Shown: piece after piece, positions 1 to 64,000 of the stretch
Position numbering within the stretch: the stretch's first letter is position 1
How the letters are laid out: every line of letters begins with the position of its first letter
DNA from: Daphnia carinata
Taxonomy: Eukaryota; Arthropoda; Branchiopoda; Diplostraca; Daphniidae
NCBI RefSeq assembly: GCF_022539665.2
Contig: NC_081340.1
Coordinates: forward strand, 2,046,001-2,110,000
DNA length: 64,000 bases
Reading direction: 5' to 3'
The notes under the pieces: generated by a model
What the model was told of the DNA's origin: nothing
Databases searched by the model: none
The model's input: only the letters and a program-made list of their open reading frames with translations
Translations under genes and position numbers: made by a program

Positions 1-248
1 AGGGTGGTGGGTTCGACGGAGACGGGGGGGAGGAGGAGGAGGAGGATGTATCAGGTTACCCCGCCTCCGTCTTTCCAGTGACGTCACGAACCAGACTGAC
101 ACCCGAGAAGCCCCATATATATATATATATACTCCCCTCCTCTTTTATTTTTTTTTTTCTTAAACATGGAACAAACTCCCCATCACCATGGAAATGAAAA
201 TTTCTTTTTTCAAAATAAAAATAAAGTTAAATGAATTAAAGAGTGACT

Positions 249-282
<34 letters not shown>

Positions 283-3209
283 AGAGGGGTGGGGGGGGGG
301 TTTACTTGTTTGTTTGCTGTCGTCGTATAACGTTATGTGTCGTGTGATTGAGCGTCACATTCAATTTGAGGAGAGAGAGAGAGAGAGAGACCCCCCGCTT
401 GGGCGCTGCTGTACTTTTGGCTGACTGAATATATAAATGAAGTGTTCCAGAGAACGGAAAAAAAATTCCACGTACTTGTGCGGGGGGTTATTTTTATTTT
501 TTTTTAATTTTATAAATGGAAAATTCAAGCAAAAATTGAAAAAAAAATAAAATAAAATAATTCATTTCTATTGGAATTTGTTTTGTGGAGAGGTTTTTAT
601 TGACATGTTTAGGGATTATATGCAAATGAATGGAAAAGATTGTGGCTGCACAAAGTGTTGTCTCTCTCTCTCTCTCTCTCTTTATCATAACGGTTCAATA
701 TAATCAATCGAGAGCTTTGAAACATGGACTTTCTTTTCTCTTGATCCCTTGTTGGTTTTCACTCGCGTCCGTCCCTCTAAACAAAAAACGTAAAAAAAAG
801 AAAAAGAAAAATAAAAAAAATAAAAAAAAATAGAAAGATAAAATGAATGGGGTATAGACAAGAAGAAGAAGAAGAAGAAGAACTGCTGAGAATAAAGTGG
901 GGCTTGGCTGGAACTTGACGTGCAGGTGATTTACTGACTGATATATGTGAGTGTGTGTGTGTGTGTCTCTCGTTCAACTCCATGTTCTCTCTCTCTGTGT
1001 ATTCCTTTCCAAAACAGGGGGGGTGTGAAGACAGAAAACAAAAAAAAAAAAAAAAAACGTTCCAAAATAAGAAGAAAACCAACAAGGTCCCTCTCTCTCT
1101 TGGTGGGGCCGTTTTTTTTTTTTTAAAAGAGACCCAAAGTTATCGTTTTTGTTTTGTTTTGTTTTTATTCCAGGGCAGTTCATCATGCTCATCGGCGGTA
1201 AATGGCTTCTACGTGGCGGGAATTTTTTAAATTATACGATAAGAAATAAAAAAATAAAAATAAAAAATAATGAAAATAGTTTCTTCCATTCACGGTTATA
1301 GAAGAGGCCATTTCCTCAAAGCAATGTACGCAGCACGCACAATTGTTCTTATATATAAATGCTGTGATGTGTGTACACACGTGTACTGTACGTATATGTA
1401 CATGCAACATTGAGGAATGATTGGGAAAAGGGGGCGCCCTTATTTGATTGGAAAAAACCTATCGGACCTAAAACATAGTTATAGTATATAAATACAAGTT
1501 TTTTTTTTTCTCATTGTTTGCGTGGGCATATAAAAAGCGACAGCAGCGAACACGGTGGCGACCGTTTGACGACAATAGCTTATTTCCAAATGGGATTTCC
1601 CTACGTACGTGTGTGTGTGTGTGCGTGTGTGTGTACATACGAAAAGAAGAAGGAAAAAAAAAAAAAAAGGCCATCTTTCTCTTTAACAATAGTGTATATA
1701 GTTTGGCTATTGTTGTATGTACGTATTGAAGACTCGATATTTAGCAGAGGGGCGGAATGAAAATGGACAAGTCTTCGAAAGGGACACCCCACTCCAATCA
1801 TGCACATAGAGGTGGAAGGTAAACTATAGATGGACTTCCTTTTATTTTCTGCCCGAGTCTTTATAGAAAGAAGCGGCCAATGAAGCAGAAAACATGCACA
1901 GCACGAGGCACACACCTCTTGTCCAAATATTTTCGATAAAAAAAAAAAAAAAAAAAAAAAGCTTTTTTGGCCAGGGACATGTATAGAAAGTTGTTCATTT
2001 GTGTGTTTCACCTGTGCCTTTTTGTAGTGTGTATGTATGTACGTATATACGTATATACTCCATTATTGTTATGAGATATGTACGGTAGGGGGTGAAGTTA
2101 AGAAAAGAAGTGGAGAGTGGTCGTCATCGATCTTGTTTGATGGCCAAAAAAGAAAAATCTCTTTGACGATTTGTTTTCTCTCCTTTTCTTGGTAAGGTTA
2201 GGTCATTCTTCTTTTTTTTTTTTTTTTTTTTTCTTGTTATGTCGATGATCGTTTCTGTTATGTCGGTAGTCGTAAGCTCGTCTTCAAACTGTGTGGAATG
2301 ATCGCGTTTTTTTTTTTTTAAGTTCATTTCAATTGTATTTTTTTTTTTTTTTTAGTTTTCTGCATATCGACGTTGTTTTCGTATTGAAATTTTTTCTCTT
2401 ACGTGCTAACGACTCAATACGTTTTCCCTTCCTCCTGTACGTCTCCTCCCCCCCCCCTTTTTTTTTGGGAAGAAAAAGATGAGGGCGGAAATATTCATAG
2501 TCTTTTTTTCCACATTTCAGAGGTTATGACGTCCATTTATTTTCTAGAAACAGAAAATAAAAAAAAAAAAAACGATGAAGAGAAAGGCACTTCTTTTTTT
2601 TTTTTTTCTTTTGTTTTGTTTCACATCGTTTGACAGTTGCACACACACACACACACACGCCCTCCCACAGAGTACATGTGAGCTATGTCTGGCAATTTGT
2701 CCAAACGCAAAAAGAACAAAAAATTCTTGTCCGAGCTGATGGAACATCCACACAACACGGGAAAAAAAAAAAAAAAAAAAAAAGTTTGAACCTTTTTACT
2801 TTGTTTTAATTCAAATTTCAATTTTGATTTGTGTCTGACCATTTCCAAAAGTACGTCGTTTGAACGATTGCCCCGATATGCGCTTTGATCCGTTTCCATC
2901 CGACCAAAAGATGCGCCTATTATGTATACACAAAAATAGACGCATTTCAAAGGCGGCCCAAGAAAAATAAACGAAAAAAAAAAAAAGGGCAGACAGCAGT
3001 TCTTTTTTTTTTTTTTTCTACAACGTCGATAGATCCGAAAAGAAAAAAAAAAAAAAAAAAAGTGGTTGGGAAAATATCTCCCTGTGTAAAAATAAAAGGA
3101 TCGAGTTACTGACGACTGCAGCGCCATATGTCCCCGCCCCAATCAAACGACACCCGATACCCGACAACCATCCCCTCCTCCTCCTCCTCCCTCCCCCCTA
3201 CTGCTGTGG

Positions 3210-3242
<33 letters not shown>

Positions 3243-6200
3243 GTATATGTCTGTACATTTGATGGGGGATAGAGTCGGACGTGTTCCATGTATATTCCGA
3301 AGTCTCTCCACCCTTGCAGGGCGCTGCCATCATCGGCATATAAAGATCGAAGAGAAGGAAAGGAAAAAGGGCAGGAGGAGAAACCATGGCAAGACGAAAC
3401 TCAATACTCGCCAATCTATTCCGTTGGTGATGTACACAGACGAGCCATCGAGAGTCTTAAGATCCGTCGAGCTGAAAAAAAAAACAAAAAAGAATGAAAA
3501 AATAATAATAAAAGGGACGACGTCTTATAGTGTGACGTCACTAAATAATATCTATAATAGAAATGGACGATTGGAACACAGAGGGAATCGAATTTGACAC
3601 ATGGCCTAGTCGCTGGAATCTTAAGAGCTGGCGTGCGCTATATAGTTGTCCCTTTTTTTTTTTTTAAAAATATGATGTTCTTTTTTTTTTATGTTGAAAT
3701 AGTTTTGATTCTTCAATGGTCATTTCTCGAGGATGACAATAAGAAAAATTTCGGGGGGCTGATGTTACGCCATCAAAAATTGCGTAGGAGGGTTTTTTTT
3801 TTTCCTTTTGGCTGCTGGATATTTACGGCTGAACGAGTTTTGCTGTTGACATTCGTAGAGACACGCACACATGTCTCCGAATAGTTTGGTGAAACAACAT
3901 TTTTTTTTTTATGCTACAATTCTTGATGTATATAAACGTTTCAAAATAATTGTATAGCCGCCTATATACAAAACAGCTGTTGTATTTCTATATGTATGTA
4001 TGTAAGAATCGATACGTACATCAGGTCTTTTTTAGCCGTCGATATATCAGAACAAATGAGTGATGATCTGTGAAAAACACGCGCTCCAACTGTCCGGCCT
4101 TTTTTTGTATTTCTATAGGCCGTCTCTATATATGTAGTTCAAACACAAGGCTGATGTGTATTAGATATACAAACGGGCAACGATCGAACCGTTGAAAAAG
4201 CCCTTTATTCCCTCGCTGTTTGTTATAACAAATGTTTTTTTTTTTTTGTTTTTTTTTTTATTAATGATCGTCAATTCTTGTGTTGTACACACACGATCAA
4301 AGTCAAGTCTTCGTTAAACCTATTTTAATGCGCGCCATTTTGAATGGTGGCAATCGAGTGAAAGAAGAGCCCGGCGTTAATGAGAGCCGAACAATCTATA
4401 TCCATTTTGAAACTACATTTATAACATAAGATCCAATCTAAACAGAAAGTTCTCAATAATTAAGGGTCCTTGTCACGGGGCGTCATCACCTGCTGCCGCC
4501 CTTCCATCAGTTTAGCAGATTCAACACGCAATTGATATATAGACTAGACGTTATAGATGTATAAATCCAATGATTATAAACGGATAATGAGATCAAATAG
4601 TTCAATCGTTCCCGGGCCTACGTATTACGTGTTACGTATAGGAGATATACAACATCTATTATGTGTTGTACACGTATATATAAGAGACGTAATGAAGGAA
4701 GATGGCAAAAAAAAAAGGGGGTTATATCCCAGGCCCGCTATAAGCGCAACGTTGGGAACTAATACATAAGAGTATCAGGTGTGTATGCACAGAAAAGCGC
4801 AGCCCGTTGCCATGGTAATGCCCTATGCGATCGATCGTGACATTATAACACGTCGTTTGCCTTTATTTATTTATTAATTTTTTTTTTTTGCTGTTGTTAT
4901 ATAGAATTAGGATTATATCAGCTGTGCGTCGTGAATCGACGGCTGTATAATAATAACGTTGAACAAAAAGCCACAAATTCATTTGATTCGAATGCGAATT
5001 TAAATGGATCAGAGGTGGAAAAAGATGTTATGTAATGATAGAAAATGCGTGTCGAATAGGCCCTCGGTTCCTATATAAAGAAAACACACAAGAAAAATGA
5101 TCAGCCGCTTCCGTTTCTCGTTTGCTTATAGAAATTTTTCACTGTACAATTTTTTGAAAATAATGTTTTATCTATTCATTTAAGATCTAATAGGGTATAA
5201 CATGCATGTGAAAGAGAATGAACGGGGGGGGGGGGGTTACAACTATATAAAAATGCAACTAAACGAGAGCCCAACTGGTTGTCTACGATTATAATCATTA
5301 ACATCTTCTATTATATGTGTACGTGTCTCTATATACTTTTGTATATATATATATATATATATTCTTCTCTGTAGTCTTTCCCCCTGTTGTTATTATATTG
5401 TTATACATGTGATGGGCGCAAACGAGGACATGGAAACGGGCGGAGGGTTACAGACACAGGCCAATTAGTTTCGCTTTGTCTCACATCACACACACACACA
5501 CACACACCCGGCGACGAAAACAGAAGGGGAGATTTTCAAGGAAGAAAAATTCAATAATAAATTTAACTCAATTAAAAGGCATAGATTAGAACGTTAAAAA
5601 AAAACAAACAAATAAAGAAAGTATAAAACTATAATGGAATTCCATCACGTATCAAACTAATTGTTAATTATTCAAATTCAAATGAAAATCAGTTTGAAAA
5701 AATAAAATAAAAGAGAGAAACGAGAAACAGGAACGCGCATACATTTAAACATTTCGTGTACGTAAATATATATATCAAAATAAATATAAAGGTATATATA
5801 TATATATATATATTATAGTTTGATGTGTATACGCGATCAAGTTACTTGCAGCAGCCAGGCTCCCCCCCCCCCCCCCCTGCTTCTCATCACCGTATTATTT
5901 CTGCCTTTTTTTTTTATTATTTTGTGCTGCGCATTTTCTTTTTTCTTCTGTTTTTCCCTCCTCTGCGTGTATGTGCGGAGACGCGCGCAACGTTGTTATA
6001 TGCAAAGGTAACCCAATCTCTGCTGTTATTTCTTCTTCTACTTGTCGACGAAGGCAGGACGAGCGAGAGAGAGGGGGGGGGGGTTCTCTCTCTCTCCCGG
6101 TGCTCTGTAAAATATTTCTCAACGTCGTTATCGTGGGAAATTGTTTTTCCCTCCTTTTCGTCATCCATTGGCTTCTTCCCTTCGTTTACAAGTGGAAAGA

Positions 6201-9200
6201 AAAAAACTCCCACGTCTGCGACGTCTTTTTAGGCCGTCGCTTAATTTTTTTTTGCTTCCCTATTAATTCATTTAGGCCTACAATCAAATAGATCACCGGA
6301 CACGATTTCTTGGGGGGGGGGGGCTCCATTTAATAAAAAGGAAGTCGATTTAGATGCACGACGGGGGCTATATTACATAAAATAACAAGATCTATTATTA
6401 TAGGATATATATCTATGTGTGTATGTGTGTGTGTGTATGTACTTGGATTGCACAGGTGTGAAACGGAAGGTCTTTTTTAGAAGTTCGACCCCGGTGAACT
6501 CCAAAATTTTTTTTTTTATTAAGAGAGCGACGGTCATCAGTGGGGAGAAGCTCTAGGCATTTTTATTTTAGAATCAATTGCTTTCTCTCAATTTTTATTT
6601 TTTTTTTTTCACCCCTCTTCCTTTAAAAAAAAAAAAAAAGAAGGAGAAAACGGGATTATTAAATGATATTTATAATAAATAAAGCTCGTCCACACCTTTT
6701 TTTTTTTGTTAAAGAGCCCAAGACCTTTATTATTCTTGAGATATATCCTCTACGGTGCTTGTGTAATAACAATCATGCGACTTGTTAATTTACGAGATAA
6801 TCGCCCCTCTCTCTCGAAGGAATCCCCACCCCCCTCCTTCCCATCACACGCACACACCTTGAAAATGGAGAAAATTTTGGTTAATTGGACGCCCTGCTTC
6901 CTCTCCCCACTCTGCACAGGTAAAGAAGAGAGAACATTGGTAGTCACATACAATCATTTCAGAAGAGCCAAATTTCTCATATAGAATTTCGATGAGAAAT
7001 TTCATACGTGCGAATGTATAAAAATTGAATAAGGAATCCGAACTTTGGAGATTCTACACGCACATCGTTTGTCCTTTGGACGATAGAAAAAATGCATTTG
7101 AAAAAAAAAAAAAAAAAGGAGAACAGCTTTTTTGGCGATTGCCTTCCATATGTATAATTTGTCCTCCTTTTTTTTTTTTTTTTTTTTAATAGATAGATTG
7201 GGTTGATATTTATTATACGACGCGATGCGGTTTCCTGTCTCTTATAGCCTCTCTTTTCTCTGCGGCCGATAAAATAACACGACCGTCTCTCTTATTATTG
7301 TACATTACACCCCACATTATCGTTCCCCTTTTTTTTTTTTTATTATTTTCATAAAAAAAAATGATAACAAGTGTTGAAGACGACAAGCATTTTCGTTTGG
7401 TCTCTCTCTCTCTCTCTCTTTTATTTTAACGTTTAATATATAATTTTTTTTTTCTTTCTTATTACATCCTTCGCATTCCGGCGGAAACTGAAGGTCTTTT
7501 TTTTTTCTTCCTTCTTTGAAAAATTAAAAAAAAATAAATGTCTATAATGAAAAATCTTCTTCATTTTCTGTTTTTAATGACATCCCATCTGTTTATACGT
7601 ATGCACATTATTTCCCATTATTTTGTTGTTATTTGTCTCGTGTGTGATGCACACACACGCACACACGTATACAAGAACGAAGAAGCAAGACGACATCGAG
7701 GTATATATATATATATATATACACACAGGTAACGAGATACGTCGGTTCGGTTCGTTCAGTCGTCGCAGAGGATCGGTTGTCCGAGTGTAAACCTGATCTC
7801 TTTTCCTTTTCTCTTTTCTTTCTTCTTCTTCTTGTTTGGTTTTTTTTTTTTTTTTCCAAGAAAAGGACAGTGGGGAGAGGGTGGTGGGTTGTGTATAGGT
7901 GCGCTGAGAGGAAGATATTATAGCGAAATATATATTTTAAAAAAAAAGAAGGCATAAAAAAGACAACAGAGATAAACGTATATATCTAAGTAAAAAAGAA
8001 TTAAAAAAAAAAGAAATGAAATGAGAAAAAAGGGCAACAGCAACAAAGAGGGGCGGGTTTTCTCTCTCTTTCGCTTGATGTGGCTGTGCAGGTAATTGGA
8101 AACCGCACCGCAGTTCTACACGCACCCACGTATTTATAAACATTTTTTGTTGTTCTTTTTTTTTTCTTAAATTTGAAATTCGAATTTTTCAAAAAATAAT
8201 ATGAGAGAAAAAAAAAAAAAAAGAAATCATGATTTCGTTTGATTTTTTTAAGGCAATAAACTGCGTTCATTTGTTCTTTTTTTCCTCGTCCACAAGTGAC
8301 GTAATTTTGAATCAACCAATTTCAGGTATACAATCATCTGTTGCTCGAAACATCGCGAATATGTGACTAATGTGCGACATAATACGTCCGTTCGTTCTAT
8401 TTCTTTTTAACATCGCGAAGTTATACACGCACGCACTGACCCGCCGATGTTGTCATTTTTCTCAGTTTGCGTCGGGTCTTGCAGCGCGCAAGCTCAATTT
8501 CCTGCCACCTATAATTATTGAATAAAAAGAAACTCCATTCCCTGAATGAAAAAATAAAATGAAATAAAATAAAATGAGCTGCTCTTTTTTTTTTTGTTTT
8601 TTTTTTAGAAATACGAAACAAATGCTATAACCTCCCCTCCTCGCTGAATAACACAAAAATGAAAGAGGAAGAAACTCTTTTTTTTTTTTTTGGAAATTAT
8701 AAATGGGACTCCCCACTAGCTCATTCACCGCTCGCGATTGGAAGACAATAGGTACTTTAGATGTATATACTTTTCGCGCCAGCACATGTGTGCGCGGTAG
8801 GTAAAAAAAAAAAACGTTACGTACAGTACAGGATAAAGAAAAGAAAAAAAAAAAAAAAAAGAAAAGGAGCCATCCTCTGTGTATAGCTTTATATATTAAA
8901 TATATGTCCCCCTTTTAGTTATACATTGGAGGATATAGGCGTCCCGTAAAAAAGGCCTTCGACTTATGAAACGGCACACCGTATACATCGCAGGTATACA
9001 CACACAAGATCTATCTATTTTATTTCTATTTTCTTTTTTCTATTTCCTTTGATTGTTGGATCGTCCTCACGCCCCCTCCAGTTGCGACACGGTGAACTTC
9101 GCGGCTCTTTCGCCTAATGAGCTCCGAATCAAGAGCCATCGTCGAATGCGAGTCGGCCAGCTGCACTCGCGATCTATTCGATATTTGGTGGGGGGGGGGG

Positions 9201-9796
9201 GAGGAGAAGACAATGTAGAATTCTTAAAGAAGGATATATATATATATATAAAGGGGGGGGGGGAATGGTACATACGTGCGGTCTCCGATGATGACGAGCT
9301 TTACCTGCCATTGTTAGTCACGCCCCACACGTAGCCGAATGAGAGAGAGAGAAAAAAAATCAGTGGGGATTTTTTTTTTTTTTTTCCTTCTGATTTCGAT
9401 TTTCATTAACACTACAGGGCAATAGACAATGAAGAAGAGCGCAGGAAGAAAAAGGAGGCGGGAATATTAAAATATGACGGCATCAGAATATAATAAAGGT
9501 GAGAGATTTTTATACGAGCATGAAGCCATCCCGCTGAGTTATATGTATACGAGCGGCTTTTTGAATCTATTTAATGTATGCAAGCCTCCATCTCTGCCTT
9601 CTAGTATTTAAGAAGCTTTTAAGAAGGACCCCCGCCCCCCCCCCCCCACCACGTTCGCTTTGGATGCGAGTTCGACTTGCGCCATCAGGCCATTTAAAAC
9701 AATCAAGTGGGGCCCGCTCGCATCTGGACGGATACATCCGTAACAAGAAGCGAAAAGAAATAGGTTTGATCTTTTGTTTTGTTTTTTATTCATTTG

Positions 9797-9834
<38 letters not shown>

Positions 9835-12800
9835 AAAATATTCGTCGTGATAACGTCGTTAACGACCCTGAATTTTTGTTGTTTTTTTTAAAGCATTTCG
9901 AAGAGAGACGAAGTCGTTGATTGGCTGATTGCTCAAAGACATTCCAGCGGGAGAATGCCAAGTGTGCACAACACATGTTGCCTAATATGCAAATCAGCCG
10001 TGTTAATATTGAATGAGTCAGATTTCTATTTTTAAAAAAATAATCCAGAAATCAAGGAGAAACGTATGGAAAAAAAAGGAAAATAGGTGGAGGGGGGGGG
10101 TTGACGCAACAACTGTTGGACGTGTAGGCGATTGGAAGGGGTGGTGTCGAAAACAGGAAATCTGAAACGGGTTTCCCACAATTTCGTTCTTTTTGGTCTA
10201 CAGCCTAAAATATATGCTGTCCGCCAATGTGTCCCCTAAACAAATAATTTATTTGATCAGAAACGTGTGCGAAAAACAATCACGAAAGTCGATCGTATCG
10301 CTCAGACATGGAGGACGTTACAACGAACGGATTTTTATTGAGGATGCGGAAGTTTAAATTACGAGAGAGACGAATCGTCTTTATTGTTTGCGCACTTTTG
10401 CATCACTAGTTTTCATCTTTTTGGGGCTTGTGATGGGCCACCCTTTTGTGTTATATTCGACTATATTATTTTACGATTTCGCTCTTGATGGCAGCCGAAT
10501 TTTTTAACGTCAAACTACACACCCGTCGGATTTCCCACAATGGCTTCCTTCTTCCGTAAAATTCCTTCATATTCAATTTGTTTTTTGTTTTCAAATAAAA
10601 CGCGCCAAAATATAGTCACAGAGTCTTTTTTTTTTTTTTTTATACGAGCCTTGAACACGCCCATCTCATTTATTCGACTAAACTGAATAGAACCAAAATA
10701 AAAAGGCCCCCATCGTACTATACTTGAATTCTTCGCTATACACAGACGCCCCCCCCTTCCCTTTAAAAAAAATTTCATCCACAAAATTATAAAATAAAAA
10801 AAAGCTTAACCATCATATTTATCGAAAGTAAAAAAAAATAAAGAAGAAAACCTCACACGAAATTTCTTTCCTTTTTTTTTTTTTTTTTTTTGTCTTCTTT
10901 TCATTTTACTTATAACCATCACCGGTGCACACACACACACACACACAATATTTTAATAGATGTCGGCTCATTTTATGCTGCTGGAGGGCCCTCCTGTAAA
11001 TATATATTAAGGATATATATGAACCCCGCCTGCCGTTGCGCACCACACCGGACGGTGTGGAGTTATTAAAAAAAAAAAAAAGTGGGAGGGCAGCCCGCCA
11101 GGGAGCATCAGCAGCAGCTATAGAGATCGCCGCCTCCTTCCTCTCTATATTTATATATAATCTTTAAAAAAAAAAAAAATCATTTAAAAAAAACCCAGAA
11201 ATTGATAACAGAGCCGTGCGCGCACTTTGGCACGGCAACGCAGTTTAAAGGCCGTTAATAAGGCGCACACACCTGACCATATCACCGACGGGTGGCCATG
11301 CAGAGAGGAGCCAGGGCTGACGTTAAATAAAAGTGGACGCCGCTGGGAGTCGCACACCTCAAGTCGTTCGTCCCTTTCTTTAAAAAAAAAAAATCATATG
11401 GCGACGAAACAGATATTAAACGGCATTAGATGCAAAAGTTCAGCCCATCATCAGCCCAGAAGAATGGGCATTGAGAGAGAGAGAGGAGGCGGAGGTATTA
11501 TAACATTCCTTATTATTTTTTTTTTGGGGGGGGGGGGGCAAACGACGTCAACGGTTTTAATAGCCCTCTTAAATAATTTCAATTAACTTTCAATTACTAA
11601 GCGATTGTTGCTGCTGCTTAAATGCGTGTGTGTGTGTGTGTGTGGATTTATAGCTTTAAAAATTCATGTTTGCGTGTGTGTGTGTATAAGGCCCCTTTTG
11701 GTGTGATTTCCATTAGCACTTTTCATCTTCCTTTCTTTTTTTTATTTTATAGTCGCTGAGGTGTTTCTTAAAAAAAAAAAATAATTTCAGCCTTTAAAAG
11801 AAAAATATGCATCAATTCGATTGGGCAACGTGAACGTTCATTTTTATTTGAGAAGAAGCTTGGCGAAGGAAAAGGTGGTCTTGATTATATTCGGTTGCGC
11901 TTTCGCATTCGATTAAACATCGACGGCGAATTAAAGAAGAAGAAAAATTAAAAAAAAAACGCGAAAGGCAAAAGGGAAATGTTCGTGTGCACATGTATAA
12001 ATGGCTACATGATAAGCAATTTTTGTTTTTGTTTTTGTTTTTTTTTTTCGGTAGGAATAGAACCCAGCCCCTCTGCCCCTTCTTCAAAAACGCCCCAATC
12101 AGGTGGTTTACGATTGCTTAATGAGGTCTTGAGTAACCAGCAGGTGAGCTGTGTTCCGTGATGGCATTTTACAGTACACGCCACGTACATGCATAAATGG
12201 CTTGACTATCTATAATACCTATAAATATATATATATACTGAAGGAGTTTTCGTCGTCTCTTTTTAAAAACAAAAAGAAAAAAAAAAATACCGCCGTGGAA
12301 ATCGATTTAAATTCATAATGAAGCGCGCATCCATTTTGCTCAGCGCACTTTAAAATAATTTTTTAAAAAGGAAGAAGTTAAACGAAAGAAAAAAAAAAGG
12401 GGGCAGTCGTGGCTTCCAATTTCTTTTCCTATTTTCATAAATGGTAAGAGAGGAAAAAAAAAAGACAATCGCAGCTCGGCACGCAAAGTCCAGTTTAATA
12501 GCGACTAATCATCAGTCTTTGGGGGTTGCACCACAACGCAATAATGGCTATACACCAGCAGGCCCTATATGCATATTATATAGCCCATAATATGTATATT
12601 CATAAATATATATATATATATAGGATGGGGCTTAGACAGCATACGGCCTATATGCCTTGGTGTCAACTAACGATATAGGCCTCCCCTTGTTTTTTATAAC
12701 ATCCAAGGGAAAAACCTGTTCCCATCTGTATTATGTAGCTAGGGGTATAGATATTTAATTCTGAAGAAAACACCCCTCAACCCATCCATTTACCTCTCGT

Positions 12801-13750
12801 TCAAATTTGTGTGCCCTCTTTAAATGCCTTTGATGAAAAAACGAGAATAAAAAAAAAACACTTTCCGAACTGTTTTGGGTCTCTCTTAAAATGGATGCGT
12901 GTTTCTTTGATGACTCTTGTATATAAGCTCTTCACATTTTTCCTGATGCTTCATTTCTACAAAAGTGGGGAACCCTTTGTTTGAACAAAAGCAAACACGT
13001 AATTAGAAGCATATCGTTTTTTTTTTTGTCTATGCGAGGGGGGGGGGGGTGGAACGGCCAATACGTCAGCTGCAAGTTTCAATTGGAATTTCTGAACTGC
13101 GCAGATGGACTCGACGTTCGCACCTTCAATGTCGACGTGGGAGGTTATATAGCCTGTACATCCGCGATAATCAAAAAGGCCTATATGTATACAGCATATA
13201 TATATTTTATACTTTAGTTACACGAAACGTATTAGTAGAACACATATAATATAGAGACACAAGAAACAAGTGAGAAGCCTCTAACAATTTTTGGTTTATA
13301 ATACCGAAAAATAATAATTGTCGACTCGGCGTGTTTCTTTTTTGTTTTTTGTTTTTACAAACCGCAAAGACGAAGAGAAGCCGTACATATATACCGATGC
13401 GCTGTACAATAGGTTTTCGAATGATGCGGTTAGAAAAAAAAAAAAAAAAAAAAGCCAGTGCTCGTTTTTTTTTTTTTTTTTCAAATAACGCACCCAACCA
13501 CGATATCAAAACATAAAGAAAAACAAAAAGTGTATATAGCGATAGTTGTCATTGCCTTAATGGCCGAAGCGACACAATAGATTGGCCAATGTACACGATA
13601 TACAGGTGAGCCGGCTCGTGTTTGTAACGCACAGCAAACCCCGAAGAGTATCGTAGGCTAAAAACAAAAGAAAATTGTAACAGCGAATGGGCCAATTCCG
13701 TTTGGGTACTGAACGGTCAAGTAGCGAATGGTTACGTCGTTAAATAGGAG
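1..13750. other. Low-complexity non-coding region (intergenic or giant intron)
   Basis: No convincing multi-exon gene is visible. The stretch is crowded with poly-A/poly-T runs (for example about 250-281 and 1,938-1,961) and short microsatellites: GA near 371-390, CT near 660-680, GAA near 862-882, GT near 3,212-3,239, AT near 5,343-5,362, AC near 5,486-5,507, CT near 7,400-7,419, AT near 7,702-7,721, GT near 9,799-9,830, AC near 10,926-10,948, GT near 11,626-11,643. Apparent open frames are read through these runs and show Lys/Phe strings, so I do not accept them as genes. The composition fits a long intron or upstream regulatory DNA. One isolated exon candidate at 12,055-12,143 suggests it may be intronic to a plus-strand gene. 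Confidence 0.6.
12055..12143 (+). CDS. Candidate orphan internal coding exon
   Basis: A T-rich tract ending in TCGGTAG directly precedes this stretch, and a good donor (CAGCAG|GTGAGC) ends it, so both splice borders look real. Taking the first two bases as the end of a split codon, it has 29 open codons, beginning IEPSPSAPSSKTPQSGG and ending LLNEVLSNQQ. The Ser/Pro-rich start followed by a short helical piece would suit a disordered part of a regulatory protein, but I do not recognise the gene. No partner exons could be found in the surrounding low-complexity DNA, so the neighbours may be far away or this may be chance. Confidence 0.3.
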
Positions 13751-14309
13751 AAGAAAGAAAAAAAAAAACTGGTTATATATTTATACGTAGGTATACAGTG
13801 TGTTAAAGAAGGCTAATATATATATATATATATGTGACACTATTCGATACTGCCCGTCGCATAATGTAACCTATATTTATTGTTTAGTATGTATGGTTTT
13901 GTGTTTGCGGTTTTGGCTCGTTTTCTTTTCTTTTTTTTTTTTTTTTTTCTTTCTTGTAGGTGCCGAAGGTTCGTTCTTCTATTGTTTCGTAAGTAATTCC
14001 TTTTTCCATCTCCCGGTTGTATATGTGTAAGAATATCCTGGATAACTGGGCTATTTGTGTTTAGGATACAATTACAGTGCGACGAGCGCAAAGCCTAGCA
14101 CTCCTATAGTTCATTCACGCGTTAAAGTTTGCACGTTTTGCTTGGTTTCACGCTTTAAGCTGCTCAGGGAGTAAAAAAAAACAAGAAAACAAAAAAAAAC
14201 AAAAAAAAAAACAGGTGATGTAATTTCCATTGCGCAGATCAGGGCTACTTTTTTGGTGAAAGAGGTTCTCCCTAGATGGCTCCACTATATTTACCTACCT
14301 ACCGTATTT
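13751..14309. other. Intergenic, nothing recognised
   Basis: AT-rich sequence with an AT run near 13,815-13,832 and A-rich strings near 14,174-14,212. No open frame with supporting splice sites or codon character was found. It separates the low-complexity block from the fold-back repeat. Confidence 0.5.
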
Positions 14310-15218
14310 GTTTAATTAAACGTAAAAAAACAAAAAAAAAAAAAAGAAAATTCGGGCTTAGTTACTAGTAGGGCTTACTTAGTAGGGCTTACTTAGTCGG
14401 GCTTAAATTTTTTTACTGCAAAAATTGACACTCATTGGAATTCGTTGAATTTCACAGAATATACACAAAATTGAATGCTGATTGTGGGAAATTTTTTATT
14501 TTTTCATTGAGTCAATCGTTTTTGAAATACACTGAATATTTATGCTGCATCTTGCGAAAAACTAGCGCGCCAGTACGCGACAGCGCTAGCCTTCCCACCT
14601 TTGGCCAAGTTGGAAATTGGGCCTAAAATACATAACTTGATTCAGAATACAATGCCAGTCACGAATATTAAGTTTATTTTTCAACTGGTCTTGAAGTTTT
14701 TGAGCTAAACGTAAAAATCAAGCAAAAAAACAGTTTGGGCGCTAAAAGCACTTTCTTTGTCTTAAATTAAAAAAAAACGGCTAGTTTAAGAAGAAATCTA
14801 ATTATGGACTTGCAATCGGCGTTCAATTTTGATTATGCCGCGTGATTTTGATTGAATTCTAAGAGATTTCCTTTTTCGCCGATTTTGACAAAAGTGGTAA
14901 GGCTATAGCCTTCCCACTTTTTCATTTTTGGCCAAATTTCAAATTTGGCTTAAAATACATGATTTAGATTCAAAATTGAATGCTAACCACAAAAATAAGG
15001 TTTATTTTTCAATTGGTCTCTTCCTTGGCATGTTGCAAGACACCGAATCGAAGGATTTATTGGCGCGCCAGTACGCCACAGCGAGTGTGCCACATCCCAG
15101 TTCTTTCCCAACCCATAAGCTCGACGTAAAAACAAAGTTCATTTTCGTATTCCTTGTTAAATTTTGAAACGAAATCATATATTGTTATCTAGATTTAATC
15201 ATATAATATTGAAATAGG

Positions 15219-15269
15219 AAAAGTCGGGCTTATTTTGCCGGGTTGCCCAACAAAATAAGCCCGACTTTT
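15219..15269. repeat. Perfect 19-bp hairpin at the centre of the fold-back element
   Basis: Bases 15,219-15,237 (core AGTCGGGCTTATTTTG) pair perfectly with 15,251-15,269 around a 13-base loop. The stem carries the same AAGCCCGACTT motif that is repeated at both ends of the element, so this is probably the axis of the inverted repeat. Confidence 0.85.
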
Positions 15270-15398
15270 TGTGTTTTTAAGTTTAATTAAAAAAACTATA
15301 AGGCCAATTGAAAAACAAATTCGATTTCCGTCGTAGGCATTCAATTCTCAATCGAAATCGTGTATTTGAAGCCAAACTTGAAATTTGGCCAAAAATGA

Positions 15399-15424
15399 AA
15401 AAGTGGGAAGGCCTTCCCACTTTT
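15399..15424. repeat. Perfect 26-bp palindrome
   Basis: AAAAGTGGGAAGG followed directly by its reverse complement. Looser versions occur in the left arm (about 14,891-14,922) and in the related element at 56,732-56,757, where the core is again AAGGCCTT. The recurrence at three sites marks it as a structural part of this repeat family. Confidence 0.85.
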
Positions 15425-16374
15425 GTCGAAATCGGCAAAAAACTAAATCTCTTGGAATTCGATAAAAATTACAGGGTATAGTCAAAATTGAACGCTGAGT
15501 TTGATTCTGTTAGTGGTTTTCTCGTTAAACAAGCCATTTTCGAAATATCCTAAAAAAATGTACATTGTATTCTGAATAAATTTTGTGTATTTCAAGCCAA
15601 ACTTGAAATTTGGCCAAAGGTGAGAAGGCTAGCGCTGTCGCGTACTGGCGCGCTAGTTTTTCGCAAAATGCAGCACAAATATTCGGTGTGTTTAAAAAAC
15701 GATTGACTTAATGAAAAAAGTAAAAATTTTCCCGGAATCAGCATTCAATTTTGTGTATATTCTGCGATATTCAACGAATTCCAATGAGTGTCAGTTTTTG
15801 CAGTAAAAAATTTTAAGCCCGACTACGTAAGCCCGACTAAGTAAGCCCGACTTTTCTTATTTTTCTTGTTTTTTATGTTTAATTAAAAAACTATCAGACT
15901 AATTGAAAAATAAACTTGATTTTGGTGACTAACATTGTATTCTGAATAAATTTTATGTATTTTAAGCCAAATTTGAAATTTGGTCGAAGGTAAGAAGGCT
16001 AGCGCTATCGCGTACTGGCGCGCTAGTTTTTCGCAAGATGCAGCACAAATATTTTTATTATATTAAATAAAATACAGAATTTCGATCAGATTTGAATGCT
16101 TATCGCGGAAATCTAGTTGATTTTTCAGTTGCCCTTATAGTTTTTTTTATAAACGTAAAAAACGAAAAATAATGTTGGGGCGCTAATATAACTCTTTCTC
16201 TTTTATTTTAAAAGCAGTTGATTTAACAAGAAACACCAATAACCAATTTAACGAGAAAACCAATAACTTAATTTATTATGCCGTGGGATTTTGCCAGGTG
16301 CAATTTTTTTTGGCAATGCTAGAAAACAGCAGACATGTTTACAGAAAAAAATGTATTTAATTAATTTTCTGACA

Positions 16375-18329
16375 TTAACGCCCACGTCTAACGACCAAAC
16401 GAAAATCAATTGGTTCGCTGGGAACAAGATTAAGATCTAACACCATGGAAATGTCTTGTGAGGTTACTGGATGTACCTCGTAATTCAGGACGATCTAAGA
16501 AACGAAATCATGTTCAACTACTTTAGATTTCATTCAACCATACATTACTAACAATTTACCTCTGCAACACCAAGAAGAATTTCCTGTTCAGCGAGTCTTC
16601 TGCCTGGGCACATTCGAGCACCGTGGCCGAAGGGTACGGATGCGTACGGATGAGGCAACTCTTTTTTATCAACAAAGCGCCATGGATTGAATTTTAAAGG
16701 GTTGGAAAAATAGCGATCCATCCGACTGATAATTGGCGTCACCCCTACCACCAAAGTCTGTAACGGTTACAAACAGTTAGACACAAAAAAAAAACAAAAA
16801 AAACATAAAATACGAATTACTCCTTTTGGAACACGGTAACCAGACAATATAGCGTCTGAACTAATTATCCTTGAAGTGCCTCCCGCAGTAGGATGCAATC
16901 GGAGCGTTTCTTTTAAACAAGCCCTCAGTAAAGGAGGTGCATAGCCAGGTCGCAATTTGTTTGCAATTAAATCGTCATACACTGCAGCCTGAATTGGTGG
17001 ATTCCTCGCCAACTCGTAAAGTATCATCGTCACTACCGTGCCAGTCTATACAGCAGAAAGCCGGTAACATTTTTGAAACGTTATTTTGACATAAGATAAT
17101 TACAGCGTCAATTCCACCTTGGAATATTTCGGTCAATAGAAGATTTTTCTCCGTTTCAGATAGGTTATTATTCTCCAATAAGTGGCACAATATTGGATCC
17201 TCTTCCAAGAAAACGGCTGGATTTTGTTTTAGTTTTTGGCGAGCTTCCTGTAAGTATTTCACGGCATTCCTACAACAGCAAAAGAAAAACGAAACACACA
17301 AAAAAAAAAGAAAAAAACAGGTACATGACTAGCGTTAGTTAAGCATTCTCTATGAAAAGAAACTATATTTTCCTCACATCATCATGAGGTCCTGTGTAGA
17401 TTCAATAATTTTATAAGATTTAGTCCTCCATAGTTTCCACCATGGTGGTTGGTGAAAAGTTTCGCCAAGCGCTTTTAAAAATTGTATGTTGGCTTTGACA
17501 ATTGCATCACATTCTTGCAAATTAGCTGAAAGGCAATTTAGTCTTCTCCCGTAACAGATTACGCCGATCGCTTCATAGAAAAATTCGTATCATTAGGAGC
17601 ACTTCTTGACATACATATAAATATATAATATGCAGACCTTCAAGAGAATACTGAAAAGCATGCTGGACAAAGTCTTGTACGATTCCATCAGCATTTGTTT
17701 TTGGAAGCAGACTAGCTGAGAATTCTTTGGCTACAGCTTGTTGCCTGTTCCAATAGCTGTGAACAGTTTTTAACTTGAGCAGGATCTGTACATTTTGCCT
17801 CATTCTGTACCATTCCTCACCATTACTGTAAATTATAATTTTTTTTATTTTTGTCAATTTGCTTTGGTTTGATTTTTTCGACTTACTCAGGGACAATACC
17901 AACAGCTTCATATTTGCGTTTTCTATAGTCTTTCAGAGCATCAAATGTAGGTCTCTGTGGATATTTTCCTTCATGGTCAAACATTGTTTGTATGTCATTT
18001 GGGTTGAAAAGCAACACAGATGGTGTATTGCCCATTTTCAATTTAACAATTTCACCATACTGCCTATGTAAATCAGCAAATCCATCTAATAATCTCGGAA
18101 TGTTGTATGGGCCTGTTTAAAGTAACAAATATACCATATATTAGGAATGAATCAAGCTGACATGAAAAAAAAATCCATTAGTTGTTCAAAAATGATTACC
18201 TAAAGGGGAAAACAAGAGAGCATTGCCTACCAAAGGCAATGGTTGTGGTCCAGGAATTTCTTCATATCTCTTATGAGTACAATAATTTCTGCAAAACCCT
18301 CCGTGTCTAAGCAAGCCTGACGGACGCAT
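16375..18329 (-). CDS. Mitochondrial-clan cytochrome P450, complete 8-exon gene
   Basis: Haem-thiolate monooxygenase predicted to work in the mitochondrion with adrenodoxin-type electron donors. Coding exons: 18,329-18,200; 18,112-17,887; 17,825-17,638; 17,570-17,378; 17,269-17,104; 17,045-16,821; 16,757-16,560; 16,494-16,375. All phases agree and give 481 residues, near the family norm. The N-terminus ([20 protein letters not shown]) is basic with no acidic residue and no membrane anchor, as in an import presequence, then [12 protein letters not shown]. Visible motifs: C-helix WYRMR (W124), I-helix GGIDATGT (297-304), K-helix ETLR (E347, R350) and the haem loop [12 protein letters not shown] with Cys426. 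The GRRLAEQE ending and basic residues are mitochondrial-clan features. The Thr usually following the I-helix Asp is Ala here. The substrate is unknown; it could be a crustacean-specific detoxifying or an ecdysteroid-type member, and I cannot assign a CYP number. Repeats flank both sides. Confidence 0.9.
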
Positions 18330-18485
18330 GTGGTAACACACGAACTTTAAAGTTTAATGAAAAAAGAAAGGAAGCAAAACAAAACCATTCAAAACCATCA
18401 AATATCTGCAATGTTTATGTTGGTAAAAAAACAGGTGGCGACTACTGGCAATTTAGTTTTCGGCGCAGGAGGTATAGCGCGTTGT

Positions 18486-18511
18486 GTGGCCGTAATTATA
18501 GTAGGCCATGC
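18486..18511. repeat. 26-bp direct repeat flanking the large inverted repeat, left copy
   Basis: Matches 30,338-30,363 at 24 of 26 positions in the same orientation, although the DNA between them is an inverted repeat. It lies about 180 bp outside the left arm and upstream of the P450 start. Confidence 0.6.
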
Positions 18512-20359
18512 TTAGGTGCGACAGCTATCCTTTCGGGGCCCACCTCGACTGAAGCCTGTTTATGGTCTGGGTTACTTATAGCAAGAGACGCCTAGTGGCC
18601 GATCTTGAACTAAATGGTAACCCAACACTAGTAAATGCTCCGACTGGAAAAACTTCCGACTTGTTGTACCGCTCAAATTCGCCATTTTGATGATATATTC
18701 AATCGTGGATTTCCTATCGAATTCCCGTGTCTTGAAAAAGGTAATGTCAAAGTGATGTAGTACGTATTATACCAAAAAAAGGATCATAACTCTTAGGGAA
18801 GTAATGATGTATTGCAAGTGTTGAAGAATTGTTTGCTGTGAAAGGGTATATGATACAATTTTGCATTGCATAATCTATACTGTTAATTTTACCACTATGG
18901 CTACACATTTGAAGCATTAAGATAGATTTTACTTAAAGGTTTGGTTTTCTTCAGGTGTTTGTCTTAGCAGATACTGATATGTAATATCTGCCATACCCAA
19001 AGCTACTTACGAAATCAACAGGATCAACTAGATAGGTATCACCAATGTTATACTACCTTCTCTTCTGAAAAAGGTAGTAGATAACACATGTGAAAGTGGT
19101 AAAATTCACCAAGTAAAAGCTCAGAGAGTAATTGTTTTATGGTTACAATCATCAGTATGTAAATAAAAATACAACAATAATATATCAGTAAAGCAATAAC
19201 TTGGTTATCTAAATTTTCATTTTACAGATTATTGTTGTATTTGTAACATGTCTCCCAGCTTTAAGTATTATTAACACATTGGTACAAGAGTATTATACTG
19301 TAGCTATACATAACATTTTGTATTTGTTTTTTTTTATTCATATTAAATGTATCATTCATTTTCTTCTGTCTTCTTGTTTCATAGATTGCCTGCTGTTCAT
19401 TTCTTACTGATCCGCTTTTATTATTTGAAAGCAAAAGGGCAAAATGCACACGAACCAGTTATCCAGAATGTGTAGAAGAGATTGTAAGACAAGAGTGCTC
19501 TTTCTAAACTTCAAAGCTATTGCTAAACTTCAAAGCTATTGCTAAATCACCATTGTTTTGCCAGACTGGTGGTAACAATATTTTCATTTATTGTTATTAT
19601 TATCTATTCATGATTTTGAAATTTTTTACCCCTAACGGATTTTTTTTTGTTGCTATAGGTACAGTTCTTGACAGTGACACAGAGGAGAGAGAGCCAAGAT
19701 TTCATTCTCAATAACAAGCTGATGTTTTTTTTTATAAAAAGGTTAGGAAGGAACAAAATTGTTAAATGATAGTTATGGCCAACAAATATTGATTTATACT
19801 TTTTAGGTTGAGGTTCCCAACTGTCAATGTTAAGTCCTATTCTGTTATTGTAGTTAACAAGGTAAATTGGTTTTCTTTAACATATTTTGTGAAAACATGG
19901 TTCTGTAATTTTTTAAAAATTTTTTTTTTGTTATATAGCTAGGTGAATGTGTCTGTGTCTGAAGAATGTAAATGTGACTACAAGAGGAAGAATCAGGAGT
20001 TAGGCAAGATAGAAACGTTCGTCAACAAGGTAAATGCTTATTTTTTTAATTTTTCAAAATGTATATTTGGTTAATACTTTTACTGAAGCATGGTGTTTAG
20101 TGGGAAATCCATTTTGAACAGCTTAGGGAAACCCTGAGGACTTAACTTAACATAAGCCATTATTGTTGGCACTTTCGCCATAGTAAAACAAATCTAAAGT
20201 CTATTGGAGTTGGTTTTCACTTATACTCGCTATTTACTACTAGACTTTCTAAAACTCAGACTTCGGCAAGTGACGGTGTGAAGACCCGATTTTGTCGGCA
20301 GCGAACTGGCAGCCAACGTCTTAGGAGTACTGCTTTTCCACAGTACTTTGGTTTCCCGT

Positions 20360-20925
20360 TCACAGGTGGGCTGTTTTGTTTCAGTTTTGGTTCACAGGTG
20401 GGCTGTTTTTTTTTTCTTGTTTCGGTTTCCGATCACAGGTGGCGCGAAATTAAAGGTTTAGGTTTTGCCATTCGGCGGCGTGAAGTTTTCTAAGATGTTT
20501 CAGTTTCCTTTATAGGTGGCGGAAAGAATGTTAGGGTTCCCGATAATAGGTGGCTCTGGCGCTGCTGTATAGTTTCGAATTTCGGATAATAGGTGGCTTG
20601 GCTGTATAGTTTCCATTTTCGGATAATAGGTGGCTCGCTAAAATATTTGGATTTCCCGATAATAGGGTCTCTGCTAATATGTTTTGATTTCCCTGTAATA
20701 GGTGGCTCTGCTAAAATGTTTCAATTTCGCGATAATAGGTGGCTCTACTCAAATGTTTCCATTTCCTGATAATAGGTAGCTCTATTCAATTTCCTGGTAA
20801 TAGGTGGCTCTGCTGAAATGCTTCGATTTCCAGATAATAGGGGCTCTACTGAAATGTTTCGATTGCCCGATAATAGGTGGCTCTACTGAAATGTTTCGAT
20901 TTCTCGATATTAGGTGGCCCAGGTT
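20360..20925 (+). repeat. Minisatellite of about 36 bp, left arm
   Basis: About ten imperfect copies of a unit built around CCCGATAATAGGTGGCTCTGC followed by GAAATGTTTCGATTT lie in 20,530-20,925. They are preceded from about 20,360 by more diverged copies with CACAGGTGGGCTGTTTT. Stops in all frames and unit lengths that are not fixed argue against a coding role. Confidence 0.75.
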
Positions 20926-22378
20926 TACATTATCCTCGTGTCATGACATCCTACATTGTTTTCATGAAGATGACCAGTACCTATTGGCAGCCTTTGAAGC
21001 TTTTTAGTTGCGTCGAAGAATTTCGTTCCTTGTCTGGTGAGTGGTTTATAATCTTCCTATTCTATTATCACCTTTTTTCTGTAGGATAATGCTGTAAAAC
21101 ATTAATTTTAGAACTTTTGAGTATCGACTGTCGCTATAAAAATGGAAATTTTTCTTGCTAGTCACTTCAAGGCAATAATACCTATGCTGTAAAACAGTTC
21201 ACGAAATATGATCATCTGTTCTTCTTAGTGACAAGGTGAGAAAGATTTGTAGAGTAAATTAAAGAGTCAGTAAATTTCTTTTCTGCCTAAAAAGGCATTG
21301 AGGAAGACAATTTGAGAAAAGGGCAAAAAAGTTATTTTCATTGCAACCATCCCACATGAAAATGCTGCGGAGTTCAATAAAGAATAGAGCAAATGATTTC
21401 CTGTGGTCTGAGCAATGTGCTCAATTCACTAGACATCTGTCATTTGGTTTAAAGAATTCCTAATGAAGATTTTAATTTTCTTCTGAATAATCCAGAACAT
21501 GTTGATCCTAAGGACATGATCCTGACCCACAGCAATTATCATCACTAAAAGGTTTCACCAAATGCAGTTTATTTGCAATGAAGAAGTGTTTACAGTGGAA
21601 AATGTTGAAAGGTAGTACAATATTACTTGTTATCCTATTAAACTAATACATGTTTTAAATTGCCAATGGATTGACTGGGCAGATGAGGTTTGCAAAACCG
21701 AGCAGGATTCAAGTAACATCCTATTAGACGTTTCCAAATGCGGGACCAAAGGATCTTAAATTAATATATCCAAGTGTAAGCAGACCTTGTATGGCAAACG
21801 AGCGCCTAATGCTCATGGAGATCGCAGTTTGCTTCACTTTAAGTGCCATTCAATAATCCTCGCTGCCAAGAGAGTTGTTTCTAACACTATTATTCTGGAC
21901 TGACGCCCACAGAACTAAGGTTCGATGTAAAGGGTGGTCGTGAGGATTTGGTGGATACTGCAGGTAAACTTTTACGTTTAGTGACCAAAACGATTATCAT
22001 TATAAGATGTTTTCAAAGGTACGTACAACGACGAATTGTTAAATCCGTGGAATATCATCGTTGCAAATACGATTTAACTGGGAGAAATTCTGCCGGTAAA
22101 ATGGTAAGTTTATTGAGACGATTGTTTGGATCAACTTCCATGAAGCATCTCTGTAGATTTTCGAAGAGGTCTTTATCGTACCATAGAAGCGGCCATTTAT
22201 GCAGATGAACATCTGCTGGATCACATTACCACAATTTCTTAAGACAATGATGGAAACGATCCCTTTATATCGCTTGGGGTCGACTTCAAACATGAACTTA
22301 GGTAATCTACAGCTTTTTTTGCCATTTGATAAAACATTTTAAGGGTACTATTTGGCATCCGTTGAATTTTTCTGGAGG

Positions 22379-22800
22379 TTAGCGCGCAGAGCATTGGTGA
22401 ACCTGGCACGCACACGGCGTAAAATACGTTTTTCGCTGGTGCGGCATCATTGGGAATTCAACCTCCTTACAAGTAAACTGGGTAAAAAAAAGTTTTAGCC
22501 ATTTCATTAATGAAAAGATAGTTGCTGTCAAAACTACTCCACCCGCAAAATCATCAATATAATAATAGATGCAGTACCTCAAGGACGAGAGTTATCATCA
22601 AGGTATTTTAAACTTCTGTAATCAAAAACGCATTTCAAGTTGTATCTTTCTTATGGTTTGCCTAGTATTTGGTTGAGCTGGCCTAACGGGTTAACTAAAA
22701 CGAAGGAGTACATTTTTATGCTTTTGCGGGTTAAAGCATGCAATAGGTTCTTAGAAAGTTCATATACGTTTTCACGTAATTCTACCCTATTTCCAGCCAT
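22379..22800 (-). pseudogene. Decayed reverse-transcriptase-like remnant, left arm
   Basis: Mirror copy of 26,211-26,632. The reading is interrupted by stops and shifts frame. It shows FVLVNPLG, then NLKCVFDYRSLKYLDD, then YYIDDFAGG. This order resembles retroelement reverse transcriptase (the FCVDYRxLN block followed by the YxDD catalytic box), as in Ty3/gypsy-type elements. The similarity is weak and judged by eye. No integrase, protease, RNase H or LTR was recognised. Confidence 0.3.
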
Positions 22801-23684
22801 TTATGCGGTGCATCTTCTTGTGGCCAAGAGAACGAGGTCACTGGTTTAAGCGAATGCATCGTTATGGGAGTACGAATTTCAATCCGAAACAGAGCTTTCA
22901 CGTTACTGCATAAGCAGGGAATACCATTCCACCAATGCAACTTATTTTTGATGTCCCAGAATGTCCTGTATAGCCTGTAAAGTTAACATGCAAGTAATCT
23001 CAACATTAAGCTAAACAGGTAGCTGTTAATTCTTGATTATTATTCTTAATTCTAATTCAGTTTATTAGTTGGTTAAGTGTTTGCAGTTTACATTTTAGAA
23101 TGGGCTTCAAAGCGTAAGTTGCAGATGTAATGATTGTTTGGATTCCCATATTAACGTTTCAAAAACAATTTCTTCTTCTTACAAATGGATTTGTAAGTAT
23201 AAATAAAGCCGTTATTTAAACATGTATTAATCTACATAACATTTTACTTTTCGATAGATAACGTTTTTTTTTTATCATACTAAGCTCACCGCTTTCGATA
23301 ATGGAAAGTTAAAATAGGATTAAAGAATGTCAGGTATGAGTATAATGTTTTATTTGCAATTAATATGGTTTTTCAGAAGCTCGTGACAGAATGTACGAAA
23401 ATACCTAATATGACGAATTTATTTATCATGTAAGCTATTTAAACAAAACAAACAAAAGATATGCTAACTATATTTTATCTTCATTTTTAGATTAGTTATA
23501 ATACTGTATCTCAAAATGTGCCTGTTTGGAGTAAGACACCGAATAAATTGTAAGGATTGGATGGAAGACGTGGAATTTCTATGCTCTATTCAGAGCCCCC
23601 TGCGGTATTTAAGTTTTAAAAAATTGAAGTGTATATCTGGGCTCCCTTCTTTCTGTAGCCCCGTTTCCCCTTGACTCATAATAA

Positions 23685-24001
23685 GCCCGTAGGGGGTCAT
23701 GCCCCTACTGTACGGTATATATAAAAATAACATATACCGAGGTTTGGAGGGCTCTGGCCGGAAAGGGGACGTGGGGGTCCGCTTAGTCCGATGATGTGTT
23801 CACGGAGGGCGACGTGGCTACCCACAAATCCGAACTAAAGGTTAATCGCTCCAGTAAAAATGTTCCATATCTTCGGCTCTTCTTCCGGCTTCTCTTAGCC
23901 AATCACCGGGTAATCTCCCCGGTGGGTCAACAAGGCAGTGTCTCCCCCTGCCTGGGTTGACGGCAACTTTTGAAAGGGCTATTGTGCCTTTTTAAAGTTG
24001 C
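23685..24001. other. Hairpin-rich block, left arm copy
   Basis: Five clear stems follow each other: GTAGGGG/CCCCTAC (23,689-23,708), CGGTATAT/ATATACCG (23,713-23,739), CACCGGG/CCCGGTG (23,904-23,924), a two-part stem GTCAAC..GGCAG/CTGCC..GTTGAC (23,926-23,961) and a two-part stem GCAACTTT..AAAGG/CCTTT..AAAGTTGC (23,963-24,001). The block is more GC-rich than its AT-rich surroundings. This could be a structured RNA or the structured end of a mobile element. I do not recognise any known RNA family in it. Confidence 0.5.
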
Positions 24002-24275
24002 AAAAATAATTATGATGTGCAGAGAATTGTCAATAAATTTTTTTAATAAAATATTTTTTGCAAAATTTGTTTCTTTCATTGTCTGTGTGCGCTGTGTTCA
24101 CACATTACATTTATCAACTTTTTCTTCTTATTTAGCTTGATCAGTTCACCTTTTTTGTTTAGGACACCTTAGATGGTAAGCATTCTTTCCATTGGTTTAT
24201 CGTTTATCAGTAAGCGTTCAATTATTATTTATTACACTCTTTGAATTCAATTATTCCTTTGAGTTCAGTTATTGT

Positions 24276-24335
24276 ATAGGGATCGAACACTGGATGTTCG
24301 GCATACCACGCCGATGCTCTACCAATGAGCCATGA
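24276..24335 (-). pseudogene. tRNA-like sequence 1 (degenerate)
   Basis: On the minus strand a D-arm (GCTC ATTGGTA GAGC) is followed by an anticodon arm (TCGGC GTGGTAT GCCGA, five base pairs, seven-base loop with T33, triplet GGT) and a B-box-like TGTTCGATCCC. The acceptor and T stems do not pair properly, so a functional tRNA is unlikely. It resembles tRNA-like sequence 3 closely and is in opposite orientation to it. Confidence 0.35.
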
Positions 24336-24460
24336 ATCATGTGTTGTCAACTTGGCTTTTTTCTAGTCACTTACGGAGTTGCATTTACACTTTAAATAAA
24401 ACTGAGAAGCAATACTGCAATATTCTTTTCTACATTCAATCTGCTTCATTTTTATACATC

Positions 24461-24526
24461 TACTGAGGTTTGAACCCACGGTAACAGGTATGGCAGCTAT
24501 TGGCTCTACCACAGAGCTAAGGACCT
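24461..24526 (-). pseudogene. tRNA-like sequence 2 (degenerate)
   Basis: On the minus strand there is a good A-box/D-arm (TTAGCTCTGTGGTAGAGC) and a B-box (GGGTTCAAACC) at tRNA-like spacing. The loop contains CTGCCAT, which would be a Gly GCC anticodon, but the anticodon stem is irregular and the acceptor stem is not complementary. It is probably a tRNA pseudogene or a tRNA-derived promoter. Confidence 0.35.
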
Positions 24527-24624
24527 TGTAAAAGCAACAGAAAGATAAACATATAGTTCTGAAAGACTGCATAAACATCCTAGACGATAACATATGATAT
24601 GCGATAATAAAACTTTTAGATATG

Positions 24625-24691
24625 TCTCGTGGCTCAATGTTAGAGCATCGGCGTTGCACGCTGAATGTCTGGGGATCGGTTCCCATACGAG
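24625..24691 (+). pseudogene. tRNA-like sequence 3 (degenerate)
   Basis: D-arm GCTC AATGTTA GAGC, anticodon arm TCGGC GTTGCAC GCTGA with T33 and triplet TGC (Ala), and partial acceptor complementarity (CTCG near the start, CGAG at the end). The T-arm reads GGGGATCGGTTCCC instead of the usual GGTTCGAATCC order, so function is doubtful. Confidence 0.35.
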
Positions 24692-25009
24692 TAAAACAAA
24701 ATACAAATACAAAACTTCAGAAAATATTCAGATATTGCACGTTGTTCCTTGAATCTGTTGAAGAATTCAAAGAGTGTAATAAATAATAATTGAACGCTTA
24801 CTGATAAACGATAAACCAATGGAAAGAATGCTTACCATCTAAGGTGTCCTAAACAAAAAAGGTGAACTGATCAAGCTAAATAAGAAGAAAAAGTTGATAA
24901 ATGTAATGTGTGAACACAGCGCACACAGACAATGAAAGAAACAAATTTTGCAAAAAATATTTTATTAAAAAAATTTATTGACAATTCTCTGCACATCATA
25001 ATTATTTTT

Positions 25010-25326
25010 GCAACTTTAAAAAGGCACAATAGCCCTTTCAAAAGTTGCCGTCAACCCAGGCAGGGGGAGACACTGCCTTGTTGACCCACCGGGGAGATTA
25101 CCCGGTGATTGGCTAAGAGAAGCCGGAAGAAGAGCCGAAGATATGGAACATTTTTACTGGAGCGATTAACCTTTAGTTCGGATTTGTGGGTAGCCACGTC
25201 GCCCTCCGTGAACACATCATCGGACTAAGCGGACCCCCACGTCCCCTTTCCGGCCAGAGCCCTCCAAACCTCGGTATATGTTATTTTTATATATACCGTA
25301 CAGTAGGGGCATGACCCCCTACGGGC
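25010..25326. other. Hairpin-rich block, right arm copy
   Basis: Reverse complement of 23,685-24,001 with the same run of five stems. Because a transcript through the whole locus could pair arm to arm, the local stems compete with one very long duplex. Confidence 0.5.
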
Positions 25327-26210
25327 TTATTATGAGTCAAGGGGAAACGGGGCTACAGAAAGAAGGGAGCCCAGATATACACTTCAATTTTTTAAAACTT
25401 AAATACCGCAGGGGGCTCTGAATAGAGCATAGAAATTCCACGTCTTCCATCCAATCCTTACAATTTATTCGGTGTCTTACTCCAAACAGGCACATTTTGA
25501 GATACAGTATTATAACTAATCTAAAAATGAAGATAAAATATAGTTAGCATATCTTTTGTTTGTTTTGTTTAAATAGCTTACATGATAAATAAATTCGTCA
25601 TATTAGGTATTTTCGTACATTCTGTCACGAGCTTCTGAAAAACCATATTAATTGCAAATAAAACATTATACTCATACCTGACATTCTTTAATCCTATTTT
25701 AACTTTCCATTATCGAAAGCGGTGAGCTTAGTATGATAAAAAAAAAACGTTATCTATCGAAAAGTAAAATGTTATGTAGATTAATACATGTTTAAATAAT
25801 GGCTTTATTTATACTTACAAATTCATTTGTAAGAAGAAGAAATTGTTTTTGAAACGTTAATATGGGAATCCAAACAATCATTACATCTGCAACTTACGCT
25901 TTGAAGCCCATTCTAAAATGTAAACTGCAAACACTTAACCAATTAATAAACTGAATTAGAATTAAGAATAATAATCAAGAATTAACAGCTATCTGTTTAG
26001 CTTAATGTTGAGATTACTTGCATGTTAACTTTACAGGCTATACAGGACATTCTGGGACATCAAAAATAAGTTGCATTGGTGGAATGGTATTCCCTGCTTA
26101 TGCAGTAACGTGAAAGCTCTGTTTCGGATTGAAATTCGTACTCCCATAACGATGCATTCGCTTAAACCAGTGACCTCGTTCTCTTGGCCACAAGAAGATG
26201 CACCGCATAA

Positions 26211-26632
26211 ATGGCTGGAAATAGGGTAGAATTACGTGAAAACGTATATGAACTTTCTAAGAACCTATTGCATGCTTTAACCCGCAAAAGCATAAAAATG
26301 TACTCCTTCGTTTTAGTTAACCCGTTAGGCCAGCTCAACCAAATACTAGGCAAACCATAAGAAAGATACAACTTGAAATGCGTTTTTGATTACAGAAGTT
26401 TAAAATACCTTGATGATAACTCTCGTCCTTGAGGTACTGCATCTATTATTATATTGATGATTTTGCGGGTGGAGTAGTTTTGACAGCAACTATCTTTTCA
26501 TTAATGAAATGGCTAAAACTTTTTTTTACCCAGTTTACTTGTAAGGAGGTTGAATTCCCAATGATGCCGCACCAGCGAAAAACGTATTTTACGCCGTGTG
26601 CGTGCCAGGTTCACCAATGCTCTGCGCGCTAA
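26211..26632 (+). pseudogene. Decayed reverse-transcriptase-like remnant, right arm
   Basis: The frame starting MAGNRVELRENVYELSKNLL continues through FVLVNPLG and, after a stop, CVFDYRSLKYLDD. A second frame carries YYIDDFAGG at about 26,448-26,474. The order suits a broken retroelement reverse transcriptase. Several stops and frame changes show that it is not functional. A further open piece at 26,718-26,972 (FVVDPKRYKGIVSIIVLRN) may belong to the same remnant but is not recognised. Confidence 0.3.
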
Positions 26633-28085
26633 CCTCCAGAAAAATTCAACGGATGCCAAATAGTACCCTTAAAATGTTTTATCAAATGGCAAAAAAAGCT
26701 GTAGATTACCTAAGTTCATGTTTGTAGTCGACCCCAAGCGATATAAAGGGATCGTTTCCATCATTGTCTTAAGAAATTGTGGTAATGTGATCCAGCAGAT
26801 GTTCGTCTGCATAAATGGCCGCTTCTATGGTACGATAAAGACCTCTTCGAAAATCTACAGAGATGCTTCATGGAAGTTGATCCAAACAATCGTCTCAATA
26901 AACTTACCATTTTACCGGCAGAATTTCTCCCAGTTAAATCGTATTTGCAACGATGATATTCCACGGATTTAACAATTCGTCGTTGTACGTACCTTTGAAA
27001 ACATCTTATAATGATAATCGTTTTGGTCACTAAACGTAAAAGTTTACCTGCAGTATCCACCAAATCCTCACGACCACCCTTTACATCGAACCTTAGTTCT
27101 GTGGGCGTCAGTCCAGAATAATAGTGTTAGAAACAACTCTCTTGGCAGCGAGGATTATTGAATGGCACTTAAAGTGAAGCAAACTGCGATCTCCATGAGC
27201 ATTAGGCGCTCGTTTGCCATACAAGGTCTGCTTACACTTGGATATATTAATTTAAGATCCTTTGGTCCCGCATTTGGAAACGTCTAATAGGATGTTACTT
27301 GAATCCTGCTCGGTTTTGCAAACCTCATCTGCCCAGTCAATCCATTGGCAATTTAAAACATGTATTAGTTTAATAGGATAACAAGTAATATTGTACTACC
27401 TTTCAACATTTTCCACTGTAAACACTTCTTCATTGCAAATAAACTGCATTTGGTGAAACCTTTTAGTGATGATAATTGCTGCGGGTCAGGATCATGTCCT
27501 TAGGATCAACATGTTCTGGATTATTCAGAAGAAAATTAAAATCTTCATTAGGAATTCTTTAAACCAAATGACAGATGTCTAGTGAATTGAGCACATTGCT
27601 CAGACCACAGGAAATCATTTGCTCTATTCTTTATTGAACTCCGCAGCATTTTCATGTGGGATGGTTGCAATGAAAATAACTTTTTTGCCCTTTTCTCAAA
27701 TTGTCTTCCTCAATGCCTTTTTAGGCAGAAAAGAAATTTACTGACTCTTTAATTTACTCTACAAATCTTTCTCACCTTGTCACTAAGAAGAACAGATGAT
27801 CATATTTCGTGAACTGTTTTACAGCATAGGTATTATTGCCTTGAAGTGACTAGCAAGAAAAATTTCCATTTTTATAGCGACAGTCGATACTCAAAAGTTC
27901 TAAAATTAATGTTTTACAGCATTATCCTACAGAAAAAAGGTGATAATAGAATAGGAAGATTATAAACCACTCACCAGACAAGGAACGAAATTCTTCGACG
28001 CAACTAAAAAGCTTCAAAGGCTGCCAATAGGTACTGGTCATCTTCATGAAAACAATGTAGGATGTCATGACACGAGGATAATGTA

Positions 28086-28651
28086 AACCTGGGCCACCTA
28101 ATATCGAGAAATCGAAACATTTCAGTAGAGCCACCTATTATCGGGCAATCGAAACATTTCAGTAGAGCCCCTATTATCTGGAAATCGAAGCATTTCAGCA
28201 GAGCCACCTATTACCAGGAAATTGAATAGAGCTACCTATTATCAGGAAATGGAAACATTTGAGTAGAGCCACCTATTATCGCGAAATTGAAACATTTTAG
28301 CAGAGCCACCTATTACAGGGAAATCAAAACATATTAGCAGAGACCCTATTATCGGGAAATCCAAATATTTTAGCGAGCCACCTATTATCCGAAAATGGAA
28401 ACTATACAGCCAAGCCACCTATTATCCGAAATTCGAAACTATACAGCAGCGCCAGAGCCACCTATTATCGGGAACCCTAACATTCTTTCCGCCACCTATA
28501 AAGGAAACTGAAACATCTTAGAAAACTTCACGCCGCCGAATGGCAAAACCTAAACCTTTAATTTCGCGCCACCTGTGATCGGAAACCGAAACAAGAAAAA
28601 AAAAACAGCCCACCTGTGAACCAAAACCGAAACAAAACAGCCCACCTGTGA
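28086..28651 (-). repeat. Minisatellite of about 36 bp, right arm
   Basis: Mirror image of 20,360-20,925, with the same number and order of variant units as far as I could follow. Confidence 0.75.
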
Positions 28652-30337
28652 ACGGGAAACCAAAGTACTGTGGAAAAGCAGTACTCCTAAGACGTTGGCT
28701 GCCAGTTCGCTGCCGACAAAATCGGGTCTTCACACCGTCACTTGCCGAAGTCTGAGTTTTAGAAAGTCTAGTAGTAAATAGCGAGTATAAGTGAAAACCA
28801 ACTCCAATAGACTTTAGATTTGTTTTACTATGGCGAAAGTGCCAACAATAATGGCTTATGTTAAGTTAAGTCCTCAGGGTTTCCCTAAGCTGTTCAAAAT
28901 GGATTTCCCACTAAACACCATGCTTCAGTAAAAGTATTAACCAAATATACATTTTGAAAAATTAAAAAAATAAGCATTTACCTTGTTGACGAACGTTTCT
29001 ATCTTGCCTAACTCCTGATTCCTCCTCTTGTAGTCACATTTACATTCTTCAGACACAGACACATTCACCTAGCTATATAACAAAAAAAAAATTTAAAAAA
29101 AATTACAGAACCATGTTTTCACAAAATATGTTAAAGAAAACCAATTTACCTTGTTAACTACAATAACAGAATAGGACTTAACATTGACAGTTGGGAACCT
29201 CAACCTAAAAAGTATAAATCAATATTTGTTGGCCATAACTATCATTTAACAATTTTGTTCCTTCCTAACCTTTTTATAAAAAAACATCAGCTTGTTATTG
29301 AGAATGAAATCTTGGCTCTCTCTCCTCTGTGTCACTGTCAAGAACTGTACCTATAGCAACAAAAAAAAATCTGTTAGGGGTAAAAAATTTCAAAATCATG
29401 AATAGATAATAATAACAATAAATGAAAATATTGTTACCACCAGTCTGGCAAAACAATGGTGATTTAGCAATAGCTTTGAAGTTTAGCAATAGCTTTGAAG
29501 TTTAGAAAGAGCACTCTTGTCTTACAATCTCTTCTACACATTCTGGATAACTGGTTCGTGTGCATTTTGCCCTTTTGCTTTCAAATAATAAAAGCGGATC
29601 AGTAAGAAATGAACAGCAGGCAATCTATGAAACAAGAAGACAGAAGAAAATGAATGATACATTTAATATGAATAAAAAAAACAAATACAAAATGTTATGT
29701 ATAGCTACAGTATAATACTCTTGTACCAATGTGTTAATAATACTTAAAGCTGGGAGACATGTTACAAATACAACAATAATCTGTAAAATGAAAATTTAGA
29801 TAACCAAGTTATTGCTTTACTGATATATTATTGTTGTATTTTTATTTACATACTGATGATTGTAACCATAAAACAATTACTCTCTGAGCTTTTACTTGGT
29901 GAATTTTACCACTTTCACATGTGTTATCTACTACCTTTTTCAGAAGAGAAGGTAGTATAACATTGGTGATACCTATCTAGTTGATCCTGTTGATTTCGTA
30001 AGTAGCTTTGGGTATGGCAGATATTACATATCAGTATCTGCTAAGACAAACACCTGAAGAAAACCAAACCTTTAAGTAAAATCTATCTTAATGCTTCAAA
30101 TGTGTAGCCATAGTGGTAAAATTAACAGTATAGATTATGCAATGCAAAATTGTATCATATACCCTTTCACAGCAAACAATTCTTCAACACTTGCAATACA
30201 TCATTACTTCCCTAAGAGTTATGATCCTTTTTTTTGGTATAATACGTACTACATCACTTTGACATTACCTTTTTCAAGAGACGGGAATTGGATAGGAAAT
30301 CCATGATTGAATATATCATCCATAATAATAATACTCC

Positions 30338-30363
30338 GTGGCCGTTATTACAGTAGGCCATGC
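30338..30363. repeat. 26-bp direct repeat flanking the large inverted repeat, right copy
   Basis: Same orientation as 18,486-18,511 with two mismatches. It begins 17 bp outside the right arm. Just beyond it, a GCGCCAAAACTAGCG stretch loosely mirrors sequence near 18,440-18,475. Confidence 0.6.
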
Positions 30364-31079
30364 GCTATGCTAAAGAAGTCGGCGAATTATTGCGCCAAAA
30401 CTAGCGCCTTCAATGGCGACACCTGTGAGACGTCGAGGAGTTTCTACAATGAACAATCGGTTGCAACAATTTAAAGATTTGCCCCTAAAAACTCCTTAAA
30501 TTCAACGGATCTACCCGCGTTTTTGTTGGGTATTATACGTATACAATATATATGTGCATTCGGTAGACGCTTCAAAATAGAATTCTTGTAATAAATCGTC
30601 ATCCGCGTTAACCCATTTTGTAAAATACACCCAAATCACTACCCTTTCCAGTAGTCTTTGGTTGTTGAAGGCCCTATGTAAATGGATTATAACAAGCGTT
30701 TTCGCCACTCGAAAGAGCCACTAGATTTGCCAAACAGTAACTGTAATGCAGATGAGCTTTTGTTTATCTGATATTAGGCATAAGTCAAAATAGGGGAAGG
30801 GGGGGGGGGAATGTAGGAAACGATGTGGTAGTAGCGGCCTGGCTTCCATGAATTCCGGTTCAATCAACCTAAGTTATATTAAAATCGTACTGTCAAATTA
30901 GAAGTACACATATACAAATAATGCGATACCTTTCCTGTGAGTTTCAGAGTTTAATTTTTTCTATGGCCACCTGATAATTTCCTGCCAGATTTTTTTGTCT
31001 GTTCACTTCCTATTATTTGCAAAGACGATGCATCAAAGACGGCTTCAATGATATGAATAGTCACAGCCAAAAATGATCG
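30364..31079. other. Intergenic, no gene recognised
   Basis: AT-rich DNA with a G run near 30,800. A 28-codon frame at 30,413-30,499 has no support. Possible further 3' exons of the small minus-strand gene could lie near 30,970-31,010, where an acceptor-like AATAATAG precedes a short open stretch, but this is weak. Confidence 0.4.
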
Positions 31080-31729
31080 TTACGGTATTTTGGTACTCCA
31101 TGAAATCCCCACGTGAATTGGTACACGTACGATCCAACTCCTTTTTCCCCTACAAATATTTGCCAATTGTCTAGTTAATCTGAGTGGATGGGAAAGTATT
31201 TGGGGCTAAAAAATAAAGCGTTGAAAATATAAACACATTATTTTATACCTTTGCAGCTACAGTCGATAAGAATTTTTCTAATTCTGGATACAAACTAGAT
31301 GCCTGTTAAGAAATAATGATTTGTTAACTCGTAAAACACACCATGATGGCCTTTTGTTGTATTCGGTGTACAAACCGTTTTACGAACGTATCTTTACATA
31401 GTCGGAAGAATACCTTTTTACTAGTTGCTGGTTTAAACAACAAAAAATTAAAGATAGCTGTTATGAGCTCCTTACTAACCGAGTGGCAGCATCATTTTAC
31501 GGTATTATAGATGATTCATTTGAAAACGCGAACTCACCTTAGAAAGTATGAGCTTTGTCTGCAAATCCACCACCGCCGAACAGGTAGTCGATAATTGCAC
31601 TACACTTCTAGCTAATTCTGCTGGACCATTTTTCGGTGTTGTTGCGCCTGAATCGAGGTTGATTATACCCATTATGGTTTGAGGTATAACCATCAACGAA
31701 AGCAGAATAATGAAGGAATTCAAAAACAT
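31080..31729 (-). CDS. Small secreted protein, unknown function
   Basis: Three phase-0 exons, 31,729-31,538, 31,302-31,249 and 31,205-31,080, give 123 residues. The protein starts MFLNSFIILLSLMVIP, a clear signal peptide ending near residue 21. The first donor (TCTAAG|GTGAGT) is strong, and the second exon has acceptor TTAACAG and donor GCAAAG|GTATAA. The third exon runs to a TAA, but a strong internal donor (GATC|GTACGT) leaves open that the real gene continues by splicing. It is head to head with the giant repeat gene and shares its style: signal peptide exon, then tiny phase-0 exons ending in Lys, with single cysteines (STTCSAV, ANICRGK). A short paralogue of that gene's N-terminus is possible. 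No known domain is recognised. Confidence 0.55.
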
Positions 31730-32626
31730 AGTGATGACCAGCCTGTAAAATGCAAGACGATTAACAGTTAACCTACAGTTTAGGAAACCATTAACAATAC
31801 CTAGACGTATTACTTGCCTGCTTCCTTCTTCACGCAAATGAAATCTCTAATAAACACAACCTAACAAATACATATTTAGTTTTTGTGGTCCTCGTATCTG
31901 ACATTTGCGTAATTATTCAGTCTGACGTGGCAAATCGTGCTAAGAGGACCCTGCAAGCAAAAGTGAGGAAATCATTTCTGCGTGATTTTTAAGTTAGCCA
32001 GGCATCAAATACCGAAAGTGTTTCACGGGCATATTTAAATTACCTAGCTGTTGAAAATGAGACTGCGTTCAATATGAGCCGTTTATCCAAGTATACCAAG
32101 CTTAAATTTGAAAGAAAAATCAATATAGTTCAAAGTGACCAGAAGTTGAGTTTTTCTCAATTTCCCGAAGGCGCTACAACCTGAAATGGCAAACGACTAA
32201 TTTAGTAATTTGATCACAACAAAAGCAAATATAACACGTTCAGCAAATAAATTTTCATTTGAAATAGCACTGTACCTTTTTTTAAAATGTTAGTTATAAC
32301 TTGTACGTGGCGACGAAGCTATCACAAATCAATATCAAACTATTATACAACTCTTTTGATCAGGTAAACAGTGTAAAACTATAGAATTAGTTTAACTTGA
32401 CACAACATATAACTGCATTCCGTTTTCAAATTTAAACTGGAAAATTTTTCAGGGGTCTAGCGTGGGGGCGAGTAACAATATGATGAAATTTGGAATAACA
32501 CATCATAGAACTAAATATTAAAACAAACTACACCAATCGTAAAACTTAAATTGCAGCATTCCGGTATTTTTTGAATTAGTAGGGCAAAACACAACTGGCC
32601 ATCGCCGTTTCCTTATAGTCTACGTG
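31730..32626. promoter_or_regulatory. Shared intergenic region between divergent secreted-protein genes
   Basis: About 0.9 kb separates the two predicted start codons, which point away from each other. It probably holds both promoters and 5' untranslated exons. No definite TATA box or initiator could be fixed by eye. Confidence 0.4.
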
Positions 32627-35600
32627 ATGAGGGCTCCCAAATACTCGGCAAAGTTTACGATATTCATGATTTTTTCGGTCACTGGCATTACACTGGGCGA
32701 CAATCCTTTAGCGGAAAAAAGTGGGATTGAAAATGATCTTTTCCAAGGGGAAGATTCATCCAACAACGTTGTGAGCACCGTGTCGGAGAAATCTACAGTT
32801 TCTTTAAAAAATGAAAGAGGAAAGTGTGTTGAGTACTTAGAGTCAAACCTGAAAGAATTTCTACAAACGAATACCCTAACGACAAGCAAAGTAAGTTTTT
32901 GTATAAGGAATACGAAATATGCATTTACAATCGTAATAGCCTTATTGAAGTATGACCAGACTACATTTACTTAAAATTCACGATAACAATAATATATTTT
33001 AGGATAGTACAACGCATCCAGGTGCTGCAGTCGACGAAATACTGCACAAAGTAACATATTTTTAACATTCACAACAAACAAAAATAATAATAGTTAAAAA
33101 ATGTTAAATTTTATCACAGAAAACACTTGAATTAATGAGAGATTGCAAAGGTGCTCAAATTGATGTAAAACAACATGTCATTACAGAGGTATTGCAGCCT
33201 AAAATTAGATAAATTCAAAATAGTTAACTTACATGTTTTATTCCAGGTCGATTCTTGTAAGAGAAGTTTCGAACAGCTGGTAATCCAAAGAATCTTGCTT
33301 AAGGTAAACATTTTTTATTGCCATAAGCCACTTCAAATCTATGTATTAGGGTGTTCTTACTGTGGTTAGATAAGGATTTTTACTATACCACATGATTATT
33401 TCCTTTCCTTGACAGTAGTAAATCAAGGGGGTTTTAAAACTCGAAAAAAAATTTTGAACTTGCCCCACATAATTTTCCTTTGAAGAATTACAAAATCAAG
33501 ACTTTGTAGTAAAACCAACTCTAGTATTCGTATGCAAGAACTACGCCACCTTTCGATCAGAAAATCACAAAAAAAGCCTTTTTTTTTTTACCTGGAATCA
33601 CAAAAATCGAAAACACTTTTGGATTCAGTCTTTGTTCTTGCATCTCGTAAACTTCACCAAAAAAATGTACACAATCCGAAGAAGTCAGTTTCAATTGGTA
33701 AAACTAAGCCTTGTCATTCACTAGTCGTTTCATCACGCGTATTTGAATAGTTAATTTTAAGTCAACTTTAAATCAACCGACACGTCATACGGTAGGACAA
33801 TTTTAATCACGAAGCGGCACAATTTTAATACTTTTGTAAAGCAACAAGCAGACGGTATTGCCAATGGCCGCAAATGGTAACTAAGAAATGATTTTGGTAA
33901 CTAAAGTCTAATAGTCACGTGATTTCAACTGTGGTCAAGTAGCCAGGGGCGTGTAAGGGAATATTTACCTATATCTTAATATTATATTATTATTATGTAT
34001 GGCGATTAATGGTATATATATATGATTATTAATCGCCGTTTACGATATTTAGCCGTATTCCAAAACTGCGGAAAAACTGGAGGAAGAGAATAACCAGCTT
34101 CGTAAAAACATCCAAAAACTCGAAATAGAAAAACAGCTAGAACAAGTCCGGTTTACAGAGGAAAAGAAAAACTTTGAATTCATTATCGAACAAACGAAAA
34201 AAGCAATACAGGAAAAAGAAAACCTTTTGATTCATGCTAACGAAGAAAACCTTAATGTACGAAATAATCTGATTATCTACCGAGAAGAAATAGCAAATCT
34301 TACATTTGAACTGGAAAACGATGACCCAGTTTTAGGGGCAAAAAAATTATCAACCATCCAACTAGTTCAGAAACTGAAAAAAGAAAAATTTAATGCTGAA
34401 AGTCTGTCACATCGACTTAATATAGAAAACCAGAAGCTGGAACACAAACTTACAGAGTGCCAATATGACATAAAAAACATTACTGACCTATTAAAAGATG
34501 AAAATTTTACCACTGGGTATGATGATTCTTCAGCAATAAGACTTGTCGTTGAATCACAACGAATAAAAAACAACTGTTACAAATTGTCCGATAAAATGTC
34601 GGAAGAAAAAAAGTTGTTGGAAAGCAACATCACTATTTGTGAAACTACAAAGAAAAGTTTAGCTCAACTGTTACAAGACGAACAAAGCAAGTTATCAAAG
34701 TGTCAAAAAACAAATATTGCATCAGAGGGAATGGTATCTTCTTGTCTTCTCGAATTAAAAACAGAGACAAAACGATTGGATGAAACGGTCCAGAACTTAG
34801 AAACCCAGTACGATCTTTGTAAAAAGCAAATCATTTTACAACAAAGAAAAGAGGAAAAATGTAGAGTGAAAAAAGAAAAACTAAAAGAAATTATAACAGC
34901 AGTACGTATCAATCAAAACAACCATGTAAAGGAAATGAAAGATGAATTCGAGATAATGCAAAACTATGGGAAAAAAGTGCATGATATCGTAAAAAATCAA
35001 CTGCAATGGATTTTAACACAAGACGAAATAGAAAAAAATTCAACAAGCACATCGCGCGAATTTCGAAAAATGATCATGCGTTCTAATGAAACATATCATC
35101 ATTCAAATAGTAAAAACATGACAGAAATCGAGATTTTGGAGGAAGTATATCGTAAATTAAATTCTGCACTTCTATGTGAGCGAAAACTGAACGAGGTTTT
35201 CGATGTTGTCAAGATAGAATATCAAAACATTACCCTGTCCAGAAATGATGGAAATGACTCGATGGCCGTAGAAAATGCCACAACACTTGAAATGTTACAA
35301 GAATGGAAAAGGGAGTTGAAACAGAATAAAGAGCAATTGCTTCTAGCAAAGGATGAAATTGCGAACATTGCAAACTTTGCCAGAGAGTTTATGGTGCCAG
35401 AAACACAAAAATTGCTGGATGCTTACATTTTGCCAGTGAATGCCACACCTCTAGAACATGACCCAGCCATAATAGAAACCTTAAACGACTTGCAAAGGAA
35501 ATTGAAGCGAACCCAGGAACTACTGTTGCTTACCAACGATGAAATTAAAAACATTACCGGATTTGCGACAAAGTTTACCAGTGAATTAAACCCTAGCCCC

Positions 35601-38600
35601 ATTGACGATTCAGTGCAAGAGGTAAATGACACAAGTCCTGAGCTAAAAACTACTCCGATCCAAACACTTCGAGATTGGCAAGAAAAATTAATGCAGGCGA
35701 AAGAAATATTACTTGTGGCCAAAGAGGAGATTAAGGACATCGCTCTCGCCACTCTTGACTTAATGAATTTGGGGGACAATAAAACCATCGCTTCAACAAG
35801 CCAATCTAGTAACCCAATATTTGTAACCAATACCACTGCAGCAGCTGAAAGAATGAAAGATATACAACAAGGATTGAAGTCTGCTCAGGAACAACTCCTC
35901 TTGACCAAAGATGGAATTCTCAGCATGAACAGTTTTGCGAGAGATTGGACTGATTTGGTCTCTGAAAATGCAAATGTTTCCAACGGAGTTTTAAATGACA
36001 CGGTTGATGGACCAACTAGCATGCCAACACAAAATTTAACAGAGTTGCAGGGGGCATTGAAGCAGTCCCAAAATCAACTGTTATCAACTGCTGATGAAAC
36101 TGAGAACATTGCAAAGTATGCAGAAGACATTATAAGCTTAGGTTTAAAAGCAATAGGGGCTTCACTTGGCCAAACAAGTCCAGCAATCCTTGGACCAAAT
36201 GCTTCGGCAATGGAAACATTACAAGAGTGGCAAAGACAGTTCAAAGGAGTTGAGCAACAGGCACTGCTCGCAAAGGATGAAGTGAAAAACATTGCAGACT
36301 TTGTCTCAAATACATTTTCACACATCCTGACTACTCCTAATGGAACGATTACTGAGTCTCTTGACAAAAATGCATCGACAATTGATGTACTGAAGGCGGT
36401 GCATCGTGAATTGACTGCTGCAGCTTTGTGCCATTCAACCTCTGGACCCAACGCTTCATCTATTGATCTTTTACAACAATGGCAAACAAGATTCAAAGAA
36501 ATGCAACAACAGGCACTGCTTGCAAAGGATGAAATTAGAAACATTTCAGATTATGCAATGAATACCTTTTCAGACCGTTTGGGTTTCGCTAACGGAACGT
36601 CTACAGATCCTGCTGACCAAAACATGTCGACCATCGACATTCTGCAGGCCGTGCATCGTGAATTGTCTGCTACAGCTCTGTGTGAGAAACAAATGAAAGA
36701 GGTTTCCGATGTTGTCAAGATAGAATATCAAAACATTACCCTGTCCAGAAATGATGGAAATGACTCGATGGCCGTAGAAAATGCCACAACACTTGAAATG
36801 TTACAAGAATGGAAAAGGGAGTTGAAACAGAATAAAGAGCAATTGCTTCTAGCAGAGGATGAAATTGCGAACATTGCAAACTTTGCCAGAGAGTTTATGG
36901 TGCCAGAAACACAAAAATTGCTGGATGCTTACATTTTGCCAGTGAATGCCACACCTCTAGAACATGACCCAGCCACAATAGAAACCTTAAACGACTTGCA
37001 AAGGAAATTGAGGCGAACCCAGGAACTACTGTTGCTTACCAACGATGAAATTAAAAACATTACCGGATTTGCGACAAAGTTTACCAGTGAATTAAACCCT
37101 AGCCCCATTGACGATTCAGTGCAAGAGGTAAATGACACAAGTCCTGAGCTAAAAACTACTCCGATCCAAACACTTCGAGATTGGCAAGAAAAATTAATGC
37201 AGGCGAAAGAAATATTACTTGTGGCCAAAGAGGAGATTAAGGACATCGCTCTCGCCACTCTTGACTTAATGAATTTGGGGGACAATAAAACCATCGCTTC
37301 AACAAGCCAATCTAGTAACCCAATATTTGTAACCAATACCACTGCAGCAGCTGAAAGAATGAAAGATATACAACAAGGATTGAAGTCTGCTCAGGAACAA
37401 CTCCTCTTGACCAAAGATGGAATTCTCAGCATGAACAGTTTTGCGAGAGATTGGACTGATTTGGTCTCTGAAAATGCAAATGTTTCCAACGGAGTTTTAA
37501 ATGACACGGTTGATGGACCAACTAGCATGCCAACACAAAATTTAACAGAGTTGCAGGGGGCATTGAAGCAGTCCCAAAATCAACTGTTATCAACTGCTGA
37601 TGAAACTGAGAACATTGCAAAGTATGCAGAAGACATTATAAGCTTAGGTTTAAAAGCAATAGGGGCTTCACTTGGCCAAACAAGTCCAGCAATCCTTGGA
37701 CCAAATGCTTCGGCAATGGAAACATTACAAGAGTGGCAAAGACAGTTCAAAGGAGTTGAGCAACAGGCACTGCTCGCAAAGGATGAAGTGAAAAACATTG
37801 CAGACTTTGTCTCAAATACATTTTCACACATCCTGACTACTCCTAATGGAACGATTACTGAGTCTCTTGACAAAAATGCATCGACAATTGATGTACTGAA
37901 GGCGGTGCATCGTGAATTGACTGCTGCAGCTTTGTGCCATTCAACCTCTGGACCCAACGCTTCATCTATTGATCTTTTACAACAATGGCAAACAAGATTC
38001 AAAGAAATGCAACAACAGGCACTGCTTGCAAAGGATGAAATTAGAAACATTTCAGATTATGCAATGAATACCTTTTCAGACCGTTTGGGTTTCGCTAACG
38101 GAACGTCTACAGATCCTGCTGACCAAAACATGTCGACCATCGACATTCTGCAGGCCGTGCATCGTGAATTGTCTGCTACAGCTCTGTGTGAGAAACAAAT
38201 GAAAGAGGTTTCCGATGTTGTCAAGATAGAATATCAAAACATTACCCTGTCCAGAAATGATGGAAATGACTCGATGGCCGTAGAAAATGCCACAACACTT
38301 GAAATGTTACAAGAATGGAAAAGGGAGTTGAAACAGAATAAAGAGCAATTGCTTCTAGCAGAGGATGAAATTGCGAACATTGCAAACTTTGCCAGAGAGT
38401 TTATGGTGCCAGAAACACAAAAATTGCTGGATGCTTACATTTTGCCAGTGAATGCCACACCTCTAGAACATGACCCAGCCACAATAGAAACCTTAAACGA
38501 CTTGCAAAGGAAATTGAAGCGAACCCAGGAACTACTGTTGCTTACCAACGATGAAATTAAAAACATTACCGGATTTGCGACAAAGTTTACCAGTGAATTA

Positions 38601-41600
38601 AACCCTAGCCCCATTGACGATTCAGTGCAAGAGGTAAATGACACAAGTCCTGAGCTAAAAACTACTCCGATCCAAACACTTCGAGATTGGCAAGAAAAAT
38701 TAATGCAGGCGAAAGAAATATTACTTGTGGCCAAAGAGGAGATTAAGGACATCGCTCTCGCCACTCTTGACTTAATGAATTTGGGGGACAATAAAACCAT
38801 CGCTTCAACAAGCCAATCTAGTAACCCAATATTTGTAACCAATACCACTGCAGCAGCTGAAAGAATGAAAGATATACAACAAGGATTGAAGTCTGCTCAG
38901 GAACAACTCCTCTTGACCAAAGATGGAATTCTCAGCATGAACAGTTTTGCGAGAGATTGGACTGATTTGGTCTCTGAAAATGCAAATGTTTCCAACGGAG
39001 TTTTAAATGACACGGTTGATGGACCAACTAGCATGCCAACACAAAATTTAACAGAGTTGCAGGGGGCATTGAAGCAGTCCCAAAATCAACTGTTATCAAC
39101 TGCTGATGAAACTGAGAACATTGCAAAGTATGCAGAAGACATTATAAGCTTAGGTTTAAAAGCAATAGGGGCTTCACTTGGCCAAACAAGTCCAGCAATC
39201 CTTGGACCAAATGCTTCGGCAATGGAAACATTACAAGAGTGGCAAAGACAGTTCAAAGGAGTTGAGCAACAGGCACTGCTCGCAAAGGATGAAGTGAAAA
39301 ACATTGCAGACTTTGTCTCAAATACATTTTCACACATCCTGACTACTCCTAATGGAACGATTACTGAGTCTCTTGACAAAAATGCATCGACAATTGATGT
39401 ACTGAAGGCGGTGCATCGTGAATTGACTGCTGCAGCTTTGTGCCATTCAACCTCTGGACCCAACGCTTCATCTATTGATCTTTTACAACAATGGCAAACA
39501 AGATTCAAAGAAATGCAACAACAGGCACTGCTTGCAAAGGATGAAATTAGAAACATTTCAGATTATGCAATGAATACCTTTTCAGACCGTTTGGGTTTCG
39601 CTAACGGAACGTCTACAGATCCTGCTGACCAAAACATGTCGACCATCGACATTCTGCAGGCCGTGCATCGTGAATTGTCTGCTACAGCTCTGTGTGAGAA
39701 ACAAATGAAAGAGGTTTCCGATGTTGTCAAGATAGAATATCAAAACATTACCCTGTCCAGAAATGATGGAAATGACTCGATGGCCGTAGAAAATGCCACA
39801 ACACTTGAAATGTTACAAGAATGGAAAAGGGAGTTGAAACAGAATAAAGAGCAATTGCTTCTAGCAGAGGATGAAATTGCGAACATTGCAAACTTTGCCA
39901 GAGAGTTTATGGTGCCAGAAACACAAAAATTGCTGGATGCTTACATTTTGCCAGTGAATGCCACACCTCTAGAACATGACCCAGCCACAATAGAAACCTT
40001 AAACGACTTGCAAAGGAAATTGAAGCGAACCCAGGAACTACTGTTGCTTACCAACGATGAAATTAAAAACATTACCGGATTTGCGACAAAGTTTACCAGT
40101 GAATTAAACCCTAGCCCCATTGACGATTCAGTGCAAGAGGTAAATGACACAAGTCCTGAGCTAAAAACTACTCCGATCCAAACACTTCGAGATTGGCAAG
40201 AAAAATTAATGCAGGCGAAAGAAATATTACTTGTGGCCAAAGAGGAGATTAAGGACATCGCTCTCGCCACTCTTGACTTAATGAATTTGGGGGACAATAA
40301 AACCATCGCTTCAACAAGCCAATCTAGTAACCCAATATTTGTAACCAATACCACTGCAGCAGCTGAAAGAATGAAAGATATACAACAAGGATTGAAGTCT
40401 GCTCAGGAACAACTCCTCTTGACCAAAGATGGAATTCTCAGCATGAACAGTTTTGCGAGAGATTGGACTGATTTGGTCTCTGAAAATGCAAATGTTTCCA
40501 ACGGAGTTTTAAATGACACGGTTGATGGACCAACTAGCATGCCAACACAAAATTTAACAGAGTTGCAGGGGGCATTGAAGCAGTCCCAAAATCAACTGTT
40601 ATCAACTGCTGATGAAACTGAGAACATTGCAAAGTATGCAGAAGACATTATAAGCTTAGGTTTAAAAGCAATAGGGGCTTCACTTGGCCAAACAAGTCCA
40701 GCAATCCTTGGACCAAATGCTTCGGCAATGGAAACATTACAAGAGTGGCAAAGACAGTTCAAAGGAGTTGAGCAACAGGCACTGCTCGCAAAGGATGAAG
40801 TGAAAAACATTGCAGACTTTGTCTCAAATACATTTTCACACATCCTGACTACTCCTAATGGAACGATTACTGAGTCTCTTGACAAAAATGCATCGACAAT
40901 TGATGTACTGAAGGCGGTGCATCGTGAATTGACTGCTGCAGCTTTGTGCCATTCAACCTCTGGACCCAACGCTTCATCTATTGATCTTTTACAACAATGG
41001 CAAACAAGATTCAAAGAAATGCAACAACAGGCACTGCTTGCAAAGGATGAAATTAGAAACATTTCAGATTATGCAATGAATACCTTTTCAGACCGTTTGG
41101 GTTTCGCTAACGGAACGTCTACAGATCCTGCTGACCAAAACATGTCGACCATCGACATTCTGCAGGCCGTGCATCGTGAATTGTCTGCTACAGCTCTGTG
41201 TGAGAAACAAATGAAAGAGGTTTCCGATGTTGTCAAGATAGAATATCAAAACATTACCCTGTCCAGAAATGATGGAAATGACTCGATGGCCGTAGAAAAT
41301 GCCACAACACTTGAAATGTTACAAGAATGGAAAAGGGAGTTGAAACAGAATAAAGAGCAATTGCTTCTAGCAGAGGATGAAATTGCGAACATTGCAAACT
41401 TTGCCAGAGAGTTTATGGTGCCAGAAACACAAAAATTGCTGGATGCTTACATTTTGCCAGTGAATGCCACACCTCTAGAACATGACCCAGCCACAATAGA
41501 AACCTTAAACGACTTGCAAAGGAAATTGAAGCGAACCCAGGAACTACTGTTGCTTACCAACGATGAAATTAAAAACATTACCGGATTTGCGACAAAGTTT

Positions 41601-44600
41601 ACCAGTGAATTAAACCCTAGCCCCATTGACGATTCAGTGCAAGAGGTAAATGACACAAGTCCTGAGCTAAAAACTACTCCGATCCAAACACTTCGAGATT
41701 GGCAAGAAAAATTAATGCAGGCGAAAGAAATATTACTTGTGGCCAAAGAGGAGATTAAGGACATCGCTCTCGCCACTCTTGACTTAATGAATTTGGGGGA
41801 CAATAAAACCATCGCTTCAACAAGCCAATCTAGTAACCCAATATTTGTAACCAATACCACTGCAGCAGCTGAAAGAATGAAAGATATACAACAAGGATTG
41901 AAGTCTGCTCAGGAACAACTCCTCTTGACCAAAGATGGAATTCTCAGCATGAACAGTTTTGCGAGAGATTGGACTGATTTGGTCTCTGAAAATGCAAATG
42001 TTTCCAACGGAGTTTTAAATGACACGGTTGATGGACCAACTAGCATGCCAACACAAAATTTAACAGAGTTGCAGGGGGCATTGAAGCAGTCCCAAAATCA
42101 ACTGTTATCAACTGCTGATGAAACTGAGAACATTGCAAAGTATGCAGAAGACATTATAAGCTTAGGTTTAAAAGCAATAGGGGCTTCACTTGGCCAAACA
42201 AGTCCAGCAATCCTTGGACCAAATGCTTCGGCAATGGAAACATTACAAGAGTGGCAAAGACAGTTCAAAGGAGTTGAGCAACAGGCACTGCTCGCAAAGG
42301 ATGAAGTGAAAAACATTGCAGACTTTGTCTCAAATACATTTTCACACATCCTGACTACTCCTAATGGAACGATTACTGAGTCTCTTGACAAAAATGCATC
42401 GACAATTGATGTACTGAAGGCGGTGCATCGTGAATTGACTGCTGCAGCTTTGTGCCATTCAACCTCTGGACCCAACGCTTCATCTATTGATCTTTTACAA
42501 CAATGGCAAACAAGATTCAAAGAAATGCAACAACAGGCACTGCTTGCAAAGGATGAAATTAGAAACATTTCAGATTATGCAATGAATACCTTTTCAGACC
42601 GTTTGGGTTTCGCTAACGGAACGTCTACAGATCCTGCTGACCAAAACATGTCGACCATCGACATTCTGCAGGCCGTGCATCGTGAATTGTCTGCTACAGC
42701 TCTGTGTGAGAAACAAATGAAAGAGGTTTCCGATGTTGTCAAGATAGAATATCAAAACATCACCCTGTCCAGAAATGATGGAAATGACTCGATGGCCGTA
42801 GAAAATGCCACAACACTTGAAATGTTACAAGAATGGAAAAGGGAGTGGAAACAGAATAAAGAGCAATTGCTTCTAGCAGAGGATGAAATTGCGAACATTG
42901 CAAACTTTGCCAGAGAGTTTATGGTGCCAGAAACACAAAAATTGCTGGATGCTTACACTTTGCCAGTGAATGCCACACCTCTAGAACATGACCCAGCCAC
43001 AATAGAAACCTTAAACGACTTGCAAAGGAAATTGAAGCGAACCCAGGAACTACTGTTGCTTACCAACGATGAAATTAAAAACATTACCGGATTTGCGACA
43101 AAGTTTACCAGTGAATTAAACCCTAGCCCCATTGACGATTCAGTGCAAGAGGTAAATGACACAAGTCCTGAGCTAAAAACTACTCCGATCCAAACACTTC
43201 GAGATTGGCAAGAAAAATTAATGCAGGCGAAAGAAATATTACTTGTGGCCAAAGAGGAGATTAAGGACATCGCTCTCGCCACTCTTGACTTAATGAATTT
43301 GGGGGACAATAAAACCATCGCTTCAACAAGCCAATCTAGTAACCCAATATTTGTAACCAATACCACTGCAGCAGCTGAAAGAATGAAAGATATACAACAA
43401 GGATTGAAGTCTGCTCAGGAACAACTCCTCTTGACCAAAGATGGAATTCTCAGCATGAACAGTTTTGCGAGAGATTGGACTGATTTGGTCTCTGAAAATG
43501 CAAATGTTTCCAACGGAGTTTTAAATGACACGGTTGATGGACCAACTAGCATGCCAACACAAAATTTAACAGAGTTGCAGGGGGCATTGAAGCAGTCCCA
43601 AAATCAACTGTTATCAACTGCTGATGAAACTGAGAACATTGCAAAGTATGCAGAAGACATTATAAGCTTAGGTTTAAAAGCAATAGGGGCTTCACTTGGC
43701 CAAACAAGTCCAGCAATCCTTGGACCAAATGCTTCGGCAATGGAAACATTACAAGAGTGGCAAAGACAGTTCAAAGGAGTTGAGCAACAGGCACTGCTCG
43801 CAAAGGATGAAGTGAAAAACATTGCAGACTTTGTCTCAAATACATTTTCACACATCCTGACTACTCCTAATGGAACGATTACTGAGTCTCTTGACAAAAA
43901 TGCCTCGACAATTGATGTACTGAAGGCGGTGCATCGTGAATTGACTGCTGCAGCTTTGTGCCATTCAACCTCTGGACCCAACGCTTCATCTATTGATCTT
44001 TTACAACAATGGCAAACAAGATTCAAAGAAATGCAACAACAGGCACTGCTTGCAAAGGATGAAATTAGAAACATTTCAGATTATGCAATGAATACCTTTT
44101 CAGACCGTTTGGGTTTCGCTAACGGAACGTCTACAGATCCTGCTGACCAAAACATGTCGACCATCGACATTCTGCAGGCCGTGCATCGTGAATTGTCTGC
44201 TACAGCTCTGTGTGAGAAACAAATGAAAGAGGTTTCCGATGTTGTCAAGATAGAATATCAAAACATTACCCTGTCCAGAAATGATGGAAATGACTCGATG
44301 GCCGTAGAAAATGCCACAACACTTGAAATGTTACAAGAATGGAAAAGGGAGTTGAAACAGAATAAAGAGCAATTGCTTCTAGCAGAGGATGAAATTGCGA
44401 ACATTGCAAACTTTGCCAGAGAGTTTATGGTGCCAGAAACACAAAAATTGCTGGATGCTTACACTTTGCCAGTGAATGCCACACCTCTAGAACATGACCC
44501 AGCCACAATAGAAACCTTAAACGACTTGCAAAGGAAATTGAAGCGAACCCAGGAACTACTGTTGCTTACCAACGATGAAATTAAAAACATTACCGGATTT

Positions 44601-47600
44601 GCGACAAAGTTTACCAGTGAATTAAACCCTAGCCCCATTGACGATTCAGTGCAAGAGGTAAATGACACAAGTCCTGAGCTAAAAACTACTCCGATCCAAA
44701 CACTTCGAGATTGGCAAGAAAAATTAATGCAGGCGAAAGAAATATTACTTGTGGCCAAAGAGGAGATTAAGGACATCGCTCTCGCCACTCTTGACTTAAT
44801 GAATTTGGGGGACAATAAAACCATCGCTTCAACAAGCCAATCTAGTAACCCAATATTTGTAACCAATACCACTGCAGCAGCTGAAAGAATGAAAGATATA
44901 CAACAAGGATTGAAGTCTGCTCAGGAACAACTCCTCTTGACCAAAGATGGAATTCTCAGCATGAACAGTTTTGCGAGAGATTGGACTGATTTGGTCTCTG
45001 AAAATGCAAATGTTTCCAACGGAGTTTTAAATGACACGGTTGATGGACCAACTAGCATGCCAACACAAAATTTAACAGAGTTGCAGGGGGCATTGAAGCA
45101 GTCCCAAAATCAACTGTTATCAACTGCTGATGAAACTGAGAACATTGCAAAGTATGCAGAAGACATTATAAGCTTAGGTTTAAAAGCAATAGGGGCTTCA
45201 CTTGGCCAAACAAGTCCAGCAATCCTTGGACCAAATGCTTCGGCAATGGAAACATTACAAGAGTGGCAAAGACAGTTCAAAGGAGTTGAGCAACAGGCAC
45301 TGCTCGCAAAGGATGAAGTGAAAAACATTGCAGACTTTGTCTCAAATACATTTTCACACATCCTGACTACTCCTAATGGAACGATTACTGAGTCTCTTGA
45401 CAAAAATGCCTCGACAATTGATGTACTGAAGGCGGTGCATCGTGAATTGACTGCTGCAGCTTTGTGCCATTCAACCTCTGGACCCAACGCTTCATCTATT
45501 GATCTTTTACAACAATGGCAAACAAGATTCAAAGAAATGCAACAACAGGCACTGCTTGCAAAGGATGAAATTAGAAACATTTCAGATTATGCAATGAATA
45601 CCTTTTCAGACCGTTTGGGTTTCGCTAACGGAACGTCTACAGATCCTGCTGACCAAAACATGTCGACCATCGACATTCTGCAGGCCGTGCATCGTGAATT
45701 GTCTGCTACAGCTCTGTGTGAGAAACAAATGAAAGAGGTTTCCGATGTTGTCAAGATAGAATATCAAAACATTACCCTGTCCAGAAATGATGGAAATGAC
45801 TCGATGGCCGTAGAAAATGCCACAACACTTGAAATGTTACAAGAATGGAAAAGGGAGTTGAAACAGAATAAAGAGCAATTGCTTCTAGCAGAGGATGAAA
45901 TTGCGAACATTGCAAACTTTGCCAGAGAGTTTATGGTGCCAGAAACACAAAAATTGCTGGATGCTTACACTTTGCCAGTGAATGCCACACCTCTAGAACA
46001 TGACCCAGCCACAATAGAAACCTTAAACGACTTGCAAAGGAAATTGAAGCGAACCCAGGAACTACTGTTGCTTACCAACGATGAAATTAAAAACATTACC
46101 GGATTTGCGACAAAGTTTACCAGTGAATTAAACCCTAGCCCCATTGACGATTCAGTGCAAGAGGTAAATGACACAAGTCCTGAGCTAAAAACTACTCCGA
46201 TCCAAACACTTCGAGATTGGCAAGAAAAATTAATGCAGGCGAAAGAAATATTACTTGTGGCCAAAGAGGAGATTAAGGACATCGCTCTCGCCACTCTTGA
46301 CTTAATGAATTTGGGGGACAATAAAACCATCGCTTCAACAAGCCAATCTAGTAACCCAATATTTGTAACCAATACCACTGCAGCAGCTGAAAGAATGAAA
46401 GATATACAACAAGGATTGAAGTCTGCTCAGGAACAACTCCTCTTGACCAAAGATGGAATTCTCAGCATGAACAGTTTTGCGAGAGATTGGACTGATTTGG
46501 TCTCTGAAAATGCAAATGTTTCCAACGGAGTTTTAAATGACACGGTTGATGGACCAACTAGCATGCCAACACAAAATTTAACAGAGTTGCAGGGGGCATT
46601 GAAGCAGTCCCAAAATCAACTGTTATCAACTGCTGATGAAACTGAGAACATTGCAAAGTATGCAGAAGACATTATAAGCTTAGGTTTAAAAGCAATAGGG
46701 GCTTCACTTGGCCAAACAAGTCCAGCAATCCTTGGACCAAATGCTTCGGCAATGGAAACATTACAAGAGTGGCAAAGACAGTTCAAAGGAGTTGAGCAAC
46801 AGGCACTGCTCGCAAAGGATGAAGTGAAAAACATTGCAGACTTTGTCTCAAATACATTTTCACACATCCTGACTACTCCTAATGGAACGATTACTGAGTC
46901 TCTTGACAAAAATGCCTCGACAATTGATGTACTGAAGGCGGTGCATCGTGAATTGACTGCTGCAGCTTTGTGCCATTCAACCTCTGGACCCAACGCTTCA
47001 TCTATTGATCTTTTACAACAATGGCAAACAAGATTCAAAGAAATGCAACAACAGGCACTGCTTGCAAAGGATGAAATTAGAAACATTTCAGATTATGCAA
47101 TGAATACCTTTTCAGACCGTTTGGGTTTCGCTAACGGAACGTCTACAGATCCTGCTGACCAAAACATGTCGACCATCGACATTCTGCAGGCCGTGCATCG
47201 TGAATTGTCTGCTACAGCTCTGTGTGAGAAACAAATGAAAGAGGTTTCCGATGTTGTCAAGATAGAATATCAAAACATCACCCTGTCCAGAAATGATGGA
47301 AATGACTCGATGGCCGTAGAAAATGCCACAACACTTGAAATGTTACAAGAATGGAAAAGGGAGTTGAAACAGAATAAAGAGCAATTGCTTCTAGCAGAGG
47401 ATGAAATTGCGAACATTGCAAACTTTGCCAGAGAGTTTATGGTGCCAGAAACACAAAAATTGCTGGATGCTTACACTTTGCCAGTGAATGCCACACCTCT
47501 AGAACATGACCCAGCCACAATAGAAACCTTAAACGACTTGCAAAGGAAATTGAAGCGAACCCAGGAACTACTGTTGCTTACCAACGATGAAATTAAAAAC

Positions 47601-50600
47601 ATTACCGGATTTGCGACAAAGTTTACCAGTGAATTAAACCCTAGCCCCATTGACGATTCAGTGCAAGAGGTAAATGACACAAGTCCTGAGCTAAAAACTA
47701 CTCCGATCCAAACACTTCGAGATTGGCAAGAAAAATTAATGCAGGCGAAAGAAATATTACTTGTGGCCAAAGAGGAGATTAAGGACATCGCTCTCGCCAC
47801 TCTTGACTTAATGAATTTGGGGGACAATAAAACCATCGCTTCAACAAGCCAATCTAGTAACCCAATATTTGTAACCAATACCACTGCAGCAGCTGAAAGA
47901 ATGAAAGATATACAACAAGGATTGAAGTCTGCTCAGGAACAACTCCTCTTGACCAAAGATGGAATTCTCAGCATGAACAGTTTTGCGAGAGATTGGACTG
48001 ATTTGGTCTCTGAAAATGCAAATGTTTCCAACGGAGTTTTAAATGACACGGTTGATGGACCAACTAGCATGCCAACACAAAATTTAACAGAGTTGCAGGG
48101 GGCATTGAAGCAGTCCCAAAATCAACTGTTATCAACTGCTGATGAAACTGAGAACATTGCAAAGTATGCAGAAGACATTATAAGCTTAGGTTTAAAAGCA
48201 ATAGGGGCTTCACTTGGCCAAACAAGTCCAGCAATCCTTGGACCAAATGCTTCGGCAATGGAAACATTACAAGAGTGGCAAAGACAGTTCAAAGGAGTTG
48301 AGCAACAGGCACTGCTCGCAAAGGATGAAGTGAAAAACATTGCAGACTTTGTCTCAAATACATTTTCACACATCCTGACTACTCCTAATGGAACGATTAC
48401 TGAGTCTCTTGACAAAAATGCCTCGACAATTGATGTACTGAAGGCGGTGCATCGTGAATTGACTGCTGCAGCTTTGTGCCATTCAACCTCTGGACCCAAC
48501 GCTTCATCTATTGATCTTTTACAACAATGGCAAACAAGATTCAAAGAAATGCAACAACAGGCACTGCTTGCAAAGGATGAAATTAGAAACATTTCAGATT
48601 ATGCAATGAATACCTTTTCAGACCGTTTGGGTTTCGCTAACGGAACGTCTACAGATCCTGCTGACCAAAACATGTCGACCATCGACATTCTGCAGGCCGT
48701 GCATCGTGAATTGTCTGCTACAGCTCTGTGTGAGAAACAAATGAAAGAGGTTTCCGATGTTGTCAAGATAGAATATCAAAACATTACCCTGTCCAGAAAT
48801 GATGGAAATGACTCGATGGCCGTAGAAAATGCCACAACACTTGAAATGTTACAAGAATGGAAAAGGGAGTTGAAACAGAATAAAGAGCAATTGCTTCTAG
48901 CAGAGGATGAAATTGCGAACATTGCAAACTTTGCCAGAGAGTTTATGGTGCCAGAAACACAAAAATTGCTGGATGCTTACATTTTGCCAGTGAATGCCAC
49001 ACCTCTAGAACATGACCCAGCCACAATAGAAACCTTAAACGACTTGCAAAGGAAATTGAAGCGAACCCAGGAACTACTGTTGCTTACCAACGATGAAATT
49101 AAAAACATTACCGGATTTGCGACAAAGTTTACCAGTGAATTAAACCCTAGCCCCATTGACGATTCAGTGCAAGAGGTAAATGACACAAGTCCTGAGCTAA
49201 AAACTACTCCGATCCAAACACTTCGAGATTGGCAAGAAAAATTAATGCAGGCGAAAGAAATATTACTTGTGGCCAAAGAGGAGATTAAGGACATCGCTCT
49301 CGCCACTCTTGACTTAATGAATTTGGGGGACAACAAAACCATCGCTTCAACAAGCCAATCTAGTAACCCAATATTTGTAACCAATACCACTGCAGCAGCT
49401 GAAAGAATGAAAGATATACAACAAGGATTGAAGTCTGCTCAGGAACAACTCCTCTTGACCAAAGATGGAATTCTCAGCATGAACAGTTTTGCGAGAGATT
49501 GGACTGATTTGGTCTCTGAAAATGCAAATGTTTCCAACGGAGTTTTAAATGACACGGTTGATGGACCAACTAGCATGCCAACACAAAATTTAACAGAGTT
49601 GCAGGGGGCATTGAAGCAGTCCCAAAATCAACTGTTATCAACTGCTGATGAAACTGAGAACATTGCAAAGTATGCAGAAGACATTATAAGCTTAGGTTTA
49701 AAAGCAATAGGGGCTTCACTTGGCCAAACAAGTCCAGCAATCCTTGGACCAAATGCTTCGGCAATGGAAACATTACAAGAGTGGCAAAGACAGTTCAAAG
49801 GAGTTGAGCAACAGGCACTGCTCGCAAAGGATGAAGTGAAAAACATTGCAGACTTTGTCTCAAATACATTTTCACACATCCTGACTACTCCTAATGGAAC
49901 GATTACTGAGTCTCTTGACAAAAATGCCTCGACAATTGATGTACTGAAGGCGGTGCATCGTGAATTGACTGCTGCAGCTTTGTGCCATTCAACCTCTGGA
50001 CCCAACGCTTCATCTATTGATCTTTTACAACAATGGCAAACAAGATTCAAAGAAATGCAACAACAGGCACTGCTTGCAAAGGATGAAATTAGAAACATTT
50101 CAGATTATGCAATGAATACCTTTTCAGACCGTTTGGGTTTCGCTAACGGAACGTCTACAGATCCTGCTGACCAAAACATGTCGACCATCGACATTCTGCA
50201 GGCCGTGCATCGTGAATTGTCTGCTACAGCTCTGTGTGAGAAACAAATGAAAGAGGTTTCCGATGTTGTCAAGATAGAATATCAAAACATCACCCTGTCC
50301 AGAAATGATGGAAATGACTCGATGGCCGTAGAAAATGCCACAACACTTGAAATGTTACAAGAATGGAAAAGGGAGTGGAAACAGAATAAAGAGCAATTGC
50401 TTCTAGCAGAGGATGAAATTGCGAACATTGCAAACTTTGCCAGAGAGTTTATGGTGCCAGAAACACAAAAATTGCTGGATGCTTACACTTTGCCAGTGAA
50501 TGCCACACCTCTAGAACATGACCCAGCCACAATAGAAACCTTAAACGACTTGCAAAGGAAATTGAAGCGAACCCAGGAACTACTGTTGCTTACCAACGAT

Positions 50601-53600
50601 GAAATTAAAAACATTACCGGATTTGCGACAAAGTTTACCAGTGAATTAAACCCTAGCCCCATTGACGATTCAGTGCAAGAGGTAAATGACACAAGTCCTG
50701 AGCTAAAAACTACTCCGATCCAAACACTTCGAGATTGGCAAGAAAAATTAATGCAGGCGAAAGAAATATTACTTGTGGCCAAAGAGGAGATTAAGGACAT
50801 CGCTCTCGCCACTCTTGACTTAATGAATTTGGGGGACAATAAAACCATCGCTTCAACAAGCCAATCTAGTAACCCAATATTTGTAACCAATACCACTGCA
50901 GCAGCTGAAAGAATGAAAGATATACAACAAGGATTGAAGTCTGCTCAGGAACAACTCCTCTTGACCAAAGATGGAATTCTCAGCATGAACAGTTTTGCGA
51001 GAGATTGGACTGATTTGGTCTCTGAAAATGCAAATGTTTCCAACGGAGTTTTAAATGACACGGTTGATGGACCAACTAGCATGCCAACACAAAATTTAAC
51101 AGAGTTGCAGGGGGCATTGAAGCAGTCCCAAAATCAACTGTTATCAACTGCTGATGAAACTGAGAACATTGCAAAGTATGCAGAAGACATTATAAGCTTA
51201 GGTTTAAAAGCAATAGGGGCTTCACTTGGCCAAACAAGTCCAGCAATCCTTGGACCAAATGCTTCGGCAATGGAAACATTACAAGAGTGGCAAAGACAGT
51301 TCAAAGGAGTTGAGCAACAGGCACTGCTCGCAAAGGATGAAGTGAAAAACATTGCAGACTTTGTCTCAAATACATTTTCACACATCCTGACTACTCCTAA
51401 TGGAACGATTACTGAGTCTCTTGACAAAAATGCCTCGACAATTGATGTACTGAAGGCGGTGCATCGTGAATTGACTGCTGCAGCTTTGTGCCATTCAACC
51501 TCTGGACCCAACGCTTCATCTATTGATCTTTTACAACAATGGCAAACAAGATTCAAAGAAATGCAACAACAGGCACTGCTTGCAAAGGATGAAATTAGAA
51601 ACATTTCAGATTATGCAATGAATACCTTTTCAGACCGTTTGGGTTTCGCTAACGGAACGTCTACAGATCCTGCTGACCAAAACATGTCGACCATCGACAT
51701 TCTGCAGGCCGTGCATCGTGAATTGTCTGCTACAGCTCTGTGTGAGAAACAAATGAAAGAGGTTTCCGATGTTGTCAAGATAGAATATCAAAACATCACC
51801 CTGTCCAGAAATGATGGAAATGACTCGATGGCCGTAGAAAATGCCACAACACTTGAAATGTTACAAGAATGGAAAAGGGAGTTGAAACAGAATAAAGAGC
51901 AATTGCTTCTAGCAGAGGATGAAATTGCGAACATTGCAAACTTTGCCAGAGAGTTTATGGTGCCAGAAACACAAAAATTGCTGGATGCTTACACTTTGCC
52001 AGTGAATGCCACACCTCTAGAACATGACCCAGCCACAATAGAAACCATAAACGACTTGCAAAGGAAATTGAAGCGAACCCAGGAACTACTGTTGCTTACC
52101 AACGATGAAATTAAAAACATTACCGGATTTGCGACAAAGTTTACCAGTGAATTAAACCCTAGCCCCATTGACGATTCAGTGCAAGAGGTAAATGACACAA
52201 GTCCTGAGCTAAAAACTACTCCGATCCAAACACTTCGAGATTGGCAAGAAAAATTAATGCAGGCGAAAGAAATATTACTTGTGGCCAAAGAGGAGATTAA
52301 GGACATCGCTCTCGCCACTCTTGACTTAATGAATTTGGGGGACAACAAAACCATCGCTTCAACAAGCCAATCTAGTAACCCAATATTTGTAACCAATACC
52401 ACTGCAGCAGCTGAAAGAATGAAAGATATACAACAAGGATTGAAGTCTGCTCAGGAACAACTCCTCTTGACCAAAGATGGAATTCTCAGCATGAACAGTT
52501 TTGCGAGAGATTGGACTGATTTGGTCTCTGAAAATGCAAATGTTTCCAACGGAGTTTTAAATGACACGGTTGATGGACCAACTAGCATGCCAACACAAAA
52601 TTTAACAGAGTTGCAGGGGGCATTGAAGCAGTCCCAAAATCAACTGTTATCAACTGCTGATGAAACTGAGAACATTGCAAAGTATGCAGAAGACATTATA
52701 AGCTTAGGTTTAAAAGCAATAGGGGCTTCACTTGGCCAAACAAGTCCAGCAATCCTTGGACCAAATGCTTCGGCAATGGAAACATTACAAGAGTGGCAAA
52801 GACAGTTCAAAGGAGTTGAGCAACAGGCACTGCTCGCAAAGGATGAAGTGAAAAACATTGCAGACTTTGTCTCAAATACATTTTCACACATCCTGACTAC
52901 TCCTAATGGAACGATTACTGAGTCTCTTGACAAAAATGCCTCGACAATTGATGTACTGAAGGCGGTGCATCGTGAATTGACTGCTGCAGCTTTGTGCCAT
53001 TCAACCTCTGGACCCAACGCTTCATCTATTGATCTTTTACAACAATGGCAAACAAGATTCAAAGAAATGCAACAACAGGCACTGCTTGCAAAGGATGAAA
53101 TTAGAAACATTTCAGATTATGCAATGAATACCTTTTCAGACCGTTTGGGTTTCGCTAACGGAACGTCTACAGATCCTGCTGACCAAAACATGTCGACCAT
53201 CGACATTCTGCAGGCCGTGCATCGTGAATTGTCTGCTACAGCTCTGTGTGAGAAACAAATGAAAGAGGTTTCCGATGTTGTCAAGATAGAATATCAAAAC
53301 ATTACCCTGTCCAGAAATGATGGAAATGACTCGATGGCCGTAGAAAATGCCACAACACTTGAAATGTTACAAGAATGGAAAAGGGAGTTGAAACAGAATA
53401 AAGAGCAATTGCTTCTAGCAGAGGATGAAATTGCGAACATTGCAAACTTTGCCAGAGAGTTTATGGTGCCAGAAACACAAAAATTGCTGGATGCTTACAC
53501 TTTGCCAGTGAATGCCACACCTCTAGAACATGACCCAGCCACAATAGAAACCTTAAACGACTTGCAAAGGAAATTGAAGCGAACCCAGGAACTACTGTTG

Positions 53601-56006
53601 CTTACCAACGATGAAATTAAAAACATTACCGGATTTGCGACAAAGTTTACCAGTGAATTAAACCCTAGCCCCATTGACGATTCAGTGCAAGAGGTAAATG
53701 ACACAAGTCCTGAGCTAAAAACTACTCCGATCCAAACACTTCGAGATTGGCAAGAAAAATTAATGCAGGCGAAAGAAATATTACTTGTGGCCAAAGAGGA
53801 GATTAAGGACATCGCTCTCGCCACTCTTGACTTAATGAATTTGGGGGACAACAAAACCATCGCTTCAACAAGCCAATCTAGTAACCCAATATTTGTAACC
53901 AATACCACTGCAGCAGCTGAAAGAATGAAAGATATACAACAAGGATTGAAGTCTGCTCAGGAACAACTCCTCTTGACCAAAGATGGAATTCTCAGCATGA
54001 ACAGTTTTGCGAGAGATTGGACTGATTTGGTCTCTGAAAATGCAAATGTTTCCAACGGAGTTTTAAATGACACGGTTGATGGACCAACTAGCATGCCAAC
54101 ACAAAATTTAACAGAGTTGCAGGGGGCATTGAAGCAGTCCCAAAATCAACTGTTATCAACTGCTGATGAAACTGAGAACATTGCAAAGTATGCAGAAGAC
54201 ATTATAAGCTTAGGTTTAAAAGCAATAGGGGCTTCACTTGGCCAAACAAGTCCAGCAATCCTTGGACCAAATGCTTCGGCAATGGAAACATTACAAGAGT
54301 GGCAAAGACAGTTCAAAGGAGTTGAGCAACAGGCACTGCTCGCAAAGGATGAAGTGAAAAACATTGCAGACTTTGTCTCAAATACATTTTCACACATCCT
54401 GACTACTCCTAATGGAACGATTACTGAGTCTCTTGACAAAAATGCCTCGACAATTGATGTACTGAAGGCGGTGCATCGTGAATTGACTGCTGCAGCTTTG
54501 TGCCATTCAACCTCTGGACCCAACGCTTCATCTATTGATCTTTTACAACAATGGCAAACAAGATTCAAAGAAATGCAACAACAGGCACTGCTTGCAAAGG
54601 ATGAAATTAGAAACATTTCAGATTATGCAATGAATACCTTTTCAGACCGTTTGGGTTTCGCTAACGGAACGTCTACAGATCCTGCTGACCAAAACATGTC
54701 GACCATCGACATTCTGCAGGCCGTGCATCGTGAACTGTCTGCTACAGCTCTGTGTGAGAAACAAATGAAAGAGGTTTCCGATGTTGTCAAGATAGAATAT
54801 CAAAACATTACCCTGTCCAGAAATGATGGAAATGACTCGATGGCCGTAGAAAATGCCACAACACTTGAAATGTTACAAGAATGGAAAAGGGAGTTGAAAC
54901 AGAATAAAGAGCAATTGCTTCTAGCAGAGGATGAAATTGCGAACATTGCAAACTTTGCAAGAGATTTGATTAAAATAGAAAATCAAAATTTCAATTCTTT
55001 AATAGGACAAACAGACTTTCCAATGTTTGAAGCAAACATCACTACACTTGAAATGTTAAAGGATCTGCAAAGAATCTTTAATCTGACACAGGAAAAAGTC
55101 TTGCTGGTTTTTGATGAAATTCGAAATATTTCAAAATTCGCAGTGGACGAATTCATACCTATTTTAGCATCGGCTGGTAAAGCAAACAGCGAAACGCTTG
55201 GGACGAATTCTTCGACAAGCGAAATTTTGTATGCTGTGTATGACGAACTTTTGGCTGCACAGAAGAAAATCGAAAATGCATCTGATATTTTAATCCCCAA
55301 ATTGGAAAAAGTGGAAGAAAACTTGGCGTTTTATGAAAATGAACGGACAAAAATTGCAAATGCGATCTGGCAAGGGTATGAAGACATTGCCATTCCCTTG
55401 GATGAAGGAAACAGTACAGGGGACGGACGTAACACAACGTTAACTGAAATTTTAGAGCAAAAATTGCGTTTGGAACTGGCTGAAGCCGTCGCAGACAGTC
55501 AACACTGGATGATTCGGGCAATGGAGGAAACCACTGAAAGTACACAAAGCGTTCCTACGGAGCCAGATCGTATTGATGGGGCGAATCAAACTAATGAGCT
55601 GCTGAGAACGAAAATTTGGGATGATTCTTGCTTTCTTTGCCAAAGTCAGCTGAATAACATTACAGAGTTTATAAAAGTACACACTCTTAATCAAACGGAA
55701 AATAATTTTACGGCATTTGAGCTCCTGAAAGAGCTGCAATTAACCTGGACTGCTGAGAAAGCAGCTTATGAATTATTGTTGAACGAATGCAAATCTTCGA
55801 ATCAGCAGTATTCTGACTTGTACCACCAGTCGGTAGCTTCTTTAGAGGACGCTATCTCTTCCAAAGCGAATCTAGAAAAATACCTAGCTGAGGAAACCAG
55901 TAAACTGGAGATTCAACGCCAAATCATGGATGCTTATGTTGAACAAGCCCTGCTTGATAATTTGAATGCCTATGCTGAAAAAATTAATAGTAGTTTTCCC
56001 TTGTAA
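32627..56006 (+). CDS. Giant secreted coiled-coil repeat glycoprotein, 7,463 residues
   Basis: Five phase-0 coding exons: 32,627-32,890; 33,003-33,050; 33,120-33,188; 33,247-33,303; 34,053-56,006. Splice sites are good (AGCAAA|GTAAGT, TTTTAG|, TTATCACAG|, TTCCAG|, TATTTAG|). The start is the ATG at 32,627; the residues MRAPKYSAKFTIFMIFSVTG form a signal peptide cut near 24. Residues 25-146 hold one cysteine in each of three small exons. Residues 147-526 are charged, heptad-like coiled coil. Residues 527-7,052 are 13 tandem copies of a 502-residue unit, then part of a fourteenth to about 7,116. The last 347 residues are unique coiled coil and end without a membrane anchor. Sequons (NxS/T) are extremely dense, 18 per unit, and two cysteines per unit could form disulfides. 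The unbroken 22-kb frame implies selection. The likely role is an extracellular, heavily N-glycosylated fibrous or gel-forming protein (silk, egg-case, gut lining or adhesive); no family is recognised. Confidence 0.9.
33304..34052 (+). other. Intron 4 of the giant repeat gene
   Basis: Runs from donor AAG|GTAAAC to acceptor GATATTTAG|CC. At 749 bp it is much longer than the gene's other introns (112, 69 and 58 bp). It contains short AT tracts and no coding exon that I can support. Confidence 0.7.
35193..54964 (+). repeat. Coding tandem array: 13 copies of 1,506 bp plus a partial copy
   Basis: Unit starts (GAGGTTT.CGATGTTGTCAAG) fall at 35,193, 36,699, 38,205, 39,711, 41,217, 42,723, 44,229, 45,735, 47,241, 48,747, 50,253, 51,759 and 53,265; the partial copy starts at 54,771. 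No length change occurs in any copy. The few variants include Lys to Glu at LLLA(K/E)DEIANI (copy 1 differs), Ile/Thr in DAY(I/T)LPV, Leu/Trp in KRE(L/W)KQN (Trp in copies 6 and 11), KLRRT in copy 2 and TIN for TLN in copy 12. Each unit has about seven sub-repeats of 60-75 residues sharing LQxWQxxLKxxxxxLLLxKDEIxNI. The array ends where GCCAGAGAGTTT becomes GCAAGAGATTTG. Confidence 0.95.
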
Positions 56007-56227
56007 AAAAATGCGCTACGGAAATAAGCGTAAGACTCTTTCAGTAATTAAAAGCTGAAATGGAGTGAACAACTAAATGTTTTTAGAACGATTTATCTGG
56101 ATAACTGAAAGAAAAAAAATCATAGACGTATAAGTTCGGGTTTCAACCTTGAAATTTCATCTATTCGATTCCATTTTATCAATTGTCTTTGCTAGCATTT
56201 ATGTTATTCTGGGCCATTGTAAAAGAA

Positions 56228-56233
56228 AATAAA
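56228..56233 (+). terminator. Polyadenylation signal AATAAA of the giant repeat gene
   Basis: The first AATAAA after the stop codon, 222 bp downstream, in an AT-rich 3' untranslated region. The cleavage site is expected 10-30 bp further. Confidence 0.5.
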
Positions 56234-56559
56234 CTGTATGCGTGCATTTATTTCTTCGGAGCCTAGCTTGTGCTTTTGCTTTATATGCAATAATGTAAAG
56301 CTGTACTGCTTTACATTTTTACGACCTATACTTGTCTTTTCTTCTTATTTCGTTGCAATATACAGTGAATGTGCTTGGGTACCATGCTTCATTTCCGGCC
56401 CCCAAAGTGTTACTTACATTGGAACACTATTAACTGTGAAAATATACTCCCAAGTCTGAATTTCTTTCTTTTTATTGAATATGTTCGACAGTTATTTTAA
56501 AACACGTCAAAATTATATGCTGGTTTCCAGAAAATTATTTACTTTCTCGTCGAATTAGC

Positions 56560-57200
56560 AGTTTTTTTAATGAACGGAAATGAAAGTGCTACCAATTTGT
56601 TCGTCCAATTTCTACGTTTATTTGAAAACTATTAGCCCGACATCAAAACAAACTCAATAATCGTGATTACCGTTCAATTTTGAATGGATTTCATGCATTT
56701 ATTACTAAATCTAAATTTTTGCGAAAAATGGAAAAGTGAGAAGGCCTTCTCATTTTTGTCAAAATCTGAGAAAAACCAATTCTCTTAGAACTTGATAAAA
56801 ACTGTCATACCATATAAAAAAATGAACGCTGATCTCAAAAAACCTATTTATTTTCTCGCCAAACCAGTAGTTTTTTTTTAAATTAAAAAAAAACAAAAGT
56901 TGTCTTTACGTAACAACTGTGTTCTTCCGTTTTCTACGCTTATTTCAAAAACTATAAGCCCAAGATGAAAATTAAGTTGATTTCGCAGTTGTCCTTTAAT
57001 TAAAAATTTAAATCATGCGTAGTTTGCTAAATTTAAAATGTAATAAAAAAATAAATAAAAAATATTTAAGCCCGGCTTTATAAGCCCGCCATTATAAGCC
57101 CTGCATTATAAGCCCGACTTATATTGACTTTGACATTTGATGAAATTGAATTTGATATAAACGAATTTCAATGCTGGTTCCGATTAAAATATTAGTTTTC
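56560..57200. repeat. Second member of the fold-back repeat family
   Basis: Shares with 14,310-16,310 the AAGCCCG motif (57,067-57,120 has four spaced copies, such as AAGCCCGACTTATA), the AAGGCCTT-centred palindrome (56,732-56,757) and the flanking TTTTTGTCAAAATC..CTCTTAGAA..TTGATAAAAA sequence. It is shorter and more diverged, with no encoded protein. Confidence 0.6.
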
Positions 57201-57870
57201 CCGTAAGTTATAGATTTTTTTTCCAGAAAAAAAAACGGAATTATGTCCGCCATGAGTTTGTTGGGTAGGACCTATTTTGAACACTGAAAAGATACCCCAT
57301 GATGCCGCCTCACATAATAAAGACTGGTAGATCTGCAGTACTATTGAACAGGTAAATAAACCACGATGTTGAGTCTATTCATTTCACATGTATTTGCTAT
57401 TTTCTTAGATTTTTATGCGTGTAGGACGATTCTTCCTTTTGCACAATTTGAAAAATAACAACAACAAAAAAAAGGGGAGAGTGCGATGCACAGCCGGAAG
57501 AATAGATTCAATTCATTGTATATAAATAGAGGCCAGCCTAAATTGTTGGTATAGGTAATGCCCTACAATCACACCCATAAACCAGAATAAGTGAACTCGC
57601 TCCGGAAGAATGGGGGAGGGGAGAGGAAAGATTGGAACAAATAAAAAAGTATCAAAAATAGCTTCAAATCGTTTGTTAGAATTTTCATGTCATTGGGATA
57701 TCAAAGTTATTTACATTGTTTTGCAATAATAAAAAAAAAAGAATTAGTACAAATCGTCCGGCGGTGTTCCATACTCGAGCACAGCTCGCGATCCAGGACT
57801 TGTTACCCCATCCATTGGGGATTCATTGGTTTCATGCATTTTCTTTATTTTCATTTAATTTTTTTTATAT
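57201..57870. other. Intergenic region between converging genes
   Basis: AT-rich sequence expected to hold the 3' untranslated region of the minus-strand inhibitor-type gene. A minus-strand AATAAA is present at 57,844-57,849, only 22 bp beyond the stop codon, so another signal may be used. No gene is visible. Confidence 0.45.
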
Positions 57871-60800
57871 TTACCAAGCCTCAGCATTGCGAGTTTGCCG
57901 TTTGCTTCTGGGCACAGTCGGAGATAGCTGGGGCGTCTGGACGACGTCGGATGGATTGATGCCAACGCGTGGGAATCCTCTGGGCACGACATCGGATTTA
58001 TCCGCATTGCGCTTGTTCGGCTTGGGTGGAGACGCCAAAGTCGATCCGGAATCTTTCGGATACGTTCCAGTAGTGCGACGACGATGGAGCACAAGGCCGA
58101 TGATGAGACCGCACACGAGAATGCTGGCCAGAACGGACAACACAACGATGATGGCCAAGTAAGGCGCTTCGATATCAAGCGCCTGGGCCAAGATCTCTCG
58201 CGTTTCCAGGCTTCGATCCACCACCTCGGCTTTGGATGCCACTTTCAGAGTCGAATCCAACTTGTGGTAGAATTTCGATGACGTGCTTTCGGCCGGCATG
58301 CTGTGACCGTCCATTTCCAGGGCTAAATGTCCCGATTTCACCTGGAACATGGAATGAAATAAAGGTACCATAAGATTAATAAACAGCTCATCTTCAATTT
58401 AAACCTAAAACGAGATCATTACGTACCATGTCTTCGAGGTGAGAGGCGACGTCGATCTTGTTGTCACCGACCAACGTAAAAGTGAGGACAGTTCCATCCT
58501 GGCGCGATTTCACTTGAAGTGTCGACTCCATGGTGCGAGCGGACAAGCCGTTGAGGATCTCTCCGACCTGTTGGCGAACTTCCTTCTCCATTTCTTCTTG
58601 GGCGTGATCCATGGCAGGGAAACCGAGAGTCATCGCTACCGCCATGACTGGAACAAGACCTGTTCAATTTGATCAAACAATTCAATTTTATAATAAATCG
58701 GTTGATGATTTAAAAAGAGTAAAAAAAAACATTTCATACGGCAGGTTTGTTCTCCTCGAACGAACTGAGTTGTGTTGGCCACCTGGTTTCCGGCTTCGTC
58801 GACACACCAACAGCTGACGATCGGATGGCCGCCATTGGTCGATTTGGCCGGAAGACATTGAATCGGTTGGAATCGACCGAGATGATCGCATTCGGGAATC
58901 AATTCTCCAGCTCCGCCTTTCTTCAATTGATTTTGCCGCATCTTCTGGCATCGCGTGTAATGCGGATGGTTTAGTGATTTGCCACGGGGAACTGGTGATG
59001 GCGCTGCCGTCGTCGTTGTTGTAGTCGTCGTTGTCGTCGTTGGGGCTTTCGTAGTCGTCGTTGTTGTTGTGGCTTTTGTAGTCGTTGTTGTTGTTGCTTC
59101 CGTTGTCGTTGTCGAGGTGGTTGTCGTCGATGTCGATGTCGTGGTTGCCTCTAATTCTTTGGCGTGACGCGGCTCAACTTCTAACATGGACGCTGGGATG
59201 CAATCAACCGTCTTGCCCTGGGCATCCACGAAGACGGGCGTGCAAGTGCACGGATCGACAGAGCACGCGGCGTCCGGATGATTGGCGCACGTCTTTCCAG
59301 CGCAAGCCTCGTTACGGCTGCAGGAGCTCATCTCGCCCAGCGGCGACTGTTGGGGACAGAGGACCATGTCCGGGCAACGGCTGGCGCACTGCTGGTAACT
59401 GTGGAAGTTGTTGGCGTTGCCTCCGCATCCACCGAAAGAGAATTTCTCGCATTGCTGAGTCTCCGGATTGTATCCCCAACGGGGGAAATCCGCCCGGCAC
59501 ATGCCGGTTTCGATGGGCAAGTCGCAAACGTTCACTACGTTGATTGAAGCTCATTATTTAAATGAATTAGAATTCTTATTTCGTTTGAATTGTACCTGGT
59601 TTCTCGCAGTGTTGGCTGCACTCTTCGACCGACTCGAAATTGTTCTCGTTGCCTTCGCATCCGCCGTAGATGAATTCTTGGCAGGTTTTCGATGAGGAAT
59701 TGTAGAAATAACGAGGGAACAATGCCCGGCAGTGGCCCGTCTCGGCTGGCTGACTGCAACGATCGACGCATTCGAGCTGGTTGCTCTGCGGATCGATGAA
59801 AGACACCTTGCAATTATTGCAAGGATCGGCCACGCAAAGCGCGTCCGGATGGAAAGGGCATCGCGCGTGGAGGCATTGATCCCGGCAAACGGTGGGCTGG
59901 ACACTGGGGTCCGCGCAAACGGGACCCAAAGCTCGTTGTTCGAGGACGGTGCCATTGGGCGAACAACGGACCGAGCCGCGAGTGAACGAGTCATCGATCG
60001 GCTGGCCAGTGGTGTCCACGCACCAACTGAACTCGCCCTGACTTTGTTCTCGGGCGTAATCACCTTTCAACGTACAGACGGGCGGAGAGATGGACATCAT
60101 CAGCGGACCAGAACTCTTTTCTGTATATTTAAAAAAAAAATGTGAATTTATTTATTTGAAAGCAATTCAGTTACGTTCTGAATAAAATAAAGAAAAGGGA
60201 CGGACCTTCAGGTGCGGTGCAAGTAGAACTGCATCCATTGGTGCAGCATTTGGCCCGTCCGGAACAATCGGCATCGGAAGAGCAGTCATTGACGGCCTTC
60301 ATGTCGGCAGGGCATCCGAACGGATGGGCGGCTGCTGGGCAAGCGCCCGGTTTGGGTAGTAGAGGTGTAGGGAGTAAAACGGGATGAGTACAAGACGATC
60401 CGCACTCGCCCGGGCAACAACGGGTCGGTCCAGCGCAATCGGCGTCGGAGATGCACTGATCGGCGCAAGCGGATCCTCCGGCGAACTGGGCGAGGACGCG
60501 CAAAAAGGTGCGGGAGCGGACGGGCGGGCAGAAACCGGGTTTGATGGCATCGCGAAGAGCGGGCAAAGGCCGTTGTTGAATGGCTTCCTCTTTCACATCG
60601 TCCAGCGATTCGAAGCCGTTCTTCACGTCTTCCAATAAACCATCGTCCACCGGCCTGGCCAGCAGTTTGGCAGATCTCGTTTCTTGCGGTGTAGTGTCCT
60701 CGATAAGGAAGGCCTCCGTAGCGCTGGCCACTTCGATGTCTTCAGCCTGGGCTTCCTTCAGCATGGCCGCGATCAGATCCGAAGGCGCAGCTTCGATCAT

Positions 60801-63800
60801 GGCGTCCAGCATGGCCACTTCGGTGGCTTGTTCTTCTTCTTCTTCTTCCACCTGGCGGCGCAATCGGCTGCTGTAAACGGTGACGGAGGAGAGAAGAGCG
60901 TCCGGTAGAACTTCGGCGTCGCTTTCCGGTGCGGAATAGCCGTCCAGGTTGTACTGGTAAGTGCTGGAGGTGGAAACGACGAGCGGCTGGGCGTTCCAGG
61001 GACCGCCTTGCTTGGCCCAGGTAGCGGAATTCAGGATGGTCTGCACTTCTCTCTGGCATTTGCTCAAACCCGTTTCGCAGTCGACTTGACGGCCGCTGGA
61101 CGGATCGTAGAAAGCGTGACGGCATCCACCGCAAGGATCGACTCGACAGACGGCCTTGGGGTCGGCCAAGCAAATCTTACTTTCACAAATGGTCTTGTTG
61201 CAAACATGGACAACGGCAGTGGGATCGGCGCAGATGGGCGGGTCCATCGATCGCTGGCGGGCCTGCCGGACACCGCAAGTAGGCGATCCACGAGTCAACG
61301 AGCCTATCATTTAAAAAACAATTGCACATTTATAATTGAAAGAGGACGTAGAAATGATTGACACGCACCTTTGATGTGTTCGCCGTCCTTGTCGACGCAC
61401 CAGCAGATGCCGACCTCTTCGAGACACTGGACGGGCTCCCAGTCGCCGTTTGCCCGGTTGCATTTGGGAGTGAAGACGACCTTCTTGAATTTCTCGGCCA
61501 TTTTGAGATTCTTCTCGCGCAACTCCTCGCAGCTGGACAAGCTGGGGCAGACGGTTTTGCATTCGCGCTCCGAATCAAAGTTGTTCATGTTTCCAGCGCA
61601 TCCCGTGTAGCGGAACGCTTCGCACCGGTTCCGTTTCTCGTTGAAACTGTAACGCAAGACGGACGCCTTGCAAGATCCCACCAACTTCTCCTGGAAACAG
61701 ACGTCCCTGGGTTTCGGGCAGCAAACAGAGAATTCGCCCAACGGCGACAGATGGCATTTATGGGTAGACGGGCAACTGGAACCCATCGGTCCGCAGTGGA
61801 TCGTCGTGTTGGTGAACGGCTCCCTGAGCGGTTGGCCGTGAGAGCAGGGGTTGTCCAGTCGGGGTAGGCAGACGGGCAGAGGCGGGCAAGGTGCCCGGAT
61901 GCAGTTGACCTGGACGACGCGACATTCTTCAGCTTCTGAACGGCACTGGACTCCGTCGCAGGGATCGCGACAAGCGCAAACCGGGCAGCCGGACGTGTCC
62001 AGCTGGTGTCCGTGGGCAGAACAGTCGAGTTCTGGACATTCAAGAGCCGGGCAGCCTCTTGGAGCGTGGCATTGAGGTTGAAGACCGGGCGGAACGCGAG
62101 TTCCGGCCAGTTCTCGCCCGTCGGCCGAGACGCACCAACAAGCCCTTGTGAGCGGATCGCACTGGACGGGCTCGAAAGCTCCGTCATCTGGCCGGCATCT
62201 TGGGATGAATAACCGATTGGCCGGCACTCCATTCTCCCTGGCCTTGTACTTCATGATCATCTGCATGTGCTGGCAGGCCGTCTTGATCAACGGCTCGACG
62301 CATTGGGTTCCGCAACCGTTGGAACAGCATTTCAGCTGGCCGTCGCAGTCTTCATCGGCGGAACATTCGCTGTCGCAGCTGTCGACAGAGATGGGCACCA
62401 GGTAAGGGCACTGTCCGGCCTTTAACTGACGCTGGATCGGGCAGCAAGTGCCATCGGCCGAGTTGTTCTCGCTGTAACAAGAGAATCCCTCCGGGCAGCT
62501 CAATGCCCGGCTGCGCGGATTGCACTGGACCGTCATGTTGTCGGCCGGATTGAGGAAAGGCTCTCCGACCGGGCAAGCGGTAATCGATTCTTCTTCTTCG
62601 ACCTGCTCCTCTTGGATGTCGGTGTCTTCCCTGTTGCGCTGGACGGTCGTGCAGAATGGCAAGGCCGGACAGAATGGCGCTTCGGGACAAGACGAGACGA
62701 CGAGTTGGCACTCCTGGCCTTGCGGGCAGTTGAGGACGTCGCAAGGATTGCGACACTCGCACAGCGGGCAGTTGGTGGTGTTGTCCACGGCGAAGCCGTA
62801 GTCGCAGCCGAGGCGGCAGAGGAGGCCCGGGCAATCGCTGTCCGTGTCGTGACGCAATTTCACGCACATCGAAACCGACCTCTGAGAAGCTAAGCCGCGT
62901 GTGCCGGCCAATTCGACGCCGAATTCGTCCACGCACCAACACTGTCCGTCATCATCACACTGCTGTTCCTCGAATTCACCCTTTAAAAAATAAAATGGAT
63001 TTGCATATCATTTGCATTTTTTGGGAGTATTTAAATTTAAGTTTTTACCTGCGGCGTGCAACGAGGGTTTTTCAAAATGAGATTGTAGCCGGGCTCGGCC
63101 GGTTTACGCCCTTGGGCAATGTCTCTCATCATTTCGCAGATGGACGGGAGCCGCCCGTCTTCTTCGGGGATTGCAATCTTTTGCTTAGATCCGCCGGAAG
63201 ACGGAGCTGCCGGGCAACAGAAGGACGCATTGTTAGGCACGCTGAAACTGCAATGGTAACCGGAAGGGCATGCAAATTTGGTGCCGACGGTGCAGCTGGC
63301 CGGCTCTTCGGTCGCTTCGTTGGTCAAGTGTTTGCCGAAGGCGCAGGGCGGGACGAAAATGCGCCGACATTGCGGCGTCATCGGGCATTTCTTAAGGCCG
63401 GCAGAGCACGACGGATCGCGTTTCATCAGACACTGTTCACCTTCCGGACAGGTCAGCTGTTCGCAAGGGTTGTCGCATTCGCACGTCGAGCATCCGTGAA
63501 CGTCCGTCTTGAACCCGTAGTCGCACGTCGAACTGCAGACGGCCGAGCCGCACCTCGAAGACCGGGCCACGACATTGGCTGAATTTATTTTTTTTTTTTA
63601 ATTCAAATTTCGTTATTTGAGAGATGGGCAATGTGAAGTGAAAATGGCATACCTTGGTCCGTCGCAGACGACGTCCTGGGCCGGTCCCATTGATCCTTTG
63701 ACTTTGGTGCCCAGTTCGGGGTCGACGCACCAGCAAACGAGTCCGTTTCGACTGCACTGACGGACGGCAAATTTCAGTCCGTCTTGGTCGCATTGCGGGA

Positions 63801-64000
63801 TGTAGCCTTTGCCTTCCCTCTCGGTGAGACTCAGCAGCTGGGCGATCTGTTGCTGTTGCAGGCAAAGAGAGAAGTTGACGGGCGGGACGCAATGGCCGCT
63901 GTCTCCGCAACTGTCCACGCTCGGACAGCATTTGTCCGCTCCTTGGCATTCCATGTCGTTGGCGCACGGAACGCCGCACACGGTCGAATTCGACTGTTCG
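57871..64000 (-). CDS. Multi-domain WAP/thyroglobulin/antistasin/Kunitz membrane protein (5' end missing)
   Basis: Exons in the window: 64,000-63,653 (cut by the edge); 63,553-63,049; 62,980-61,369; 61,303-60,206; 60,120-59,596; 59,534-58,740; 58,659-58,427; 58,341-57,871, phases consistent, 1,861 residues. Counting from the edge: WAP 8-38; thyroglobulin-1 45-112 (CWCV); antistasin-like 116-150; thyroglobulin-1 about 245-322; antistasin-like 337-364; lustrin-type Cys 420-465; WAP 471-512; thyroglobulin-1 518-588; antistasin-like 593-621; lustrin-type 663-707; Kunitz 712-762 (P1 Lys); thyroglobulin-1 765-833; acidic linker with RLRR at 968-971; WAP 1,078-1,129 and 1,141-1,186; Kunitz 1,309-1,359 and 1,366-1,416 (P1 Arg); Thr-rich stalk 1,491-1,544; thyroglobulin-1 about 1,552-1,627; SEA-like region; transmembrane helix 1,766-1,790; 71-residue tail. 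It is probably a surface protease-inhibitor or matrix receptor. Its GC content is clearly higher than that of the rest of the window. Confidence 0.88.

Follow-up and report, generated by a model that had tools for sequence, protein, structure and literature searches.

A 7,463-residue predicted secreted repeat glycoprotein of Daphnia carinata and the loci that share its leader

Giant repetitive secreted proteins are mostly known from silk and salivary glands. The giant gene considered here is predicted in a crustacean genome, that of Daphnia carinata, and its helical repeat unit is unusually long and uniform, raising the questions of what kind of product the locus encodes, how far its open frame reflects selection, and whether the gene stands alone. 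It lies in a 64-kb window of NC_081340.1 (the whole stretch of DNA that was analysed, which contains no N), for which a sequence-only reading had reported a giant secreted-protein gene of a design it could match to no arthropod family that it knew.

Gene model and predicted protein

A stop-to-stop frame on the + strand (34053-56006) spans 7,317 aa and, together with four phase-0 exons (32627-33303), yields a predicted secreted protein of 7,463 aa and 829 kDa; the exons, the 7,317-codon open frame and the residue count all agree with those reported previously. All four introns have GT-AG ends and lie in phase 0, and an AATAAA begins 222 nt past the stop. The features are as follows.

32627..32890, + strand: exon 1, 88 aa, comprising the predicted signal peptide and the beginning of the leader; C5, C6 and C8 carry similar exons
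33003..33050, + strand: exon 2, 16 aa, phase 0; counterparts at paralogues
33120..33188, + strand: exon 3, 23 aa, phase 0, conserved MxxC; counterparts at paralogues
33247..33303, + strand: exon 4, 19 aa, phase 0, conserved EQLxIQ[KR]I, a pattern that recurs in the genome
34053..35201, + strand: N-terminal part of exon 5, 383 aa with 8 Cys and 7 sequons, probably a helical coil
35202..54779, + strand: array of 13 complete 1,506-nt (502-aa) units
54780..54962, + strand: start of a 14th unit (61 aa), with divergence thereafter
54963..56006, + strand: C-terminal part, 347 aa, and stop, without a hydrophobic anchor
55041..55154, + strand: a further, diverged occurrence of the 38-aa helix motif (domain E 3e-12, 32.1 bits), outside the set from which the motif profile was made

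The signal peptide was called by eye and from hydropathy only. Hydropathy windows of 19 residues exceeding 1.2 start only at residues 6 and 10 and, as these are the sole hydrophobic windows, no transmembrane segment is seen in the giant protein. The predicted protein carries 256 N-glycosylation sequons and has a predicted pI of 4.65. Repeated antisense frames (153 and 158 aa) were ruled out as evidence, with the antisense frames holding 88-388 stops each.

The repeat array and constraint on its helices

The 13 units, a number that is the count in one assembly, share a mean pairwise DNA identity of 99.80% (lowest, 99.54%) and differ from one another by at most 7 of 1,506 nt, with ten variable sites in all, some of which form a mosaic along the array. 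Diverged repeat sequence borders the array on either side. The 502-aa spacing is constant and uninterrupted by a stop; first-order Markov sequences of the unit's composition average 27.8 stops per 502 codons and none of 4,000 simulations was open, so the open unit is not a product of chance. The sequence-only reading had gone further and taken the 13 open copies as a sign of an active protein. Though the frame is indeed open and of constant length, near-identical units say little about selection because copying carries the frame along, and stronger evidence comes from the paralogues and from helix copies that have diverged.

Each unit consists of seven subrepeats, spaced mostly at 62 residues, in which a heptad helix of ~38 residues is followed by a linker. 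The unit has only two Cys and is without a mucin-type Ser/Thr/Pro-rich tandem domain (S 7.2, T 9.4, P 3.2%). Its 18 sequons compare with 5.3 +/- 2.0 in shuffled sequences, none of 2,000 shuffles reaching 18, and linkers are higher than helices in both sequons and proline (15 of the 18 sequons and 14 of the 16 prolines fall outside the helix motifs). The hydrophobic pattern in the averaged profile of eight helix copies peaks at 3.48 residues, a value reached by 79 of 20,000 column shuffles, in line with the helical character proposed earlier, and the heptad faces of this profile suggest that the helices pair. Scans by single window were patchy, with the majority of windows below the 95% level, and structure models were weak, with a pLDDT of 42 for the unit and 61.8 for a pair of subrepeats. 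Among the diverged helix copies, pN was lower than pS in all 28 pairs, with pS near saturation; this direction of constraint, the predicted signal peptide and the sequon count uphold the description of a secreted repeat glycoprotein constrained at the protein level.

A leader common to other loci in the genome

Searches of the genome gave a new result: the giant gene is not single and, judged by its leader, belongs to a gene family. The four-exon leader was found at eight other places, at least one of them decayed. A leader profile made from three other loci, with exons picked by eye and the giant in view, scored the giant at 72.1 bits against 19.3 for the best of 20,000 shuffles, and at 70.4 bits against 17.9 once most of the signal peptides were removed. 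In a control of the picking rule on exons 2-4, six paralogues scored 61-94, while 786 decoy windows reached at most -7 and 3,000 Markov sequences at most 2. In the reverse search of 108 Mb with exon 1 from C5, exon 1 of the giant ranked first among non-self matches, though only at E 0.08. The pattern EQLxIQ[KR]I occurs six times in the genome (three of those places having been used in its design) and not at all when reversed.

Direct reading at the giant, C5 and C8:2607k showed exons 2, 3 and 4, all phase 0 and of 16, 23 and 19-21 aa in that order. A search with imposed lengths recovered exons 3 and 4 each in 8 of 9 loci and exon 2 in 7 of 9, and all three occurred in order at 6 of the 8 paralogues; C6 had no recognised exon 2, and C8:3038k, a degraded family member, failed the exon test. 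The matching exon order, sizes and phase of the paralogues, along with the leader profile score, thus support the giant's predicted exon model of four small phase-0 exons and a large one, as originally drawn.

Across the family, the last exon can be as short as 127 residues or as long as 7,317, and one member besides the giant has a repeat of its own there, of 92 residues. Short last exons resemble each other, and no homology to the giant's last exon was demonstrable among the members: a profile of four short last exons scored the giant's C-terminal part at -0.9 bits, with 2,270 other entries scoring higher (almost all of them among the list's 3,000 shuffles), and blastp of last exons against its N-terminal part gave E values of 0.041-0.10, no better than would be expected of coils. 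In genome searches, the unit occurred at no other place, the N-terminal part of exon 5 matched only its own locus, and the C-terminal part had no counterpart elsewhere. A proposed equivalence between the giant's C-terminal CxxC stretch and the Cys motif that ends the short members was rejected by comparison. Also rejected was upstream DNA common to the giant and the family; among five 800-nt upstream stretches, the only matches were between C8:2607k and C6 and over 37 nt between C8:2607k and C8:3218k. Because the genome also holds short relatives, the growth from a small secreted protein to a megadalton-class structural protein should be traceable.

Relatives, precedents and probable role

In the protein database, the unit had no match at E <= 0.001 among the 7,998 scored candidates sharing the most words with it, and residues 1-1400 of the large frame had none at E <= 0.01 among 737 scored candidates; candidates were of ~276-878 and 4,024-12,803 aa only, such that orthologues of 879-4,023 aa would be missed. 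The database does hold arthropod sequence, since the downstream gene, searched as a control, matched 63 proteins, one of them 81% identical over 70% of the query and some named from arthropods. The conserved leader offers a profile for finding the family in other genomes, where the repeats themselves likely collapse in short-read assemblies. No relative was confirmed among 4 pattern matches in viral contigs or 27 in prokaryote genomes. Pfam returned nothing over the cut-off for the unit, the ends, the leader, the C5 last exon or one short member, the last having weak coil matches below the cut-off (Filament, E 1.1e-4, 22.4 of 40 bits). In the PDB there was no match for the unit, and E values were 0.077 and 0.74 for the subrepeat profile and 0.31 for the short member. 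Neither gene nor family appeared in the titles and abstract openings among the literature matches listed, a set mostly exclusive of subscription papers.

Architecture is where likenesses were found. The Balbiani ring genes BR1, BR2.1, BR2.2 and BR6 of Chironomus tentans are described as giant secretory genes with four introns and a tandem-repeat central coding region (PMC4192438), and the gene here is likewise giant, with four introns and a repeated central coding part. This likeness is one of architecture, and the giant's unit is distinguished by 502 aa of heptad helices and N-glycan sequons. Palindromic DNA is noted at the BR1 and BR2 loci (PMC4192438), whereas the palindrome upstream of the giant is part of a dispersed repeat family. 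For TuSp1, the tubuliform (egg-case) spidroin of Argiope argentata, the published account reports a single exon encoding 3,156 aa, rich in Ala and Ser (26% and 28%), with 16 copies of a 540-bp repeat that are >98% identical, the first 10 identical in DNA and the last truncated, non-repetitive ends, and intragenic homogenisation (PMC5765351). The giant resembles TuSp1 in its long near-identical repeats, partial last repeat, non-repetitive ends and homogenisation, but has four introns, a Leu/Thr/Ala/Glu-rich and sequon-dense composition, and 7,463 aa. No spidroin N- or C-terminal domain was found in Pfam at E up to 1 in the spliced N-terminal 529 aa or the C-terminal 346 aa.

The coiled-coil silks of bees, ants and lacewings are also secreted proteins with heptad helices, though they are small and not known to be repeated in giant tandem arrays. 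Mucins are very large, secreted, repeated and heavily glycosylated, with a Ser/Thr/Pro domain; the giant has their size, secretion, repeats and predicted heavy glycosylation, whereas its sequons point to N-linked sugars and its pattern is helical. The combination of few introns, one giant repeated coding part and a homogenised array has arthropod precedents in the Balbiani ring genes and TuSp1. Overall, the first interpretation of the locus holds for the glycoprotein, the constraint, the exon model and the helices, and its remark that it knew no arthropod family of such a design has been amended, both by these precedents and by the family in the animal's own genome.

Other explanations differ in how well they accommodate these observations. 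A hydrated mucus or lubricating coat (of the gut, feeding-current mucus or carapace surface), in which chains are separate or weakly paired and act through size, negative charge and N-glycans, would suit the abundant sequons, their concentration in linkers, the low pI and the two Cys per unit; it seems unlikely, as the heptad faces of the averaged profile suggest helix pairing and the low-proline unit has no mucin-type domain. We give little credence to a fast-evolving secreted host-parasite protein, a decoy or attachment surface in a family diversifying under selection. The family is multicopy with recent duplicates on C8, and of two short-copy pairs tested, pair 1 had 24 nonsynonymous against 2 synonymous changes in the last exon (P = 0.049); however, pair 2 gave P = 0.29, no exon 2 could be recognised in one copy of pair 1, which is perhaps decaying, and the giant's units are uniform rather than diverse. 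The host-surface coat proposed previously thus has at most a marginal hint, confined to the short paralogues.

Near-identical repeats are hard for assemblers, and with units this alike the protein could be real and its copy number an assembly artefact; we consider this very doubtful in view of the ten variable sites, partly mosaic, and the diverged sequence on both flanks. We hold it extremely improbable that the locus yields no product, whether as a decaying gene or as repeats in which a long frame arose by drift: one family member at least, C8:3038k, is degraded, but the exon architecture is common to the paralogues, pN is below pS in every helix-copy pair, and 7,317 codons run without a stop at constant unit length.

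The reading we favour, and regard as probable, is that the locus is functional and encodes a giant secreted N-glycoprotein, the most extreme in its family, whose helices would pair and form an extracellular fibre, gel or glue; we infer its expression, glycosylation, pairing, material role and tissue. By analogy, the giant is most likely a structural polymer that is secreted and associates through its helices, with a build like that of Balbiani ring proteins or egg-case spidroins and of putative function and tissue; the fibrous material suggested earlier is plausible. The family would be of small size, in a cladoceran-like crustacean, with every member carrying a leader of four exons, in which a signal peptide is followed by ~100-120 residues that include conserved Cys and EQLxIQ[KR]I; phase-0 splicing would join this leader to a single last exon that differs from member to member. 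In the giant, 62-residue helix-linker blocks may have been tandemly duplicated into the 502-residue unit, which would then have been duplicated to 13 or more copies and kept alike via unequal crossing over or conversion. The product would be a string of ~90 amphipathic helices with glycosylated, hydrated linkers between, in which helices of neighbouring chains would pair via their heptad faces, chains may be cross-linked through Cys of the terminal parts, and sugars would keep the material wet. More tentatively, and with less than even confidence, this could be an undescribed crustacean family in which a fixed four-exon secretory leader precedes a last exon serving as a workshop for new helical repeat proteins, the giant representing a novel type of extracellular material, a wet N-glycosylated coiled-coil polymer, neither silk nor mucin. 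Daphnia animals are culturable and editable.

Some observations speak against the favoured reading. In two pairs of short copies, purifying selection was not seen in the last exons. Third-codon GC of the giant gene is low (0.375, vs 0.44-0.62 in the longest frames of eight kinase loci) and its codon usage correlates negatively with that of the downstream gene (r -0.47), so its codons do not look tuned for massive output; third-codon GC is low too in pieces of the neighbouring P450 gene (0.28 and 0.32).

The giant gene and its homogenised array

Four small exons of the giant gene (32627–56006, forward strand) join one open frame (34053–56006; 7,317 aa) through GT-AG introns, phase 0 throughout, and the coordinates and residue count of the sequence-only reading were borne out. 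The predicted product (7,463 aa, 829 kDa, pI 4.65, 40 Cys) carries 256 N-glycosylation sequons; past the signal peptide, no further segment was strongly hydrophobic. The large exon holds an array (35202–54779) of 13 complete units of 1,506 nt (502 aa) and 61 aa of a fourteenth, in frame and at constant spacing. Pairwise identity among the units was high (mean, 99.80%; minimum, 99.54%), with 10 variable sites, 6 of which alter the amino acid. All four combinations were present in 2 of 45 pairs of these sites, and DNA has therefore probably been exchanged between units. Diverged repeat continues past the 3′ edge (69% identity over 122 aa) and the 5′ edge (63% over 132 aa), each stretch including ~60 aa of intact unit, as expected for an array with a homogenised centre and edges left unhomogenised. 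Seven of the variable sites fell within the first 305 nt, a fifth of the unit length (P = 0.0009, for a cut picked after the data were seen), a cluster that is perhaps a conversion boundary.

Searches covered the 108-Mb assembly (106 contigs, of which ten, C1–C10, have megabase coordinates), in which the window occupies C10:2046001–2110000. The unit gave 14 matches, all within the giant locus and none elsewhere; the N-terminal part of the large exon matched only itself, and all 58 matches to the C-terminal part (E up to 10) lay within the giant gene.

Predicted helices, linkers and known likenesses

The unit has seven helix motifs, and a profile built on them recovered all seven in each copy given, mostly 61–62 residues apart, and a further diverged copy near the C-terminus, absent from the profile build (32.1 bits, domain E 3e-12). 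The averaged hydrophobicity of the eight copies had a peak period of 3.48 residues (power matched by 79 of 20,000 column shuffles); the heptad pattern rests on this averaged profile because single 35-residue windows mostly did not pass the 95% threshold. Most sequons (15/18, P = 0.0017) and prolines (14/16, P = 0.0010) of the unit were located outside the helix motifs. AlphaFold returned low-confidence helices for the unit (pLDDT 42, pTM 0.28), while for two subrepeats (pLDDT 61.8, pTM 0.38) helices were placed at residues 2–42 and 66–107 with ten-residue pLDDT means of ~57–77, and residues 45–63 (pLDDT <50) were in part drawn as a short helix. The secreted chains would each carry ~90 predicted amphipathic helices between predicted glycosylated linkers, and helices of separate chains could pair to form a fibre, gel or glue.

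It had been argued from the 13 near-identical open copies that the protein is active. Near-identity says little of constraint. Better evidence comes from the diverged helix motifs, eight copies of 38 residues when the C-terminal one is added to the seven of the unit; they share just 26–58% protein identity and have pN < pS in 28/28 pairs, a ratio that gives direction only because pS is near saturation.

The earlier view that no arthropod family is known to have this design needs amending. The giant resembles in architecture the Balbiani ring genes, described as ~40 kb with four introns and a repeated centre (PMC4192438), and in homogenisation TuSp1, described as 16 repeats of 540 bp that are >98% identical, the final one truncated (PMC5765351); these likenesses do not by themselves place it in either family. 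In our view the greater novelty lies in the leader family.

The leader family

Exon 1 of the leader (exons 1–4 of the giant) gave three other weak matches in the genome (E 0.17–0.46). Two, on C2, proved when read to lie in frames of a different kind and were set apart from the family; these loci (L043 and L044) possess long charged helical frames adjoining a gag-like stretch and, by eye, are probably a mobile element. The third (C5:8397k, contig and approximate kb position) opens with a signal peptide and a stretch similar to that of the giant, after which comes a 688-aa frame with many Cys and sequons. Searching back with this exon 1 returned giant exon 1 as the best non-self match (E 0.08), along with two further loci, one on C8 (E 0.33) and one on C6 (E 0.41). 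The whole leader was readable at C5 and C8:2607k, with exons of 16 aa (exon 2), 23 aa with MxxC (exon 3) and 21 aa with EQLxIQKI (exon 4), and a Pro opening the last exon. Every one is in phase 0, matching the giant.

A DNA pattern for EQLxIQ[KR]I, built from the giant, C5 and C8:2607k, matched these three loci and three further places on C8 (chance expectation about 0.1–0.35), and the reversed pattern had zero matches in the genome. Each new place was 0.4–0.6 kb from an independently found match to exon 1 of C8:2607k, and these three matches are weak (E 0.025, 0.086 and 0.086); the same exon-1 search also found C6 (E 2.5e-24), C8:3038k (E 0.32) and C8:3218k (E 1.27). The family totals nine loci, giant included, with exons 3 and 4 each recognised in 8/9 and exon 2 in 7/9; exon lengths are independent for the first three loci only, because later searches imposed them.

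A leader profile made from C5, C8:2607k and C8:3218k, with the giant left out, scored the giant leader at 72.1 bits (best of 20,000 shuffles, 19.3), and at 70.4 versus 17.9 bits without the first 20 residues per member (24 in the giant). Because the original exon picks were made with the giant in view, picking was redone by rule, taking the best ordered AG-exon-GT triple resembling giant exons 2–4 within 1 kb. Six paralogues scored 61–94 and C6, without exon 2, scored 21, compared to maxima of −7 for 786 decoy windows and 2 for 3,000 Markov sequences. Several short copies may be decaying, judging by their sequence, because C8:3038k yielded no triple in 1 kb and looks degraded, C8:3188k had no last exon in the DNA examined, and, on inspection by eye, exon 1 at C8:3161k, 3174k and 3188k seems to finish in a different frame from that at C8:3218k.

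The last exons, spliced after the leader, range from 127 residues (C6) through 128 (C8:3161k and C8:3174k), 131 (C8:3218k) and 141 (C8:2607k) to 688 (C5) and 7,317 (giant). Homology between those of the members and the large exon of the giant was not found (blastp E 0.04–0.10 to its N-terminal coil; its C-terminal part scored −0.9 bits). At C5 the last exon contains a 92-residue repeat of its own (DNA identity 62–83% where repeated), and we take repeat growth to have occurred independently in the corresponding exon of different members. For one pair of loci (L051 and L052), last exons differed at 2 synonymous and 24 nonsynonymous positions (P = 0.049; other tested pair, P = 0.29). Close downstream of three C8 copies is a Pro/Tyr-rich frame with a signal-like start (L055:2398–3018, also in L056 and L057), which had no Pfam match at L055 and may be another secreted structural protein.

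Neighbourhood and wider genome

Features flanking the giant gene
14367–16233 and 56645–57123: short palindromic repeats with the TAAGCCCG-type motif, 69% alike over ~340 nt
16767–18116, minus strand: cytochrome P450 exons
18689–24248 and 24763–30320: 5.56-kb inverted repeat, arms 99.66% identical, 514-bp spacer
58639–63007, minus strand: papilin-like frames with Kunitz, WAP, thyroglobulin type-1, lustrin and antistasin domains

The inverted repeat ends 2.3 kb before the start codon of the giant, and a 1-kb piece of its arm had 74 genome matches, many on C10 and C7 and several paired in opposite orientations at a spacing of a few kb; on these matches, it is a dispersed palindromic element. One TAAGCCCG-type patch is directly 3′ of the giant gene. 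Third-position GC of the giant (0.375) was low compared to the longest frames taken from eight kinase loci (0.44–0.62), which speaks mildly against a very high output. Pieces of the adjacent P450 gene were likewise low (0.28 and 0.32). The GC of the window (39.6%) and the ten contigs with megabase coordinates are compatible with D. magna, which has 10 chromosomes and about 40% GC, although most assemblies given in the same source are larger than 108 Mb (PMC10570034).

At three places on C1, vitellogenin matches are preceded, 0.3–1.7 kb upstream and on the same strand, by copper-zinc SOD domain matches, two of the places standing head to head. Fusion of SOD to vitellogenin is a trait of branchiopods and is known from Daphnia.
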